Shown: positions 1-64,000 of the stretch, piece by piece
Position numbering within the stretch: the first letter of the stretch is position 1
Layout: each line of letters opens with the position of its first letter
NCBI RefSeq assembly: GCF_022647885.1
Contig: NZ_JALCLM010000001.1
Location: 1 to 64,000, forward strand
Reading direction: 5' to 3'
Length of the DNA: 64,000 nucleotides
Source: Bifidobacterium sp.
Lineage (GTDB): Bacteria; Actinomycetota; Actinomycetes; Actinomycetales; Bifidobacteriaceae
The notes under the pieces: model-generated
Told to the model about the DNA's origin: nothing
Databases searched by the model: none
Seen by the model: only the letters and a program-made list of their open reading frames with translations
Program-made: the position numbers and the translations under genes

Positions 1-636
1 CTCCACCTGAGGGGGGGAAGTGTCGAGCTCTATGTTCAGCACTTCCCCCGTTTGTTTTGCTTTGGGGAGATCAGCGAGGCTGATTACCTGCCCGCCGTCG
101 AAGAACCATGATGCGATAGTCAGTGTCTTGTCCCCCACGAAGATCTTGTCGACGGAGTATTCGAATGGTTCTCCGAAATAGCCCCAGAGTATAAGGTCTT
201 CAACGGCGTGTCACTTCGTAACAACGAACGTTGAAAATCAGGTGTGCAGGCTATCGCTATCGCAACGGATACCGACGCGATTTTGGCAATGTGGAAATTC
301 GGCGACATGTTTCACGTGGGGCTGTCCCTGCATCAACAAGCCCGAGTCCTTGTTACACGATGTCGTGACCAATATCGGTACCAGGTCAAACAGTTACCAC
401 TGTTCTCTTCATATGCGGCCGGCAGCATAAGCGGCAGTTCTGGCAGACCCTTGGCGAAGCCCATGGTCTGAGGCTTCAAAAACAGATTTGGAAGGTTCAA
501 AGGGACGTCGCAATCCAGATCATATACATTGCACTCAGACGGCCATAACTGCCGCGGAAGTGGCGAGATCGTAGACAAGATTCCATGCACCTTCCAGGAA
601 GCGAATCTTCTTTCCCAGAGATTGTTGAGCGGTCAT
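1..636 (-). pseudogene. Decayed hypothetical gene, 3' end beyond window
   Basis: A reading frame on the minus strand starts at ATG 636 (begins MTAQQSLGKKIRF), stops after about 33 codons, and then seems to continue in other frames. One piece covers roughly 333-530 and contains YDLDCDVPLNLPNLF. A last piece is open from about 213 to the window edge and contains WFFDGGQVISLADLPKAKQ and TGEVLNIELDTSP. Two related fragments lie at 23584-23882 and 28695-28848. The last piece aligns with the 23.8 kb copy mostly by conservative or synonymous changes, which argues for coding ancestry. I do not recognise the family. Joining the pieces into one gene is inference. Confidence 0.4.
13..49. terminator. Hairpin with T-rich tail inside repeated fragment (copy 1)
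   Basis: GGGGGAAGTG (13-22) pairs perfectly with CACTTCCCCC (40-49), followed on the plus strand by GTTTGTTTTGCTTT. It has the shape of an intrinsic terminator reading rightward. The same hairpin is perfect in the copy at 23798-23834 and degraded in the copy at 28732-28767. No plus-strand gene ends just before it within the window. Confidence 0.4.
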
Positions 637-708
637 GAAACAACAAGGACCGTCACACTAATCAAGTGCCATTTCGGAACTTGCCTCTGCCGTAAAAAAA
701 CCGTCAGG

Positions 709-1662
709 TTAATCATGTGTGTTGCGGAACGCTTTCGGCGTGCATCCCATGACTTTATTAAAGATTTTAGCAAAGTAACTAGCTGATGAGAAACCTGTGT
801 TCTTTGCCACTGACACCATTGGGAGTTCGGTGTCCCTGAGCAGTCCGGCTGCTGCATGGACTCTCATGCTGACGGTATATTGCATCGGCGTCTGAGCGAG
901 GTTGTGTCGGAAGATTGACCCGCAGGTGCTGCGTCCCACGGCACCTGCACGCGCTATATCGCGGAGCGTGATGTTTTCCATGTAATGACGTTGGATATAA
1001 TCCGTCATTGCCCGCATTGCCGAGAGCGTCGTATCTTGATGCGTAGATGCAGGGTTATTCTGCGCACGGGGTTCCTCTCGTTCGACCAGGTCCGCGATGA
1101 TGGAGAAGAAGGCGCTGAGCGCCGTGATGGCTAACGTCCTGTCGTCGGACGCTTGGAATAATCGATCGAGTTGGTGAACGATGTCTCGTCCGATCGAATC
1201 ATCGGGCCTCAACAAAGCAAACGGGATGTCCTTGTTTTCTATAAGAGGCAGGATGAAGTGCCGATATACTTCAGGCGGAGCACCGACCCGTATCGGATGT
1301 ATCAGTGCGCAATAGAAATCGCATTCCTCACCGTCATCGGAGAAACCGTAATGTAGCGCTCTGGAATTGATGAAGATGGCCTCGCCTTCATCGACGCGAA
1401 CGATCTCTCCGTTCACGAAATACATCATGTGACCTTTGAGGACCCTGGTGAATTCCAGATCCATATGCCAGTGGCAGATTGCCCTCATCCTTGGGTACAG
1501 ACTGAGGCGACCTTGCTGAAGATACAGGAATGTGGTCGGATACATGTACCGCACCGACTCAGACCCGTCAGGCCTCACAGTGATGGCGCTGGGACAATTC
1601 AATGCCATCGCGGCATTGCGACGAGACTCTTCCATATTGCCTGCATACGTATGTGCATCCAT
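709..1662 (-). CDS. AraC-family transcriptional regulator
   Basis: A one-component regulator of about 317 residues. An N-terminal cupin-like sensing half carries HWHMDLEFTRVLKG and an FVNGE turn, as in AraC_binding domains. The C-terminal third has the two helix-turn-helix units of AraC/XylS proteins, ending VAKNTGFSSASYFAKIFNKV and then GCTPKAFR. The gene is divergent from the acetyltransferase-MATE run, which it probably controls. No strong Shine-Dalgarno is visible. ATG 1662 was chosen because the conserved cupin follows it; ATG 1752 would add 30 residues. The effector is unknown. Confidence 0.8.
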   Translation of the reverse strand: MDAHTYAGNMEESRRNAAMALNCPSAITVRPDGSESVRYMYPTTFLYLQQGRLSLYPRMRAICHWHMDLEFTRVLKGHMMYFVNGEIVRVDEGEAIFINSRALHYGFSDDGEECDFYCALIHPIRVGAPPEVYRHFILPLIENKDIPFALLRPDDSIGRDIVHQLDRLFQASDDRTLAITALSAFFSIIADLVEREEPRAQNNPASTHQDTTLSAMRAMTDYIQRHYMENITLRDIARAGAVGRSTCGSIFRHNLAQTPMQYTVSMRVHAAAGLLRDTELPMVSVAKNTGFSSASYFAKIFNKVMGCTPKAFRNTHD

Positions 1663-1764
1663 ACGGTCTGAGCGTAGATTAATTTGGTAAATATTACTAT
1701 TTTTAGAGCAGTATTTGTCAATATTCCAGGGTTTTTTGAGCGTATCTTTCATTACAGTGGTCGC

Positions 1765-2406
1765 GTGGATACAAAATCAACACCTGAAACAGAGAAAGAA
1801 CGCATGCTCTCCGGTGAGCTGTACATCGCTCAGGATCCTGAACTGGCACGAGACAACAGTCGCAAACGCAGATTGGTCTGGGCTATCAACACCTCCGCTT
1901 GGGACGCATTCGACGAACGCATGAAACTGTTCGATGAACTCTTCGGGGCTCTGGGCGAGAATGCCTGGCTGGAGCCGCCGTTCAACTGCGATTACGGTTC
2001 GAACATTGTTATCGGCAAGAACTTCTACGCCAACATGGATTGCATATTCCTAGATGTCGCGCGCATCACCATAGGCGACAACGTTTTTTTCGGACCACGA
2101 GTGGGCCTGTACACCCCCTATCATCCGATAGACGCAACGGTTCGCAACGCACAGATGGAAGGCGCGCTGCCGATAACCATCGGGGACGATGTCTGGTTTG
2201 GAGGCAATGTAGTGGTGGTACCAGGCATCACCATCGGTTCCGATGTCGTTATTGGAACCGGTTCTGTGGTGGTCAAGGACATTCCCCCACATTCAGTGGC
2301 GGTTGGCAATCCCTGCCGCGTGATCCGCCGAATCTCCGACGAAGACCGGAGATATTGGATGGACAAAGCCAGGGCATACCGACGCAGCAAAAGCAGCGAT
2401 GAGTAA
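1765..2406 (+). CDS. Maltose/galactoside-type O-acetyltransferase
   Basis: A left-handed beta-helix (hexapeptide repeat) acetyltransferase of the Maa/LacA/NodL group, expected to move acetyl from acetyl-CoA to a sugar hydroxyl in the cytoplasm. It begins TEKERMLSGELY, the usual Maa N-terminal motif, and has repeats such as ITIGDNVFFGP and ITIGSDVVIGTGSVV, ending with the typical VGNPCRVIR. GTG 1765 includes the full Maa motif; ATG 1804 is the alternative. Its 3' end overlaps the MATE gene by 8 nt, so the two are translationally coupled. The acceptor is unknown. It is the first of three such genes within 7 kb. Confidence 0.85.
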   Translation: MDTKSTPETEKERMLSGELYIAQDPELARDNSRKRRLVWAINTSAWDAFDERMKLFDELFGALGENAWLEPPFNCDYGSNIVIGKNFYANMDCIFLDVARITIGDNVFFGPRVGLYTPYHPIDATVRNAQMEGALPITIGDDVWFGGNVVVVPGITIGSDVVIGTGSVVVKDIPPHSVAVGNPCRVIRRISDEDRRYWMDKARAYRRSKSSDE

Positions 2407-3817
2407 GAACCCGACGTCGCCGCCCCGAGACCGGACCGAACTCCGGGATCGTAACGGTAGGCAACCGACGCAATGGCACCTCTTTCTGAGCTCGGTGCTG
2501 CCTTTGGCTGGACCGATAGCATTTCAGCAATTCATGCTTGCGCTGTCCTCATCCGCGGATTCATTGATGCTGGCAGGGATAGGTCAGGAGGAGCTTGCTG
2601 CGGCCTCGCTTGCCGCGCAATACCAATTCTTCTTCAGCCTTTTCCTCGCCGCCCTGACGTTGGGCATGAGTATCCTCGTAGCCCAATACTGGGGTGCAGG
2701 TAATACGCATGCCATCGAGTCGATTCTGGCATGCGTCATGAGATACGCCGTGCTGTTGTCTCTCATATTCTGCGCAGTGCTCGTCACGATTCCCCGGACT
2801 CTCATGCAGGTAATGACCAACGATCCCACGCTGATCACGCTCGGCGCGCAGTACCTTCGGGTGTCCGCGGTGTCATACGTGTTCCTGGGAATATCCCAGA
2901 TCTATCTGTGTCTGATGAAGAACACGAGATTCGTGGTCATGAGCACGGTGGTCAGCTCTGTCGGCGTGCTCATACACATCATTGTGAATGCAATGCTCAT
3001 TTATGGTCACTTCGGATTCCCTGCTTTAGGCATCCTCGGCGCCGCCTTGTCATCAATCGTCTCTCGAGCGTTCGAATGTATCTGGCCTCTTTTGCATTCA
3101 CTACGCAGAGGCCGAATCCGCGTGCAACCAACCCTGATGCTGCACACGCAACGAGTGCTGGAACGTGATTACTGGAGATACTGCTTGCCGGTGCTCGGCA
3201 ATGAAATCGTCTGGGGCGGCGGTTTCATAATGTACACCGTCATCATGGGGCACCTCAATACCGACGCGATTGCCGCGAACTCCATCGCGAACATCGTCAA
3301 GGACCTCGTGGTCTGTTTCTGTTTGGGCCTGGGTAACGGAGGAGGTATCTACATCGGAAACCTGCTCGGTCAAAACAGGCTGTCGGATGCCAAGGAGACG
3401 GCCCGAAAACTCTGCCATCTAGCAATAGCGGTCGGTGCGCTCACGGGTGGCGTCATCCTGCTATTACGCCCATTCATCCTGCACGCCACCAATCTCTCGC
3501 CGCGCGCCAACGAGTACCTATCAGGGATGCTCATCATCTGCTCGTATTACGTGATCGGCAAATCCATCAACTCCACAACCGTCGCGGGCATCTTCCCCGC
3601 AGGAGGGGACGCACGCTTCGGACTGTTGTGCGACAGTGTGACCATGTGGATCATCGTAATCCCACTCGGCATCATGGCGGCCTTCACCTGGAAACTGCCG
3701 GTGCTTTGGGTATATGCGCTGCTCAACGTCGACGAAATCATCAAACTGCCTGCAGTATTCGCCCACTACCGGCGATACCGTTGGCTGCACAACGTCACTC
3801 GGGCGACAAGCGACTAA
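2399..3817 (+). CDS. MATE-family efflux transporter
   Basis: An integral membrane protein of 472 residues with about 12 hydrophobic segments and the MATE pattern: an early GPIAFQQFMLALSSSADSLM segment and a second half that repeats the first (NEIVWGGGFIMYTVIMGHL). Such proteins export cationic or organic compounds using a Na+ or H+ gradient. The start codon lies inside the end of the upstream acetyltransferase gene. Being flanked by two O-acetyltransferases raises the possibility that an acetylated compound is exported, but this is inference. Confidence 0.85.
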   Translation: MSKNPTSPPRDRTELRDRNGRQPTQWHLFLSSVLPLAGPIAFQQFMLALSSSADSLMLAGIGQEELAAASLAAQYQFFFSLFLAALTLGMSILVAQYWGAGNTHAIESILACVMRYAVLLSLIFCAVLVTIPRTLMQVMTNDPTLITLGAQYLRVSAVSYVFLGISQIYLCLMKNTRFVVMSTVVSSVGVLIHIIVNAMLIYGHFGFPALGILGAALSSIVSRAFECIWPLLHSLRRGRIRVQPTLMLHTQRVLERDYWRYCLPVLGNEIVWGGGFIMYTVIMGHLNTDAIAANSIANIVKDLVVCFCLGLGNGGGIYIGNLLGQNRLSDAKETARKLCHLAIAVGALTGGVILLLRPFILHATNLSPRANEYLSGMLIICSYYVIGKSINSTTVAGIFPAGGDARFGLLCDSVTMWIIVIPLGIMAAFTWKLPVLWVYALLNVDEIIKLPAVFAHYRRYRWLHNVTRATSD

Positions 3818-3891
3818 TTCATTCGATGCCCTGCCAGGCATCGGCCACAATAATTACAGACCACGAAAGCAATGTAAAGGAGCGGATTGAC

Positions 3892-4551
3892 ATGAGAACC
3901 ATGCGCGAACGAATCAACGAAGGGCTGCTGTTCACCGACAACTGCGAAGGCCTTCCCGAAGAGCGGACCGCCGCGAAGCGACTGATGTACCAGTTCAACA
4001 CCAGCGACCCCGCCGATGTGGAGCAGCGTGCGGCGCTCATCGCCAGAATCTTCGGTATCAGCGCGCAACAAGCTGCCAGGTTCTGGGTGGAACCACCGTT
4101 CTGCTTTGCGTACGGCACCCACATCAAGGTCGGCAGCGGCACATACATCAACGGGAGTTGCAATTTCATCGACGACGGAACACTGACCATCGGCGACCAT
4201 GTCATGTTCGGACCAAATGTCAACATCGCAACCGTCAGCCATCCCATCAACCCAGCTATGCGAGGCTACATGTACGCCAGCCCCGTCACTATCGGCAACG
4301 ACTGCTGGATAGGAGCCGGAGTGACGATCTGCCCAGGAGTGACCATAGGAGCCGGAACCACAATCGGCGCCGGAAGCGTAGTCACCAAAGACATCCCCGC
4401 AAACGTCGTAGCGGTCGGCAACCCATGCAGAATACTCCGCGAGATCGGCCCTGACGACCTCAACAACTACAATCACGGGCACCCCTTCGACCCATCGGAT
4501 CTGGACGAAGAACGACAGCTCAGGGACCAACCGTTCCAATCTGAAAAATAA
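3892..4551 (+). CDS. Maltose/galactoside-type O-acetyltransferase
   Basis: A second hexapeptide O-acetyltransferase of 219 residues. ATG 3892 is preceded by AAAGGAG at good spacing. The N-terminal helical Maa domain carries INEGLLFTDN, which replaces the usual MLAGELY. The helix part shows WVEPPFCFAYGTHIKVG, DHVMFGPNVNI and ATVSHPI, with the catalytic His of the family expected in that last segment, and ends VGNPCRILREIG. It follows the MATE gene by 74 nt in the same direction and is probably co-transcribed. An acidic tail of about 30 residues (DLDEERQLRDQ) extends past the usual end. Confidence 0.85.
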   Translation: MRTMRERINEGLLFTDNCEGLPEERTAAKRLMYQFNTSDPADVEQRAALIARIFGISAQQAARFWVEPPFCFAYGTHIKVGSGTYINGSCNFIDDGTLTIGDHVMFGPNVNIATVSHPINPAMRGYMYASPVTIGNDCWIGAGVTICPGVTIGAGTTIGAGSVVTKDIPANVVAVGNPCRILREIGPDDLNNYNHGHPFDPSDLDEERQLRDQPFQSEK

Positions 4552-5663
4552 GTGGTTTTTTTCAGCGGCCATAGTACCTCCAACAAAGCAAAACCTGAAC
4601 AATCCCAAACAGTCCACTTTGCTGGAGGACCTTCCAACGGGACTTGCACTACCAGATCAGTAAGCAGCCACTATCCAAAACACGAGCGAAGATCCGCAAA
4701 CACAACGATATTGTCTGAAAGTCTGAATGAGGAAGAACCAGCCTTTACCACCAAAGACAACCAGCTAGCGCCACAACACAAACACGAGGGAAACTGTCGA
4801 CCAGCTTTACAACAAACCCGATCTACGACACACCCTTTAACTTAGGCGCCGCCCACGCCTCGTATCTAAAATAATCGCATCCTTGGGAGAACAGCTCTTT
4901 GTAGTGACCAGGGTTGCCACTCAGATTGCGCTCACAATATGTTAGAAACGCGGATGCCACTGTGTACGGATTCCTTGGTGCTGAGCTACGCGTCTCGCTT
5001 CACGTCATCAAACTCATCAATGAGATGTTGGGAAACCTTGATGAAAGCAAAGAGTCGTTGCACCACCAACTTCTGCTTTCCAAAAAACTTATATTGGGTA
5101 CGATCTTTCATGCATCAACAGACAAGCTATCCTGCATATAAAATGGGAGCAAGAACAAGCCGAACAAGATAATCCCAGAGTCGGAGCCCTGCATATAAAT
5201 GCACTGAATCTCTATATAATCTAACCTGATCTGTCGAGGGACCATATACAAGAGAGCGCAATGGTATAAAACCTGAATGGCCGAAAATTCTAAACGAATA
5301 TTCAATACTCGTGCTCTGGAATTATGCTGAGCCTCTTCGGGTCAGAGTAAGCAATAGGAACAGTGTGGCAAAAGTGCCTATCTGTTCTTACTTGCTTAGC
5401 GAATCGATTCTCAACATCCCAAAACATTGTGGAGCCTCGGTGTTCTCAAATACCAGCGAAGATCGAAACGCATAGCATAGAGCTTCTCTCAAACCGATAG
5501 CGAAGAACTGCTGAGTATTAATTTCACCAAAATAAATCCAAGGTCCGTGTAAATGTAAAGGCAATTAACAGGAAACCTACGATGCCGCCAGTACAACATT
5601 TCTGTCTATGCGTTCTCAACGGGATTCTTGATTTCTCAGCGAGAGTATGCATTCCCGAAGATT
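4552..5663. other. Intergenic, no convincing gene
   Basis: About 1.1 kb without a convincing coding frame. Short frames at 4914-5172 lack a ribosome binding site and recognisable domains and may be remnants. An imperfect long hairpin lies at 5348-5398 (TAAGCAATAGGAACAG against CTGTTCTTACTTGCTTA). The phrase CCTGCATATAAA occurs twice, near 5130 and 5190. I see no transposase or tRNA. Confidence 0.4.
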
Positions 5664-6239
5664 TCAAGCAAGTTCAATTCTGACGTCGTAGCTGCCTTCG
5701 AGATTTGCTATCGCCGAAAGATCGCCATCGACTACACCGAGGTTAATCTGGTCTCCGAACTGTTCGGACCGCTCCTCATCCTGGAATAACACCGTGAAAT
5801 AGTCTGCATCCTGGGCAAAATCAATATCGCCATTCAGCCAGCCGTAGTGCACTTCGTCCTGCGTGTAGTCGGTAAGCGGCTTGTCCATCACACCACAGAA
5901 ATCATGCGAGAATCGGCTCATATGCACTGTGTACGGCAGCATCGAAATAAGCTGTTTGGCCGCGCTGCTGTCATTGAGTCTTCCGGGAATCACCGTGTCG
6001 CCGAAGTGCATCCGTATTTTGGTGCCGCCGTTCAGCACTCGCGTGGATTTTGACTTGTCCGTGGTCTGCATCTGCGCACCGTCACGCGCAACTCGATGCG
6101 AATTGTCGGACTGCACCGAACTTGATTCGCCGGTGACTGCGGCACTTGATCCGCCATCGTCAGCAGCACCTGTTCCACCGCATGCGGCGAGCATCAATAC
6201 CGCTACTGCTATTGCTGGTATGTTCCTGAATTTCTTCAT
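5664..6239 (-). CDS. Cyclophilin-like domain lipoprotein
   Basis: A predicted lipoprotein of 191 residues: signal peptide with lipobox LAAC (Cys20), a Ser/Gly/Asp-rich linker to about residue 65, then a beta-rich domain with TKIRMHFGDTVIPGRLNDS, LPYTVHMSRFSHDFC, the VHYGWLNGDI turn and YFTVLFQDEE. That order matches the cyclophilin-like fold (Cyclophil_like2). The fold resembles cyclophilin, but prolyl isomerase activity is not established for this family, which often neighbours flavodoxins and oxidoreductases, as here. It is exported and membrane-anchored. A second such lipoprotein lies just upstream on the same strand. Confidence 0.75.
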   Translation of the reverse strand: MKKFRNIPAIAVAVLMLAACGGTGAADDGGSSAAVTGESSSVQSDNSHRVARDGAQMQTTDKSKSTRVLNGGTKIRMHFGDTVIPGRLNDSSAAKQLISMLPYTVHMSRFSHDFCGVMDKPLTDYTQDEVHYGWLNGDIDFAQDADYFTVLFQDEERSEQFGDQINLGVVDGDLSAIANLEGSYDVRIELA

Positions 6240-6311
6240 GTCTGTGAATTCCTATCCTGACGAAAGTACATTGACTGCATGGCTGATGACGTGCGGACAG
6301 CTGAATACGGT

Positions 6312-6860
6312 CTACGAAACACGGAAAGAGACATTGGCCGAACCTCGTCCAAGCGTGGCGGCAAGACGCTCCGGATCGATCACTTGGCCGATACGCGTAT
6401 ATGAGAAGGATGTATCGAAAGCTTCATAGAACAGCACAACACAGTCCGATCCAAACAGCATGAGATCACCATTGGCGATCTCATTCACACGACTGGGATT
6501 ATTCGGTAGGGACTCATCGAGATAGTGGAACTTTTCGTTACTATTCATGTCCTCCATGCTGAGAGTCAGTGGAAGCCTGTTACGAAAGGCACGGGCAGTC
6601 TCGTTATCTGCCAATTGAGCGCGGAAATCAGTGCCCTTGACTGTGACCGTGATATTCATATTCTGACTGTCTTCCTTCGTTGTTGAGCCCTCGTCCGAAG
6701 AAGACGGTTGCGGTGAACTTGTACCAGAGACATCTGTAGAGCTAGATGATTCACGATCTGGACTGCCGGTCTTCTCGCCTTGCCCGCAACCCGCGATCAG
6801 GGCAGTCATAGCCACAATGGCCACCAGTGAACTCACGGCATGACGCATATAGTCCTTCAT
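6312..6860 (-). CDS. Cyclophilin-like domain lipoprotein
   Basis: A lipoprotein of 182 residues with signal peptide and lipobox LIAGC, a long Ser/Thr/Glu-rich linker (about 25-65), and a C-terminal domain with NITVTVKGTDFRAQLADNET, RNRLPLTLSMEDM and GDLMLFGSDCVVLFYEAF. It parallels its downstream neighbour, so the pair probably arose by duplication and divergence. ATG 6860 follows GGGGAG closely and ATG 6848 follows AAGGA; either could be used. It is divergent from the SDR at 7120, with an inverted-repeat pair between them. Confidence 0.7.
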   Translation of the reverse strand: MKDYMRHAVSSLVAIVAMTALIAGCGQGEKTGSPDRESSSSTDVSGTSSPQPSSSDEGSTTKEDSQNMNITVTVKGTDFRAQLADNETARAFRNRLPLTLSMEDMNSNEKFHYLDESLPNNPSRVNEIANGDLMLFGSDCVVLFYEAFDTSFSYTRIGQVIDPERLAATLGRGSANVSFRVS

Positions 6861-6927
6861 GATCTCCCCGATTTCCGTATAGCTTCCCGTTGCTTGACGT
6901 TTATCGTATTAAAAAGAGAATTCCATA

Positions 6928-7055
6928 TCAAATACCTATAACAAATACAAACCTATGCTTACTATCTATACATAGTAGCTAGGTGCGAATTGTTCGTCAG
7001 CCCATCTGACAACATGCAAAATAGCTATAAATATCTCTGCACTATAGGTATTTGA
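6928..7055. promoter_or_regulatory. 13-bp inverted-repeat pair in divergent promoter region
   Basis: TCAAATACCTATA (6928-6940) and its exact reverse complement TATAGGTATTTGA (7043-7055) are 102 nt apart between the divergent lipoprotein and SDR genes. A smaller inverted repeat, TACTAT/ATAGTA, sits at 6960-6977. A close relative, TATAGGCATTAGA (11 of 13), occurs at 16850-16862 upstream of the LysR gene and the paralogous NmrA-SDR run. Paired operators for one regulator, perhaps the LysR at 15919, are a reasonable inference. Confidence 0.45.
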
Positions 7056-7119
7056 AATAATGATATGGCGCACGTATATTGTCCTTCGCATAACAGTCGC
7101 GTGAATTAAGGACGGTAAT

Positions 7120-7866
7120 ATGGCGATACAAGACAAGGTCATCATCATCACGGGCGCATCATCGGGAATCGGTGAAGCGACCGCCCTGATGTTAGCGAAA
7201 CACGGCGCGAAACTGGTGCTTGGCGCACGCAGGGAAGAACGTCTGAGTGAACTCTGCGACACCATCAGGACTGCTGACGGAACAGCCGTATACCAGGTTT
7301 GCGATGTCACCAAACCAGAAGACAATGATGCTTTGGTCTCCTTGGCGAAGCACACTTACGGACGAGTGGACGCAATATTCCTCAACGCTGGGTTGATGCC
7401 GAACTCTCGGCTTTCAGCCCTTCATGCAGACGAGTGGAATGCAATGATCGACGTGAATCTCAAGGGTGTGCTCAATGGCATCAAGTCTGTGATCCCTGTT
7501 TTCAAGGAGCAGCATTCAGGGCATGTGCTGGCGACCTCATCCGTAGCTGGTCTCAAAGCCTATCCGGGAGGTGCCGTCTACGGAGCCACAAAATGGGCGC
7601 TGCGCGACCTCATGGAAGTTCTCAGAATGGAATCCGGTCTGGAAACCAACCGCATCAGAACCACAACACTCTACCCGGCCGCCATTCGCTCCGAGTTGCT
7701 CGATACCATCTCGGATGCCGATTCCGCGCGGGATATGCAACATATCTATGACACCTATCAAATCGACCCTGAACGCATCGCCAGAGCGGTACTGTTTGCC
7801 ATAGATCTGCCTGAAGACACCGATGTCAGTGAAATCACCATAGGACCAACGGACCAGCCATGGTGA
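7120..7866 (+). CDS. Short-chain dehydrogenase/reductase
   Basis: A classical SDR of 248 residues. The NAD(P)-binding motif TGASSGIGE is near residues 11-19, with the ARREERL stretch (Arg after beta-2) favouring NADP(H). The catalytic Ser lies in the TSSVAG segment and the YGATK motif gives Tyr and Lys. AAGGA precedes the ATG. The substrate is unknown. The gene overlaps the following acetyltransferase by 7 nt. Its nearest relative in the window is the SDR at 17697, which has a nearly identical opening. Confidence 0.88.
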
Positions 7867-8501
7867 ACAAATCCGAATATCAGGATGTGCTGCTCAAGCT
7901 ACGACAAGGCAACACCGTCATCGGCGGTTCCACCTGCCATCGCCAGATGATTCAACTCAGCGAGGAAGCACAACGAATCACCTGCGACCTCAACTACCGT
8001 TTTCACACCAAAGAAGAGATTCGTGAATTGTTCTCTCGTCTGATCGACAAGCCGGTCGACGATGAGTTCGGACTGTTTCCACCGTTTTATACGGATTGCG
8101 GGAAAAACATCAGCCTCGGCAAAAGGGTGTTCATCAACGCGGGGTGCAATTTTCAGGACCAGGGAGGGCTGACCCTTGGCGATGACACACTCATAGGGCA
8201 TTCCGTGGTGCTGGCTACGCTCAACCACGATCTGGATCCTGAACTGCGTGCCAACCTGCATCCTGCAGCAGTGACGATCGGAAAACGCGTATGGATTGGG
8301 GCTCATGCCACCGTCACACCGGGTGTCACCATAGGAGACGGTGCAGTGGTGGCCGCCGGCGCGGTGGTCACCAGGGATGTGCCCGAACGGGCAGTTGTCG
8401 CGGGCGTACCCGCAAAGATCATCAAAACGGTTGGTGTGGTGCTGGTGTGCTCTCATTTGAGGTCACACCAGCACCACACCATCGACTCCACCGTTATTTA
8501 A
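7860..8501 (+). CDS. Hexapeptide O-acetyltransferase with terminator-encoded tail
   Basis: Third Maa/LacA-type acetyltransferase of the window, 213 residues. The N-terminal region lacks the MLAGELY motif; the helix carries [38 protein letters not shown] and [19 protein letters not shown], and ends [13 protein letters not shown], where the family normally stops. Some 20 more residues follow and are encoded by a perfect 17-bp hairpin (8433-8480), so the stop lies beyond the terminator and overlaps the convergent MoaF-like gene. A lost stop codon is likely. The SDR overlap suggests that one modification pathway uses both enzymes. Confidence 0.82.
8433..8480. terminator. Bidirectional terminator hairpin within a coding region
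   Basis: GGTGTGGTGCTGGTGTG pairs perfectly (17 bp) with CACACCAGCACCACACC across a 14-nt loop. It separates convergent genes, but lies inside the last codons of the acetyltransferase frame. Confidence 0.7.
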
Positions 8502-8826
8502 CTCGCGTCCATGTTCCGGAGAGCTGGATGAACTGTCCGCCAACAACCGAGCTGGCCATGCAAGTACCTTCATCGTAGTCCTCGATGTGCGTCACATAGT
8601 CGCCCGCCTCTTCGGCCCAGCGAACCACATACAGACCTTCGCGCAGCTTGGTGCATGTGTAATCCATCGTTTCCGAACGTCCCTTGATGGCACCTCCGGT
8701 CACAAAGAACGAAACTTTGTCTTCGGTAAAACTGATTTCAACAGTGAAATGCCCCAAGGGCGTATCCGGCCCTAGGTCGGCCAGCCAAGTCTGTCCGATG
8801 GCTGGGTGTCGTGCTTGTAATTCCAT
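8494..8826 (-). CDS. MoaF-like small beta-barrel protein
   Basis: A cytoplasmic protein of 110 residues with alternating beta strands: [50 protein letters not shown] and a closing [11 protein letters not shown]. The order and the WxE/HIED features match MoaF-like lipocalin-fold proteins, which often accompany dehydrogenases and whose function is unproven. AAGGAA precedes the ATG. It lies downstream of the zinc ADH on the same strand and is probably co-transcribed with it. Confidence 0.65.
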
Positions 8827-8885
8827 GATATTTCCTTACTGGGTTGCAGGTATCGGCCGTGGCAACAACCGACAATCGTCTTGTA

Positions 8886-9899
8886 TTACGGGCGCAGCAG
8901 CACCTTGATGGCGCGACGCTCATCCATGGCCTTATAGCCCTCAGCCGCATCCTCCAAAGGAAGCGTGAGGTCGAAGACCTTTCCGGGATTGATTTTGCGA
9001 TCCCAAATCAACTTGATGAGCTGCGGCAGGAAGCGGCGCACAGGAGCCGGACCACCAAAAAGATGCACTTCAGAGAAGAAGAGATCATCACCAGGCAGGT
9101 TGACATCATGCGAAACGCCAACGAAACCGACATGGCCACCTGGCCTTGTCGAATGAATCGCCTGGAGCATGGACTCCTGCGTCCCCATCGCCTCAACGAC
9201 GCTGTGTGCGCCGTATCCGCCGGTGAGCGCCTTGACCTTCGCGATTCCTTCTTCTCCACGCTCTTCGACAATATCCGTGGCCCCGAATTCGCGTGCCAGC
9301 TTCTGGCGTGATTCGTGACGCGACATCGCGATGATGCGTTCCGCGCCCAATTGCTTGGCCGCCAGAATCGCCATCAGACCTACAGCTCCATCGCCGACGA
9401 CCGCGACCGTCTTGCCGGGACCAGCCTCAGCGGCTACGGCTCCGAACCAACCAGTGCCAAGCACATCTGAAGCAGCGAGCAGCGATGGAATCAAATCGTC
9501 ATCAGGCTTCCCCGGAGTCTTAACCAAAGTGCCGTCAGCCAGAGGAATACGAGCTTTCTGAGCCTGCGCCCCTGACATGAACCCGCCATGGGCACACCTG
9601 GATGGGTACCCGGCCTTGCAGATTTCACAAGTGCCGTCAGAAAGGCAGAAAGAACCAATAACAAAGTCCCCCGGCGCAACGGTGGTGACATCCGCACCGA
9701 CCTCTTCGACGACGCCGACATACTCGTGCCCCATTGGCTGGTCTTTGACGCTTTCTATACCTCTATAGGGCCACAAATCCGAACCGCAGATGCAGGCGGC
9801 GGTAAGTCTGATAACGGCATCCGTCGCCTCGATTATGCGAGGTTCCTCCAGATCCTCGACTCTGACATCCCTCGCTGCTTTCATAACAACACCACGCAT
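8886..9899 (-). CDS. Zinc-dependent alcohol dehydrogenase
   Basis: A medium-chain dehydrogenase of 337 residues. Catalytic-zinc ligands sit in CICGSDLWPYRG and GHEYVGVVEEVG. The structural-zinc lobe is DGTCEICKAGYPSRC, with a reduced set of Cys. The Rossmann motif VAVVGDGAVGLMA lies near 165-177, followed by SRHESR, suggesting NADP preference. AAGGAG lies 8 nt before the ATG. It resembles broad-specificity ADHs for aldehydes or threonine-type alcohols; the substrate is unknown. It belongs to the redox cluster with the flavodoxin upstream. Confidence 0.85.
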   Translation of the reverse strand: MRGVVMKAARDVRVEDLEEPRIIEATDAVIRLTAACICGSDLWPYRGIESVKDQPMGHEYVGVVEEVGADVTTVAPGDFVIGSFCLSDGTCEICKAGYPSRCAHGGFMSGAQAQKARIPLADGTLVKTPGKPDDDLIPSLLAASDVLGTGWFGAVAAEAGPGKTVAVVGDGAVGLMAILAAKQLGAERIIAMSRHESRQKLAREFGATDIVEERGEEGIAKVKALTGGYGAHSVVEAMGTQESMLQAIHSTRPGGHVGFVGVSHDVNLPGDDLFFSEVHLFGGPAPVRRFLPQLIKLIWDRKINPGKVFDLTLPLEDAAEGYKAMDERRAIKVLLRP

Positions 9900-10021
9900 G
9901 AGACTGCTCCTTCTTAGTTGTGAACTATTTGATTTATGTACTATTCGTGAAGTACGGCCGCATCAGCCGTTACATATACACTGCAAAGGCACAGGCGAAA
10001 TCGCTGCCGAATCCATGTATT

Positions 10022-10615
10022 TCAGGCAGCAGCCCGGACGCCACGCAGCCACACGAGCGACTGCTGTGCCACATGCGTGCCAAGGTGCTCAGCTGTCTTC
10101 AGATCGGATGCGCTCATTGCCTCAACACCCGCATCAACTGGGCTCTGGACGGCAGCGCCACCGAAGAAACCGAGCCGGTTCAAATCATCTTCACTGCCCG
10201 TGGTGGATGCCCACCCTGGCAATATGCCCAAATTGATCCACTGCATGCCATGCTGTGCCGCAAAAGCTTGGAACCAAGCCAAGGTAATTGATTTGTCACC
10301 AGCCTTGGCACCGGAATTGGTGAAGCCGGCAGCGAGTTTCCCTGCCCACTTCTGAGTGAAATACCGTTTGCTGCTCGTCTCCGCGAAGGCATGGAACGCT
10401 GCCGATGCACCCCCCATATAGGTCGGCGCACCGAAGATAATCGCGTCGGCCTCGTCGAGTTGCTTCCATTGCTCATCGTTGATGGTGTCCACCGGAATGA
10501 GGATGGCCTTCGCATTACCGGCTTTGACCCCCTTGGCGACAGCCTCGGCCACAGCAGCCGTGTGGCCGTATCCTGAATGATATGCAATGGCTACGGTTGG
10601 TGTGATCTCGGTCAT
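10022..10615 (-). CDS. Flavodoxin-fold NAD(P)H:quinone oxidoreductase (WrbA-like)
   Basis: A flavodoxin-fold protein of 197 residues that should bind FMN. The phosphate loop is HSGYGHTAAVAEAVAKG. PVDTINDEQWKQLDEADAII is followed by FGAPTYMGGASAAFHAFAE, the WrbA signature for FMN ring and quinone contacts. Members reduce quinones by two electrons and protect against redox cycling. ATG 10615 is preceded by AAAGGAG. It is divergent from the HTH regulator at 10876. Confidence 0.85.
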   Translation of the reverse strand: MTEITPTVAIAYHSGYGHTAAVAEAVAKGVKAGNAKAILIPVDTINDEQWKQLDEADAIIFGAPTYMGGASAAFHAFAETSSKRYFTQKWAGKLAAGFTNSGAKAGDKSITLAWFQAFAAQHGMQWINLGILPGWASTTGSEDDLNRLGFFGGAAVQSPVDAGVEAMSASDLKTAEHLGTHVAQQSLVWLRGVRAAA

Positions 10616-10875
10616 GGTTGGACTCCTTTTGGTGTGAACAGTATCTTGTTGCCGGCTGTTGACCCATGCTAGGCTCAGAGGACACATCTAACATGGCCAT
10701 TATTTCTACCCCCCATCCTTCTGACTACTGCGCGCTAGATTCTCTAGATGGCATTCCCCTGTTACACAAGTCATCGAGTTCCCTCTTGGCGAACTTTGTA
10801 CGGTCCAACGCACCGAATTGAAGGCTTCAGAAACAAGTCAGCCATCATCGACATCCTCATGTGCATAATGAACAT

Positions 10876-11712
10876 ATGGACACTGACAGACGAACGAAAG
10901 AACTGGGTGATTTCCTGCGCGCGCAACGTGCCAGACTCCGTCCAGAACAATTCGACGTATTGCATACTGAACGACCTCGCCGTGTTCCCGGATTGCGACG
11001 CGAAGAGATCGCGCACCTCGTTGGGATCAGCGTTGAATACTACACACGTATCGAACAAGGCAGAATTCCACCGTCATCAGCCATATTGGATGACCTTAGC
11101 TATGTGATGCATATGAACGGCGACCAACGCGCCTATCTGTTCCGTCTCGCACAGAAGACCGTGCCACACAGCGAGCAGACGCTTGAAACCATTCAACCAC
11201 CGTTACAACGCATGCTGGATGACCTTGCTACCACACCGGCCTTCGTTATTGGGCAACGCACCGATATCATCGGATGGAATCATCTTGCTGCGGCAATGAT
11301 TACGGATTTCGCAACTATTCCACCCACTAAACGCAATTTCATCCGATTGTTGTTCATGCAACCGGCTATGCGTGACCTCTATGTCGATTGGGATGATGTG
11401 GTCAACCTGGCAGTTGCCCGTCTGCGTATGTTCAGCGCACAAAATCCCAACGATCCAAGACTTCTAGCTCTTCTTAAAGACTTGTCTGCAAATGATAGAA
11501 GTTTCGATGCTCTCTGGAAATCCCACGAAGTCTCCAATAAAGCCACTGGTTTTAAAAAGCTCAACCATCCGAGAGTGGGTATCCTGGAACTCGAATGGCA
11601 GGCCTTATCCCCTGCGCAGGATCCTGACCAGCAAATCATCATTTGGACCGCCAAACCCGGCAGCCAGACGTATCATGCATTACAACGATTGGCGGCACTT
11701 CCCAAGCCCTGA
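10876..11712 (+). CDS. HTH/MmyB-like transcriptional regulator
   Basis: A regulator of 278 residues with an N-terminal XRE-type HTH (PGLRREEIAHLVGISVEYYT, then RIEQGR) and a C-terminal MmyB-like ligand-binding domain (VIGQRTDIIGWNHLAAAMI, NFIRLLFMQPAMRDLYVDW). This architecture is common in Actinobacteria, beside the oxidoreductase genes it controls. A frame also opens at GTG 10861. ATG 10876 was preferred because the conserved KELGDFLRAQRARL follows directly. No good Shine-Dalgarno is seen. The likely target is the divergent flavodoxin. Confidence 0.82.
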   Translation: MDTDRRTKELGDFLRAQRARLRPEQFDVLHTERPRRVPGLRREEIAHLVGISVEYYTRIEQGRIPPSSAILDDLSYVMHMNGDQRAYLFRLAQKTVPHSEQTLETIQPPLQRMLDDLATTPAFVIGQRTDIIGWNHLAAAMITDFATIPPTKRNFIRLLFMQPAMRDLYVDWDDVVNLAVARLRMFSAQNPNDPRLLALLKDLSANDRSFDALWKSHEVSNKATGFKKLNHPRVGILELEWQALSPAQDPDQQIIIWTAKPGSQTYHALQRLAALPKP

Positions 11713-11724
11713 CAATACGAAGCA

Positions 11725-11760
11725 GGTGCTTTTACACAACAGCCGCTGCGTAAAAGCACC
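11725..11760. terminator. Bidirectional terminator
   Basis: GGTGCTTTTAC pairs perfectly with GTAAAAGCACC around a 14-nt loop. The U-rich arms serve both directions. It separates the convergent regulator (10876) and membrane protein (12475) genes. Confidence 0.75.
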
Positions 11761-11776
11761 CATTCGACCGCACCGC

Positions 11777-12475
11777 TCACCCATTGACCGCGGCACAGGA
11801 CCGTCGATTCTTCAACACAGCCAACCGTCTATCGAGGGCGACCATCAGGAAAGCAATGGCTTCAATCACCACAGTCAGCACAAGGATGTTTACAGCCACC
11901 CCTCCCCAGCCGATGTGCTCGACATCGAGGAACTGATATGGATAATGCCCTCCACCAGGCCACTGCGCCGAAGTAAAGACAGGTCGAATCAAGGCATACG
12001 CCGCATACGCGTATGGAATAAGCGCCCACCACAGTGGATCCCACCAACGCAGCACACCTTTATCGGCGAAGATCAGCCAATCGCCTATGAGCAGCAGGGG
12101 GACGACGATATGCACCAGATCATCGGTCAGGGTAAAGGGCTGATACCCGGAACCCTGAGTGAATGACGCAGGGGCGAGTATCGTCAAATAAATCAACAGG
12201 GTAACGAGAATCGCAAGAGCCACACCCGCTCCGAGTCTTGGACAAACCGACGCAGATGCACGTCGGTCATATTTACCTATGGATACCAGCGTCACGATAA
12301 GGGCATACAGAGACCATGCCATACCAAGCAGATTGCTCATCGACGTGTAATATAACAACCCTCCAGGAGCGAAATGGGTCGTCCCCACGCCTATGACACG
12401 AGAAACAGCTATCCCCGCGGTAATAACGGTGACCGCTCTGTATATGGCGGCACATGAACGTGTATTGATTATCAT
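11777..12475 (-). CDS. Pr6Pr family integral membrane protein
   Basis: A membrane protein of 232 residues with about six transmembrane helices. The sequence pattern YYTSMSNLLGMAWSLYALIV, LTDDLVHIVVPLLLIGDWLI and the WALIPYAYAAYALIRP segment matches the Pr6Pr family, which is related to FAR-17a/AIG1-like multi-pass proteins. In bifidobacterial genomes these are usually uncharacterised; hydrolysis of lipids is known only for distant eukaryotic relatives. ATG 12475 follows GGGAGA at good spacing. No transport or enzymatic role can be assigned from sequence. Confidence 0.7.
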   Translation of the reverse strand: MIINTRSCAAIYRAVTVITAGIAVSRVIGVGTTHFAPGGLLYYTSMSNLLGMAWSLYALIVTLVSIGKYDRRASASVCPRLGAGVALAILVTLLIYLTILAPASFTQGSGYQPFTLTDDLVHIVVPLLLIGDWLIFADKGVLRWWDPLWWALIPYAYAAYALIRPVFTSAQWPGGGHYPYQFLDVEHIGWGGVAVNILVLTVVIEAIAFLMVALDRRLAVLKNRRSCAAVNG

Positions 12476-12540
12476 GGATAGTTCTCCCAACGGTGATGGT
12501 GTATGTGCTTATGACTTTCTGCAAGAAGCTGCACCTTGCC

Positions 12541-13981
12541 TCATGACGAGCTCGGCCTATCGACGAAAAAGGACATAATCGCAGGCACTATGGCAAGAAC
12601 GGCCCCTAGACTCAATGCGCCGCGCATACCAGCTTCTTGCGCTGCCATAGGTGCGAGGCCCCCTGCTCGCGCGGCAGCGGAGCTCAGGGACAGTGCCGTC
12701 ACGAATAGAGCGGTGCCCGCCGCCCCAGCCAACTGTTGCACGGTATTTGCTATCGCACTGCCATGGGAATACAGCCTGGAGGGCAGGGAACCAAGAGAAC
12801 TGGTGAGCAGCGGAGTGGTGACGAAGGCGAGCGCCAAACTCAGCACCGCATAGAACAACACCACCAGCCAGACTGTCGTATGCCTTCCCAGAAACGCAAA
12901 TGAGCCAAGAGACGCAAGCATCACCAACGTTCCGGGAATGACTAAAGGCCTCGCGCCGTACCTGTCATAGAGACGACCCACAATCAGCGATGCAGCACCT
13001 TGCGCCACTCCTCCCGGCAGAAGAACTAGTCCTGTTTCCAGGGTGCTCAGACCACGCACACTCTGCAGGAACAGCGGCAGGAGGATTAGAGTGCCAAATA
13101 GCGCACTCATGGTTATCGCGACCATCACCAAAGGCATGGCAAACCCTCGATGTCGGAAAGGTCGCAAATCTAGCAATGCCTGGTCCGTACGCTGTAGATG
13201 CAGCTGCCTGAGTACGAACATCACCAAAGCGACCGCTCCAATGACAAGAGGCACCAACGGAGATATCGGCGCATCCCCCTCGCTGGACTCACCGATACTG
13301 CTGAGCCCGAATACAATGCCCCCGAAACCAAGTACCGACAGCATGATTGATGGCATATCGAAGTGAGCCGGTCGCGCCTGGCTTACGTTACTGAGTGAGA
13401 AGAAAGCAATGATCGTAGTCACCACGGCTACCGGCGCCATGATGGCAAACAACCAGCGCCAACTCAACAATTCCAATACCAGACCTGAAATCGTAGGCCC
13501 TATCGCGGGTGCGACGGAGATGACCACGGAGATCCACCCCATCATCTGACCACGTTTAGTGACCGGGATGAAGGTCATTACCGTGGTCATCAATAGCGGG
13601 ATCATCAGTGCACTGCCGCCAGCCTGAATCACCCTGGCGCACAGCAGCACGGCGAAGCTAGGTGCAACAATCGCCAACACCGTGCCTGAAATGAACAAGG
13701 TCATAGCCGTGAAGAACACCGTTCGCGTACTAAATCGGTCAAGTACCGATCCAGTCATGGGAATCACCACGGACATGGTCAGCATGTACGCCGTGGTCAG
13801 CCATTGTGCCGTCGCCGCCGTGATGTTCATCTCTTGCATCAAACGCGGTATGGCCACCCCCCATAACCGTCTCATTGAGCACCGTGACGAAGGTCGCACC
13901 CACTAACAGAGCGATGACTCCGATTATTCTCGGTGTTTCGGAAGCGACCGCTGTCGGCGCATCACGTGACTCTTTGACCAT
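12541..13981 (-). pseudogene. DHA2-type MFS multidrug efflux pump, frameshifted
   Basis: Two overlapping frames make up a 14-TM-type drug:H+ antiporter. The first begins at ATG 13981 (after AAAAGGAG) and gives IIGVIALLVGATFVTVLNET. It must shift frame near a run of six C (13857-13862) to continue as GVAIPRLMQEMNITAATAQ and WLTTAYMLTMSVVIPMTGSV. Removing one base restores the family motif VLNETVMGVAIPRLM. The rest (motif A-like DRFSTRT, motif C-like SVAPAIGPTISGLV) is intact. A pseudogene, slippage-controlled expression or a sequencing error are all possible. It is divergent from its probable TetR repressor. Confidence 0.8.
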
Positions 13982-14001
13982 CATCATCACTCCTTTTCGA
14001 T

Positions 14002-14028
14002 TTGTCAGTATATGGCAAAGTATGACAA
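14002..14028. promoter_or_regulatory. Putative TetR operator between efflux gene and regulator
   Basis: TTGTCAGTA (14002-14010) and TATGACAA (14021-14028) form an imperfect inverted repeat in the 109-nt region between the DHA2 gene and the TetR gene. TTGTCA could also serve as a -35. Divergent pairs of this type are usually repressed from one shared site. Confidence 0.45.
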
Positions 14029-14090
14029 CATGGCATTGAATGCCAGTTTCATTCCGCTGGCGGCATGACCGATTCTTCGGAAGGAACAGG

Positions 14091-14711
14091 ATGACCAACT
14101 CCATCCAAAGACCTCAGATCAGGGATCTTCGAGCACGCAGGAGACAGCAATTGGTTAGCGACGTACAACAGGTCGCCTTATCGCTCATAGAGACCAATGG
14201 CTTTGCCTCAACCACTGTTGACGACATAGCACGTTCTGCCGGAATATCGACGCGTACGTTCTTCCGCTATTTCCCAAGCAAAGAGGATGCCGTGCTCGCC
14301 GGAAACAGACTCCTTGACGAAGCCATCGATGATATTGAGTTCACCGGAAGCATAAGCGACGTATTGACTCAGCTCGAACAGGTGTATCGAGAGCATCTGA
14401 AAACACTCCGTCACATGGACCAGACAGGGCTGCGTTCCGCTCAATGTCTGATAGAACGTGAACCCGCCCTGCAAGACGCCTCAGCCGCGAGAGATGCTGC
14501 CACCCTGCGTCACTTCAAACAACGGCTGGACCGGACTTGGCCGAGCGGGAACACATTGGCAGCGTCTTTGGCCGTTGAAGTAGCCGCAGCAACCCTTCGT
14601 GCCGCAATTGAAGGATGGCGAAGAGACACGACGAAGCAATCCATTGACGATCTCATCTCCATGTTCGATACGGCACGCAAATTACTTCGAGAAGCCACAT
14701 CGCAAGAGTGA
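14091..14711 (+). CDS. TetR-family transcriptional regulator
   Basis: A regulator of 206 residues. The N-terminal HTH carries TTVDDIARSAGISTRTFFRY and FPSKEDAVL, a classic TetR signature. The helical C-terminal domain is typical for ligand-responsive repressors of drug pumps. ATG 14091 follows AAGGA. The divergent arrangement with the DHA2 efflux gene points to local repression. The ligand is unknown. Confidence 0.88.
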   Translation: MTNSIQRPQIRDLRARRRQQLVSDVQQVALSLIETNGFASTTVDDIARSAGISTRTFFRYFPSKEDAVLAGNRLLDEAIDDIEFTGSISDVLTQLEQVYREHLKTLRHMDQTGLRSAQCLIEREPALQDASAARDAATLRHFKQRLDRTWPSGNTLAASLAVEVAAATLRAAIEGWRRDTTKQSIDDLISMFDTARKLLREATSQE

Positions 14712-14906
14712 ACCAGGAAAAGCTAAGCCACACTGATGATCACGCAGCAGAATAATAAGCGACCCAACAACATCGTTGGCACCAAGTAATCCCACACTAA
14801 ATCAGAGCGTACAGCCATCCAGATACACGTATCGGTAAGCAATAGTACCGATTTGTCACACCCGACGAACGACCAGCGAGAATCTCGACCAAGTCAAGGA
14901 GACAAT

Positions 14907-15872
14907 ATGTACAAGAAACCCAAGGCTCTAGTAGTATCAGCCAGCGTCATCGCGGTGCTGGTCATAGCGGCGCTACTCATTGCCGCATTCAGGAGGCAAG
15001 AGACCATGGCACCCACGAGCACTGCGGACACTTCGAATTCCGGGCAGTTCGGAGCCGATAGCTATAACACGCCTGAAGTGGCCGAGGAAATGCGTTGGAT
15101 CAACGAGAACGTGGAGGAGGACGCCAGATTCCGCGGAAGCAAGGTACTGGTGACCGGTTCGACAGCCGGCATCGGCCAACTGGCTGCAAACTATCTCATC
15201 CATAGAGGATTCAGTGTTGTCGCCCACGCCCGCGGCGACAAGCGTGCGGCAGATGCCAGGCGCGATCTTCCCGGTTTGGACTCCGTAGTGGTCGGCGATT
15301 TCAACAATCTCGACCGCAGCAGAGAACTTGCCGACGAGCTCAATAGTCTGGGACCATTTGATGCCGTCATCCACAATGCGGGGATATACACCGGCGAACC
15401 CGAAGAGTTGCTCACCGTCAACGTGCTGTCACCATACGTCTTGACGGCGTTGATGGATAAACCGAAACAACTGATATATCTCTCGTCCGACTTGCAGAGT
15501 TCCGGATCGTTCGACGAAGCCAAAATCATCGACGCCAATCCTCAGACCAGCTATCATGATACGAAGCTGTACCTTCTGACCATGTCGAATTATCTGGCTG
15601 CTCATTGGTCTAACGTACAGGTCAATGCGGTGACCCCCGGCTGGGTGCCAACCAAAATGGGATTCGCTGACGGCAATACCACCACACCGGACACTCTCAA
15701 GACCGGATATATGACCCAAGTCAGGCTAGTGGAAGGAGAGGTCGCGGGAACAGGGCAATTTCTGTTCAAAGACCAGGCCTTCCCGATGAATCCTCAAAGC
15801 CAAGATCCTGAGGTGCAACGCAGACTATTCACAGCTCTAGAGCAACGCACAGGGGTGGAGCTGCCTCAATAA
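14907..15872 (+). CDS. Membrane-anchored SDR-like protein
   Basis: A protein of 321 residues with an N-terminal hydrophobic segment (about 8-30, ALVVSASVIAVLVIAALLIA) flanked by Lys on one side and Arg-Arg on the other. A linker is followed by an SDR fold: TGSTAGIGQLAANYL glycine motif, HNAG, LSSDLQ, and YHDTK instead of YxxxK. ATG 14907 follows AAGGAG. Which side of the membrane carries the catalytic domain is unclear, since both flanks are positive. An NAD(P)-dependent domain would be expected inside the cell. The substrate is unknown. Confidence 0.75.
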   Translation: MYKKPKALVVSASVIAVLVIAALLIAAFRRQETMAPTSTADTSNSGQFGADSYNTPEVAEEMRWINENVEEDARFRGSKVLVTGSTAGIGQLAANYLIHRGFSVVAHARGDKRAADARRDLPGLDSVVVGDFNNLDRSRELADELNSLGPFDAVIHNAGIYTGEPEELLTVNVLSPYVLTALMDKPKQLIYLSSDLQSSGSFDEAKIIDANPQTSYHDTKLYLLTMSNYLAAHWSNVQVNAVTPGWVPTKMGFADGNTTTPDTLKTGYMTQVRLVEGEVAGTGQFLFKDQAFPMNPQSQDPEVQRRLFTALEQRTGVELPQ

Positions 15873-15918
15873 GCGCGTCCAAGCCCTTCCAATACACATC
15901 TGAGCGCTGAATTGCCAG

Positions 15919-16806
15919 CTAATCAACACCAATGTCAGAGGAAACATTCCTGAAAATATCAAGGAAGGCATTAGCTGCTGGTGAGAGTTGATTACTCTTG
16001 GACCAAACCAGGCTTGCACGGGCCTCCAATTTTGGCGACAGCGGAACGAATGTGAGTTCGCTGCCTTCAGTGTTTACTATCCCGTCAATACACAGACAAG
16101 GACCGACCCCGGCCACTGTGAGTTTGGAGGCATTGTACAAGAGGTTGTACGTAGCAACGATGTTAATTCCGATATCACTGCTCCCAAGCCAGCTGTTCAC
16201 GAGATTCGCGCTGCTTTTCTGTTGTGAAACTATGATCCGTTGTTGATCCAAATCCTTTGGAGTAATCACCTGCCGTTGTGCGAGCGCACAATCTGATTTC
16301 ATCAGCAAGCCCCACGGTGTAGTGCCGGGTAAACGCAGAAAGTGATAGTCATTCTTTATCGTAGGCTCCATCACCACGCCAAAATCAAATACGCCAGAGT
16401 TCATACGCTCGTGAACGTCGTCGGCATCCGTGCTATACACATTTACGGTAACCTCCGGAGCAATTTCCGACAAGCGTTGTATAGCTTTGGCAAGCGTGTC
16501 GATCATCGGCACCTCAGCACAACCGACGATGATACTTCCGCTGATTTGCTTCGTTTGCTGAATATTCGCTGTAGTTTTGTCACTGATGGCCAGCATCTGA
16601 TGCGCCTGGGTCAGCAGATACTCCCCCGCCTGGGTCAATGTGACTGTTCTGCTTCCCCGCTCGAATAGCTTCACCCCGAGCTCATCCTCGAGTTCCTTGA
16701 GTTGGCGGGATATTGTGGGCTGGGACACTCGCATGCTTTCAGCTGCGTGCGAGATGTTTCCCTCCTGCGCAACGGCTACAAAATACCTCAGTACTCGTAA
16801 TTCCAC
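15919..16806 (-). CDS. LysR-family transcriptional regulator
   Basis: A regulator of 295 residues starting at GTG 16806. The winged HTH (LRYFVAVAQEGNISHAAESM, then RVSQPTISRQLKELE) is followed by the two-lobed LysR substrate-binding domain (SGSIIVGCAEVPMIDTLA). It is divergent from the NmrA-SDR-ADH run and is the natural candidate to control it. The relation between the site at 16850-16862 and the paired repeats at 6928-7055 suggests that it may also act on the SDR at 7120. Confidence 0.88.
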   Translation of the reverse strand: MELRVLRYFVAVAQEGNISHAAESMRVSQPTISRQLKELEDELGVKLFERGSRTVTLTQAGEYLLTQAHQMLAISDKTTANIQQTKQISGSIIVGCAEVPMIDTLAKAIQRLSEIAPEVTVNVYSTDADDVHERMNSGVFDFGVVMEPTIKNDYHFLRLPGTTPWGLLMKSDCALAQRQVITPKDLDQQRIIVSQQKSSANLVNSWLGSSDIGINIVATYNLLYNASKLTVAGVGPCLCIDGIVNTEGSELTFVPLSPKLEARASLVWSKSNQLSPAANAFLDIFRNVSSDIGVD

Positions 16807-16849
16807 GGTTTAGCCTCAGTATTCAGTAAATGTATATGTATATATTCAT

Positions 16850-16862
16850 TATAGGCATTAGA
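16850..16862. promoter_or_regulatory. Candidate regulator-binding element near LysR gene
   Basis: TATAGGCATTAGA matches the element TATAGGTATTTGA at 7043-7055 in 11 of 13 positions. It lies 44 nt upstream of the LysR start, inside the divergent region before the NmrA-like gene. LysR proteins usually bind near their own promoter. Confidence 0.35.
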
Positions 16863-17061
16863 CAGACGGTATTGACAGCCATACCATTCATGGTTATCGA
16901 AGGCGAACAGGTGAAAACTCGACGACGCGGTGCCGTGCACGTTCATGCGTGGCGAGAGGATCATCAATGATGGGGGAAACTTCCCCCGTGCCACGAGTCA
17001 TCCAATTCACCCTGCAAAACCCTCGGCAATAGGGGAATTCATCAGGAAGCAGGTAAGCATC

Positions 17062-17706
17062 ATGAAACGCATACTGATATTGGGAGCCAACGGCGCCACC
17101 GCGCAACTGATCGTTGAAAGGCTGCTGCAGGAAAGCGACGACCAGCTGCTTCTCTTCCTGCGCGACGCGCAGCGGCTGAAGCGTTTTGTCGACAACCCAC
17201 GCGTAACGATCGCAGAAGGGGATGTGCACGATTCCACAACGCTTGAGCAGTCCATGAACGGTGTCGACATCGTTTACTCGAACATCGGAGGCATCGACCT
17301 CGCCGACTCCACACGGCATATTCTTTCGGCAATGAAGGCCACGGGACGAACACGCCTCATATTCTTCAGCGCCATAGGTGCGCTCCATGAGGTGCCAGGA
17401 GCTTTCGGCGAATGGAACGAACGCGCCATCAAGGACTATCTGCCCGGTTTCCGCGAGTCGGATGCATTGATCAACGCCGAAAAATCGATCAACACCACGC
17501 AGATTCGTCCGACTTGGCTGACCAACCACGACGAGATCGACTACAACATCACGGAAAAAACCGAAGCTCCCACCGGAACCGAAGTGTCCCGCAAGAGTGT
17601 CGCAGATGTTGTTGTACGCCTTCTCAAAGATCCGGATCTGTATCCAAATGACAGCATCGGCATCGAAAAACCAAACACCGAGGGAGACAAACCAGCATGG
17701 ATGTGA
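17062..17706 (+). CDS. NAD(P)-binding NmrA-like protein
   Basis: An atypical SDR of 214 residues starting RILILGANGATAQLIVERLL, whose GxxGxxxx loop binds NAD(P). It continues with IAEGDVHD and IFFSAIGA, as in NmrA/SDR_a5 proteins, and contains no clear YxxxK pair in the usual place. ATG 17062 begins exactly at the Rossmann fold. The stop overlaps the next SDR gene by 10 nt. Members act as redox sensors or quinone/flavin reductases. Confidence 0.8.
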   Translation: MKRILILGANGATAQLIVERLLQESDDQLLLFLRDAQRLKRFVDNPRVTIAEGDVHDSTTLEQSMNGVDIVYSNIGGIDLADSTRHILSAMKATGRTRLIFFSAIGALHEVPGAFGEWNERAIKDYLPGFRESDALINAEKSINTTQIRPTWLTNHDEIDYNITEKTEAPTGTEVSRKSVADVVVRLLKDPDLYPNDSIGIEKPNTEGDKPAWM

Positions 17707-18467
17707 CGACAACGGATTCGGAAGACACGATGAGCGTTCAAGGAAAAGCGATCATCGTTACGGGAGCATCCAGCGGCATCGGCATGGCCACTGTCCAACG
17801 GCTGGCCGAGCATGGTGCGAGAATCGTATTCGGAGCAAGACGCGAGGACAAACTCGAGGAACTCGCCGGGCTCCTTCCGTCTGGTCGGTATGCGTATGCA
17901 GCCACCGATGTCAGCAACTTTGATGACGTGCAACATCTCGTTGATCTCTCCGTGGAGCGTTTCGGAAAGGTGGATGCCCTGTTCAACAATGCAGGGATCA
18001 TGCCACTGAGCACATTGAGCGAGGGCAAACGTGACGATTGGCAACGCATGCTGCAGACCAACATCATGGGCCTGCTGAACGGCATATCCGCCGTGCTTCC
18101 CGTAATGCATCGACAGGGATACGGTCATATCCTTGCAACCGGTTCAATGGCCGGCTATAACCTCTACCCGGGCGCAGCGGTCTACTGCGGCACGAAATTC
18201 GCGGAACGGGCCATCATGGAGGGCCTGCGGCGCGAGGAGCACGGCAATGGCATCAAGACGACCTATGTCGCACCAGGTATGGTCGACACGCAACTGTACG
18301 AGTCGATCGGCGATGAGGCCCGCTCACAGGAGGTGGTCTCTGCCTGGCATGAACACAACCACTCACTCACTCCAGACGATATCGCACGTTTCGTGGAATT
18401 CGCCATCGCGGCCCCCGAGCGCATGGTGATCAACGAGGTATCCATTCGCCCGCTTGCGGAAGATTGA
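17697..18467 (+). CDS. Short-chain dehydrogenase/reductase
   Basis: A classical SDR of 256 residues with [37 protein letters not shown], the Ser of TGSMAGYN and YCGTK. It is clearly paralogous to the SDR at 7120. Start ATG 17697 lies inside the end of the NmrA-like gene and has GGGAG upstream; ATG 17727 is an alternative nearer the first beta strand. It is probably an NADPH-dependent reductase of a small carbonyl compound. It is followed by a zinc ADH after 47 nt. Confidence 0.87.
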   Translation: MDVTTTDSEDTMSVQGKAIIVTGASSGIGMATVQRLAEHGARIVFGARREDKLEELAGLLPSGRYAYAATDVSNFDDVQHLVDLSVERFGKVDALFNNAGIMPLSTLSEGKRDDWQRMLQTNIMGLLNGISAVLPVMHRQGYGHILATGSMAGYNLYPGAAVYCGTKFAERAIMEGLRREEHGNGIKTTYVAPGMVDTQLYESIGDEARSQEVVSAWHEHNHSLTPDDIARFVEFAIAAPERMVINEVSIRPLAED

Positions 18468-18514
18468 CAGCTTTGACCCATATTCATGAACACACCAAAT
18501 GAAAGGACTCTGTT

Positions 18515-19555
18515 ATGCATGTACACGCACTGGTCGCGACTTCTGAAACCGATCCGCTGATACCAGGAACCATAGAACGGCGTGACCCCGGTCCTCGAGA
18601 TGTGGTTATTCACATCGCCTGGGCAGGTGTGTGCCATTCCGACATTCATACCGTCCACGGCGACTGGGGACCAGCTCCGTTCCCGCTCACTGTCGGACAT
18701 GAAATTGCCGGAACAGTGGCAGCCGTCGGTACGGAGGTCTCGAAATTCAAGGTCGGAGATCGAGTCGGTGTAGGAACCATGGTCAATTCCTGCGGTATCT
18801 GCGCAAACTGCCAAGCCGGACTTGAACAATACTGTCTGAACGGCAACACTCAAGCATATGGGTCCAGGGATCGTGATGGCAGCATCACACAAGGCGGATA
18901 TTCTTCCATGATCGTCGTGGACGAGGATTTTGTGCTCCGAGTCCCCTCCGCTCTTCCATTTGAGACCGTCGCCCCACTGCTGTGCGCGGGAATAACGACA
19001 TACTCGCCACTACGTCATTGGGGAGCAGGCCCTGGAAAGCGCGTGGCGATCGTCGGTTTGGGCGGTCTGGGCCACATGGGGGTTCAACTGGCGCACGCCA
19101 TGGGAGCTGAGGTCACCGTCCTGTCACGGACCCTGAACAAAATGGAGGACGGTCTGCGACTTGGAGCAGACCGCTATTACGCCACTGCCGACGACAAGAC
19201 CTTCGTGGAGCTGGCCGGAACCTTCGACCTGATCGTGAATACCGTCAGCGCCGCGTTACCGGTTGACAGGTTCCTGGGGTTGCTTCGGCAGGATGGAACC
19301 TTGGTGAATGTCGGAGCGCCGGCCCAAGCGATGTCCTTGCATGTGCAATCACTGCTCGCCAGGCGACTCTCCTATGCGGGATCCGTAACAGGTTCTGTGG
19401 CAGAGACCCAGGAAATGCTGGACTTTTGCGCCGAGAAAGGCATTTCCGCAGTTGTCGAAGTCATTGCGGCAGACCAAATCAACGAAGCCTGGAAGAGGGT
19501 GCTGTCCTCCGACGTTCGGTACAGGTTCGTCATCGACGCCTCGACGTTCGCGTGA
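18515..19555 (+). CDS. Zinc-dependent alcohol dehydrogenase (cinnamyl-type)
   Basis: A medium-chain dehydrogenase of 346 residues of the YahK/CAD group. Catalytic zinc ligands are in [15 protein letters not shown] and [12 protein letters not shown]. The structural zinc lobe [15 protein letters not shown] has all four Cys. The cofactor motif is [19 protein letters not shown]. It should reduce aldehydes with NADPH. GAAAGGA precedes the ATG. It closes the run that starts with the NmrA-like gene and is followed by a terminator. Confidence 0.88.
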
Positions 19556-19642
19556 AGCACATGAGCCTTCGCTGGGCTGATCTGCTGTCCTGAAGCCCAA
19601 CGGGAGATTATGAAGGTCTCACCCGCACACGAAGCGTATTGC

Positions 19643-19675
19643 GCATCGTCCACACGATAACAACGTGGGCGATGC
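19643..19675. terminator. Bidirectional terminator
   Basis: GCATCGTCCAC pairs with GTGGGCGATGC (one G-U pair) around an 11-nt loop between the convergent ADH and HTH regulator genes. Confidence 0.65.
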
Positions 19676-19678
19676 GTC

Positions 19679-20674
19679 TCAATCCAGTGCCTGCCCGATG
19701 GTCTCGTGCATCACGCGGAATGAACTCTCATGCTGCTCGTAACGGTTCGCAGCCCACGATGCGAGTATCTGCATACGCTGCGCCGAATGCGACCCGGGTT
19801 CGGGCGTATAGATCGTCACGGTCAGTCTCGGGTCAGATTCCATGATCATTCCTTCATAGGCAAGACACATCTCCCCTACCGCGGAGTGGTTGAAACTTTT
19901 GCAACCCGAGCCATGATGACGCACGTTGCCGTCTGCCCACCGTGTGCGGAATTCATCGCTACGGACGCTTAACTCGCCGATCAGATCGTGTAACCCTTCA
20001 TCATGAGAGTTGCGTCCAGCTTCGGTACGCAGCATGGCCACCGTGGCATCGGCAATTTGGCCCCAGTGTGGGTAAAAGTCATACGCGCGGTCATCTAGGA
20101 AGGTGTGCCGCGCAAGATTCGCACCCTGCCCCGGCATGGTGAACACCTCATCATAGAGAGCTCTGGCTAACATATTCGTCGCCAGCAAATCCATACGCCC
20201 GTTGCGCACGAATGCCGGGCCCACCGTCACCGAGTCCAGCACCCACTGCAGCCCACGGGAGGGCGCCCAGGCTTGTTGCGCTTGACGATGTGATGCTCTG
20301 GCACGCGGAACACCCACCTTGGCCAAATCGAAAAGATATTCACGCTCAGCATCATCAAGCAGCAACGCGCACGAGAGCGCATCAAGCACCTGCTCAGAAG
20401 CCCCGGAGAGTGCGCCACGTTCGAGCTTGGTGTAGTACTCAACACTGATACCAGCCAGCTCAGCCACCTCGCTGCGCCGCAAACCCTTGACCCGTCGATT
20501 TCTGCCTTCGGGCAATCCCACTTGATCGGGAGTCACACGCCCCCGCCGTGAAAGCAGGAAAGATCGCGCCTGAGCACGACTATCGCTCGCATCAACCGGC
20601 TGATGCCCGGATATCGCTTGGGCTTTTGCCGCATTGAGCGTCATACTCTCAATTGTCCTACTATCTTCGGCCAT
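19679..20674 (-). CDS. HTH/MmyB-like transcriptional regulator
   Basis: A regulator of 331 residues. A 40-residue N-terminal extension precedes the XRE-type HTH (VKGLRRSEVAELAGISVEYY, TKLERG), then the MmyB-like domain (FVRNGRMDLLATNMLARALY). ATG 20674 follows AAGGAG. It is the second regulator of this family here and lies beside the ferric-reductase-like gene on the same strand. The ADH upstream run and the reductase are both possible targets. Confidence 0.82.
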   Translation of the reverse strand: MAEDSRTIESMTLNAAKAQAISGHQPVDASDSRAQARSFLLSRRGRVTPDQVGLPEGRNRRVKGLRRSEVAELAGISVEYYTKLERGALSGASEQVLDALSCALLLDDAEREYLFDLAKVGVPRARASHRQAQQAWAPSRGLQWVLDSVTVGPAFVRNGRMDLLATNMLARALYDEVFTMPGQGANLARHTFLDDRAYDFYPHWGQIADATVAMLRTEAGRNSHDEGLHDLIGELSVRSDEFRTRWADGNVRHHGSGCKSFNHSAVGEMCLAYEGMIMESDPRLTVTIYTPEPGSHSAQRMQILASWAANRYEQHESSFRVMHETIGQALD

Positions 20675-20817
20675 TGCCAGCACTCCTTGACGCATGTATC
20701 CCGTGGGCTTCGATAGGCACATCACCCACGGTTCTTCTCTGTATTAGCATCGTCCTTCGCCAGGTCCAAGCGCTCTGAAGTATCACTGTCAGGGGACCAA
20801 GGAGCGAAACTGAGAAC

Positions 20818-22089
20818 TCACATGGTGAGCCTCTCATGATGGATGCGGCCGGTGGAAACACCAAGCCGTTTCAGAGTCCGCTGCGTAGACAGCACTCCCG
20901 CATTCGGCCCGACGATGAAATAGATCGCATTGCCGATCTGCTCTTCTGAAAGCTGTGATTGCAGGGCGTCACGAGTAAAGCGCCCGACTCTGGTAAGCGC
21001 ATCGAAACTGCCGTCGCTGCTATTGCGATAGTTGTCAATCAGGTCAGCGTAGTAATTGTCATTGGGACTGTGAATCGACCACAGCAGTGAGATTTTCCTG
21101 TTCCGCAGGTATCCTGCTGCGAGACTAAGCAATGGGGCAACACCCGCACCCATACCGATGAGCACGAGAGGCCTGCCGGCTCCGCTTTCACGAATAATGC
21201 CGTCGAATCTGCCAAACGGGCCATCAAGTCTCGCCGTGGTCCCGATCGGTATCTGAGGAACCGTTCTTGTGTAATCACCAAGTTGTCTGATAGTGAACAC
21301 CACGACACCCTGGCTGTCGTCCGTCAAAGAGAAAGGATGCCACTCACGTGGAATACCCGGCCCTTCGAATCGAATAAAGAAGAAGTCGCCTGGCCGAATA
21401 TCGGCAGACCTGCTGTCAAGTGTGATGCGCACCTGTCTGGTCGATCCGTTCAATGCCCGATTCTCCGTTACGAGTCCGGTCAGGTACGAATCCGGCGCTA
21501 TCCACTTCTTCCACGCATACACACCCAGGGTCGCCACCGTATACAAATCAAAAACGATCATGAACACGAGGTGTTGACGAAGCTGTGCAATGACATGGAC
21601 GTGCACGGCGATGAGCACGACCGCGATTAGGTTCAATCGGTGCAGCCACAAGGAAACCTGATGATGCAGTACATGCTCCAAGCAATGCTTCACTTTGGCC
21701 ACTGACCTGAATCTGTCGACGAGCCATCCGCTCATGAATACGATCGAATAGAGGGCGACCGCTAAAGACAGATAGAATGCCCAATGCCCGACATTTGCGG
21801 CTAGTTGGCTATGCGCGTGCGTGTTATCCAAGTGCAGATATGCAGCCAACAGCGCTGTCACACCGAGCACGCCGTGCAGCATGTATACCTGCGGCAGTCC
21901 AACCCACCGGTCAAGCCATGACGGACGCACACTGAGCAGGATCGACGCCAGCCACCATGAATAGGCGAGCGCACCGAGCATGATGAACAAACGCACTTCA
22001 AACACATCACTCAACGACGCGTTGAGCACAAGAAGCATTGGCAGAGGGAACAGTATGGCGAGAAGCCAAAACAGCGCTTTGCGTGTCAT
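20818..22089 (-). CDS. Ferric-reductase-like transmembrane oxidoreductase
   Basis: A protein of 423 residues. About six N-terminal membrane helices contain paired His for b-type haem (HGVLGVTALLAAYLHLDNTH, HHQVSLWLHRLNLIAV, VHVHVIAQL). A cytoplasmic FAD domain carries REWHPFSLTD, the FAD-contact motif. The NAD(P) part has GMGAGVAPLLSLAAGYL. The protein should move electrons from NAD(P)H through FAD and haem across the membrane. ATG 22089 lies 2 nt after the upstream flavodoxin stop, so the two are translationally coupled. Confidence 0.8.
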   Translation of the reverse strand: MTRKALFWLLAILFPLPMLLVLNASLSDVFEVRLFIMLGALAYSWWLASILLSVRPSWLDRWVGLPQVYMLHGVLGVTALLAAYLHLDNTHAHSQLAANVGHWAFYLSLAVALYSIVFMSGWLVDRFRSVAKVKHCLEHVLHHQVSLWLHRLNLIAVVLIAVHVHVIAQLRQHLVFMIVFDLYTVATLGVYAWKKWIAPDSYLTGLVTENRALNGSTRQVRITLDSRSADIRPGDFFFIRFEGPGIPREWHPFSLTDDSQGVVVFTIRQLGDYTRTVPQIPIGTTARLDGPFGRFDGIIRESGAGRPLVLIGMGAGVAPLLSLAAGYLRNRKISLLWSIHSPNDNYYADLIDNYRNSSDGSFDALTRVGRFTRDALQSQLSEEQIGNAIYFIVGPNAGVLSTQRTLKRLGVSTGRIHHERLTM

Positions 22090-22091
22090 AA

Positions 22092-22805
22092 TCAATACCC
22101 CAATCCTTGAAGCCACTGGTTTACTTCGTTTTGAGTACCGGACAGATCGTCCTCCACCGTGGTGCCGCGTTTCTGGAAGCCGTCTCGTATGGTCGCCCTC
22201 GGATAATATTCATTCAACACTGAAAGCGAGTTACCGAATCCAGAGCCTTCATGCGTAGCGAAGGGTATGACCGTCTTCCCATTCAGATTGTGGTCACGCA
22301 TGAAGGTCTGCACCGGCATCGGCTGCTCGCCCCACCATATCGGATATCCCAGGAACACCGTGTCATACCCATCAGTATCCGGCTGATCGTCGGTAATTTG
22401 CGGAAAGACGTGGTTATCCAACTCTTGCTCAGCCTGATTGACGATGTCATCGTAATTCGTTGGATATGCATGCACTGTTCGTATGCGATAGATGTCACCG
22501 CCCACCCGCTCATGGATGAACTGGGCGACATGCTCAGTGTTGCCGACTTTCAGATCACGACCCCCATAATTCTGCCCGGTCATTGAGAAGTAGACGACCA
22601 ATATCCGACCACCTGAACCTTGCGAGGAGTTCCCCTCCGGCGCGGACGAGCCGGTTTCCGGTGGAAGATCGGTATGCACGGGCACGGCTGTATTCTGATT
22701 GGACTGACCGGATGAGCCAAAATGAATGTTCACCGCCACCAATGCAGCGAATACCACAGCGATTATGCTCATCAGGGCGATGAGCTTAGAACGTTCCCGC
22801 ATCAT
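22092..22805 (-). CDS. Membrane-anchored flavodoxin
   Basis: A protein of 237 residues. An N-terminal membrane segment (about 8-28) follows RERSK, suggesting N-in, C-out. A Ser/Pro/Gly-rich linker leads to a flavodoxin domain from about residue 67 with YFSMTGQN phosphate loop, TVHAYPTNYDDIVNQAEQEL, LGYPIWWGEQPMPVQTFM and PFATHEGSGFGNSL. This matches secreted or anchored flavodoxins of Gram-positive bacteria. It is coupled to the ferric-reductase-like gene, a plausible electron donor. The topology is inferred from charge only. Confidence 0.8.
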   Translation of the reverse strand: MMRERSKLIALMSIIAVVFAALVAVNIHFGSSGQSNQNTAVPVHTDLPPETGSSAPEGNSSQGSGGRILVVYFSMTGQNYGGRDLKVGNTEHVAQFIHERVGGDIYRIRTVHAYPTNYDDIVNQAEQELDNHVFPQITDDQPDTDGYDTVFLGYPIWWGEQPMPVQTFMRDHNLNGKTVIPFATHEGSGFGNSLSVLNEYYPRATIRDGFQKRGTTVEDDLSGTQNEVNQWLQGLGY

Positions 22806-22885
22806 TCAACCTTCCCCCTCGATATTCTCGAATGTCGGTTATTCCTCAATTGCTAGCAACTTTCGAATATCGGACACGACAACGC

Positions 22886-23086
22886 TCAATGCGTTTCAAT
22901 AGTTGCTCCTTGATCTTCAGGCCGCGTAATTTGTTCGATGTCATCGGCATGCCCAACTGCGTTGAAATCTTGTAGGACTGGGTGGCGGAGAACATCACAT
23001 GCAGCACTTGGCCCACAGGTATCAGAAATCACAATGCGTGATGCTACGAAGACTGCAGACCAATAGACAGCATGGTTCAATCGCAT
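22886..23086 (-). CDS. Small ORF with good RBS, unknown
   Basis: A 66-residue frame starting MRLNHAVYWSAVFVASR, with CGPSAACDVLRHPVLQDFNA in the middle and an acidic end. CAGGAG precedes ATG 23086 at good spacing, and a 22-nt near-palindrome lies just upstream (23102-23123). I recognise no family. The N-terminal half is moderately hydrophobic. It overlaps another open frame at 23022-23378 and only one of the two is likely real. Confidence 0.35.
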   Translation of the reverse strand: MRLNHAVYWSAVFVASRIVISDTCGPSAACDVLRHPVLQDFNAVGHADDIEQITRPEDQGATIETH

Positions 23087-23378
23087 TGGCACTCCTGAAA
23101 TATAACGGCTCTAGAACCGTTATCCTTATGGGCATCTTCACTAGTACATCACCATGGAACCAGACATGGGAGTTTCCCGCATAAGGAGTATTACCAGTAT
23201 CCCCAACGCCATAAAGCGACGAAACTAGATACAGACTCCAGCAGCAATCACGAATGACTTCTGGCAAGTCTTCAAATAAACTACGAAAAGGAGCTTGAAC
23301 CGGTGTACTGACGACATATCCGTCACTAAAACGACGTTCAGCACTCTTATACTTGTAATTATCAGTCACTTGGATCAC
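23022..23378 (-). CDS. Possible ORF, unknown
   Basis: A 118-codon frame from GTG 23378, containing SAERRFSDGYVVSTPVQAPF and VSSLYGVGDTGNTPYAGNSH. GAAGAAG lies very close to the start. Composition is protein-like in the middle, but no domain is recognised. Its end overlaps the 66-residue frame that has the better ribosome binding site. It could be a decayed gene. Confidence 0.2.
   Translation of the reverse strand: MIQVTDNYKYKSAERRFSDGYVVSTPVQAPFRSLFEDLPEVIRDCCWSLYLVSSLYGVGDTGNTPYAGNSHVWFHGDVLVKMPIRITVLEPLYFRSANAIEPCCLLVCSLRSITHCDF
23102..23123. promoter_or_regulatory. 22-nt near-palindrome upstream of small ORF
   Basis: ATAACGGCTCTAGAACCGTT followed by AT is palindromic in all but one base pair. 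It lies 15 nt from ATG 23086 and just beyond its Shine-Dalgarno. It could be an operator or a leader hairpin. Confidence 0.35.
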
Positions 23379-23583
23379 TCTTCTTCAGCGCTAAACCTTT
23401 GACGATTGTAACGACCTTTCAAAGAGCGTGAAATATCTGCGGGACGATCCCAATCTCTGCCTCAGGGGGATAACCAAAGCGATGAAGATTCTAGAAGCAA
23501 GCCAATTAAACTACAGGTCTTTGGGCAGCGGTTTCGCATAACGATACAGAGGCAGCACTTTGTATGGCAGCAGCCAGTAACTC

Positions 23584-23882
23584 CTTATCCGTTACAACAG
23601 CCATAACTTGCAGCGATTGCATGAATGGTTTCCCCACGTATGAGCAAATCTAATGCTGCCGAATCAAAAGTCTCCATTCTTATACAGATATAACCCAATT
23701 TCCCAGCAATTCTTGGCTCACCTATAAAGCCACCTTCAGCAACAGATAATCCTTAACCTCATAAAGTTCGACACGCACCCACTCAGCTCCACCGTCAGGG
23801 GGAAGTGTCGAACTCTACGTTCAGCACTTCCCCCGTTTGTTTTGTCTCAGGGAGATCACCAAGGGTAATCGCCTGTCCACCG
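23584..23882 (-). pseudogene. Degenerate gene fragment (copy 2)
   Basis: The minus strand encodes GGQAITLGDLPETKQTGEVL and NVEFDTSP, then TGA. After frame changes it continues with AEWVRVELYEVKDYLLLKVA and FIGEPRIAGKLGYICIRMET, FDSAALDLLIRGETIHAIAA, ending at TAA 23584-23586. This looks like the C-terminal part of the gene that is partly seen at 1-213, with two frameshifts. Upstream the similarity breaks off at about 23882. The family is unknown. Confidence 0.5.
23798..23834. terminator. Hairpin with T-rich tail inside repeated fragment (copy 2)
   Basis: GGGGGAAGTG and CACTTCCCCC form a perfect 10-bp stem followed by GTTTGTTTTGTCT on the plus strand, as in copy 1. Confidence 0.4.
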
Positions 23883-24344
23883 TATCAGACTGACCAGCTG
23901 TCTTATCGGTGTCAGTACGGAAGATACCGCAATGCGTTGTCACACGGACATAAGAGTCAGGACGAAGTGGTTCATGATCAGCCTTCATCATAAAAGTCAA
24001 TTGGGCTTATTACGGCTGCACTAGAAACGACGTTAATCTTCTCAAGCACTGTGCCAGCGACCAAGTTGTGTTGAATTCAGCGGCTAGGATTCCTTGGCAG
24101 ATACTTCTCACAAGATAATCGCTGAAACACATAGAAAGAGATTAGCCGGCACCTAGACCATAGATACCGATAAGACAAGCACTTACTGAGCTATAAACTT
24201 TCCTTATATCCAGAGACAGAGAGTCTCAATAACGACACACTCCTTTTCAATCAGCGTGGTGATACCGTTATTTTTCGTTGCCCAACGTGAGTTATCACCC
24301 AGAAGCAACCACAATTACTCCAACTGAGATGGGAACATAAGGGA

Positions 24345-25229
24345 ATGGCATTTTCTGCAAAACGGATCGCCGTATTTTTCGTAACCGTAGCCACAATCGT
24401 TTCACTTGGTGCATGCGGGTCTGCTTCTGGCTCATCAACAGGTCAGAACAGCAGCAACGGTGTTCAGACCATCAATGTTGCAGGCGTAACCGGGAAAAAG
24501 CCCTATACCTATCAGGAAGATGGCAACTACACAGGATATGATTTTGAACTCCTGAAGAAAATCGATGAGAAGTTGCCCAAGTACCAGTTCAAGTACACCA
24601 CACTCCAGCAGGATGCACTCCTGACCGGCCTACAGTCCGGCAAGTACAGTCTGGCGAGCTGCTCCTTCTACGGTACTGCAGAGCGATTTCAGACTTTCGA
24701 TTATTCCAAGAAACCCACAGGACTCAGTGACGCGCGCCTGATTATCCGCTCCGACGAAGCAGGAACCATCAATTCCTTAGCCGACCTCGCCAAGTCAGGC
24801 AAGAAGCTCGCGCCAATCCCTACCGACGATGCCCGTTACACTCTCATCAACCAATACAACGAGGAAAACCCGAACAACAAGATTGAGTTTGAAGGAGCCA
24901 CTGAGAAGTCAGCAACCGTCGCAGATGTGTTGAAATCTGTAGCAGCCAAAAAGTATGATGCTGCAATCTATCCATATACCTCATATGAAGCGATTAAAGA
25001 TGAACTCAATCTGAACCTGAAGCTCACCGACTCCATCGGATTGTTCCCCACTGTTTTCCTTTATCACAAGGGTGATTCGACTTCACAGCTGCGCAAGGAT
25101 GTCGACAAGGTGCTTCAGGAGTTTCGGGACGATGGCACACTCTCCAAGTTGAGCGAAAAATGGTATGGAGAGGACGTTTTCAAATTGAAGGGCGCCGATA
25201 AGGTCGATAGCGTCATTTACTGGAAGTGA
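24345..25229 (+). CDS. Amino-acid ABC transporter substrate-binding lipoprotein
   Basis: A family 3 solute-binding protein of 294 residues. The signal peptide ends with lipobox LGAC (Cys24). The mature part has TINVAGVTGKKPYTYQEDGN, GYDFELLKKIDEKL, and LQSGKYSLASCSF in place of the usual L..G..D. Such proteins bind polar amino acids or related compounds outside the cell. It is the first gene of a five-gene operon and is followed by a hairpin. The presence of an opine-type dehydrogenase next in line suggests an amino-acid conjugate as ligand. Confidence 0.87.
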   Translation: MAFSAKRIAVFFVTVATIVSLGACGSASGSSTGQNSSNGVQTINVAGVTGKKPYTYQEDGNYTGYDFELLKKIDEKLPKYQFKYTTLQQDALLTGLQSGKYSLASCSFYGTAERFQTFDYSKKPTGLSDARLIIRSDEAGTINSLADLAKSGKKLAPIPTDDARYTLINQYNEENPNNKIEFEGATEKSATVADVLKSVAAKKYDAAIYPYTSYEAIKDELNLNLKLTDSIGLFPTVFLYHKGDSTSQLRKDVDKVLQEFRDDGTLSKLSEKWYGEDVFKLKGADKVDSVIYWK

Positions 25230-25273
25230 GTGGCTGCAAATCTTTTCCAGCATCCTAAGCAATATCGCGATTA

Positions 25274-25299
25274 GGCGGGTCAGATATTTCTGACCCGCC
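25274..25299 (+). terminator. Attenuator-like hairpin after binding-protein gene
   Basis: GGCGGGTCAGA pairs perfectly with TCTGACCCGCC around TATT. No U-run follows, so it may block 3' exonucleases or partly terminate, giving more binding protein than the distal products. Confidence 0.6.
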
Positions 25300-25317
25300 A
25301 GCAATGTAAGGGGACCT

Positions 25318-26397
25318 ATGAAAATCGGTATCATCGGCGCGGGCAATACAGGTGTGGCATGTGCAACACACTTGACAGACGCCGGTTACGAGGCGGTTCT
25401 TTTCACACGCAGTGATGCCAAACAATCTGCTTTGCGAGAAGGTATCGAAGTCTCAGGCGCTGCCAATGGCAAGTACTCGTTTGATGCAGTAACAGATATC
25501 GCCCAAATGCTTCGTCGTGTCAACATAGTAATAATCTGCACCTGGGCAAATGCCCACAGCGAGGTTTTCACGGCAATACGTGAAGCACTCGCGTCACAAT
25601 CCACACCGCACGATGACAATAATGAATCAGGATCCTTACAAGGGCCTATAGATATCATTGTTTTCAATGGCAATTGGGGCGCATACAAGGCGTACGCACA
25701 ACTTGGTGAAAACCCTTCGATTGGATGCATTGCCGAAACATCGGGAATGCCTTACGTTGCCAACATGAATTTTGACGGTACCCCTCATCTTCACCTTTCA
25801 GCTATCAAAACAACTCTTACGGCTTCCTTCACCACAAAGAATTCCATTGCGCAAAACGTTCTTCATGACCTATACGAGGATGTCAAGGTTGCGGATTCTC
25901 TTTTTGAAACGTCACTGATGGCACCAAATCCCATCATCCACGCACCACTGTGCTTGCTCAACATGACGAAAATTGAGACAGGCGAGCAGTTCTCGATGCT
26001 CACGGATGGATTCAGCGAACGTACAGAGCACCTTGTGGCACACATTGACCGTGAACGCGCGGCACTTGCTGAAGCGATTGGCTGTGGATACGAACCAATT
26101 CTTGAACAGCTCAATGAGCAGTGGGGTAGCAACTACCACACCCTGAAAGAGTTGTTCCAATCCAATCCTGTCTATTCATCCTTGCAGGGGCCCAGCAACA
26201 CCGACCACCGCTTTATTCAGGAAGATATTCCCTTCGGGATTGCACCTCTGGCGTCATTGGGCACGAGCCTGCATGTTCCCACTCCAGCCTGTTCCACAAT
26301 GCTGTCGATGTATTCAATGTACTTTAACCAAACTTTCACTGGCCCGGAGTTTGATACCTCCGTGATTACGCGACTGCGCAGAAAGCTGCAATCATGA
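25318..26397 (+). CDS. Opine (octopine/nopaline)-type dehydrogenase
   Basis: A protein of 359 residues. The N-terminal Rossmann domain starts KIGIIGAGNTGVACATHL. The C-terminal helical domain matches NAD/NADP octopine/nopaline dehydrogenases: NPIIHAPLCLLN (Asn204, His208), FIQEDIPFGIAPLASLG and LHVPTPACSTML. The family joins an amino acid and a 2-oxo acid by reductive condensation or runs the reverse reaction. The stop overlaps the ATPase gene by 4 nt. Ketopantoate-reductase-like relatives share the first domain but not the C-terminal motif. Catabolism of an imported opine is the simplest reading; synthesis cannot be excluded. Confidence 0.75.
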   Translation: MKIGIIGAGNTGVACATHLTDAGYEAVLFTRSDAKQSALREGIEVSGAANGKYSFDAVTDIAQMLRRVNIVIICTWANAHSEVFTAIREALASQSTPHDDNNESGSLQGPIDIIVFNGNWGAYKAYAQLGENPSIGCIAETSGMPYVANMNFDGTPHLHLSAIKTTLTASFTTKNSIAQNVLHDLYEDVKVADSLFETSLMAPNPIIHAPLCLLNMTKIETGEQFSMLTDGFSERTEHLVAHIDRERAALAEAIGCGYEPILEQLNEQWGSNYHTLKELFQSNPVYSSLQGPSNTDHRFIQEDIPFGIAPLASLGTSLHVPTPACSTMLSMYSMYFNQTFTGPEFDTSVITRLRRKLQS

Positions 26398-27191
26398 TTA
26401 GGATCACAGACCTCTCCAAGAGCTACGATGGCCGTGCAATTCTCAAATCTGTCTCACTCGAGCAGCATGAGGGTGAAATCATTTCCCTCATAGGCCCATC
26501 AGGCTCGGGTAAAACCACTCTGTTACGCTGCATAAACGCACTTGAGCGCGCAGACAGTGGGAGCGTGCAAATCGATAAAGTTGTGGTGGATCTCTCTCAT
26601 ACCAACCGCAAAGCAATCAGCAGCTTGCGAGCGCAGACTGCAATGGTGTTTCAGTCTTACAATCTGTTCGCGAACCTCACAGCGCTCAACAACATTACAG
26701 AAGCGTTGATTTATTCAAAGCACACGTCCAAAACAGAAGCACGCAGAATCGGTCTGGAACTGCTTGAACGGGTCGGTCTGGCCGAGAAAGCGGACTCTTA
26801 TCCAAAGGAACTTTCAGGAGGACAGCAGCAGCGTATCGGTATCGCGCGCGCAGTAGCAGTGAATCCGGCATTACTGTTGATGGACGAACCGACATCGTCG
26901 CTCGACCCCGAACTTGTGGGTGAAGTGGAAAAGACTATCGAAGACCTAGCTGCACACGGACAGACCATGCTTGTAGTAACACACGAGATGGCACTTGCGC
27001 GCAGAATTTCCGACACGATTGTCTTTATGGAGAATGGCTCCATTGTCGAACAAGGTAGCCCCGAACAGATTTTCGGACATCCCCAGCACGAACGTACTCG
27101 CGACTTTCTGAGCAGATACAATGCCGGCGTCGGAACACCTACTCCCATCACCGCTGAGCCCTCTGCCCCATCCTCAGCTACAGGAGAGTGA
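26394..27191 (+). CDS. Amino-acid ABC transporter ATP-binding protein
   Basis: An ATPase of 265 residues with Walker A GPSGSGKTT (34-42), Q-loop VFQSYN, signature LSGGQQQR (140-147), Walker B LLLMDEP (160-166) and switch His197 in THEM, in the GlnQ/HisP arrangement. The ATGA overlap couples it to the dehydrogenase gene. It has a Pro/Thr/Ser-rich tail of about 20 residues beyond the family's usual end. Confidence 0.92.
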   Translation: MIRITDLSKSYDGRAILKSVSLEQHEGEIISLIGPSGSGKTTLLRCINALERADSGSVQIDKVVVDLSHTNRKAISSLRAQTAMVFQSYNLFANLTALNNITEALIYSKHTSKTEARRIGLELLERVGLAEKADSYPKELSGGQQQRIGIARAVAVNPALLLMDEPTSSLDPELVGEVEKTIEDLAAHGQTMLVVTHEMALARRISDTIVFMENGSIVEQGSPEQIFGHPQHERTRDFLSRYNAGVGTPTPITAEPSAPSSATGE

Positions 27192-27196
27192 CATCT

Positions 27197-27889
27197 GTGG
27201 ACACCTACTTCAATCTTTCTGTGTTTTTGAAGGCATTCCCGATGCTCCTTGACAGACTCCCCTACACTCTTGCAATCGTGGCGGTATCATTCGTCATTGG
27301 CGGAGTCCTTGGCACTGTACTCACCGTACTGCGACGAACAAACTCTCGTGTCATCAAAATACTTGTGGACGCTTACGTGTGGCTTCTGCGAGGTACTCCA
27401 CTATTGTTGCTGTTGTTTATGGCTTATTACGGCATCCCCATGATGTTGCAGGCCGTGGGAATCGAACTGGATGCAAGTGATCCTCTGGTCTTCGCTCTCA
27501 TAGCATTCTCAATGAGTCTTTCTTCATTCTTTGAGGAGGTTATGCGCGCCGCTCTCGATTCAGTTGACTCTTCCCAGTACGATGCCGCAAAATCGCTGAA
27601 TCTTCCAATTGTGACATTTTACCGTCGCATCCTCATCCCACAAGCGCTAATCAACAGCCTGCCAAATCTTGGGAACCTACTCATCACCGCTATCAAACAG
27701 TCATCAATTCTCTTCACCATAGGAATCGCAGATATCTATGAGCAGGCAGTCACGCTGTCCTCCAACGATTATGGTTTGTGGCAACTAGAGATTTTTCTTG
27801 CGCTTATGCTCATTTACTGGGTACTTGCCGCAATAATCGACAAAATCGCTGCTCTGATATACGCGTCATCACAGAAGAAGGTGGCGTGA
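27197..27889 (+). CDS. Amino-acid ABC transporter permease
   Basis: A HisM/GlnP-type permease of 230 residues with about five membrane helices and the EAA-like loop AAKSLNLPIVTFYRRILIPQ. GTG 27197 is chosen because AGGAGA lies at the right distance; GTG 27188 overlaps the ATPase stop. It forms a heterodimer with the next permease. Confidence 0.88.
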   Translation: MDTYFNLSVFLKAFPMLLDRLPYTLAIVAVSFVIGGVLGTVLTVLRRTNSRVIKILVDAYVWLLRGTPLLLLLFMAYYGIPMMLQAVGIELDASDPLVFALIAFSMSLSSFFEEVMRAALDSVDSSQYDAAKSLNLPIVTFYRRILIPQALINSLPNLGNLLITAIKQSSILFTIGIADIYEQAVTLSSNDYGLWQLEIFLALMLIYWVLAAIIDKIAALIYASSQKKVA

Positions 27890-28593
27890 TGACTTTCGAT
27901 ACCAATTACGCTATTGAACATTTCCCAGAGATATTCTCTGCACTCCCTGTAGTCCTGTGGGTCACATTGCTTTCCGCTGTGCTGGGTGTGTTCGGTGGAG
28001 CTCTGCTCGCAGCCATTCGAATCAACGCTATACCAGTGCTCAATACCATCGCCAGTCTGCTGATTTCTTTGATCCGATCAACACCAATTCTGGTGCAGCT
28101 TTACGTCGTATGCTACGGATTGCCAAGAATCTCTGCGCTCATCCAGCAAAACCCTGAAGTTGCCGCAAGGGTGACCGTACTCCCCAACACGGTGGCGCTG
28201 GTGACATTCACTCTGTATGCAAGCGCCTACTTCAGCGAAATTTTTAAGGCTGCCTACTTCACGGTGCGTGAAGGACAACGGGATGCTATCAGATCCTTCA
28301 ACCTCAATCCGTTTGCGGCGTTAAGACGTATCGTGATACCGCAAGCAGCGCTCAACGCCATTCCCAACCTGTCCAATTCAGTAATCGACATGCTGAAAAA
28401 TACCTCACTGCTCTACACCATCTCCGTAATGGATATTATGGCGAAGGCCACGATTATCGCATCGCAGAGTTTCAAGTTCATTGAGATTTATGCCGATGCA
28501 CTTGTGGTGTATTTGTTCATCGCCATCATTCTGTTTGCAGTTTTCGCGATAATTGAAACTATTGTGAAACGGATGGTACACACAGAAGTGTGA
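27889..28593 (+). CDS. Amino-acid ABC transporter permease
   Basis: The second permease, of 234 residues, overlapping the preceding stop by one base (TGATG). It has ISLIRSTPILVQLYVVCYGL near the start and the coupling loop IRSFNLNPFAALRRIVIPQA. It completes the importer. The operon ends here; no strong terminator is seen before the degenerate fragment at 28695. Confidence 0.88.
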   Translation: MTFDTNYAIEHFPEIFSALPVVLWVTLLSAVLGVFGGALLAAIRINAIPVLNTIASLLISLIRSTPILVQLYVVCYGLPRISALIQQNPEVAARVTVLPNTVALVTFTLYASAYFSEIFKAAYFTVREGQRDAIRSFNLNPFAALRRIVIPQAALNAIPNLSNSVIDMLKNTSLLYTISVMDIMAKATIIASQSFKFIEIYADALVVYLFIAIILFAVFAIIETIVKRMVHTEV

Positions 28594-28694
28594 GGTCCCC
28601 TGCAGTTGTCGACGAAACAGCGGGGATTATCTACTCGTCAAGCTCCGATGCTCCGCCAAATCGTAAAGCGGCTATCTCTCTATATATATTCTTG

Positions 28695-28848
28695 TTCACC
28701 ACGTTGCCCTCCCAGCCCCACCATCGAGAGAGGGGGAAGTATCGAGCTCTACGTTCAACACTCCCCCAATGTTGCCTCAGAGAGATCATCGAGGGTGATT
28801 GTCGCACCAACCGCAGCCGAAGAACAGTAATGCTGGGGTTAATGTCTC
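28695..28848 (-). pseudogene. Degenerate gene fragment (copy 3)
   Basis: Reading the minus strand, ITLDDLSEATLGE and then, after a one-base shift, VELDTSPSLDGGAG match copies 1 and 2. The upstream AGACATTAACC region aligns with copy 1 (AGACACTGACT). The hairpin (28732-28767) is degraded. Together with copy 2 it brackets the amino-acid importer operon. Confidence 0.45.
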
Positions 28849-29201
28849 GTTCTCAACCGCCAATGTGTTTATGCTGCCCATGGTGATATCGTTCAGCCTT
28901 ACACACAGTTTTCTTTGGCATACAGAAAAGTCCTAAGCTGTCTCATATATGCCGCATCGTTATATAAATCCTGTATTGATAAAGCTGCGTGGCATTCTAT
29001 TCTCATCAGATTCTCTTCTGCAATCCGATATGCATAACTTTCAATATTCAACACCGAGCATGGGCTGAAAATAAACATCTCAACACCACAAAAGTGAAAC
29101 TTAGATGGCCTAGCTCATCGCAAGCAGATAGGCCATTGACTCAACAATGGCCTGATTACCACCACCTATACATACGGCTGCTACTCGTTGGTAGATATCA
29201 A
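28849..29201. other. Intergenic with overlapping hairpins after AGE gene
   Basis: No gene is seen. GGCCATTG-ACTCAA-CAATGGCC (29131-29152) and ATGGCCTA...TAGGCCAT (29105-29136) share sequence and cannot form together. They lie 50-100 nt downstream of the AGE-family gene and may end its transcript, though no U-run is present. Confidence 0.35.
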
Positions 29202-30566
29202 CTACAAGGTTGTGAGAATAGACCAAGCAACTGCTGCAGGGAATTGACCTGCATCGTAACGAAGCTGTCTGGCAGCAGGGGATCCGCCTCGTTCTGCGGC
29301 AATACCATCTTCCCGTATTTTCAACGCTGGTGCAACAGAAATGGATGGACTCAACAAAGGGATAAGCGTACATTGAAGCGCGTGGTAAAGATCTGACTTG
29401 CCAGGCCAGACTGTGCCAATCACTTGATTATCTGAATTAAGTTGATGGAACCAGGAACCATGCTCATGATCGATGAGGTATTCATCAATATATGACCAGA
29501 AACGGGCATACCACTGCTCATATTCCTTTTTCTGAGTAACAGTGAACAACGTTGCCGACGTATTCACGGCCTCGGCCAAAGTCCAATGCATGCGGTCAGT
29601 CACCACGGGTTTCCCTGACCAATCGGTTGTATATGCCAAACCATCGTGATGTCCTGGAGTTGTTGCCCACCCATCTTCGACAGCACGCTGGAATAGTAAC
29701 TCTGCGGTGTGAATCAAACGATTCTTTTCTGATGAGTCGATACCAGCAGCACTCAAAGCATATTGCGTAATAAGACGTGCCCACTCAATACCGTGGCCTG
29801 GGGTCGCCCCATAAGGTTTGAATTGGTCATCTTTCTTGTCATCATTGAATTCCAACTCCGGAACCCAATCTGACGTGAAATGCTCGGGAATACGCCACTG
29901 GTTGTTTTCGGCCCAGCTAACAACGTGCTGAACAATGCGTCCAGCACGCTCTCTCCAAGTTTCTTCACCCAACACATCTGCTAAGGCTAGGAATGCTTCA
30001 GTGGTATGCATATTGGCATTCACACCACGATATGGATCCAGCTCAGTAAACTCCGTATTCCATGTGTCGACAGCAAGGCCTGTCTGCTCATCCCAAAAGT
30101 ACTTGAGGAATATTGATGTAGCCTCGTCAAGTAGCTCCTTCGCTCCCGGACGCCCGATAAGGGTGGCCGAAGCGCCAGCAAGCATCACAAAAGCATGTGT
30201 GTAGCAAATCTTGCCTGACGAGGGCATCCCATCCTCATCGATGGACTGATACCAGCCGCCATTCACATCATCATGAAGAATGCCTGTTAACCCCTGTAAC
30301 GCTGCATCAACAAGCTCAGTGGAACCCTTGTGACCTGCGATTGCCCCAAGTGTGTAGACATGCGCCATACGACAAGTTATCCAAGTTTGGATTCCTTCGC
30401 TAGGATCAGGCTGACCAACATTGTTCAGCCAATACGATCCTCCATTAGGCGCCGGAAAATGATGTCCGAATTCAAGAAGATCCTCGCGGACCTTTGCAAG
30501 GAATTCGCGATTCTGCCCGCTCCCCAAAATATATGCATCAGTATCAAGTTGTTTGTTCAACGACAT
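29202..30566 (-). CDS. AGE-family mannose isomerase / 2-epimerase
   Basis: An (alpha/alpha)6-barrel protein of 454 residues. Catalytic-type His are seen in NMHTTEAF (187), TPGHGIEWARL (258), DRMHWTLAEA (327) and LYHALQCTLIP (395). The spacing of the second and last resembles YihS-type aldose-ketose isomerases, so mannose to fructose conversion is the favoured activity; cellobiose 2-epimerase is the alternative. GAAGGAA precedes the ATG. The protein continues about 45 residues past the usual end. It lies in the mannoside region and would feed mannose into fructose metabolism. Confidence 0.8.
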   Translation of the reverse strand: MSLNKQLDTDAYILGSGQNREFLAKVREDLLEFGHHFPAPNGGSYWLNNVGQPDPSEGIQTWITCRMAHVYTLGAIAGHKGSTELVDAALQGLTGILHDDVNGGWYQSIDEDGMPSSGKICYTHAFVMLAGASATLIGRPGAKELLDEATSIFLKYFWDEQTGLAVDTWNTEFTELDPYRGVNANMHTTEAFLALADVLGEETWRERAGRIVQHVVSWAENNQWRIPEHFTSDWVPELEFNDDKKDDQFKPYGATPGHGIEWARLITQYALSAAGIDSSEKNRLIHTAELLFQRAVEDGWATTPGHHDGLAYTTDWSGKPVVTDRMHWTLAEAVNTSATLFTVTQKKEYEQWYARFWSYIDEYLIDHEHGSWFHQLNSDNQVIGTVWPGKSDLYHALQCTLIPLLSPSISVAPALKIREDGIAAERGGSPAARQLRYDAGQFPAAVAWSILTTL

Positions 30567-30625
30567 TGTTGTTCCTTCCCATATTCCAACAGCTTGTAAA
30601 TATCGCTTTCCTCAAATCGCAATTG

Positions 30626-30817
30626 CTAAAGAATTCGTGTGAGTTCAATCGAGCCGAGCGCTTTTCGAGAAATCGATACATGTGACAACGACAGGATCGC
30701 AATTCTGTTCCGCTTGGCATCATTGTCAAGATCCACTGCCGTGATATTACGTGCGCAAAAATGTGTATTGTGCGCGAGAAGATGCAGGAGGTGGCGGAGC
30801 TCACTCAATCCGATCAT
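30626..30817 (-). CDS. Small ORF with perfect Shine-Dalgarno upstream of AGE gene
   Basis: A 63-residue frame, MIGLSELRHLLHLLAHNTHF..., preceded by AAAGGAGGT, a near-perfect anti-16S match, 10 nt before ATG 30817. It ends 60 nt before the AGE-family start and is transcribed from the operator-bearing promoter at 30873-30901. No family is recognised. It may be a true small protein, a leader peptide, or the remnant of a lost gene whose ribosome binding site survives. Confidence 0.4.
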   Translation of the reverse strand: MIGLSELRHLLHLLAHNTHFCARNITAVDLDNDAKRNRIAILSLSHVSISRKALGSIELTRIL

Positions 30818-30872
30818 GCTGATAATAACCTCCTTTCGCGGATCAGCAATAAAAGCATAAATCCTTCAAAAC

Positions 30873-30901
30873 ATTGTACTTAATCGGTTAACATATTACA
30901 A
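30873..30901 (-). promoter_or_regulatory. Promoter for small ORF/AGE genes with LacI operator in spacer
   Basis: Read on the minus strand: -35 TTGTAA (30896-30901), 17-nt spacer, -10 TACAAT (30873-30878). The spacer contains TTAACCGATTAA. Confidence 0.6.
30880..30891. promoter_or_regulatory. LacI-type operator
   Basis: TTAATCGGTTAA is nearly palindromic with a central CG, as expected for LacI-family operators. It lies in the spacer of the minus-strand promoter and overlaps the -35 of the plus-strand promoter, so one bound repressor would silence both. Related sites are at 40111, 54470 and 54571. Confidence 0.65.
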
Positions 30902-30918
30902 CAACAATCGACTATACT
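30888..30918 (+). promoter_or_regulatory. Promoter giving a leaderless transcript
   Basis: TTAACA (30888-30893), 19-nt spacer, TATACT (30913-30918). Only six bases separate the -10 from ATG 30925, and no Shine-Dalgarno is present, so the mRNA probably begins at the start codon. Confidence 0.55.
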
Positions 30919-30924
30919 AAAATT

Positions 30925-31746
30925 ATGAGAGGGCATAACAATCGTCAGACACCACTGTCGAGCAATGAAGCATACAGCGCAGCACACAGTGCTCAGTCTC
31001 CCAAAAAGATCAACGAAGCACATAACGCAACAACGAATGCGACCAGTGCTCTGATGCCACAAAAACTCACGCGCGGCTCTCGACTCAGCATTTTGTGTTC
31101 CCTACCGCAGCACCAACGCTGGAATTATTTCAAGGATCAACTGCTTAAGCGATGTCTCGTTGCCCTGGCTGCAGTATTCACAGCTAGCTTTTTGTTGATA
31201 CATATCCTCACGCCAGCCCCTGCGCCAAAGTTGTATGTTGCAATCATCAATAATGCTCTTGACACTTCTCAAAGTAAGCAGCTCCAACAAATAAGCGCCA
31301 AGGCACTAAAATTGCCACAAGGAAGAACAGGTGGGATCACTGTCTCCTCGCATTTTGACTTAACTAACGATGGCCTGAGCAAACTGCAAACAATGATCAG
31401 CAGCCAAGAAATCGATATTGTTATCGCCGATAATGCAAGGTTCTCTCAACTCAGTGGATACGGTTATTTTGTGTCACTCCCGAGCTTGTCGCAAATGAAA
31501 AGCACATCAACACATCTCTCAGATAATTTCATGACTTTTCATGGTTATGACGATTCTGAGCACGCAGACGCCTTCTACGACGGATCTGGCAAAGGTGCGA
31601 AGCATAAATATGGGTTGAATATCACCCAGTTTGCTCAATGGAGAAAACTTGCAACTGAGAACAACCAAGCCGTCCTAGGTATTACACAAAATACTCGCAA
31701 TCCAGAAGAGGCTCGTGAATTCATAGAGTTTCTTGATTCAGCCTGA
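30925..31746 (+). CDS. Membrane-anchored protein, PBP-like, DUF624 partner
   Basis: A protein of 273 residues that I do not recognise. An N-terminal basic cytoplasmic part (1-73) precedes one membrane helix (about 74-95, CLVALAAVFTASFLLIHIL). The outer part has KLYVAIINNALDTS and IDIVIADNARFSQLSGYGYF, reminiscent of periplasmic binding proteins. It is followed by the DUF624 gene after 115 nt. It probably starts on a leaderless mRNA. A role in sensing or assisting sugar uptake is a guess from context. Confidence 0.65.
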   Translation: MRGHNNRQTPLSSNEAYSAAHSAQSPKKINEAHNATTNATSALMPQKLTRGSRLSILCSLPQHQRWNYFKDQLLKRCLVALAAVFTASFLLIHILTPAPAPKLYVAIINNALDTSQSKQLQQISAKALKLPQGRTGGITVSSHFDLTNDGLSKLQTMISSQEIDIVIADNARFSQLSGYGYFVSLPSLSQMKSTSTHLSDNFMTFHGYDDSEHADAFYDGSGKGAKHKYGLNITQFAQWRKLATENNQAVLGITQNTRNPEEAREFIEFLDSA

Positions 31747-31861
31747 TTTGAAACAATCATAATCAACCGCGCAATTACGTTGAGCAGACTTGATATAACG
31801 TAAACACCGTTTATATTCCAGACAAATGCATACTAGGTATAGTCACAAAGAGAGATGGGCC

Positions 31862-32491
31862 ATGCAGGCATTATCATCAAATAATCGTTTTAATGACTTT
31901 ATGTCGCGGATCGGCGATCTCGCTATCTTGAATATTCTTTGGGTTATCTGCTGCCTGCCAGTTGTAACCTTTGGTGTCGCAACATCCGCCTTATTCGAGA
32001 CCATACGTCAAATCCAAGAAGGACACGACACACATATCATTCATCGATTTATTATTCAGCTGAAATATAATTTCGGCAGAAATCTCGTATTTTCACTTCT
32101 GTATATTGCATTTCTCTGTTTAGCTTTCTTCGATTTACACTATCTCAGTTCAAATACAGCAAGCACCCCTCTTGCCACAGTCAGTTACGGTTGCGTAGTC
32201 ACCATCTCAGTGCTCATTATTGCTGCTTGCGGTTTTATTTTCCCGCTATCCGGAAGAAGTCAACTGTCGGTCATTGGACAGTTAAAACAGTCTCTATCGG
32301 TTGCTTTGCGACATCCTTTTATCGCTGCAAACATGTTCTTCATTGTTGCCGTTCCGGTTGTCATAGCCGTCGCAATACCAGGAGGTGCTGCTTTCGTCGC
32401 ATTCTTCTGGGGACTGTTATTTAGCGCAATCAGTGCTTGGTTGATTATCCTACTCATGGTGCACGGCTCTGTTATTGCTGAGAAACAGTAA
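31862..32491 (+). CDS. DUF624 (YesL-like) membrane protein
   Basis: A membrane protein of 209 residues with about five helices. It has FMSRIGDLAILNILWVICCL and PVVTFGVATSALFETIRQI, the hallmark DUF624 opening. YesL-type genes lie beside oligosaccharide ABC importers; a role in import or sensing is suspected but unproven. ATG 31862 follows GAGATGGG; a frame also opens at 31826. Confidence 0.8.
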   Translation: MQALSSNNRFNDFMSRIGDLAILNILWVICCLPVVTFGVATSALFETIRQIQEGHDTHIIHRFIIQLKYNFGRNLVFSLLYIAFLCLAFFDLHYLSSNTASTPLATVSYGCVVTISVLIIAACGFIFPLSGRSQLSVIGQLKQSLSVALRHPFIAANMFFIVAVPVVIAVAIPGGAAFVAFFWGLLFSAISAWLIILLMVHGSVIAEKQ

Positions 32492-32594
32492 TCTTGTTCA
32501 CCTGCTTAATCTCAACCTCCGTAGTGACGTAATACCCCGTACCACGTCTAGATTTTCGTGGTCGGCAATGTGAAACATGCCATTTGATTGAACA

Positions 32595-33623
32595 TTAAAC
32601 TCGCGATGGCCCACTTGAGTCGCGGAATACCAACTCGTTATCAGTCTCTGAAACCGAGCCGACTTCTTTCCCTTCAATAAGTTGAAGAAGCAAATGAGCT
32701 GCAATTCTGCCTGTTCCCACCACGTTCCGATTTAAGGCAGTGATGCTAGGAACACTGACTTCACACATGAAGGAATCATCCCAAGAAACAATCGACAACT
32801 CTTCTGGCACTGCAATCCCCATAGCACTTGAAGCTTTTAACGCTGATAACGCCATAACATCATTGTCATACACGATTGCAGTCGGAGGCTGCGGTAAAGA
32901 CAGTAACCGCTTAGTGCATCGGAGACCATCCTCTGGCGAGTAATCTGCATGGAAGCAACTATATTGAAGGTCAAGAGCAGCAGTTTCCTCCATAAAAGCA
33001 TTATCTCGTATGAAAGTATGTCCAAGCCGTTCAGGTCCTGCAACACGAGCGATGCGTGTATGACCTAGTTCATGTAGATAGTCAACAATCAGATGAGCAG
33101 CGTCAGACTCGTTGCTAGATAGCGTTGACAAGCCCTGTGACAGCATTGGGTTGCACAATGCCAAAGCAGGAATTCGCTGCTGACTAGTTAATAATTCGAT
33201 TCGTGGATCATTGAGCTCAACATTAAGAACCAACACTGCATCGACTGCTCCAGATGCGATCCACTCTTGTAACACGGTTAGTTCATACTCATGACTCGAC
33301 GATGAGCGAATGAGTAGTGAATATCCTTTTCTTTCTAACTCCGCAGTAAGACCGGCCATTAATTCAGTCGTATAAGATTCTACGGAAAGAACACTCATAG
33401 CATAGGTCAGAATCAACCCCACGCTATGTGTTGCAGCATCCGACAAAGCTTTTGCAGCACTATTAGGGCGCCAACCCATCTGCTGGGCAACAGCGAGCAC
33501 TTTCTTGCGGGTATCTGCCGAAACGCCAGCTTTGCCGTTCAGAGCATAGGAAACCGCACTATTAGAGACACCAGAGGCCTTTGCAACATCTGAAATGGTG
33601 ACTCTAGTTCTTTCAGAATTCAT
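32595..33623 (-). CDS. LacI-family transcriptional regulator
   Basis: A regulator of 342 residues. The HTH is TISDVAKASGVSNSAVSYAL with hinge helix RPNSAAKAL. The periplasmic-binding-protein-like core ends with the usual TGRIAAHLLLQLIEG. It lies directly downstream of the GH2 beta-mannosidase, separated by a strong terminator. It probably represses the mannoside genes by binding the TTAACCGRTTRA-type sites upstream of the importer and the AGE/DUF624 genes. Its effector is unknown. Confidence 0.9.
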   Translation of the reverse strand: MNSERTRVTISDVAKASGVSNSAVSYALNGKAGVSADTRKKVLAVAQQMGWRPNSAAKALSDAATHSVGLILTYAMSVLSVESYTTELMAGLTAELERKGYSLLIRSSSSHEYELTVLQEWIASGAVDAVLVLNVELNDPRIELLTSQQRIPALALCNPMLSQGLSTLSSNESDAAHLIVDYLHELGHTRIARVAGPERLGHTFIRDNAFMEETAALDLQYSCFHADYSPEDGLRCTKRLLSLPQPPTAIVYDNDVMALSALKASSAMGIAVPEELSIVSWDDSFMCEVSVPSITALNRNVVGTGRIAAHLLLQLIEGKEVGSVSETDNELVFRDSSGPSRV

Positions 33624-33656
33624 GACCGCACCCTCATCCCTGGATAGCTTTATATA

Positions 33657-33699
33657 GCATACAGACGATCTGCTACTACATAGCAGATCGTCTGTATGC
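33657..33699. terminator. Strong terminator after GH2 beta-mannosidase
   Basis: GCATACAGACGATCTGCTA pairs perfectly over 19 bp with its complement across CTACA. It ends the importer/mannosidase operon before the LacI gene. Confidence 0.75.
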
Positions 33700-33719
33700 T
33701 TGCGCTCTACATCTATAAG

Positions 33720-36392
33720 CTATCGCTTTAAATCATTGGCACATCGTAGCACGTTCTGCGCTGTGAACGCATGGACATCGCACTCTTGTCGTGAGGTAAT
33801 ATGCCAGCTAACACTTTCACCTGGTAATAAAGTCAACATACCGCCGTCAACCGTAGCAGCTGGGTCAACCTTATCAACCATACAAAATGCATCTCTGACA
33901 TATGAGCGGGCATGCAGTGTTAGTACATATCCTGAATCGGCTGACTGAACACTGGCTTGCAAGGCATTCACATCGAGATCTTGATCCACTACTTCACAAG
34001 CGTTATATATGACTCGAGCAAAATTGTCATCAGAGGGTGTAGCAACAATAATCTCATGCTCGACATCCCCCCAATTTGCAACATTTTCGTTGAGCACAAT
34101 ACTGTGATGGTCAAGAGCCGCCAGTGAAAGATCGCATTGCTGAGAGGCGAGCACCTTGCCTTCGAGCGTGCGTCGTTCAATTCTCCAGCTTCCACTCCAA
34201 TCTTCGCGGGTATCGTTGCATACAATCAAAGCCAATACATCACATTCTGGATTGCTCCCCTCCCACGAGAGATTACTCATAGCTTGTTGCGAAACTCTGG
34301 GTTGTATGGTCGCAAATTGTGGAGCAAAAAAATCTCTTGACGCGTACCATAACGGTTTCCTATGTCCGTCATAATCAACAGCAGACCATGACACGACCGG
34401 CCAATCATCATTTAATTGCCAAATCAAAATGCCAGCATTCACGGGCTCAAGCGAGCGCATATGTTCCACGCCAAAACGAATAGCCTGTGCTTGTTGCAAT
34501 TGGCATGCCCAATGCCAATCCTCTATATCACTCCAGTTATCGCTGTTGATGAGCCAATTTCTAGAACCATCTGAGCGATAACTCACATCATCAATATGAC
34601 CTTTAGTGAGATGTGAACGCATGCCTCTTGCAAGCTTGTAATTGCCACCTGCTGCTTTTTGGTGGACAAGCATTTGTGCACCAAAAGGCTCGAGTTGTGG
34701 ATCATGAACAACTCTGCTCAGAGTGCTCCAAGCAGGAGGCGCTTGATATCCAAACTCGTCTGCAAAACGAGGGGTATATGTTGCATAGTTTCGGTAATCT
34801 GTTCGATTCCACACATCCCAGATATGCATAGTTCCATCAGTATCTCTGTTGGCATCAACATGTGGAGTGAAACTCATCGGAGAACTCGGCAAATAGATGC
34901 GAGTCGGATCTAACTCATTCAGCAGCTTAGGGAACAGAGTTGAGTAGTAGTAGTTTCCCCAACCCTTTTCACCGTAACCGAGTGTATTTGGTTGGATATC
35001 ATCATCGCGTAAAGATTGTTTGAATCCAGCCCAGTCAGCATATGCGACAAAGTTCTCGTTGGAACCATTCCAAACCAGTAGACTCGGATGTGAACTAAGT
35101 CGGATGATATGTTCACGCGCTTCAGCCTCGATTTCTGCCTGAGTCTGCGCATCTTCAGGATATGCAGCACATGCCAGAGCAAAATCTTGCCAAACCATGA
35201 TTCCTAGTCGATCTGCCAATTCATAAAAATAATCTGATTCATAAATGCTTCCACCCCACGCACGAATCATATTCGAGTGAGATTCAATTAGATCATCAAA
35301 CAGATGGTCATATTGATCTTCGCTTGCTCGAGACATGAATGCATCGACTGGAACCCAGTTATAACCGCGTGCATGCACAGGAATATCATTCACATAAATT
35401 TGGAAAGGTCTTCCAACGGCATCCGCGGCGGTATCAACCTTGACATTTCTGAATCCGACGAAGCGTTGCCAGATATCTTCGTCATTATTTTCAATATCAA
35501 CTCTCATCTGGTACAGGGGCTGCTCACCATATCCCACAGGCCACCACAACTTCACATCCGGAACGACAACAGATATCGTGACATTATTCCTACCAGATTC
35601 AACCTCCCCTTGCACACTCATGCTGACACCCTGCCCTTCTAGGGTTACAACAACAGGAATATTTCCTCTGCGATGTTTCTCACAGGGTGATGAAACCCTA
35701 GTAGTATCAGCTCTTTCCACAACGACGGTTGCATCAATTATGCCTGCACCATGTGAGTCCACACGAGTCAACGGTCTCACTTCTGCAATTCTGGAACCAG
35801 ACCATGAATCTATGCCTATTGGACGGTAGATCCCTGCATTGGCAATATCTATTCCCCAATCCCATCCAAATTGATATGACGGTTTTCGCAATTGGTTAAA
35901 TGGATGATGCTCAGTGTGAGGGTAATATCCAAGGCGTTGCTCACGGACATCCGATTCACGCACAGATGACGCAATAGTAACTGTCAGGGTATTGTTGCCT
36001 TCTTGCAATACGTCATCAATATCCCATCGGTACGAGCGATGGTAATTGTTGGTCGCTGCTATCGGCCTGCCATTCAACAAGATTTGAGTCACAGTATCTA
36101 GTCCAAAAGCAAGAAGATCGTGCCTGTCCTTGCCGTCATCACGCCACACAAAATCACATTGATATTGCCAATCAATATTCCCAATCCACTGTTGGAGTAT
36201 CTCATTGTCCCCGTCAAATGGGTCATTGATCATATTTGCGCGAAGCAAATCGAGTGTGACTTCACCAGGAACTTCGGCTGGAATTCCACGCCTCAGATCC
36301 TCACGTAAGGCTTCTGGTACTGCATCTACATTAAGTGCTCTGACCGTCCATCCCTCATCGAATGGTATAAATGTTTGCGGTAAAGCTGTCAT
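33720..36392 (-). CDS. GH2 beta-mannosidase
   Basis: A cytoplasmic glycosidase of 890 residues with the five-domain GH2 layout: jelly roll (about 1-190), beta sandwich, TIM barrel from about 325, and C-terminal sandwiches. The acid/base is in VWNGSNENF (Glu446) and the nucleophile in RFADEFGYQ (Glu546). The NGSNEN sequence and the IRAWGGSIYESDYFY stretch are typical of beta-mannosidases rather than beta-galactosidases. It should release mannose from the non-reducing end of beta-mannosides. ATG 36392 follows AAAGGAG. No signal peptide is seen. It follows the importer permeases in one operon. Confidence 0.88.
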   Translation of the reverse strand: MTALPQTFIPFDEGWTVRALNVDAVPEALREDLRRGIPAEVPGEVTLDLLRANMINDPFDGDNEILQQWIGNIDWQYQCDFVWRDDGKDRHDLLAFGLDTVTQILLNGRPIAATNNYHRSYRWDIDDVLQEGNNTLTVTIASSVRESDVREQRLGYYPHTEHHPFNQLRKPSYQFGWDWGIDIANAGIYRPIGIDSWSGSRIAEVRPLTRVDSHGAGIIDATVVVERADTTRVSSPCEKHRRGNIPVVVTLEGQGVSMSVQGEVESGRNNVTISVVVPDVKLWWPVGYGEQPLYQMRVDIENNDEDIWQRFVGFRNVKVDTAADAVGRPFQIYVNDIPVHARGYNWVPVDAFMSRASEDQYDHLFDDLIESHSNMIRAWGGSIYESDYFYELADRLGIMVWQDFALACAAYPEDAQTQAEIEAEAREHIIRLSSHPSLLVWNGSNENFVAYADWAGFKQSLRDDDIQPNTLGYGEKGWGNYYYSTLFPKLLNELDPTRIYLPSSPMSFTPHVDANRDTDGTMHIWDVWNRTDYRNYATYTPRFADEFGYQAPPAWSTLSRVVHDPQLEPFGAQMLVHQKAAGGNYKLARGMRSHLTKGHIDDVSYRSDGSRNWLINSDNWSDIEDWHWACQLQQAQAIRFGVEHMRSLEPVNAGILIWQLNDDWPVVSWSAVDYDGHRKPLWYASRDFFAPQFATIQPRVSQQAMSNLSWEGSNPECDVLALIVCNDTREDWSGSWRIERRTLEGKVLASQQCDLSLAALDHHSIVLNENVANWGDVEHEIIVATPSDDNFARVIYNACEVVDQDLDVNALQASVQSADSGYVLTLHARSYVRDAFCMVDKVDPAATVDGGMLTLLPGESVSWHITSRQECDVHAFTAQNVLRCANDLKR

Positions 36393-36453
36393 CAAGACTC
36401 CTTTGTATGATGGCGGAATCGTATACGACTCAATCTTGGATTGCTGAAAATGC

Positions 36454-37350
36454 TTATTCCTTCACAGAACCGGCAGCGATACCGTTGTAAATCTGCTTTT
36501 GGAAAATAAGGAATAGGATCAGCATCGGCAGCAGAGTAATAATCACACCTGCGCAAATGAGATTATATTTGCTGCCCATAGGCCCTGTGAAGGAATATAA
36601 CGCTATGGCAACCGTCTTCAAATCATCGTCTTGCAGATAGAGATTGGAAGCATAGTACTCGTTATAAACTCCGACGCCTTTGAGAATCATGCATGTCACA
36701 ATTGCAGGCTTCAATAACGGCAACAATATCTTCGAATACACAGTGAAGTATGAAGCCCCATCTACAATTGCCGACTCGTCCAAAGATATTGGAATATTCT
36801 CAAAATATTGGATGAACACATATATTGAAATGACATCCGTGCCACACATCATCAATATATAGCCCCACAGTGTATTTACTGCGTTGAGATCAACCATCAA
36901 CTTGTATAAAGCTACCTGCATAGCTATGCCTGGAAGCAAAGCAGCCATCGTAAATAATCCACGAATTAATCCATTACCTGGAAAAGTGAATCTGCTCAAC
37001 ACATAGGCTAATTGTGTACCGATAATGGTTGTCACAAAAAGAACTGTTATCAAGATGATGAATGAATTACGAAATGCCACAGCCATGTTGGACGCTTTAA
37101 AAGCTTCAATATAATTCTCTATATTGAACCAATTTGCTGGCATATCCATAACATTGGTGTTCTGATATTCCTTTTGAGTTTTTGCCGCAGTGACAAAGTT
37201 AATCACTAAAGGTAGGAGCATCCAAAATGATATAAAGATAAGACTCAGATATTTGAAAAACACAAATAACCTGTTTTTCACACTGTACCAAGAGATCTTG
37301 GGCTTATTCACGATCACAGTATTGGTAGAAGAAGATACATTCGACGTCAT
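36454..37350 (-). CDS. Sugar ABC transporter permease (MalG type)
   Basis: A carbohydrate permease of 298 residues with six helices and the EAA loop ESAIVDGASYFTVYSKILLP. ATG 37350 follows AAAGGTG. It begins 5 nt after the stop of the partner permease. A substrate of beta-mannosidase, for example a manno-oligosaccharide or an N-glycan fragment, is the likely cargo. Confidence 0.88.
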   Translation of the reverse strand: MTSNVSSSTNTVIVNKPKISWYSVKNRLFVFFKYLSLIFISFWMLLPLVINFVTAAKTQKEYQNTNVMDMPANWFNIENYIEAFKASNMAVAFRNSFIILITVLFVTTIIGTQLAYVLSRFTFPGNGLIRGLFTMAALLPGIAMQVALYKLMVDLNAVNTLWGYILMMCGTDVISIYVFIQYFENIPISLDESAIVDGASYFTVYSKILLPLLKPAIVTCMILKGVGVYNEYYASNLYLQDDDLKTVAIALYSFTGPMGSKYNLICAGVIITLLPMLILFLIFQKQIYNGIAAGSVKE

Positions 37351-37355
37351 TTCTC

Positions 37356-38402
37356 TCACCTTTCTTTTCCAATTCGTGAACCGTTGCGAAAAATCGGTGC
37401 ATTCTTCTGAGCCAAACGATGATGTTGTCTTTCAATTCTCTTGGCTTGTTTCTTTGCTTTTGCGACTCCATCATCCGCATCACGGAAAATGAATTTAAAC
37501 AATATCTGTTGAAGAATTGCAAACACCAGAATGATAATGAGCAGAACGATTGCCATTGCAGAAGCTAGCCCAACCTTTTGATTTACGTGTGCCAACCGGT
37601 CCATCAGAACAAATAATGTAGCCGTACCATTCGCACCACTGGTAATAACGTAAGGGCCTTCAAAAGCCGAAAGAGAACCAGTTATAGACAAAATAATGTT
37701 CAATACCAGAATGGTTTTGATTCCAGGAAGAATAATATGGAGGAACTGCTGGAATTTATTTGCACCATCAATCTCTGCTGCCTCATACAGCGTTTGGTCT
37801 ATCGACATAATTGATCCGATGAACAAAATGACAGCTTGACCTAGAAAACGCCAGATAGAAGCACCTACTAATGACCAATTGTTAATACTCTGGTCTCTAA
37901 GCCAATAAGGCAATTGGTCGAGTTGGAAACCACACCATTGCAGCACCGTGTCGAGCACAAATCCTCTGGTATAGAAGAATTTGAATATAAATCCAACTGC
38001 TATGCCATTAATAAGATAGGGGAAGAAATATATTGCTTTGAAAATATTTCCACCTCGTACCTTGAAGGCAAGAATCGTTGAGAGGTAGAGCGCCAAAATA
38101 ACTTGGATAATGGCACCAACCATATAATATAAGCTCAGCTTGAGTGAGGACAGCGTATCCGGTCTGGAGAACACATCTATATAATTCTGCAGACCAACCC
38201 ATTCACGCGGACCAATATATTTCATTTTGAAAAAACTGTATCCAACCATGCTTCCAAATGGCAGGTATGTAAAAACAACAAGTACTGTTACCGGAATTGC
38301 GCAAAAAGCAACAATAATCCCAGCCTTACGCCAATTTCTTGGCTGCTTATTAACAGGTATTGTTTCTGGAAGATTCACAACACCTTCTGTTGCTGCCGTC
38401 AT
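37356..38402 (-). CDS. Sugar ABC transporter permease (MalF type)
   Basis: A permease of 348 residues with six helices, EAA loop YEAAEIDGANKFQQFLHIIL, and a basic C-terminal tail (KAKKQAKRIERQHHR) of about 40 residues that is longer than usual. ATG 38402 follows GAAGGGTG. It is separated from the binding-protein gene by a 140-nt region containing a hairpin. Confidence 0.88.
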   Translation of the reverse strand: MTAATEGVVNLPETIPVNKQPRNWRKAGIIVAFCAIPVTVLVVFTYLPFGSMVGYSFFKMKYIGPREWVGLQNYIDVFSRPDTLSSLKLSLYYMVGAIIQVILALYLSTILAFKVRGGNIFKAIYFFPYLINGIAVGFIFKFFYTRGFVLDTVLQWCGFQLDQLPYWLRDQSINNWSLVGASIWRFLGQAVILFIGSIMSIDQTLYEAAEIDGANKFQQFLHIILPGIKTILVLNIILSITGSLSAFEGPYVITSGANGTATLFVLMDRLAHVNQKVGLASAMAIVLLIIILVFAILQQILFKFIFRDADDGVAKAKKQAKRIERQHHRLAQKNAPIFRNGSRIGKER

Positions 38403-38471
38403 TTCTTCACCCTTCCGAGTCATTTGACATGCTGCTGTTAACAAATTTTCCACAATGGCTCAATTAACATT

Positions 38472-38519
38472 GCAGGTGCCGAGCTCACATCAGACAAGGC
38501 CTAATAAGCGGACACCTGC
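38472..38519 (-). terminator. Hairpin between binding protein and permease genes
   Basis: GCAGGTG (38472-38478) pairs with CACCTGC (38513-38519). There is a loop of 34 nt and no clear U-run. The position parallels the hairpins after the other two binding-protein genes. Confidence 0.4.
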
Positions 38520-38542
38520 AAAACCGATTTATCAGTCATTCA

Positions 38543-39937
38543 TCATTTCGCGACCGTCGTGTACTTAATATCCACATTTTCTGTTTGTAATGCAGCATTC
38601 CACTTGTCGTTCCACTCATTCATAATGCTGTCGAATGTTTTGCTCTTGGTTGCAGCGTCTTCGACGATTGCTTGAACACGTGCGTTTCCTCCGGAATTGA
38701 TTGCAAGTTCGGAATCTGTGTTCAAGTCGTTGAATAAATCCGATTCATCTTTGCTAACGGGCTTGCCTTCCAAGAAAGTAACATTTTTGAATTTATCAAA
38801 TAGTGCCGGAAGCGTTGTGTCTGCCTTAGCAACTGGAAGTCCACCTTCGTTATATGCAAACTTTGATTTTTCGGTAAGCCATTTTACAAAGATCATGGCA
38901 GCTTCTTGATTGCTTGACGATGAATTCTTATTAATCCCATATGCATATCCACCGCCAGGAGCCGCATATTGCTTACCTTTAACACTAATTGGGAATGGCA
39001 TATAACCAATATCGTCAGATTTATCTCCTGCAGCCTGAATCTGTTGAACCGCCCAAGACCCCAACACCATCGTCGCAATCTTTCCTTGATTCATTTGAGT
39101 TTTACTCCCTTCCCAATCCGTTGTGGAGTAATCGTCTTCCGTCAAATGATCTGCAACCGCGTCATATAAAATCTTGTACACGTTGTATGGATGTGTTCCA
39201 TCTTTCGGATTTGAGAAGGGATCTTTAGTATGAGGGAGGATAGACGTCATGTAATCAGCATTACCAGTGGCATTGCCACCAATGTATGCGTCCCAAGCTC
39301 CCATTGTCCAACCTGCGGCATAATTCGTGTACAAGGGTGTGGCACTGGTGTTTTTCTTGATCAGTTTCAAATCAGCAATGAATTCTGAGGGAGTGATCGG
39401 TAACTCAGTGATACCCGCTTCTTTGAAAATTGCCTTGTTATAGACAACCCCACCAGCATCGCCACCGCCTGAAACGCCATAGACCTGGTTATCGTACTGC
39501 TGAACCGCTGCAAAATTAATTACTTTATTCATCTCTTTATAGGATCCGTAAGGTATAAAGTAATTGCCCAACTCTGTGCTATCGACTGCAGGGATGAGCA
39601 TAATGTCTCCCCAGTCTTTACTCTGAATCCGAGTCAAGGCATCGCTGTCATAATTGGTACTCGTCTCTATCGATACCTTGATATCGGGATATAACTTGTT
39701 GAAATCAGCAATATATTCTTTCCAAGATTTTCCTGAATATGATGCCTGAGTCATATCTGTTCTGTTTGAAAACAGCTTTATTGATGCAGTAAGATCCTTT
39801 CCAGTCTTTCCTAATTCAATGCCTGGATATGTTAACGAAGTAGCCTCACTGGATGAGCCTGTTCCGCCGCATGCTGCCATACTGACTACGCAGACACCCG
39901 CGACAGCCATAGCGGCAACTTTTTTCAGCGCTTTCAT
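38543..39937 (-). CDS. Sugar ABC transporter substrate-binding lipoprotein
   Basis: A family 1 extracellular binding protein of 464 residues. Signal peptide MKALKKVAAMAVAGVCVVSM is followed by the AAC lipobox (Cys23). It contains WKEYIADFNKLYPDIKVSIE and a C-terminal YGINKNSSSSNQEAAMIFVK, VKWLTEK region typical of the family. GAGGGGAT precedes the ATG. A consensus promoter with a LacI operator lies upstream. It determines the specificity of the mannoside importer. No ATPase is encoded nearby, so a shared MsiK-like ATPase is expected. Confidence 0.9.
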   Translation of the reverse strand: MKALKKVAAMAVAGVCVVSMAACGGTGSSSEATSLTYPGIELGKTGKDLTASIKLFSNRTDMTQASYSGKSWKEYIADFNKLYPDIKVSIETSTNYDSDALTRIQSKDWGDIMLIPAVDSTELGNYFIPYGSYKEMNKVINFAAVQQYDNQVYGVSGGGDAGGVVYNKAIFKEAGITELPITPSEFIADLKLIKKNTSATPLYTNYAAGWTMGAWDAYIGGNATGNADYMTSILPHTKDPFSNPKDGTHPYNVYKILYDAVADHLTEDDYSTTDWEGSKTQMNQGKIATMVLGSWAVQQIQAAGDKSDDIGYMPFPISVKGKQYAAPGGGYAYGINKNSSSSNQEAAMIFVKWLTEKSKFAYNEGGLPVAKADTTLPALFDKFKNVTFLEGKPVSKDESDLFNDLNTDSELAINSGGNARVQAIVEDAATKSKTFDSIMNEWNDKWNAALQTENVDIKYTTVAK

Positions 39938-40085
39938 TGTCTTAATCCCCTCATACCTTGTATTGCCTCATTGAAAAAACAATGTATGTCGAAGCACGTG
40001 CAACCGTTTTCCATTCGATATTGAATGATGTTGCACAACCCCTTAGCCTGCTGCTTAGTTAGCCCTTGCTAGCAAACTCATATAT

Positions 40086-40114
40086 AGATTACAATCACAA
40101 AATCCATATGTCAA
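40086..40114 (-). promoter_or_regulatory. Promoter of mannoside importer operon
   Basis: Minus strand: TTGACA (40109-40114), 17-nt spacer, TAATCT (40086-40091). The -35 is shared with the LacI operator at 40111-40122. Confidence 0.65.
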
Positions 40115-40122
40115 CCGGTTAA
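40111..40122. promoter_or_regulatory. LacI-type operator
   Basis: TCAACCGGTTAA, centred on CCGG, overlaps the -35 of the importer promoter. It matches the fructan-locus site TCAACCGATTAA in 11 of 12 bases. Confidence 0.65.
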
Positions 40123-40265
40123 GTAAATTTCAGAAACTAAACTCTGTCAGGTAATGTAATTATCTGATGATTATCAATGAAATTATCCATTAATACTGCC
40201 ATTTACGCGATATTGTCAGATTTTCTATTCTTCAAAATTGCTCTAATTGTCCCTAGCTATTTTAC

Positions 40266-41096
40266 TTAATCGGTTGCGTTCTGATCACGATATTGTCTGG
40301 GAGACAAGCCTATTACTGAACTAAACTGCGTAGAGAAATAATGCGCATCAGCATACCGCAATCTAGAAGCAATTTCTTGGATTCTCATTCCTGTATTATT
40401 TAGCAACTCTGTAGCAAGTTGGATTCTTTGTGAGACGTAATAGTGGTATGGAGATTCTCCATAGGCGCGAGTAAATATTCTCGAAATTTGAGAAATTGAT
40501 AAACCGATTTCTTTTGAAACCACTCCAAGGTTGATGTTGTCTTCAACTTTACGGTCCAGCATGTCTTTAATTATCCCTGCATAGCGATTTTGTGATGACG
40601 ATAAGTGCTCGTCAAGATGCCGTTGAGCAAGTTGCGCAAAAATATCATGGATAATCAGTGAGGCTTTGCGCTCAATATCTTGAGCTTGTGGATCGCTGCT
40701 GTGTTCGCACAACTCAAGAAGACGCTCAAAGAGAGGATATAGAGGTACCTGCTTAAAGAGAATTGATTCACCTAAGTGATACTCACGATACAGAGCATCA
40801 CAAAGCAAACCACTCATATTCACCCAAATTTTTTTATACGGATCGGTTATTGATGAACGATAATCGTGTGCGGCATGCGGCGGCAATATATAGGTATCTC
40901 CACCAACTGGAACAACGTGCTTTTCGCCACAGGTAACATCGCCCTTCCCCTCGATTACAAACTCCATGCAATAAATATCAGAGTTTTCACGCACAATGTG
41001 ATACGACCGATCAGGATAGGTGATACCAGCCATTTGGATACGGAAGCGTTCAGGGCGAGGAAAAACTCCAGGCACGATGTTTACCACATGTTCCAT
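40266..41096 (-). CDS. AraC-family transcriptional regulator
   Basis: A regulator of 276 residues with an N-terminal cupin (ENSDIYCMEFVIEGKGDVTC, ILPPHAAHDYRSS) and a C-terminal double HTH (SKEIGLSISQISRIFTRAYG, then ASRLRYADAHYFSTQF). ATG 41096 follows AGGA. It is divergent from the GH2/TIM-barrel pair, the probable target, and lies next to the importer operon. Confidence 0.87.
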   Translation of the reverse strand: MEHVVNIVPGVFPRPERFRIQMAGITYPDRSYHIVRENSDIYCMEFVIEGKGDVTCGEKHVVPVGGDTYILPPHAAHDYRSSITDPYKKIWVNMSGLLCDALYREYHLGESILFKQVPLYPLFERLLELCEHSSDPQAQDIERKASLIIHDIFAQLAQRHLDEHLSSSQNRYAGIIKDMLDRKVEDNINLGVVSKEIGLSISQISRIFTRAYGESPYHYYVSQRIQLATELLNNTGMRIQEIASRLRYADAHYFSTQFSSVIGLSPRQYRDQNATD

Positions 41097-41229
41097 GCGT
41101 TGAATCCTCACATTTTTGATTAGATAATCGAATTTAATATTCTTTTTTGCGTTGTTTTTATACTATAACGGATTCACGCAGGAAAAATTTCCTCTTTGAT
41201 GTTTGACACAAGGAAGGTGCCATAAACAT

Positions 41230-43017
41230 ATGAATACAGACTTTGCTTACTCCTCAACCGATATTCCACGTCCCGAACACCCAAACCCTCAGTGGAAGCG
41301 CTCCACATGGATGAATCTCAATGGCTCTTGGGATTTCGACTTCGACATGTCAGCAAGCGGCATTGATCAGCACTGGTTCGAATACCACGATTTTTCAAAC
41401 ACCATAACCGTTCCCTTCTGTCCAGAAAGCGCACTGAGCGGGATTGAATTCACAGATTTTATACCCTGCTGCTGGTATCGACGCACTATATCGCTTTCTG
41501 ATTCCCAACTCTCAGGGCGCGTCTTACTGCATTTTGGAGCAGTTGATTATCTTGCACATATCTACATCAATGGCAAAGAATTGGGCAGTCATAAGGGAGG
41601 ATATGCGTCATTTTCACTTGACATCACTGACAGCGTCCAAGCCGGAGACAACGTCATTATTGTCTGTGCACAAGACGATACCCGCGGTCAACAACAACCA
41701 ACTGGAAAGCAGTGCGACCGGTACAGCTCATACTCATGCCTATATACGAGGACCACAGGTATCTGGCAGACCGTCTGGTTGGAGTTTGTTCCCGAAACCC
41801 ATATTGAGCAGGCGAGATACCATACGAATATTCACAATTCGACTATCACCATCGAAGCCAGATTACATGGTGCTGCGACTCTGAGTATTGAAGCCTCTTT
41901 CCAAGGCACACCGTGCGGTTCTGCCACGGTAGTGAGTGAAGGCGGAAGCTGCACGATTACTCTCCCCCTATCCCAAACACATCTGTGGGAACCAGGTGTT
42001 GGCAATCTATACGACATCACACTCACATACGGCGATGATCAAGTCAGCAGCTACGTTGGCTTGCGCGAGATACGGCTAGACGGATACAAATTCCTTATCA
42101 ACGGAAAGTCAGTGTTTCAACGGCTGGTTCTCGACCAGGGCTTCTATCCACAGGGAATATACACTGCTCCAAGCGCCGAAGAGTTAGAACAAGATATCGT
42201 TCTCTCGCAGCAGGCAGGCTTCAATGGTGCTCGGTTACATGAGCGCGTTTTTGAACCCTTATATCTCTATTACTGTGATGTACACGGCTACTTAGCATGG
42301 GGAGAAATGGCAAGTTGGGGCTTTGACATCAGCAAGGAATCGAGCGTGAATATTTTCATTCCTGAATGGTTGCAAGTCATTCAACGTGACGTCAACCATC
42401 CAGCGATCATTGGATGGTGTCCGTTTAATGAAACGTGGGATTTTAATGGGAGACGGCAGGATGATGATGTGCTACGACTGGCATATCAAGTCACCAAAGC
42501 ATATGACCCTGAACGCCCTTGCATCGACACAAGTGGACACTATCATGTCGAAACTGATATTTACGACTTGCACGATTACGAACAGGATGTTGATAATCTT
42601 GCCAAACGTTATGACGATTGGGGATCAGGGGCAGCTCCAGTCCCAGAATTGTATCCCGATCGTCAGCATTGCGAAGGTATTATGCCCTTCTTCATCAGCG
42701 AATACGGTGGCATAAAGTGGGATCCATCTCACGCCGAAGACTCTTCTGCATGGGGATACGGGCAACAAGCGAATAGCGAAGACGAATTTATCACACGATA
42801 TCGGGGACTTACCAATGTATTACTGAGCAACCCGAAGATGTTTGGATTCTGCTATACGCAACTATATGATGTGGAGCAAGAGTGTAACGGAATATATGAC
42901 TATAACCGCAGACCAAAAGTCAATGTAGACGTTATTCGCAACATCAATACAGCTACAGCAGCAATTGAGCAAGGCGACAACGAATCTGCGGCATACCACG
43001 GCGAGAGCGAGGCCTGA
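41230..43017 (+). CDS. GH2 glycoside hydrolase of uncertain specificity
   Basis: A GH2 enzyme of 595 residues with no signal peptide: jelly roll with HIYINGKELGSHKGGYASFS, sandwich domain, and TIM barrel. The acid/base lies in GWCPFNETW (Glu401) and the nucleophile in FFISEYGGIKW (Glu491). It lacks the C-terminal domains of the long beta-mannosidases and resembles short beta-galactosidase/beta-glucuronidase-type members. AAGGAAGG precedes the ATG. It is followed after 5 nt by a TIM-barrel isomerase, suggesting a specialised substrate. Confidence 0.82.
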   Translation: MNTDFAYSSTDIPRPEHPNPQWKRSTWMNLNGSWDFDFDMSASGIDQHWFEYHDFSNTITVPFCPESALSGIEFTDFIPCCWYRRTISLSDSQLSGRVLLHFGAVDYLAHIYINGKELGSHKGGYASFSLDITDSVQAGDNVIIVCAQDDTRGQQQPTGKQCDRYSSYSCLYTRTTGIWQTVWLEFVPETHIEQARYHTNIHNSTITIEARLHGAATLSIEASFQGTPCGSATVVSEGGSCTITLPLSQTHLWEPGVGNLYDITLTYGDDQVSSYVGLREIRLDGYKFLINGKSVFQRLVLDQGFYPQGIYTAPSAEELEQDIVLSQQAGFNGARLHERVFEPLYLYYCDVHGYLAWGEMASWGFDISKESSVNIFIPEWLQVIQRDVNHPAIIGWCPFNETWDFNGRRQDDDVLRLAYQVTKAYDPERPCIDTSGHYHVETDIYDLHDYEQDVDNLAKRYDDWGSGAAPVPELYPDRQHCEGIMPFFISEYGGIKWDPSHAEDSSAWGYGQQANSEDEFITRYRGLTNVLLSNPKMFGFCYTQLYDVEQECNGIYDYNRRPKVNVDVIRNINTATAAIEQGDNESAAYHGESEA

Positions 43018-43022
43018 TCACC

Positions 43023-43847
43023 ATGAGACTCGGCATTGGAACTACGCTTGATCACGACAGCCCACAAGAATGGGCGGATGCTCTAGTTGGCATGGGTTGC
43101 ACTACTGCTGTAAGCCCTTTCGATTGCACAGCACCACAGTCATTGAAACGTGAATACCTTGCACAGGCCAACTCGCATGCCCTTTCAATCGGGGAAGTTG
43201 GCGTTTGGAAAAACGTGATGTCTCCAGACCAGAGCGAGCGCCAGGCGAATCTAGCATACGCTCAGCAACAACTTGCATTAGCCGAAGAAATCGGCGCTCG
43301 CTGCTGTGTCAACATTTCAGGGAACTCGGGTTCTGGTGGCTGGGATCAATACAGTGCAAGCAACTATCTTCCAGAAACCTATGATCGAATTGTTGAAACC
43401 ACACAGAACATTATTGATGCTGTGAATCCACAGCGCACCTCGTATGCGATTGAGTGCATGCCATGGATGGTTCCAGATTCGCCTGAACAATATCTTCAAC
43501 TTATCGCAGACATCAACCGGCCGGCTTTTGCGGTACACCTTGACTATACGAATATGATCAATGGAGTTGAACGGTGGATTGGCAAGAATGCATTTATTGA
43601 GCACTGCTTTAATCTTCTGGGCAGCAAGGTGGTAAGCGTCCACGTAAAGGATGTGCAACTCTCAGCAAATCTGCCAACTTCAATAGTTGAGATACAACCT
43701 GGTAAAGGTGACATCGATTTTAATCTGGTCTTCCGGCAAATTGCCAAGTTATCAGAAGAAACCACAGTGTTTGTTGAGCACCTCCCGAACCGAGATGCCT
43801 ATGCGCAGGCCATGAAATATGTTTATAAGACCCTGAAGTCACTGTAG
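43023..43847 (+). CDS. TIM-barrel sugar isomerase/epimerase (AP endonuclease 2-like)
   Basis: A protein of 274 residues. Metal-ligand-type residues follow the xylose-isomerase-like order: Glu in YAIECMPW, Asp in VHLDYTN, His in VSVHVKD, Glu in VFVEHLPN. The family includes sugar, sugar-phosphate and inosose isomerases, 3-epimerases and 3-keto-sugar processing enzymes. It lies 5 nt after the GH2 gene, so it probably acts on the released sugar. The exact reaction cannot be read from sequence. Confidence 0.8.
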   Translation: MRLGIGTTLDHDSPQEWADALVGMGCTTAVSPFDCTAPQSLKREYLAQANSHALSIGEVGVWKNVMSPDQSERQANLAYAQQQLALAEEIGARCCVNISGNSGSGGWDQYSASNYLPETYDRIVETTQNIIDAVNPQRTSYAIECMPWMVPDSPEQYLQLIADINRPAFAVHLDYTNMINGVERWIGKNAFIEHCFNLLGSKVVSVHVKDVQLSANLPTSIVEIQPGKGDIDFNLVFRQIAKLSEETTVFVEHLPNRDAYAQAMKYVYKTLKSL

Positions 43848-43868
43848 AGTCATTCACCCTGTTGATTT

Positions 43869-43902
43869 CGAGAGTTAGTGGTGTTGACACCACTAACTCT
43901 CG
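43869..43902. terminator. Bidirectional terminator
   Basis: CGAGAGTTAGTGGTG pairs perfectly with CACCACTAACTCTCG around TTGA, between the convergent isomerase and GH26 genes. Confidence 0.8.
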
Positions 43903-43925
43903 TATGTGGCTACCTGATATCCATG

Positions 43926-45044
43926 TCAATCAATCTCATTGTCTCTATACATGTTCGGAATCCTATCCAGAAAACGGATATATCCTTTCGAGAATTCTCT
44001 AAAATCTGCCCCCGTGGCGTCTTGCAATAGCGGAGTTCCATACACATTAGTTTCTTCCTGAGTCATAGAATTGCGCCAAGCTAAGTACCATAGCACTTTG
44101 CGCGTGTACTCATCAGTGCGTGCAGCTCTTTCTAGAAATCCGGTCCACGGATTATATTCCACACCTGCAAGCTTGTTCGGTGTACCAACCTCTGTGAATG
44201 CTGCCACTTTGTTTCGTCCTTCGGCGCATTCGACCAACTTACGCAGCACAGTTTGAAAATCTTTGAAAATCAGCTCAGGTGATTGATGATTATCAAAACG
44301 GCCAATGTCTATATAATCGTCAAGTCCAAAGATATCCACAAAGTCGTCTCCTGGATATCCTCGAAAATATCCCGTGTCAAAATCATCAATAGTAAAACAG
44401 CTTCGATCGGGCGAGTTAGCATACAAGAAATTGTGCACTCCTCGCTTATCGCGAAGATACGACACTATATATTGCCATAACTCAATAAACTGCGCTTCAT
44501 CAGTGTCTACTTGACCATCACGTTTACCGATACACCACCAAAACCAGTCGCCATTATGTTCGTGCAAAGGTCGGAACACCACTGGGATGGTTTGTTCATC
44601 GGCATCGACCAAGCTATGTGCAAAATCTGCAACTCCATCCAGCCATCTGTTGAAATCGCTGAGTTTAAAGCCACCTGGCAAAACAGCCTTAACTGAGTCA
44701 GGGGAGCAATTATTGCCATAGCCACCTCCGGTAACAGGATTTACCGAATGCCAGCTCATAGTGATAACCGCTCCTCTGGAAAAAGCATAAATTATTTGAT
44801 CACGTTGCCTCGAAAAATACTGTTCATCAAAATCAGGCATCCCATATTTCTCAATCCCCCCAAAGTCAAAACCGAATACCGCGGGATATACTCCAGTAGC
44901 TTGTAACACATCTGAGGGCATAGTGGTATCTCTTCTACACGACAGATCATCATGATGACCAAACATCGCAAACTGTCCCTGACTTTTCCGTAAATTCACC
45001 AATAATTGTTGAGTTAGTTCATCAAGGTTGTTGTCGACTGGCAT
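43926..45044 (-). CDS. GH26 beta-mannanase, cytoplasmic
   Basis: A GH26 enzyme of 372 residues, beginning with the family pattern QFAMFGHHDDLSCRR and PAVFGFDFGGIE. The acid/base is Glu162 in FRPLHEHNGDWFWW and the nucleophile Glu285 in AAFTEVG. It lacks both signal peptide and binding modules, so it should act inside the cell on imported beta-1,4-manno-oligosaccharides, probably as an exo-type mannobiohydrolase. ATAGGAG precedes the ATG. It has its own upstream region, separate from the importer operon. Confidence 0.85.
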   Translation of the reverse strand: MPVDNNLDELTQQLLVNLRKSQGQFAMFGHHDDLSCRRDTTMPSDVLQATGVYPAVFGFDFGGIEKYGMPDFDEQYFSRQRDQIIYAFSRGAVITMSWHSVNPVTGGGYGNNCSPDSVKAVLPGGFKLSDFNRWLDGVADFAHSLVDADEQTIPVVFRPLHEHNGDWFWWCIGKRDGQVDTDEAQFIELWQYIVSYLRDKRGVHNFLYANSPDRSCFTIDDFDTGYFRGYPGDDFVDIFGLDDYIDIGRFDNHQSPELIFKDFQTVLRKLVECAEGRNKVAAFTEVGTPNKLAGVEYNPWTGFLERAARTDEYTRKVLWYLAWRNSMTQEETNVYGTPLLQDATGADFREFSKGYIRFLDRIPNMYRDNEID

Positions 45045-45383
45045 TATCGCTCCTATTACTGATACGTGGAAATCTCATCTTCGGTTCTTGGTGATGAGAA
45101 TTTGAAATATTGAAGACTTTCTGCCCCCAAAATCTGCTCTGAAATGGTGACGTGTTTCATTCAAATTCGCTGTCTTATTCTACTCTTGAAAGGTCAGCAA
45201 TTTTCTGATTCTGCTCTATCAACAACGTGGGGCACACGAGTTGAGCTTTACATTATGATTTCCTCGATACAGCTCTACGCGGTAAATATTTGTTGGCTGC
45301 AGCAGAATCAACCAGAGAAATTTGATTGGATATCAACTTAACTCAACGAGCAGATTCTAGCTGGTCTTCGCGGATCTGCATCT
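45045..45383. other. Intergenic, upstream of GH26
   Basis: 339 nt that should hold the GH26 promoter and the end of the BNR transcript. No TTAACCGRTTRA-type operator, obvious terminator or small gene was found by eye. Confidence 0.4.
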
Positions 45384-47075
45384 TTAACTTTCACTGGCAT
45401 AACTTCGGAAGTTCTCGACTCGGTGAAAAGTGATGTAATTACTGTTATGAAAAGAATCTGCGCCATTTATGGCAGTTCTGCTTACCACCAATAAGTCGTC
45501 ATTCTCAATAACAAAACTTGGGTATTGAGCAGCAACGAATGCAGCATCCCCGTTGCTTAAATCAACGATTCTATGCACACTCCTGAATCCTCGTAAATCC
45601 TCAGATACGCTAAGAGACAAAATAGTTCTGGCATTTACATCATCACCAATAATCTCATTGCCAACAGCCCAATACAGCTGCGAGACTGCATCAAAAACGA
45701 CATAGAATTTCGTATTATTCCCACCATTAAACTCAACCACTCCACCGTAATGTAGTTTTTGCAAATCATCATCTACACGCAGCAGCAAAGCCTTGGCGGG
45801 ATTTTTCTGATGCTGCCCAAGTTGCAAACGAAGCATGTCGTACCATGAACCATCAGGACTTCTGAGAACATTGCCTTCAAGCCCTCCGCCGACAATCCCT
45901 GCGTCTTGTTGCAGAGCAGCGCAAGGACTATACAGTTCGCTGAGTTTCCAGTTGCTAGCCACCATCAGGTCATCGGTCACGGCAATTGACAAGATGGCTT
46001 GACGAAAACCCCCTGTTTCCCATGAACCATAGTCAATTGCAGTACAGATGACACCATTCTTTTCGACAACTGGCGTCGGAGCTTTATGCAGACCACCGAC
46101 AGAGCAATGCGCTGAGGCCCTGAATAATGTAATAGGAGCAGACCACGTTTTCCCTTCATCTAGCGATACTCCAAGAAGTAAATCACCGTATTCAGTAGCC
46201 ATGGCTAACATATACAGCTTGCCATTATGAGAGAACAGAGCTCCCCAAAAGCAGGGAAAAATCTCCGTGACATATTGCCACGTTTCGCCGTTATCGGTTG
46301 ACTCAAAGAGAATAGTCAGATTCTGTCCGCCATGCCATTCAAACACGTCCATTGAAACCAATAATTTTCCTGAATCGAGCCTAACAATTGAGGGGCTTGC
46401 AAGAAATCTGCCTGAGAACCTGCACGTCCTATCTTGCGGATGCAGATAATTCACCACAGTCCCAGGGGTATCGCCACATCGACATAATCGAGTATGACTA
46501 GTGCAAGTACCATCTGTTGAGGTTATGCGTATCTCGTAATCATGACCCTCGCTAAGACCTGTGACACGAGCGTATGTCTTGCGTGTCTGTATCTCACCAC
46601 CAGACCCATGCTCGATGTCTCGCCACATCACCTGATAACTCTGATTGGGCTTCATCGCATCCCATGAAGCTCTAAATCCATGATCTTCGGGAATAATCTG
46701 ATGTATATAAATGCGATTATCTACATACTCAGGAATCGGCAGATAATGGGCAAAGTTCCAATTGTTGTTTCCACGCATCAGTGCACGGCTCCTATATATG
46801 GTTTCATCATGCAATACAATAGCTTTCTTGCATTCTTCGCTTGTCACAATCAACAGGGATCGGCTGTCATGGTTATTCATCATGCTTGTGGCATCTGCAG
46901 CAATAATCGCAGAAGAGTCACACGGGCAGGCACTTGAATAGCCGCCTGCACTATCTGCTAGATGAACACCAACAAGCTCAAAACTGCCCAACTCTTCTAC
47001 TTCACAACCATTGTGAAGCATCACTTTCGGTTTCGTATTTCCCTTCATATCAATGCTGAAGTGCACCAAGGACAT
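45384..47075 (-). CDS. BNR/sialidase-fold protein, unclassified hydrolase
   Basis: A protein of 563 residues. An N-terminal part with an Ig/FN3-like domain (about 130-195, FRASWDAMKPNQSYQVMWRD) is followed by a six-bladed propeller with Asp-box motifs ESTDNGETW and SLDEGKTW. The first blade has LASPSIVRLDSGKLLVSMDV instead of the RIP/RLP motif of true sialidases, so the Arg triad is not evident. There is no signal peptide. Position suggests a glycosidase or lyase for a mannoside-linked sugar. Start ATG 47075 lacks a good RBS; ATG 47048 is an alternative. Confidence 0.65.
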   Translation of the reverse strand: MSLVHFSIDMKGNTKPKVMLHNGCEVEELGSFELVGVHLADSAGGYSSACPCDSSAIIAADATSMMNNHDSRSLLIVTSEECKKAIVLHDETIYRSRALMRGNNNWNFAHYLPIPEYVDNRIYIHQIIPEDHGFRASWDAMKPNQSYQVMWRDIEHGSGGEIQTRKTYARVTGLSEGHDYEIRITSTDGTCTSHTRLCRCGDTPGTVVNYLHPQDRTCRFSGRFLASPSIVRLDSGKLLVSMDVFEWHGGQNLTILFESTDNGETWQYVTEIFPCFWGALFSHNGKLYMLAMATEYGDLLLGVSLDEGKTWSAPITLFRASAHCSVGGLHKAPTPVVEKNGVICTAIDYGSWETGGFRQAILSIAVTDDLMVASNWKLSELYSPCAALQQDAGIVGGGLEGNVLRSPDGSWYDMLRLQLGQHQKNPAKALLLRVDDDLQKLHYGGVVEFNGGNNTKFYVVFDAVSQLYWAVGNEIIGDDVNARTILSLSVSEDLRGFRSVHRIVDLSNGDAAFVAAQYPSFVIENDDLLVVSRTAINGADSFHNSNYITFHRVENFRSYASES

Positions 47076-47193
47076 TCAATCATTCAAGGCAACACATGCA
47101 CATCTGATGCAACGCTCACTGTACCCACATATAAGTCCGATGCGAATAAATTAGAAGTGTTTCTCCACAGGTAGGTATTGCACATACGCTTAG

Positions 47194-47212
47194 TCTTCAT
47201 CGGATGAAGACC
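47194..47212 (-). terminator. Short hairpin after small hypothetical gene
   Basis: GTCTTCATC and GATGAAGAC are exact complements with a single base between, just past the stop of the gene at 47214. It may mark the transcript end. Confidence 0.35.
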
Positions 47213-47213
47213 G

Positions 47214-47651
47214 TCAGCTCTTGTCAAGAGCGGGATCGTCGATTGGGACTTGGCTAGGCACTCTCTTAGTCCGCAATAGCTTCCGTATCTTGGTAACAAT
47301 ACTCAGGGGCGTCGGTTTTGTTAATGATCCAGTGATGTCTTTCCAATGATTCAAGTCTGGTAATTCACCTCGTTCCCAATAATCTAGGAATATTGACAAG
47401 ACTTCGTCCTTGTTGTCGCTGATATAGGAATATTGAATGAAAGACCCATCTGCAACAAGCATTCGAATTTCCACCGCAAAAGCACCCAGCACTTGTAGAT
47501 AGGAACTCTCTTGTATTGGCTGGTTCGGTTGCAGAACCATGAAGTCGATATCGTTACGATATAGCCTATCCAACAAGTTTTGGAACAACGCACTCGTTAT
47601 CTCGTCGTCCGCATAAGCACCCTCGTCCGTTTGCAAAACAATGGTATTCAT
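47214..47651 (-). CDS. Hypothetical protein
   Basis: A cytoplasmic protein of 145 residues with no recognised family. Its N-terminal half has an alpha/beta look (MNTIVLQTDEGAYADDE, SALFQNLLDRLYRNDIDFMV), and the C-terminus has a basic stretch (KIRKLLRTKR). The ATG directly follows the stop of the reductase gene, so the two are translationally coupled. It is possibly a small Imm/SseB-like accessory protein, but this is weak. Confidence 0.55.
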   Translation of the reverse strand: MNTIVLQTDEGAYADDEITSALFQNLLDRLYRNDIDFMVLQPNQPIQESSYLQVLGAFAVEIRMLVADGSFIQYSYISDNKDEVLSIFLDYWERGELPDLNHWKDITGSLTKPTPLSIVTKIRKLLRTKRVPSQVPIDDPALDKS

Positions 47652-48266
47652 TTACTGGCCCCATTTCTCCACACCATCTCTGGTCACTTGATATCGAGTA
47701 CAAACAAAGTCATTATTCACAGCTGTTTCGAGTAGTTGCAGCTGTATCTTCCTCGGTAATAACTGTTGCCCTGAACCTAATGTCACAGGAGCAAACTGTA
47801 TCCAGATTTCATCAAGTAATCCCACATCAGCAAATTGCCCAGCTAAGTCTCCGCCACCCATAACCCATACGTTGTTTCTTCGACCCTGTTGAGTGGTGTT
47901 CTGCTCAACTGTTCCAACAGTTTCCACAGGAGTATTATCTGCATACTCTTCTGCACTCGTTACTATATCGGTGAAATGGTCACTTATATTGCCTTGAACG
48001 AGATGAATATTCGCACCTTCAGGAACGCGCATTTCCTTGTGAGAAAAGACCCATGTTGGTAAGTCATATTCCCAGGTTGTTTGGTGGTCGAGCAACCACC
48101 GATATGTAGAACTCCCCATCACCAGAGCCCCAATTGAGCGAATAAATGAGGTATATGACATCGGTCCATCTTCAGCAAAGTCTTGCGCAAACAGCCAATC
48201 TAGACTGTGTTCCGATGTTGCAAGAAATCCGTCAAGACTTGAAGCAGTATAGAAATATGTCTTCAT
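47652..48266 (-). CDS. RibD/DHFR-like reductase
   Basis: A dihydrofolate-reductase-fold protein of 204 residues beginning MKTYFYTASSLDGFLATSEH, with SIGALVMGSSTYRWLL and VWVMGGGDLAGQFADVGLLD, the RibD C-terminal pattern that binds NADPH. Such stand-alone proteins have no settled substrate. No Shine-Dalgarno is seen before ATG 48266; TATGAT lies six bases upstream, so the mRNA may be leaderless. It is coupled to the downstream hypothetical gene. Confidence 0.8.
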   Translation of the reverse strand: MKTYFYTASSLDGFLATSEHSLDWLFAQDFAEDGPMSYTSFIRSIGALVMGSSTYRWLLDHQTTWEYDLPTWVFSHKEMRVPEGANIHLVQGNISDHFTDIVTSAEEYADNTPVETVGTVEQNTTQQGRRNNVWVMGGGDLAGQFADVGLLDEIWIQFAPVTLGSGQQLLPRKIQLQLLETAVNNDFVCTRYQVTRDGVEKWGQ

Positions 48267-48356
48267 AAAATAATCATATAGTGACCGCCGTGAATCACCG
48301 AGTGCTGCGATGCATAGGTAGCAACACTCGTCCTGCCACATGATAGTGCTGTATGT

Positions 48357-49379
48357 CTAATCGGGAAAGGATGTAAGAAGGCGCGGCTCGAAGTTTGGCT
48401 CGCTTTTGATTTGCTCATCTTTCGAAAGCTTCACCGGCAAAGTATACGATAGCCTTGAGAGCTGTTTACCACTCATTTTTTCAACTAGCACATGAACAAT
48501 AGTTTCAGATAATTCCTTATACGGCTGCACTACTGTTGGGAGCTCCGGATATGCAGTTTGATAAATGAACGATCCGTCATAACCGAAAAGAAATAAATCT
48601 TGCGGTATTTGTATACCTCGTTCAAGAGCTTTCTTTTGAAAAGCTAAAGCAACCAAATCAGAGGCAAAGATACCATCAACTTCAGGGTTCTCGTTAAAGA
48701 AGTCATCAGCAGTTTCAAGATATGTTTGAAACTCGAACTGATTGAGTTTGAGCTCGTATGTTAAACAGCGAATACCATTTGCCTTCATCTGCTCGGCAAA
48801 AACCTGATGTCGTTGAGAAGAGGGAGAAAGAACTTTAGAATTTGCAACAAGTTGAACAACATTTTTGCAGTTCCTCTCCATCATCGCCTGAGCAGCGAGT
48901 ATTCCACCTTGTGTGTGATTGGCACTCACAACAGGAATATCATCCGCGAGCCAGCGGTCAAGAGCGACAATGGGAGCATCGATGTCTTTGTAGTTAATAT
49001 CCACCGAGTGACTTCCGATAATTATTCCATCAACTTTATTGCCAATCAGCAAATCGATATATTTTTGCTCTTTAACTGAAGAATGCATCGTATTACATAG
49101 GATCATCCGATAGCCATTCTTATCGAGCTCGTCTTCAATTAATGAGGCCATTTTGGCGAAGAATGGCTGTGTAACATCTGGAATAACCAAACCAACGATA
49201 TTTGTCTTATTGCTATACAAGCTACGTGCTATCTGGTTCGGCCGGTAATGGAGAAAATCAATGGCCTGTTGAATGTTGTCACGCGTCTGTTGAGATATAT
49301 AACCTCGATTATTGAGGTAACGCGAAACGGTGTTCTTAGAAACCTTCGCGAGTTCTGCAACATCTGTTATGGTGGCCAT
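48357..49379 (-). CDS. LacI-family transcriptional regulator
   Basis: A regulator of 340 residues. The HTH is TITDVAELAKVSKNTVSRYL with NNRGYISQQT, as in sucrose/fructan repressors; the hinge is RPNQIARSLYSNKT. ATG 49379 follows GAAGGA. It lies just downstream of the GH32/ABC operon, its likely target through the sites at 54470 and 54571. It may also control itself through the inverted repeat at 49424-49464. Confidence 0.9.
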   Translation of the reverse strand: MATITDVAELAKVSKNTVSRYLNNRGYISQQTRDNIQQAIDFLHYRPNQIARSLYSNKTNIVGLVIPDVTQPFFAKMASLIEDELDKNGYRMILCNTMHSSVKEQKYIDLLIGNKVDGIIIGSHSVDINYKDIDAPIVALDRWLADDIPVVSANHTQGGILAAQAMMERNCKNVVQLVANSKVLSPSSQRHQVFAEQMKANGIRCLTYELKLNQFEFQTYLETADDFFNENPEVDGIFASDLVALAFQKKALERGIQIPQDLFLFGYDGSFIYQTAYPELPTVVQPYKELSETIVHVLVEKMSGKQLSRLSYTLPVKLSKDEQIKSEPNFEPRLLTSFPD

Positions 49380-49423
49380 CACACATTCCTTCGCAGTGTC
49401 AAGACAAATCAGTGCGGTAAAGC

Positions 49424-49464
49424 CGTTATAAACTTCTTTGCCTATTCCAACGCAAGTTTATACG
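49424..49464. promoter_or_regulatory. Inverted repeat upstream of LacI gene
   Basis: CGTTATAAAC (49424-49433) and GTTTATACG (49456-49464) form an imperfect inverted repeat 45 nt upstream of the LacI start. It differs from the TTAACCGRTTGA sites, so it could bind another protein. Confidence 0.3.
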
Positions 49465-49555
49465 ATGATGTCTTATTGCCTTGATGTATTTCTTATTCAT
49501 TATGTTCTTTCAAAGAACACTTACAGTTTCACTGTCGCGTCCATTACTATCAGCG

Positions 49556-51046
49556 TTATTCCCCGCGAGGCTCTTGCATTCCAAAACTGAGAACATGCTT
49601 CAGCACTGCTTCTCCCCCAATAGCCTTGATTTCGATTCTATTCTGCGATGAAGGCGCAAAAATATTCAGCGAATGAACGTTTGTGAACTCATCGATAAAT
49701 ATCTCTAACGAACTCTGATCCGAATACATATGAACATCTAACTGATGTTTACCGAACACATTAAGAGGACTTTTTGAAATTCCTTGGCTCCATCCATCGG
49801 CATTATTCCTATCGACCAGTACTAAACCGTGTGCCAAATCAACAGTACAAGTAGTTTGTTTGCCCTCACCTTTTCTGAGTGACAGCTCAATTGAGGATGC
49901 TCGAGTCCGGAGCATGTCAATCACCAATGACATTTCAAACGAGACACCGTCACCCGCTTGAATGTCTACCACTTGATTCTGCGTAACATGCAACTCGGAG
50001 ACCGAACGCCTATCACCTCTCAGACTTTGCAGTTCACTCACTGGAACGAAACTCAATCTCCCGTCATCGCGAATCTCTATTTCTCTGGGGACACCAAACG
50101 AACCACACCAACCTTCTTGATATGTTGGACCCCAATCCTTCCAGTCCTTCATCCACTGCCACTCATTAGCCCAACCGACCATGATTCTACGGTTGTCTTG
50201 AGCTAAAAAGGTTTGTGGGGCATAAAAATCTAGGCCCCAATCTATTTCATCATTTGTATGGCTCACGAACTTTCCTGTGGTGTAGTCAAAATCACCAACA
50301 AAATACACAACTTTTCTCTCCCCAGCCCCGATTGGAGAACATAGCAAAACCCACTTCGTGCCAAGTTGGAAGAAATCTGGGCACTCCCACATATTGCCCC
50401 ATTCTCCCCTAGACTCGAACAAAACATTCTTATACTCCCAGTGCAGCAAATCCCGAGAGCAATATAACAATGCCTGAGCATGGCCTTCACGCTGTGCGCC
50501 ACACACTAGGTAATAAGTGCCCTCATGCTCCCACACTTTAGGATCCCTAAAGCAGTCCTGAGGGACATCACTTGGTGGCACAATTACAGGATTGCCAGCA
50601 TACTTCGTAAAATGAATACCATCATCACTCATTGCAACATTTTGTGTTTGACGTAACCCTGTACCTTGATTAGAACAACCTGTATACAGCAGATAGAGCT
50701 TCCCATCTTTTTCAATTGCAGAACCTGAAAAACATCCACCCTGCTCATGGTCATCGTAGAATTCGCTCGGCGCTAAAGCTACAGGCAGGTACTTCCAATG
50801 GACAAGATCCGTACTGACTGCATGTCCCCAATACATTTTGCCCCAAAACCCGCTGAAGGGATTGAATTGGAAGAAGAGATGATATTCTCCTCTAAAATAA
50901 ATCAATCCATTCGGGTCGTTAATCCATCCGCATTGACCCATGAAATGGTAACGCTGACGCATACCTGCTTGAGCGACCGTGGTTACGTGCCGGTCAATGA
51001 ACTTTTGTGCCTCTTCGATGGAGGCATGCATGAGGTTTTGAGACAT
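49556..51046 (-). CDS. GH32 beta-fructofuranosidase
   Basis: A GH32 enzyme of 496 residues: nucleophile Asp44 in WINDPNG, transition-state stabiliser Asp168 in CFRDPKV, acid/base Glu221 in MWECPDFF. A five-bladed propeller is followed by a C-terminal beta sandwich (FEMSLVIDMLRTR, LEIFIDEF). There is no signal peptide. It should release fructose from imported short fructans, sucrose or inulobiose. It is the last gene of the importer operon, 31 nt after the permease, and lies opposite the GH91 gene. Confidence 0.9.
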   Translation of the reverse strand: MSQNLMHASIEEAQKFIDRHVTTVAQAGMRQRYHFMGQCGWINDPNGLIYFRGEYHLFFQFNPFSGFWGKMYWGHAVSTDLVHWKYLPVALAPSEFYDDHEQGGCFSGSAIEKDGKLYLLYTGCSNQGTGLRQTQNVAMSDDGIHFTKYAGNPVIVPPSDVPQDCFRDPKVWEHEGTYYLVCGAQREGHAQALLYCSRDLLHWEYKNVLFESRGEWGNMWECPDFFQLGTKWVLLCSPIGAGERKVVYFVGDFDYTTGKFVSHTNDEIDWGLDFYAPQTFLAQDNRRIMVGWANEWQWMKDWKDWGPTYQEGWCGSFGVPREIEIRDDGRLSFVPVSELQSLRGDRRSVSELHVTQNQVVDIQAGDGVSFEMSLVIDMLRTRASSIELSLRKGEGKQTTCTVDLAHGLVLVDRNNADGWSQGISKSPLNVFGKHQLDVHMYSDQSSLEIFIDEFTNVHSLNIFAPSSQNRIEIKAIGGEAVLKHVLSFGMQEPRGE

Positions 51047-51077
51047 AAGAGTTCCCTCTCTTGTTGATTCTTTCTAA

Positions 51078-51932
51078 CTATCCCTTAACGGATCCCGCAA
51101 GCATTCCGGATACTAAATACCGTTGAAGGAAGAAGGAAATAATTATTACGGGGAAGGAGAAGAGTACCGCGGCACCCGTCATTGGACCAAGATCAAGATT
51201 ATATGAAGTCAAGAACTCAGAGAGTGCGACTGGAACCGTTTTGGCATCGCTACTAGTAAGCAACAGCGCTACAAGGAAGTCGTTCCAAGCCAAGAGGAAT
51301 GTGAAAATTCCTGTAGAAATCAAACTTGGAGTAACCACGGGAAGGATGACTCGAATGAACGATTTTAGTGGCCCTGCACCATCCACAGCAGCAGCTTCAT
51401 CAAGTTCAACTGGGACTTCCTTAAAGAAACTAATCATCATCCACAGCACAAAAGGCATATTGACACCCGCATAAACAATACATAGCACCGGCAGATAGTC
51501 ATAAAATCCAAATTGCTGCACCAAACCGTATATTGGAACTACGATGCTCGACATAGGAATCATTTTTAGACACAGCACCAACACCAACAAAAAATTGCTA
51601 AATCGTGAGACTGCAGTACGTGATATTGCATATGAAGCCAAGGACCCAAGAAGTAGACAAATTATGGTACTAACCAAGGCTGCAATAAAACTGTTTGCAA
51701 AATTTGTGCCAATATCTGACGTTTGGAAGACGCTGCGATAATTCTCTAACGACCATCTCTCAGGAAAGAACGTTGGATTTACCGATATGACCTCGTTCGA
51801 TGGTTTAAACGAGGAAAACAGCATATACAAATATGGAAAAACGAAAGCTAGCAGAAATATTCCTGCAAGCACATACATTGCTATCATCCAGAAATTGTCG
51901 CTCTTATTACGACCAAACCGTTCGTGGAACAT
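51078..51932 (-). CDS. Sugar ABC transporter permease (MalG type)
   Basis: A permease of 284 residues with six helices and EAA loop LDEAAAVDGAGPLKSFIRVI, then LP. ATG 51932 lies 4 nt after the stop of the previous permease, and the frame upstream lacks a better start. It forms the fructan-type importer with its partner. Confidence 0.88.
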   Translation of the reverse strand: MFHERFGRNKSDNFWMIAMYVLAGIFLLAFVFPYLYMLFSSFKPSNEVISVNPTFFPERWSLENYRSVFQTSDIGTNFANSFIAALVSTIICLLLGSLASYAISRTAVSRFSNFLLVLVLCLKMIPMSSIVVPIYGLVQQFGFYDYLPVLCIVYAGVNMPFVLWMMISFFKEVPVELDEAAAVDGAGPLKSFIRVILPVVTPSLISTGIFTFLLAWNDFLVALLLTSSDAKTVPVALSEFLTSYNLDLGPMTGAAVLFSFPVIIISFFLQRYLVSGMLAGSVKG

Positions 51933-51936
51933 AATA

Positions 51937-52875
51937 CTAATCCCTATTCTGCTTGTGCTGCGCAAAAAGCGTGAGACCTATTAACACAATGATGAAAATA
52001 ACAGCCATAGCACTGGCGTATCCCACATCCCCATAGCGCTGAAGCATTTTATAAATCTGGACACTCAATAATTCAGACGATCCTTGTGGACCCCCCTGAG
52101 TCATTGCCCAGATAATATCGAAAGTTCTAGCAGCATCAATAACTCTGATCACTAATGTGCTAAATAGCACGCCCTTGATACTGGGCAGAATTATTTTAGT
52201 GATTATTTGCCACTTATTCGCACCTTCGACAGCAGCAGATTCATACAGGCTTTCTGGAATCGACTGAATTCCGGCGAGAAACATGAGCATCATGAATGGT
52301 GTGGTTAGCCAGACGTCCGCGATAATGCACGCTAATAACGAGAACCTAGAATCTGCAAGCCACAAAATACTATCTGTTGATTGGATGATGCCTACTTTGA
52401 CAAGCAATACATTCACGATTCCAAATTGGCTGCTCAACATGAATTTCCAGACAAGACCAGCCACAAGAGGAGCAATCATCAGTGGGGAAAGCAAAAAGGT
52501 CCGAATCGCCTTAAATCCTCGGTACTTATTTGTAAGAATTACTGCAAGCACAAGACCTAAAACAGTCTCTAAACCTACGGCAACCACGACATATACCAAG
52601 GTATGGAGTGAACCTGATTGAAATTGTTGCGAAGTAAACGCTTTTATATAATTCGCAAACCCAATAAATGTACGCCCTTCATAGTTATCCCCGACAGCGA
52701 AGAAGCTATCATAAACCAATTTGAGCAAAGGAAATAAGAGAAAAGCAACCATGAATAAACCGGCAGGTAGGAAGAAAAAACCTAGAGTTTTCCTTTCTAT
52801 CGTTGAGCTCAGCATCCGTCGTTTCTTGGGAACAGTATGAGAAAAATTATCTTTCCTGTGTAGATTTATAATCAT
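51937..52875 (-). CDS. Sugar ABC transporter permease (MalF type)
   Basis: A permease of 312 residues with six helices, a FLLSPLMIAPLVAGLVWKFM segment and EAA loop YESAAVEGANKWQIITKIIL. AAGGAA precedes the ATG. It is separated from the binding-protein gene by a 75-nt spacer with a strong hairpin. Confidence 0.88.
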   Translation of the reverse strand: MIINLHRKDNFSHTVPKKRRMLSSTIERKTLGFFFLPAGLFMVAFLLFPLLKLVYDSFFAVGDNYEGRTFIGFANYIKAFTSQQFQSGSLHTLVYVVVAVGLETVLGLVLAVILTNKYRGFKAIRTFLLSPLMIAPLVAGLVWKFMLSSQFGIVNVLLVKVGIIQSTDSILWLADSRFSLLACIIADVWLTTPFMMLMFLAGIQSIPESLYESAAVEGANKWQIITKIILPSIKGVLFSTLVIRVIDAARTFDIIWAMTQGGPQGSSELLSVQIYKMLQRYGDVGYASAMAVIFIIVLIGLTLFAQHKQNRD

Positions 52876-52898
52876 GTTTATTCCTTGAAAAAATCAAT

Positions 52899-52942
52899 AA
52901 GGGGCACAACAATTTCAGATCACTGATTAGTGAGTGCCCCTT
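52899..52942 (-). terminator. Attenuator-like hairpin after binding-protein gene
   Basis: AAGGGGCAC (52899-52907) pairs with GTGCCCCTT (52934-52942); an inner TCACT/AGTGA stem extends it. No U-run follows. It likely lowers downstream expression or protects the upstream mRNA. Confidence 0.6.
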
Positions 52943-52950
52943 AAGAATTG

Positions 52951-54222
52951 CTAACCCAACAAATCTTCTATCGACTGTTGTGCTTTGCTCAATTCATCCT
53001 TTGTATTCGCGCCCTTAAGCGAATTCTGAACAAGTGGAGACAGAATTTCAGTTTCTATTTCAGTCCACATTTTCGTTGCAGGACGATTCTGCGTTTGTTT
53101 CGCAGCTAGTGTTGTTTCCAATGCTTTTACATGAGCATATTTAGCATTGTCTTCATACTTTGCAAAAACACTCTTTCTCGCAGCAACACCAAGTGTCTCC
53201 ATATACCCTTCGTTCTTCCCATACATAAACTCCAAGTATTTCTTAGCAATATCCTGCTTTTTTGAATTCTTCATTACTACTTCATACCAAGGTCCAGGAA
53301 TGGCCCCAACCCCCGCTGATCCTGCAATCATTGGTGCAGCGCCAACCTTATCGCCTAGTTCTTCTGCGGAAGACAGGTAGAAGTGAGCCCAAGTTAGCTG
53401 CATAGCAATTTTTCCTTGATTGAACATATTTGAAATTTCGCTTGTGCCCAATGAGAGGTAGTCAGCTGGTATTGACCCATCTTTAACAAGATCGCGCATG
53501 TAATCAAGTGCTTGTGAGTATGCTTTATCACCGAGGTTGGGCTTGTTACCCTTACCCAATACCAGATTGTTTGCGCCAGCTTGCGTTGCAAATTCGAGCC
53601 AACCTGTTACGGAATCAGCACCCGTCTGACCGATGATGGCAGTCCCATACATATCGTCTTTTGTAAAGAATTTTGCTGTATCCCGATACTCTGCCCAAGT
53701 CGTTGGAACTTTAAGATCATAGCCGTATTGCTCTTTAAAAGCTGTTTTATTAGCTTCATTTTCAAAGAGATCTTTTCTATAGAGAAGAATTTTGGCATTA
53801 GTCCAAGTCGGTATTCCTAATAATTTCCCGTCGATAGTGCCACCCTCTTTTAGCTGTGGCATAAGATCACTTTCTTCACTGCTTGAAAGCACACCGTCAA
53901 CCGATGAGAGACCTTTAGCGAGAGCAGGGAACCACAACACGTCAATGACGGCTAAGTCATGAGTTGCCTTGCTTGAGTCTGTTTCTGCCTTCAACTTATC
54001 GTACAAACCCGAGTAAGGAGAAGTGTCGATGTTAATTTTGTAGCCTGTTTCTTTTTCGAACTCTGCAGCGTTACTACGAGCAACTTTTTCTGCAGGGCCG
54101 CCGCCCTCTACGAGAATACTAAGAGTTTTGCTTTCTGCACTCGAACTACCACACGCAGCGAGCGAAAGCACAGCAGCAGCTGTAACAACCACTGATATCA
54201 GTGTTTGCATCTTATGTTTCAT
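52951..54222 (-). CDS. Sugar ABC transporter substrate-binding lipoprotein
   Basis: A family 1 binding protein of 423 residues. ATG 54222 (MKHKMQTLISVVVTAAAVLS) follows GAAAGG and gives a proper lipoprotein signal with LAAC lipobox; an open frame continues upstream to 54399 but would spoil it. It contains EKETGYKINIDTSPYSGLYD and KKYLEFMYGKNEGYMETLG. It is the first gene of the importer/GH32 operon and divergent from GH91. No ATPase gene accompanies it. Confidence 0.88.
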   Translation of the reverse strand: MKHKMQTLISVVVTAAAVLSLAACGSSSAESKTLSILVEGGGPAEKVARSNAAEFEKETGYKINIDTSPYSGLYDKLKAETDSSKATHDLAVIDVLWFPALAKGLSSVDGVLSSSEESDLMPQLKEGGTIDGKLLGIPTWTNAKILLYRKDLFENEANKTAFKEQYGYDLKVPTTWAEYRDTAKFFTKDDMYGTAIIGQTGADSVTGWLEFATQAGANNLVLGKGNKPNLGDKAYSQALDYMRDLVKDGSIPADYLSLGTSEISNMFNQGKIAMQLTWAHFYLSSAEELGDKVGAAPMIAGSAGVGAIPGPWYEVVMKNSKKQDIAKKYLEFMYGKNEGYMETLGVAARKSVFAKYEDNAKYAHVKALETTLAAKQTQNRPATKMWTEIETEILSPLVQNSLKGANTKDELSKAQQSIEDLLG

Positions 54223-54444
54223 CTTTGAACCTTTCTCAGTAACAAGAAACGATGCGTATTGAGTTGTATGTTGCGACTTGAGTGTCTGCTCTATGCACAG
54301 CTTGAATGGCGAACAAATGTTTTTAAGACTCACGACTATGTGTAGTTTTGTAAAACTCTTTTCTCTTACACTGCCACAAATCTGCACTCTCTTGTTCATC
54401 TCACTGCATTGTCGAGATGAACGAACCCAGCAACAACATGGTCA

Positions 54445-54473
54445 AGAATATCCCAGTTTAAAAAATATGTCAA
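54445..54473 (-). promoter_or_regulatory. Promoter of fructan importer operon
   Basis: Minus strand: TTGACA (54468-54473), 17-nt spacer, TATTCT (54445-54450), overlapped by the operator at 54470. The same -35/operator layout occurs at 40086-40122. Confidence 0.65.
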
Positions 54474-54481
54474 CCGATTAA
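54470..54481. promoter_or_regulatory. LacI-type operator
   Basis: TCAACCGATTAA overlaps the importer -35. Confidence 0.65.
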
Positions 54482-54570
54482 CATATTACATAATCCCGAA
54501 TGATATTTCTTTGCTACAACAGTAATATTTCTTTTATTGGTATATAATATCTCTGTGATATGCATACATG

Positions 54571-54582
54571 TTCATCGGTTAA
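54571..54582. promoter_or_regulatory. LacI-type operator, GH91 side
   Basis: TTCATCGGTTAA is the reverse-oriented relative of the importer site, about 100 bp away and just before a -10-like TATACT (54596-54601). Paired sites could allow DNA looping between two repressor dimers. The remaining bases of 54223-54698 are AT-rich and hold no gene. Confidence 0.5.
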
Positions 54583-54698
54583 TCTAAATAGCTCTTATAC
54601 TTTGCTTCATCGCAGAAACATAGTAAAGAATCAATAGAGCTGGCGAATCCCGGTAAACATGTAATGCCGAGCAAGACATCAGCATCAAGGAGGACGAG

Positions 54699-56072
54699 AT
54701 GGTCTCAGAAAATTACTATGACATAACCCAATGGCCCATAGGAAACCCACACGTTGATATTGGAGAAGTAATCAACAGCATTATTGCAGATGTCAAGAAT
54801 CACCAAGCAGACGTTTCATCCGGTGAAGACGGCAAACCTGGTGCAGTTATTGTTATACCCCCAGGAGACTATCATCTGAGGACCCAAGTGCTCATCGATA
54901 TTAGCTACCTAACAATACGAGGTTCGGGGCACGGGTTTATTTCATCAAGCATACGATTCAATACTCCTGACAATGAGCTAGCAAATTTCCATGATATCTG
55001 GCCAGGAGGAAGTCGGATTATCAACAATCTAGATAATTCTTCATTAAACAACGAAGCATCAGGTGCTGCTTTCCGAGTTGCACGTGAAGGAAGCCCAAGA
55101 ATTAGTTCAGTTGAATTCTCAAACTTTTGTATAGACGGCGTTCATTTCACTAATAACGGCCAAAATGCTCTTGATCCAGAAAACTCGTACCTCAATGCTA
55201 AAACAGGAATCTATATCGAGAGCGCTCAAGACTCTTTCCGTATCGTTGGTATGGGTTTTGTTTATCTTGAGCATGCGATCACAATCTACAATGCTGATGC
55301 ACTCAGTATTCACGACAATTTCATAGCTGAATGCAATAACTGTATTGAATTACGAGAATCAGGACAAGCCTCAAAAATAACCGACAATCTCATCGGCGCT
55401 GGGTACCGAGGGTACTCTATATATGCACAGAACTTTGGGGGCCTATTAATCACTTCAAACAATATATTCCCTAGAGGAGCAAGCACCATCTATTTTAGTG
55501 GCGTTGCAAGATCATCCGTCACAGGAAATCGCTTCCACTCTTTTTACCCAGGAGCTATTGAACTCAGCGACGGAAGCTCAGAAAATCTTATCAGCTCAAA
55601 TCATATCTACCGAGCCTTCGAACCTTGGCTCCCCATGAAGTTATATAACAACGGGAAAGATGATGATTATGGACTTATCCGAATACACGGCAGCAACAAC
55701 TCCATCATTGCCAATCATATTTCAGAAATTATTGACACTGAAAATATCCATCCGATAGGAATCCAACCTGTAATCATTAGAATTTCATCAGGAGGCTCAA
55801 ACTACGTTGCCACTAACCACATTGTTGCCATGACGGAACATGCTCAAACTCAGTCGGATGCCACGTCGCTGCCAGATAACACGGATTCCTGCTTCTCAAC
55901 TCAAGTTGAAGCCGTTCTTTCGAACCGATTTGCCGAGAGTATTGCAACTATCAACATTTTGATAGATTCAGATTCCACACACAATATTGTTCTCGATAGT
56001 GCAACGGAAAACCAGGCCATCCTTGACAGAAAACACAACGTTTTTCGCGCAATACCCTCTTTTGAAGAATAG
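54699..56072 (+). CDS. GH91 difructose-anhydride hydrolase / inulin fructotransferase family
   Basis: A right-handed beta-helix protein of 457 residues that matches inulin fructotransferases: DITQWPIGNPHVDIGEVINS, PGAVIVIPPGDYHLRTQVLI, the signature GMGFVYLEHAITIYNADALS and DNFIAECNNCIEL. Asp206 and Glu217, 11 residues apart, correspond to the family's catalytic pair. Secreted members convert inulin to difructose anhydride. This one has no signal peptide, like the intracellular DFA III hydrolases that open the anhydride to inulobiose. AGGAGG precedes the ATG. It faces the importer/GH32 operon across a shared operator region. Hydrolase versus transferase is inferred. Confidence 0.85.
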   Translation: MVSENYYDITQWPIGNPHVDIGEVINSIIADVKNHQADVSSGEDGKPGAVIVIPPGDYHLRTQVLIDISYLTIRGSGHGFISSSIRFNTPDNELANFHDIWPGGSRIINNLDNSSLNNEASGAAFRVAREGSPRISSVEFSNFCIDGVHFTNNGQNALDPENSYLNAKTGIYIESAQDSFRIVGMGFVYLEHAITIYNADALSIHDNFIAECNNCIELRESGQASKITDNLIGAGYRGYSIYAQNFGGLLITSNNIFPRGASTIYFSGVARSSVTGNRFHSFYPGAIELSDGSSENLISSNHIYRAFEPWLPMKLYNNGKDDDYGLIRIHGSNNSIIANHISEIIDTENIHPIGIQPVIIRISSGGSNYVATNHIVAMTEHAQTQSDATSLPDNTDSCFSTQVEAVLSNRFAESIATINILIDSDSTHNIVLDSATENQAILDRKHNVFRAIPSFEE

Positions 56073-56376
56073 AGTGCCCACACAGCTGAAATTACAATCT
56101 TAACTAAAGTCTCATGAATTCGTGTGCGCAAGGTGTTGCAAATATCCATATGCGCACACAGACATCCCAATACTGCACTGTTACGAAAGGTAAGGAAAAT
56201 GCTTTTCAGGTTGCGCCCAACTCACATCCTAAAGCCTCGGTGCCAACACGCTGAGGCTCATAATCCGCTGTCATAGCAGCAACATAACACAGCCGAGTCA
56301 CATTGAAACATATATGCATGTATATTCCGCTCCTCACACAATCACTCTTGAGCTGACAACCCAATCTGCCTATAGA
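56073..56376. other. Intergenic after GH91
   Basis: A possible weak terminator for GH91 is formed by AGCCTC (56232-56237) and GAGGCT (56252-56257) with an inner GTG/CAC. No gene was seen. Confidence 0.35.
56348..56376 (+). promoter_or_regulatory. Promoter of yaaA
   Basis: TTGAGC (56348-56353), 17-nt spacer, TATAGA (56371-56376). Transcription from here would start at or after ATG 56377, which favours GTG 56386 on a leaderless mRNA. Confidence 0.45.
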
Positions 56377-56385
56377 ATGAACGGC

Positions 56386-57186
56386 GTGCGTATTTTACTT
56401 CCACCTTCCGAAGGCAAAACGTTCCCAAGCTCTGGCCCTGTGCTTAATCTTCAGCAGCTGTCATACCCTGAACTCACTGCTGCACGACGGCAAGTGTTAG
56501 AAGCCCTGATTGAAGTATCCGCCAGGGATGACGCCGCAGAAATCCTCAAAGTAGGCAAACGCATCATGCCAGAGGTCGTAGCCCAACGCGACATCATCGA
56601 TATGCCCTGCGCCCCAGCGCGGGAAATATACACCGGCGTGCTCTATCAGGCAGCACAACTACATAGCAATGACGACGTGATGATTTTCTCAGGCTTATTT
56701 GGCGTCACTACAGCCGAAGATCTTATCCCCGCCTACCGTCTGTCGATGAATACCTCATTACCGAGGATCGGTAGTCTCAAAACATTCTGGCGACGTGAAT
56801 TAGCAAAGGCAGGCTTCAATCGAACGGATACTAACAAGCAGCACTTCGACATCGCCAGTAAGCATATTGACAGCGACACAATAACGACGGTTGATATGCG
56901 TTCTGGTGGGTATCAGGTCACCGCTACATGGGGGCAATGGTGGGATCTACGCGTGCTGGATTCACGCGGCAAAGTCATCACTCATGCTGCCAAACACTAT
57001 CGGGGATTACTGACGCGAGCATTACTCGATGCTGAGCACATAACGCAGCAAGAACGCAACAGCACACTTACCAGAACTGACAAGCACAAAACGAATATCG
57101 ATGTGGCACAAGTCGCCCACACACTCGGTCATGTCGAGATTACACACAACGGTTCTCGCCATCACATCACCTTGAGACTCGACTAA
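56386..57186 (+). CDS. yaaA: YaaA-family peroxide-stress protein
   Basis: A protein of 266 residues of the YaaA/DUF328 family with RILLPPSEGKT at the start, LYQAAQLHSNDDVMIFSGLF-GV and YRLSMNTSLP, and a late MRSGGY and KHYRGLLTRALL segment. E. coli YaaA lowers free intracellular iron under peroxide stress; this branch is typical of Actinobacteria. GTG 56386 is chosen from the promoter position and family start; ATG 56377 is the alternative. The tail after ITQQERNS is longer than in E. coli. Confidence 0.8.
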   Translation: MRILLPPSEGKTFPSSGPVLNLQQLSYPELTAARRQVLEALIEVSARDDAAEILKVGKRIMPEVVAQRDIIDMPCAPAREIYTGVLYQAAQLHSNDDVMIFSGLFGVTTAEDLIPAYRLSMNTSLPRIGSLKTFWRRELAKAGFNRTDTNKQHFDIASKHIDSDTITTVDMRSGGYQVTATWGQWWDLRVLDSRGKVITHAAKHYRGLLTRALLDAEHITQQERNSTLTRTDKHKTNIDVAQVAHTLGHVEITHNGSRHHITLRLD

Positions 57187-57319
57187 AGTCGGGACACGGT
57201 AAACCATCAATGCTTTGCATGAGGACACCGGTGAGGCACCGCACATCTTGAACAACCCACACGAATATGAGGTCAATATATTTACGTCAATATATACGAT
57301 ATTCTGGGATTCTTCGCGC

Positions 57320-57901
57320 TCATTCGCAGGCCATTGATACCACAATCCGAGTTGGTGTGGGGTGAGACACTATCGTAAAACCTTGATCCAGAAAAGTAGT
57401 GGCAGTTCCTACAAAAAGACTAGCATTTGACACTTTTGCCTCCCGATTATCAATTGGGTAGGCTTCGATGCTTCTTGCATGGCCATCCTTCGCATACTCC
57501 ACCGCCGCCCGAATCAGTATTGCAGTGAGTCCTTTTCTCCTGTATTCCCTACGTATTGAGAAACACGTAATCGCCCAAACGCTTGTCTCCTCGAAGGGCT
57601 CTTTTGAACCCGCCTTCACGATTCTCGACCGTTGCAAACGTCGTTGGTGCGGACGTGGACCTACTCGCACCCATCCAGCAGGGATATCGCCAACATAAGC
57701 GATTATTCCTGGAGCTGGCCCTGATGCGATCTCATCATGCAAAGCCGATTTACGTTCCTCAACGGAACACTCACGCCACCTAGCCCCTTGCATCACCGGC
57801 CACATACACTGACAGCTCTTACCGTCACCGCCACCGTTGAGCACATCTTGAAGGTCGTGCCATCGACCAACTGTTGCCGGCCTTGTGAAGATACCTTCCA
57901 T
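57320..57901 (-). CDS. GNAT-family N-acetyltransferase
   Basis: A protein of 193 residues with the GNAT core: ITCFSIRREYRRKGLTAILI (R/QxxGxG/A acetyl-CoA loop as RRKG) and a late FLDQGFTIV strand. The early W...CQCMW segment is typical of a branch found beside stress genes in Actinobacteria. ATG 57901 has no Shine-Dalgarno. The acceptor is unknown. Confidence 0.8.
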   Translation of the reverse strand: MEGIFTRPATVGRWHDLQDVLNGGGDGKSCQCMWPVMQGARWRECSVEERKSALHDEIASGPAPGIIAYVGDIPAGWVRVGPRPHQRRLQRSRIVKAGSKEPFEETSVWAITCFSIRREYRRKGLTAILIRAAVEYAKDGHARSIEAYPIDNREAKVSNASLFVGTATTFLDQGFTIVSHPTPTRIVVSMACE

Positions 57902-57933
57902 GCACACAAACTACCACTTTCGGGAAATGTCTT

Positions 57934-57992
57934 AGCTAACACATGGCATTATTTCAACGGGCTCTAGAAGGTTTACACGTTAGCTGTTGAAA
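57934..57992. repeat. Two interleaved 7-bp inverted repeats (possible pseudoknot)
   Basis: AGCTAAC (57934-57940) pairs with GTTAGCT (57979-57985), and TTTCAAC (57952-57958) pairs with GTTGAAA (57986-57992). Arms alternate a-b-a'-b', the order of an H-type pseudoknot. It sits between the glycosyltransferase stop and the GNAT start. Confidence 0.3.
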
Positions 57993-57996
57993 ACGC

Positions 57997-58911
57997 TCAT
58001 TGAGATGAAACTTCACTGCTGGATCGCAGGCGGACTGCCGCAGCCATACCACCGTCACCATAACTAGGTTCTTGCATAAAGGATCGGCTCAGAGTTTTCT
58101 TCGCAAGAAGCTCCGGATGAGTACGCACGGTGCTTTCCCACAATTCCAGCCGCTGCATGGAGATAGTTTCAACCCCAAGAATGGCATCGCAGAGATGCAT
58201 ATGGTAACTCTGTGCGTGTTTGCAAATTATGAGTCGCATGAGTTCGAGTCGCTTGTTCATACTGGCAATATTCGACGAATTCGGGGTCGTTCGATATTCA
58301 ATCAGCGTCTGAGGGATGATGTCAATATGACTGGATGGTGACCCGATTTGCTCAGCATATTCTAAGAGCGTCAGGTAGAAATCCCAATCTTCAAATCCCT
58401 CTTGCATCTCCTCGTCATATCCGCCCACAGCAAGTGCGAGGTTGCGTCGAAGCATACACGCCGCAGGACAATTATTACGCGCTAAAAATGCGCTGATACC
58501 CCCACCTAATGGTTTGACCGTAGACTCAAGCACCCCAAAAGTTCTCAGCCAAGAAGACACTGCAATAACATCATCATCTTGATTGAACAACTCTACGGCT
58601 TTCTCCAAGAATTGCGGTCTGAATCGGTCATCACCATCAAGCAAGGCTACAAAAGTACTTGTTGATGCTCTGATACCAGTGTTCCGCGCAGCGCAAACCC
58701 CACGATTACTCTGATGAATAACCCGCACACCACCGTTTGCCAATTCATCTAGCACACGAATCGTCTTCTTGTCATGTGAACCGTCATCAACGATGATGAT
58801 ATTTGAAGCCTGAAGCGTCTGTGCGCGTACTGAGTCGACCGCCTCGACTATATAATCGGCTTGATTACAACATGGAATTACTACAGTGATATCACTGGCA
58901 TCATCGCTCAT
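57997..58911 (-). CDS. Family 2 glycosyltransferase
   Basis: A GT-A-fold enzyme of 304 residues: ITVVIPCCNQADYIVEAVDS, NIIIVDDGSHD, the DxD-type LLDGDDRFRPQ and the later EGFEDWDFYL with the probable catalytic base. It has no membrane helix. Its sugar donor and acceptor are unknown. AGGATG precedes the ATG. It could act in cell-surface glycan assembly together with the GT at 62628. Confidence 0.87.
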   Translation of the reverse strand: MSDDASDITVVIPCCNQADYIVEAVDSVRAQTLQASNIIIVDDGSHDKKTIRVLDELANGGVRVIHQSNRGVCAARNTGIRASTSTFVALLDGDDRFRPQFLEKAVELFNQDDDVIAVSSWLRTFGVLESTVKPLGGGISAFLARNNCPAACMLRRNLALAVGGYDEEMQEGFEDWDFYLTLLEYAEQIGSPSSHIDIIPQTLIEYRTTPNSSNIASMNKRLELMRLIICKHAQSYHMHLCDAILGVETISMQRLELWESTVRTHPELLAKKTLSRSFMQEPSYGDGGMAAAVRLRSSSEVSSQ

Positions 58912-59387
58912 AACAACATCCTACCTAGAATTGGCAGCGGCAACATCTCACCGAATGCAAGGCTGAATTTTCCAAGCTAACTGCTCCCATCACATCACTC
59001 CTTTCACCGCCTGATCGTCAGCAATCCAAGAGGTCTAGAGAGAGCATGTGCAAGCTAGAGGATGTGGCGAGACCATCCTGCATGAGGGTCATATATCATC
59101 TCTTCTCGCTTCGAATTTATTGCGGGGAGATCACTATTGATACGGTTCGGAATATGACTTTGTCCTAAGTCGTGCGTAGTCTTGCTTGTGAATTATCTAC
59201 GGGGAAGGGCTCATATGTGTAGATGTATCACCATGAGCCGCTATTCCATACGTGTTTTCCTATATCTAATGAGAACGTCAATCTGATTTGTTCCTGTGCC
59301 CCTCACTTAATCGTCATAGCACGATGGCTGAGGGCTTCAACGCAACGTTAACGTACTATTTCATTATTCCAGAGGAAAACACTATTC
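58912..59387. other. Intergenic before MFS gene
   Basis: 476 nt without a gene. GGCTCAT and ATGAGCC around 59208-59240 form a 7-bp inverted repeat. Nothing else is clear. Confidence 0.35.
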
Positions 59388-60662
59388 ATGAAGAAACTCA
59401 TGCTGCCCAAAACAGGTTGGAGACGAAACACTTCATTTCTCCTGTCAGGCCAGTTCATTTCAATTTTTGGTTCAAGTCTTGTTCAATATGCAATTACTTG
59501 GGATTTAGCTATTCGTACAAATTCCGGAATCGTGGCCATGTTAGGATTCGCATTTGCCAATGTTCCACAGGCATTGATGTCGATATTCGGTGGGTGGCTG
59601 GCCGACCGTTTCCCTCGCGGGGCACTTATCAATATCCCAGATATGGTCACCGCTATGTTTTCAATAGGCCTCGCGGTGGGATACGCCACAAACCATGCTT
59701 CGGTGATGCTCGTCTACACAGTACTATTTGTCAGATCATTGGCCGCTGGGGTTCAATCGCCGGCAGTGGACTCGTATCTTCCGAGCCTTACCCCCACATC
59801 ACATCTCATGAGAGTGAATTCCATTAATGGCATACTCCAGTCAGGAATAACGATACTTGCTCCCGTTCTGAGTGCGGCGCTCATCGGCACCTTCCGCATG
59901 CAGTCCATCCTTATCGTCGATGCTATAACCGCACTGGTAGGCATCAGTCTGCTGCTGCTTATCCGCGAAGCGCCGGCACCCCTAATCAATGCCGGGGACC
60001 GGAAAGTTCAGCGTCCCTCCATAATGTCGGATATACGTGAGGGTTTAACATATTGCAGACATCATCCAATCGTTGGAAGAACTATGGTGGTGTTTGCCAT
60101 ATGTTTCATTCTGTGTGTTGCACCTATCGGCATGAACCCGATCTTTGTAAACCGAAATTTCACGAATGAATCCCTGAATCTAGCATGGATGACACTGCGA
60201 ACCGCGACCGATAAGCTCGCATTGCTTGAGTTGATGTATGGAGTTGGCGCAATAGCCGGAGGACTGATTATGACCGTGTGGGGAGGATTCCATCGTCGCT
60301 TCACTTCAATGGGAGTCGCTATGTCCGGTCTGGCCTCCGCCAACATATTGATGGGATTTTCAGCATCTAGCATGGTTGATTCCGTCTGGATATTCGCGCT
60401 GTCCTACACTGTTACGGGGTTTGTCGCCCCACTGCTGCTGGCGCCCGCATCCACGCTGATTCAGGAAACGGTTGAAGCGTCAATGCTGGGGCGAGTATTC
60501 GGATTACTCAACGCAGTCCGAACATTGTCACTTCCTCTGGGGCTGTCTATCATCGGACCGCTTGCGGATCTCATTCCCATTGAATGGGTGTACATTGGCG
60601 CCGGTCTCTTGGCACTCCCCGTGGCCCTATGGATCATGTTCACTTCTGCAGAAAGAGGCTGA
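59388..60662 (+). CDS. MFS transporter
   Basis: A transporter of 424 residues with about 12 helices. The motif A-like GGWLADRFPRG lies after helix 2, and a second GVGAIAGGLIMTVWGGFHRR is seen near the middle. It resembles the MefA/Bcr-type efflux branch (LSGQFISIFGSSLVQYAITW). GAGGAAAAC precedes the ATG. No regulator gene is adjacent. The substrate is unknown. Confidence 0.85.
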   Translation: MKKLMLPKTGWRRNTSFLLSGQFISIFGSSLVQYAITWDLAIRTNSGIVAMLGFAFANVPQALMSIFGGWLADRFPRGALINIPDMVTAMFSIGLAVGYATNHASVMLVYTVLFVRSLAAGVQSPAVDSYLPSLTPTSHLMRVNSINGILQSGITILAPVLSAALIGTFRMQSILIVDAITALVGISLLLLIREAPAPLINAGDRKVQRPSIMSDIREGLTYCRHHPIVGRTMVVFAICFILCVAPIGMNPIFVNRNFTNESLNLAWMTLRTATDKLALLELMYGVGAIAGGLIMTVWGGFHRRFTSMGVAMSGLASANILMGFSASSMVDSVWIFALSYTVTGFVAPLLLAPASTLIQETVEASMLGRVFGLLNAVRTLSLPLGLSIIGPLADLIPIEWVYIGAGLLALPVALWIMFTSAERG

Positions 60663-61447
60663 CTGAGTCCCCTACGAATGAACATAACAGGGTTCGAGTT
60701 ATATCAGAGTACGAGCACATATAAATCACCATCCACCACCCTCGACCTGAGGGCGGCGGTACCGTCCGGCCTAGACCATTCGAAGTCAACGGAATATGAC
60801 CTCTTCAACAGATTATGCTGTTCCAGACTCCAGATATTTTTCTTGGCCTCAACCACCCCACTATCGTCGGATGGCACCGAAAATGAGCAGGACGTATGGA
60901 TCTGCGTCAAAAGATCAGTCGAATCCTTCCGATACCTAACTCGACATGTCCGAAGAAACTACCCAGTGGTAACTACAGCATCTTGGGCCTCAAACCACTG
61001 TCCAGATTGGAATCGTAATGTTATCTTGTCCTGAGCACCATTGAGAGACCAGTGCAGACCTATTACCGCACATCCACTGCTGAGTAATATCCATAAATCG
61101 CTCGTCTCATGCCGCCAGAGTATACAACTGATGAGTAAGTACAGAAGTCTCATTTCCTCACTGTCGACCACTGAGAATAAACGCAGAAACAACTTTGGCG
61201 GCGTCCTCTTGAGAGCCGACTGTTCGCGGAGCATCAGCAAAAGAATGACTACTATCTCAAGCACACTCGGTGAAAGATCCATACAATGCATCGTTCAACT
61301 GCACGACCACCGACAAGCACGCCGCAATGATGAGATTCTTCTTCTCCAATGTACTCGATTTGGGTGTATCTCTTATGGCAGTGCTCATCTATTTCGCCGC
61401 ACTTCCAGTTTTATATTGAATAGGCAGACATGCGTATGGTTATAGTA
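60663..61447. other. Possible decayed gene, minus strand
   Basis: No intact gene. On the minus strand, protein-like stretches in two frames, HETSDLWILLSSGCAVIGLH (about 61100) and SVDFEWSRPDGTAALRSRVV (about 60740), may be parts of one lost gene ending at 60704. No family is recognised. Confidence 0.25.
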
Positions 61448-61463
61448 TTGTACGTACGTACAA
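61448..61463. promoter_or_regulatory. 16-bp perfect palindrome, operator candidate
   Basis: TTGTACGTACGTACAA lies 124 nt before the DUF1349 start and contains a -35-like TTGTAC. A perfect palindrome of this length suggests a dimeric repressor site. Confidence 0.45.
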
Positions 61464-61586
61464 TTTGTTATATGGGGAAGTAATACTGTCTGCATAGGAG
61501 CAAACACAGGTATAAACGACAACGCTACTGACATTTCATGTTGTTTTCCTATAATCCTGCCGCTGCTCTCGAAAGGGATGAGTACC

Positions 61587-62171
61587 GTGAGTGAAGCAAT
61601 TTCTTGGAATGAAGGCCGCTGGACTCATAGCCCTGCAGCCTCAGAAGAATTCGGTTCATCATTACGCGTCACTGCCAACGAAGGCTCAGATGCTTGGCGA
61701 ACTACCTCCTACGGATTCATCCATGACTCAGAGCACGCACTGGTCAGACCTTTTCTTACTAGCAGCGCCATGGAAATCACCTTTGCTACAAACATGTCGC
61801 AGCAATTCGACCAGGCAGGATTATTTATTCTCGCCGACAAATCGCACTGGATAAAAGCAGGATTAGAACAGTCGGATGGCGTACTTCAACTTGGCGCTGT
61901 GGTCACTGACAACCGTTCTGATTGGTCGGTTTCACCCACACCAGAGTGGAATCACCGCATCATCACCATACGAGCCAGCTGGTCCAATAATGCCATCACT
62001 CTCCGTGCAAAAGCAGATGATGAAGCGTTCCGACTAGTCAGAGTCATTCCCTTTGACGACAGAGAGGGCGTTGAGGCAGGGCCATACATATGTGCACCCA
62101 CTCGTGCAGGGTTCACTATCGACTTTCTGTCATGGCGCACCACCGCTGCTGACATTTCCCTCCATGACTGA
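61587..62171 (+). CDS. DUF1349 concanavalin-like protein
   Basis: A cytoplasmic protein of 194 residues. MEITFATNMSQQFDQAGLFI, HWIKAGLEQSDG, DWSVSPTPEWNHRIITIRAS and a late AGPYICAPTRAGF match DUF1349 (jelly-roll, relatives of yeast Ree1). Its biochemical role is unknown; a sugar-binding function is suspected. GTG 61587 has AAAGGG at good distance, whereas ATG 61578 abuts the same sequence. Confidence 0.8.
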   Translation: MSEAISWNEGRWTHSPAASEEFGSSLRVTANEGSDAWRTTSYGFIHDSEHALVRPFLTSSAMEITFATNMSQQFDQAGLFILADKSHWIKAGLEQSDGVLQLGAVVTDNRSDWSVSPTPEWNHRIITIRASWSNNAITLRAKADDEAFRLVRVIPFDDREGVEAGPYICAPTRAGFTIDFLSWRTTAADISLHD

Positions 62172-62309
62172 GATGCATTGGTCTAATACATAAGAACGCC
62201 GGCACATAACAGACCATCCATGCATGAGAAAAGACATATTATGCATATTTGTCACTGTGATTCTCAAGAGGACTGATAATAGATTCACATCGGACGAAGG
62301 GGTCATGGT

Positions 62310-62612
62310 ATGAAAAGGAGAACCATCAATACTTGGCGAGCGCCACATAAATGTTCAGTGGAACCGTGCCTAAGATTGTTACCACTATCAGCACTAGCTG
62401 TTAATAATCAGCCTCATATAACTGCTCTGGCAGCTAAAGCTCTCAATCAACGAATTTTTGAGATAGTACACACCCCGCGTACAGGAAAGACAGGCACACT
62501 GGCATCAAGATACCTCATATCAGCATGGCCTTACACCGGATACATCCGGCGGAAATACCCGAGGGATGAGCATGGTATGAGATTATTGTGTGCACTCAGT
62601 CACCACCAGTGA
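62310..62612 (+). CDS. Possible small protein, unknown
   Basis: A 100-residue basic frame (MKRRTINTWRAPHKCSVEPC) with GAAGGGG before the ATG, ending 15 nt before the glycosyltransferase. No family is recognised and the composition is unusual (many Arg and His), so it may be a chance frame. The rest of 62172-62627 shows nothing else. Confidence 0.25.
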   Translation: MKRRTINTWRAPHKCSVEPCLRLLPLSALAVNNQPHITALAAKALNQRIFEIVHTPRTGKTGTLASRYLISAWPYTGYIRRKYPRDEHGMRLLCALSHHQ

Positions 62613-62627
62613 GCGAGGATAAAACAG

Positions 62628-63683
62628 ATGACCAGCGTATTAGCATCCCATGTGCCCTCTGACGGCGTGACGTTATCATTCATTGTCCCTGCGTACAATG
62701 TGAGTTCCTATCTGGAAAGATGCCTATCGTCTCTGATACTGCCTCAAGCAGATGATATCGAGATCATCATCGTTGATGATGGCTCCACGGATATCACCGG
62801 ACTCATAGCTGACGACTTTGCGAGCAGATACCCCAAGACTGTGAAAGTGATCCACCAGACAAATCAAGGTCACGGTGGTGCAATTAATACTGGACTCAAT
62901 AACGTAAGTGGTGCATACGTCAAAGTCATTGATGCCGACGACTGGGTAAATGGTGATTCCCTATCCACTGTGCTTTCGACTTTGCGACAGCAGTGCTCTA
63001 GCGACGCACCTATTGACATAGTGGTCACTAATTACGTGTATGAGAAACAACATAGACGATTCAAACATACTGTGCGTTTCGATAATGTCATGACACCAGA
63101 TATGAGACTTTCTTGGGACGAGATCGGCGAATTCCGCGCACACCAATATCTCATCATGCACGCTCTGATTTTCAAAACCTCAGTGTTGAGACAGTCAGGG
63201 GTGAGCTTACCTTCGCACACTTTTTATGTCGATTTCATCTATTCGTATCAGCCACTCCCCTTCGCTTCAACCCTGCTATATCTCGATACCGATTTCTATC
63301 GATATTTCACAGGACGACATGGCCAGTCTGTGGAAACAAAAACCATGGTTTCTCGAGTAGATCAGTTGCTTCGTGTGAATCGAATCATGACACTGATTAC
63401 ACCGGAAGCAGACAGAATCCCGTCGGGCCTGTATCGATACATGATTCATTACCTGTCAATCAACTGCGTCGTAACTTCAACATTTCTTATCTTGTCAAAA
63501 AAGCAAGAAAACTACGTCATGGAACAACACCTGTGGAAACAACTGGAGCGACAGTCTTCCACCATAGCTGCAGACGTACGTGCATCGACATTATGCCGTC
63601 TCATCAATATCCCAGGTCAGACAGGCAGACTGGCGGTACGCTGTGGGTACAAAATTGCTGAAGCAGCAATTGGCTTTAATTAG
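62628..63683 (+). CDS. Family 2 glycosyltransferase
   Basis: A GT-A enzyme of 351 residues: LSFIVPAYNVSSYLERCLSS, DIEIIIVDDGSTD, QTNQGHGGAINTGLNNVSGA and DADDWVNGDS, with the DxD metal site. The C-terminal half (RHGQSVETKTM) fits the WcaA-like branch acting on exopolysaccharide or surface glycan. GAGGAT precedes the ATG. It has no membrane helices. Confidence 0.87.
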   Translation: MTSVLASHVPSDGVTLSFIVPAYNVSSYLERCLSSLILPQADDIEIIIVDDGSTDITGLIADDFASRYPKTVKVIHQTNQGHGGAINTGLNNVSGAYVKVIDADDWVNGDSLSTVLSTLRQQCSSDAPIDIVVTNYVYEKQHRRFKHTVRFDNVMTPDMRLSWDEIGEFRAHQYLIMHALIFKTSVLRQSGVSLPSHTFYVDFIYSYQPLPFASTLLYLDTDFYRYFTGRHGQSVETKTMVSRVDQLLRVNRIMTLITPEADRIPSGLYRYMIHYLSINCVVTSTFLILSKKQENYVMEQHLWKQLERQSSTIAADVRASTLCRLINIPGQTGRLAVRCGYKIAEAAIGFN

Positions 63684-63692
63684 CTCAAGCAA

Positions 63693-64000
63693 CTACTGAG
63701 GCAGCAGAATAGTTAACACAAACCAGTGATCCTCGGTACGTACAGATATTTCACCGCCATATTGTCTGGCAACGTGCCTTATGGATTTCATGCCAAAACC
63801 ATGATTCGCACCGTCTTGTTTCGTAGTCCGAAAATTACCTTCTACATCAGTTTTCAATCTCGAATCAAAATAATTCTCAATTCGGATCACCACAAAACGG
63901 TTTTTCGCATATAGTGCGAGCTTAATTAATCGACTATCACTATCAGCCAACTTCGACGTCGCCTCAATAGCATTATCCAATGCGTTTCCAAACAAGGTAG
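63693..64000 (-). CDS. Sensor histidine kinase, C-terminal ATPase part (partial)
   Basis: The last ~100 residues of a GHKL ATPase domain of the AgrC/HPK10 type: N-box NALDNAIEA, a G-box with NHGFGMKSIRHVARQYGG, and final FVLTILLP. The gene continues beyond the window end. Such kinases respond to peptides in quorum sensing or bacteriocin control. Its response regulator is not in the window. Confidence 0.75.
   Translation of the reverse strand, partial: TLFGNALDNAIEATSKLADSDSRLIKLALYAKNRFVVIRIENYFDSRLKTDVEGNFRTTKQDGANHGFGMKSIRHVARQYGGEISVRTEDHWFVLTILLPQ

Follow-up and report, generated by a model that had tools for sequence, protein, structure and literature searches.

A 64,000-nucleotide stretch of a Bifidobacterium sp. 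genome (here, the window) carries a gene for a GH91 protein beside the genes of a sugar importer, raising the question of whether this bacterium consumes difructose anhydride (DFA) III or forms it, as DFA-III hydrolases (DFA-IIIases) and inulin fructotransferases (IFTs) respectively do. An earlier note on this DNA had read the genes as a pathway in which DFA is imported, its ring is opened by a GH91 acting in the cytoplasm and GH32 makes the final cut, an interpretation that is supported by phylogeny, by a C-terminal lid of the enzyme and by co-occurrence of importer and GH91 in related genomes. From sequence comparisons, the cassette is very probably a scavenging pathway for DFA III.

All of the proposed genes were found where the earlier note had placed them, and the LacI gene that it described downstream of GH32 is present just beyond the range it covered (Table 1). 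GH91 is transcribed divergently from the genes for the substrate-binding protein (SBP), two permeases, GH32 and LacI, all of which lie on the reverse strand (54222-48357). Families were assigned with Pfam for all genes, and with a PDB sequence search in addition for GH91, GH32 and SBP. An in-frame ATG lies upstream of SBP at 54399; a ribosome-binding site and the lipobox, judged by eye, favour the start at 54222. The scrB_fam score of GH32 was barely above the cut-off (358.6 vs 356.4 bits). A gene for an MsiK-like ATPase stands alone at ~260 kb in the genome.

Table 1. Cassette genes and operator-like sites, by position in the window
Feature	Position	Strand	Family or basis
LacI-family repressor, presumed local regulator	48357..49382	-	PF00356/PF00532
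GH32 beta-fructofuranosidase lacking a signal peptide; inulobiose is its presumed substrate	49556..51046	-	PF00251/PF08244
ABC permease, MalG type, start codon uncertain	51078..51965	-	PF00528
ABC permease, MalF type	51937..52875	-	PF00528
SBP lipoprotein of importer, 423 aa, presumed DFA-III binder	52951..54222	-	PF01547/PF13416
Operator A, ATATGTCAACCGATTAACATAT	54465..54486		operator-like site; 19-base form in 6/6 family cassettes
Operator B, second motif copy, GH91 side	54567..54588		exact motif match
GH91, predicted DFA-IIIase, 457 aa, presumed cytoplasmic	54699..56072	+	PF18835

By sequence, the GH91 groups with DFA-III hydrolases rather than with IFTs. Its best PDB match was the DFA-IIIase 5zks (589 bits), three fructotransferase chains scoring 351, 337 and 265 bits, and it is 60-61% identical to two assayed DFA-IIIases vs 49-50% to two DFA-III-forming IFTs. 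The phylogenetic comparison of hydrolases and IFTs suggested earlier favours the hydrolase side: in a tree of 85 rows, made by a quick search with no bootstrap, a long branch (SH-aLRT 100) sets two IFTs, both DFA-III-forming and neither DFA-I-forming, apart from the other 83. The IFT side holds only these two rows because a sample of the phylum yielded no additional IFTs, GH91 being found in 2 of 396 genomes: the one the window comes from and another whose GH91 is 61% identical. An IFT-like GH91 (locus L107) was compared separately and left out of the tree. The relatives in the tree and in the locus comparisons below were the best 80 of 216 relatives of the window protein itself. Both assayed hydrolases fall in a clade that excludes the bifidobacterial GH91s, and four of the six end branches of the latter are long (0.45-0.71).

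The earlier note considered the signature residues of both enzymes intact, which holds for GH32, with an intact triad of Asp44/Asp168/Glu221; its GH91 pair, Asp206/Glu217, was misnumbered. That pair was rejected as catalytic, as position 206 is His in a solved DFA-IIIase; the column of Asp206 holds Asp in 78 of 85 rows. The catalytic pair is instead Asp200/Glu211, intact here and invariant in 85/85 rows. It aligns with D233/E244 of BsIFT (chain offset of 40, checked by hand on F290-P291-R292), residues that are named as catalytic in PMC4640833, and corresponds to D207/E218 in A. aurescens.

The C-terminal lid, removal of which is described as converting a DFA-IIIase into an IFT (PMC11538131), is present in the window GH91, with Cys398 in the place of Cys387 of AcDFA-IIIase. 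The lid column is occupied in all 83 non-IFT rows, 79 of which have Cys. The IFT chains have fewer residues (404 and 410 vs 445), and the complete GH91 of L107 lacks a lid. The empty lid column of the IFT rows proves little by itself, because the compared IFT letters end shortly past the lid site; the IFT 9j4i aligns closely across this site with 5zky, a DFA-IIIase chain shortened to 420 residues. The absence of a signal peptide claimed for GH91 was borne out by the hydropathy of the N-terminus, where strongly hydrophobic stretches are absent (highest Kyte-Doolittle mean 0.93, vs 2.5 for SBP, in 15-residue windows starting at residues 1-35).

Enzyme and importer are carried together by a minority of Bifidobacteriaceae. 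Intact GH91 was found in 6 of 189 species genomes of the family, and SBP (E 1e-50 or better) in the same 6; among 250 Lachnospiraceae genomes, GH91 and SBP each occurred in 6, of which 5 were common to both, with GH91 lacking a matching SBP in G625 and a 40% identical SBP lacking GH91 in G736. These SBP searches scored the best 9 (one family) or 7 (the other) candidates per genome. SBP and both permeases were present in the fetched flanks of GH91 at 59 of 80 loci, 49 of which also had a GH32 match; at the thresholds used, the full transporter was not found at the other 21. One cassette carrier belongs to the genus of B. asteroides ESL0199.

Across the other five family cassettes, identity to the window was 78-83% for the MalF-type permease, 83-88% for the MalG-type permease and 62-70% for LacI. 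GH32 is missing from between permease and LacI in three of the six cassettes (L014, L017 and L079). A different GH32 (29% and 26% identical, respectively) follows GH91 in L014 and L017, and none was found in the 21-kb locus of L079. GH91 spreads more widely (61-66% identity) than the transporter (75-88%), an oddity that we do not take as a sign of replacement, because LacI and GH32 (63-64% in two cassettes) spread alike. Nor could the low-GC neighbourhood be treated as a datable insertion. The neighbouring gene YaaA (56314-57186) had a match in 8 of 27 genomes of the genus, two of them weak, and in four 19.5-kb YaaA surroundings no other gene of the window beyond its first 20 kb was matched (E 1e-15 and >40% identity), leaving no empty site to point to.

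The operators that had been suspected between GH91 and the SBP operon were found as two LacI-type sites in the divergent promoter. Operator A overlaps a TTGACA -35 box facing SBP (54473-54468; -10 at 54450-54445). A 15-mer, TYAACCGATKAACAT, derived from these two operators, occurs without mismatch at 54470 and 54568; nowhere else in the genome is it matched exactly, and two further matches have one mismatch. At up to two mismatches it has four matches in the window vs 0.43 expected, a number reached by 0 of 100 shuffles. Because the pattern came from the window sites, independent support lies in recurrence among relatives. There, the shared 19-base form of operator A was itself drawn from the family cassettes, and a counterpart of operator B was picked by a pattern search in three of five relatives (L014, L079 and L102) and recognized by eye in L017 and L024. 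At a GH91 locus of Paenibacillus sanguinis (L071), a related palindrome lies 216 bases ahead of the SBP match, and the LacI there is 53% identical. Promoter-like sites were not enriched over shuffles (15 observed vs 18.0).

In the pathway that we propose, the SBP lipoprotein would capture DFA III outside the cell and the two permeases would carry it inward, with energy from a shared ATPase of the MsiK type whose gene lies elsewhere. In the cytoplasm, GH91 would reversibly open the ring to give inulobiose, which GH32 would cleave into two fructoses, drawing the reversible step forward. LacI would repress both divergent promoters through the two operators until its ligand appears. We infer the substrate, the direction of flow, LacI binding and its ligand, and the use of MsiK; the activity of GH91 and ligand binding by SBP are likewise predictions. 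Two observations speak for DFA III rather than DFA I: the assayed Blautia relative was without action on DFA I (PMC11538131), and PF11175, to which the DFA I enzyme belongs, had no match in the genome, a search in which 14 control genomes were silent as well. Fructo-oligosaccharides are possible substrates, since the Blautia enzyme also takes nystose, GF4 and inulin (PMC11538131).

That activity lends some weight to a reading in which the importer serves for inulobiose or for short fructo-oligosaccharides of the inulin type, with GH91 in an accessory role, clearing DFA III formed from them in the cell. The Blautia enzyme takes GF3, GF4 and inulin and works in both directions (PMC11538131), with a reported balance of 60:40 between DFA III and inulobiose, and GH32 by itself would be enough for short fructans. 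However, SBP (E 1e-50) was found in 0 of 183 family genomes without intact GH91, unlike what is expected of a general fructan importer, and one of the operator-like sites in the divergent promoter lies towards GH91, so that we regard this reading as unlikely. We see only a slim chance that GH91 has shifted in specificity and that the cassette serves a different cyclic difructose or a caramel sugar (DFA I, diheterolevulosans), as the long end branches of bifidobacterial GH91s and the LacI, GH32 and ABC transporter genes of the B. dentium DFA I cluster (PMC8605356) might suggest. The inactivity of BpDFA-IIIase on DFA I (PMC11538131) argues against it, as does the hydrolysis of DFA I in B. dentium by a GH172 enzyme, whose Pfam family had no match here in the search with silent controls.

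The fold and active site of GH91 are common to IFTs, and PF18835 carries their name, yet the possibility that this protein is an IFT producing DFA III was rejected on the lid, the hydropathy of the N-terminus and the tree position; GH91 also adjoins an importer, and we consider this role highly improbable. A second GH91 was sought in the genome and not found, and the DFA III is therefore presumably of outside origin; if so, it would come from other organisms or heated sugars. More broadly, we think it fairly probable that some bifidobacteria have an importer and a hydrolase dedicated to DFA III, together with a repressor and the operator it acts on, and live on outside DFA III while having no enzyme that makes it.

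DFA III is sold commercially, with reported health benefits, and DFAs are present in caramel (PMC8605356). Its use in the human gut has been credited mainly to Blautia, and the GH91 DFA-IIIase has been called not conserved in Bifidobacterium (PMC11538131), a view that would need correcting if our reading is true. For B. pseudocatenulatum and B. adolescentis, GH91 is already listed in CAZyme surveys, in passages that give no pathway (PMC8557894, PMC12345859). The literature searched, which is short on subscription journals, yielded no study of GH91 in bees or in B. asteroides and no earlier account of a DFA-III binding protein or operator in Bifidobacteriaceae. The cassette supplies candidates for both that are open to testing, and leaves the known mechanism of DFA-III use unchanged.

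Among known systems, the Arthrobacter DFA-IIIase (5zks; PMC4640833) shares 60% identity, the lid and the catalytic pair with the window GH91, whereas the Arthrobacter pathway is described as including an extracellular IFT (PMC8605356) and a second GH91 was not found in the window genome. The B. dentium DFA I operon (BBDE_2040; PMC8605356) is alike in having LacI, GH32, an ABC importer and an unsecreted ring opener; that ring opener, however, is a GH172 retaining alpha-fructofuranosidase inactive on DFA III. The closest counterpart is in gut Blautia, where a 2024 study described a gene cluster, proposed a route of DFA-III degradation and assayed the GH91 (PMC11538131), so that the cassette is of a known kind and the novelty implied by the earlier note is not supported. 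The cluster of Blautia parvula NBRC 113351 (L072), the strain of the assayed enzyme, and of other Blautia likewise combines a GH91 DFA-IIIase (61% identical), GH32 (57% identical in L072) and an ABC importer. In L072, which belongs to another host family, the matches to importer, GH32 and GH91 share a strand, with the best LacI match ~5.5 kb past GH91, whereas in the window GH91 is divergent, two operator-like sites are present and LacI follows GH32. With a predicted GH91 DFA-IIIase, a GH32 and an ABC transporter clustered as in the Blautia type, this Bifidobacterium is a new carrier of a pathway type already described in gut Blautia.

The gene positions proposed in the earlier note, which had suggested difructose anhydride (DFA) import, ring opening of DFA III by GH91 and cleavage by GH32, were borne out by open reading frames, and its family names also held. 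A LacI gene, GH32, two permeases and the solute-binding lipoprotein (SBP) lie in that order on one strand, and GH91 diverges from the SBP. A lipobox was recognized by eye in the SBP, whose N-terminus is strongly hydrophobic; hydropathy analysis did not find such an N-terminus in GH91 or GH32. The window's first 24 kb have a GC content of 50-57%, compared with 42-46% for the block from ~30 to 58 kb; the genome is a single contig of 2.34 Mb. This low-GC block comprises the cassette and a neighboring carbohydrate cluster (32595-47075) encoding LacI, GH2-like, ABC importer, AraC-like regulator, GH26-like and BNR-repeat proteins, named mostly by eye from translations, with weak Pfam matches for the BNR protein. 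At two loci from other genomes of the genus (L118 and L119; G130 and G131), a single in-frame TAG breaks a YaaA-like match. The B. asteroides group is associated with bee hosts.

Coordinates of the cassette genes and the candidate operators
Feature	Position	Strand	Location
LacI	48357-49382	-	
GH32	49556-51046	-	
Permease	51078-51965	-	
Permease	51937-52875	-	
SBP	52951-54222	-	
Operator A	54465-54486		divergent promoter region
Operator B	54567-54588		divergent promoter region
GH91	54699-56072	+	

Comparisons of GH91 with characterized proteins favored the hydrolases over the inulin fructotransferases (IFTs). Its best PDB match was the Arthrobacter DFA-III hydrolase (AcDFA-IIIase; 589 bits), ahead of the fructotransferase chains 9j4i (351), 2inu (337) and 8hsn (265), and alignment gave 60% identity to AcDFA-IIIase and 61% to its Blautia parvula NBRC 113351 counterpart (locus L072), versus 49-50% to two DFA-III-forming IFTs. 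In an 85-row GH91 tree, built by a quick method without bootstrap from the window protein, 80 genome-scan loci, locus L102 and three PDB references, both IFTs split from the remaining 83 rows (SH-aLRT 100); this sample leans toward the window GH91, because its 80 loci are the top-ranking of 216 relatives of that protein. The bifidobacterial rows fall outside the clade that holds both assayed hydrolases.

PMC11538131, citing Yu et al. 2018, attributes DFA III hydrolysis by AcDFA-IIIase to an extra lid, without which the enzyme is an IFT. This lid is present in the window GH91, where Cys398 aligns with Cys387 of AcDFA-IIIase. The column is occupied in all 83 non-IFT rows (Cys in 79, Ala in 3, Thr in 1); because Thr or Ala replaces Cys in four of these DFA-IIIase-like rows (L024, L064, L067 and L082), the cysteine may not be strictly required. 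Both IFT rows are blank there, and the IFT sequences compared stop shortly past the column. Better support for IFTs lacking the lid comes from their shorter chains (404 and 410 residues versus 445), from the close alignment of 9j4i across the lid site with 5zky, a DFA-IIIase chain shortened to 420 residues, and from a complete GH91 frame on an Arthrobacter plasmid (L107) that reaches its stop without a lid and is 53-54% identical to the IFTs, 51% to AcDFA-IIIase and 46% to the window GH91.

The active site, which the earlier note placed at Asp206/Glu217, is intact, but those numbers were wrong. The catalytic residues of BsIFT, D233/E244 (PMC4640833), correspond to 2inu chain positions 193/204 (an offset of 40, verified by hand with F290-P291-R292 on 250-252) and align with Asp200/Glu211. 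Both residues, and also Glu217, are invariant in 85 of 85 rows. Position 206 varies: 78 rows have Asp, six have Asn and the solved AcDFA-IIIase has His, which is why Asp206 was rejected as a catalytic residue.

The SBP and GH91 travel together. Intact GH91 occurs in six of 189 family genomes, including the window's own, and the SBP (E 1e-50 or better) in the same six; a seventh genome (G083) has only a GH91 remnant, matching residues 73-108 and 306-454 in the genome scan, and no SBP. That remnant (~9270-9795 of L103, G083:C4:12000-31300), in which a match to residues 73-108 is followed directly by one to 310-455, looks like a decayed copy. Of 250 Lachnospiraceae genomes, six had GH91 and six the Blautia SBP, with five common to both sets; G625 had GH91 without SBP, and G736 a 40% SBP without GH91. 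The best 9 or 7 SBP candidates per genome were scored in these searches, and Fisher tests, which ignore genome kinship, gave 2e-11 and 5e-9. In fetched flanks of up to 10 kb, the SBP and both permeases were matched at 59 of 80 loci, 49 of them also with a GH32 match. The full transporter was missing at the other 21, including all ten titled Rahnella, Klebsiella, Serratia, Pectobacterium, Raoultella or Entomohabitans. In Rahnella (L023, 5732-12342), a GPH-type-symporter-like membrane protein (by eye) takes the place of the ABC importer, accompanied by LacI-like and GH32 matches and, just after GH91, a probable sugar kinase (by eye). That enzymes of this kind occur with another type of carrier is consistent with a role in disaccharide uptake. 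The ATPase gene lies outside the cassette operon; the genome encodes two OB_MalK proteins, of which one, MsiK-like by eye, is encoded alone at ~260 kb and the other, PotA-like by eye, precedes a permease.

Across the 2.34-Mb genome, a 15-mer common to operators A and B, and taken from them, matches exactly at these two sites only, with two one-mismatch matches elsewhere; a reversed control pattern had no match genome-wide. The six cassettes also yielded a 19-base form of site A; the loci that it matches, 18 of 108, are three stretches from each of the six cassette genomes. In Paenibacillus sanguinis (L071), where the LacI match close to GH91 shares 53% identity with the window LacI, the CAACCG core recurs in a perfect palindrome 216 bases ahead of the SBP match. 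Together, the operator matches, their recurrence in relatives and this palindrome make LacI control of the cassette likely. Searches for the core at five further loci gave no match at L010 and L055, only unsymmetrical matches at L028 and L051, and at the Blautia locus a partly symmetrical match ~1 kb before the SBP match. Site A overlaps a TTGACA box directed toward the SBP; because promoter-like sites did not exceed shuffles in the promoter scan (15 vs 18.0), the promoter is weak evidence.

Searches of the genome returned a single GH91 and hence no recognizable IFT of this family, and the bifidobacterium would scavenge DFA III produced by other organisms or by heating. On the plasmid of the soil isolate Arthrobacter sp. 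StoSoilB13 (L107), a DFA-IIIase-like GH91 (81% to AcDFA-IIIase) lies ~4 kb from the lid-less IFT-like GH91, upstream of whose frame neither an ATG start nor a signal peptide was found; it is followed by a GH32-like protein that, by eye, carries a signal peptide. In a plasmid collection, 85 of 72,556 records had a GH91 relative, 70 of them in Rhizobium, and most of the 40 matches listed were annotated only as NosD domain-containing protein.

Import, conversion by GH91 to inulobiose, cleavage by GH32 to fructose and the gene cluster have been published for Blautia, and the strain at L072 is the source of the enzyme assayed (PMC11538131). Because the second step there used a B. dentium GH32 (BBDE_1523) instead of the cluster's own, inulobiose cleavage by the latter is a proposal in Blautia as here. 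GH91 is already among the bifidobacterial enzyme families of two surveys (PMC8557894; PMC12345859). What the cassette adds, besides the operator and the tight SBP-enzyme link, is a detailed case that counts against the Blautia article's statement that Bifidobacterium has no conserved GH91 DFA-IIIase (PMC11538131). The Blautia enzyme is reported there to be >65% identical to DFA-IIIases and 43-49% to DFA-III-forming IFTs, whereas the window GH91 has a lower identity to DFA-IIIases, 60-61%.
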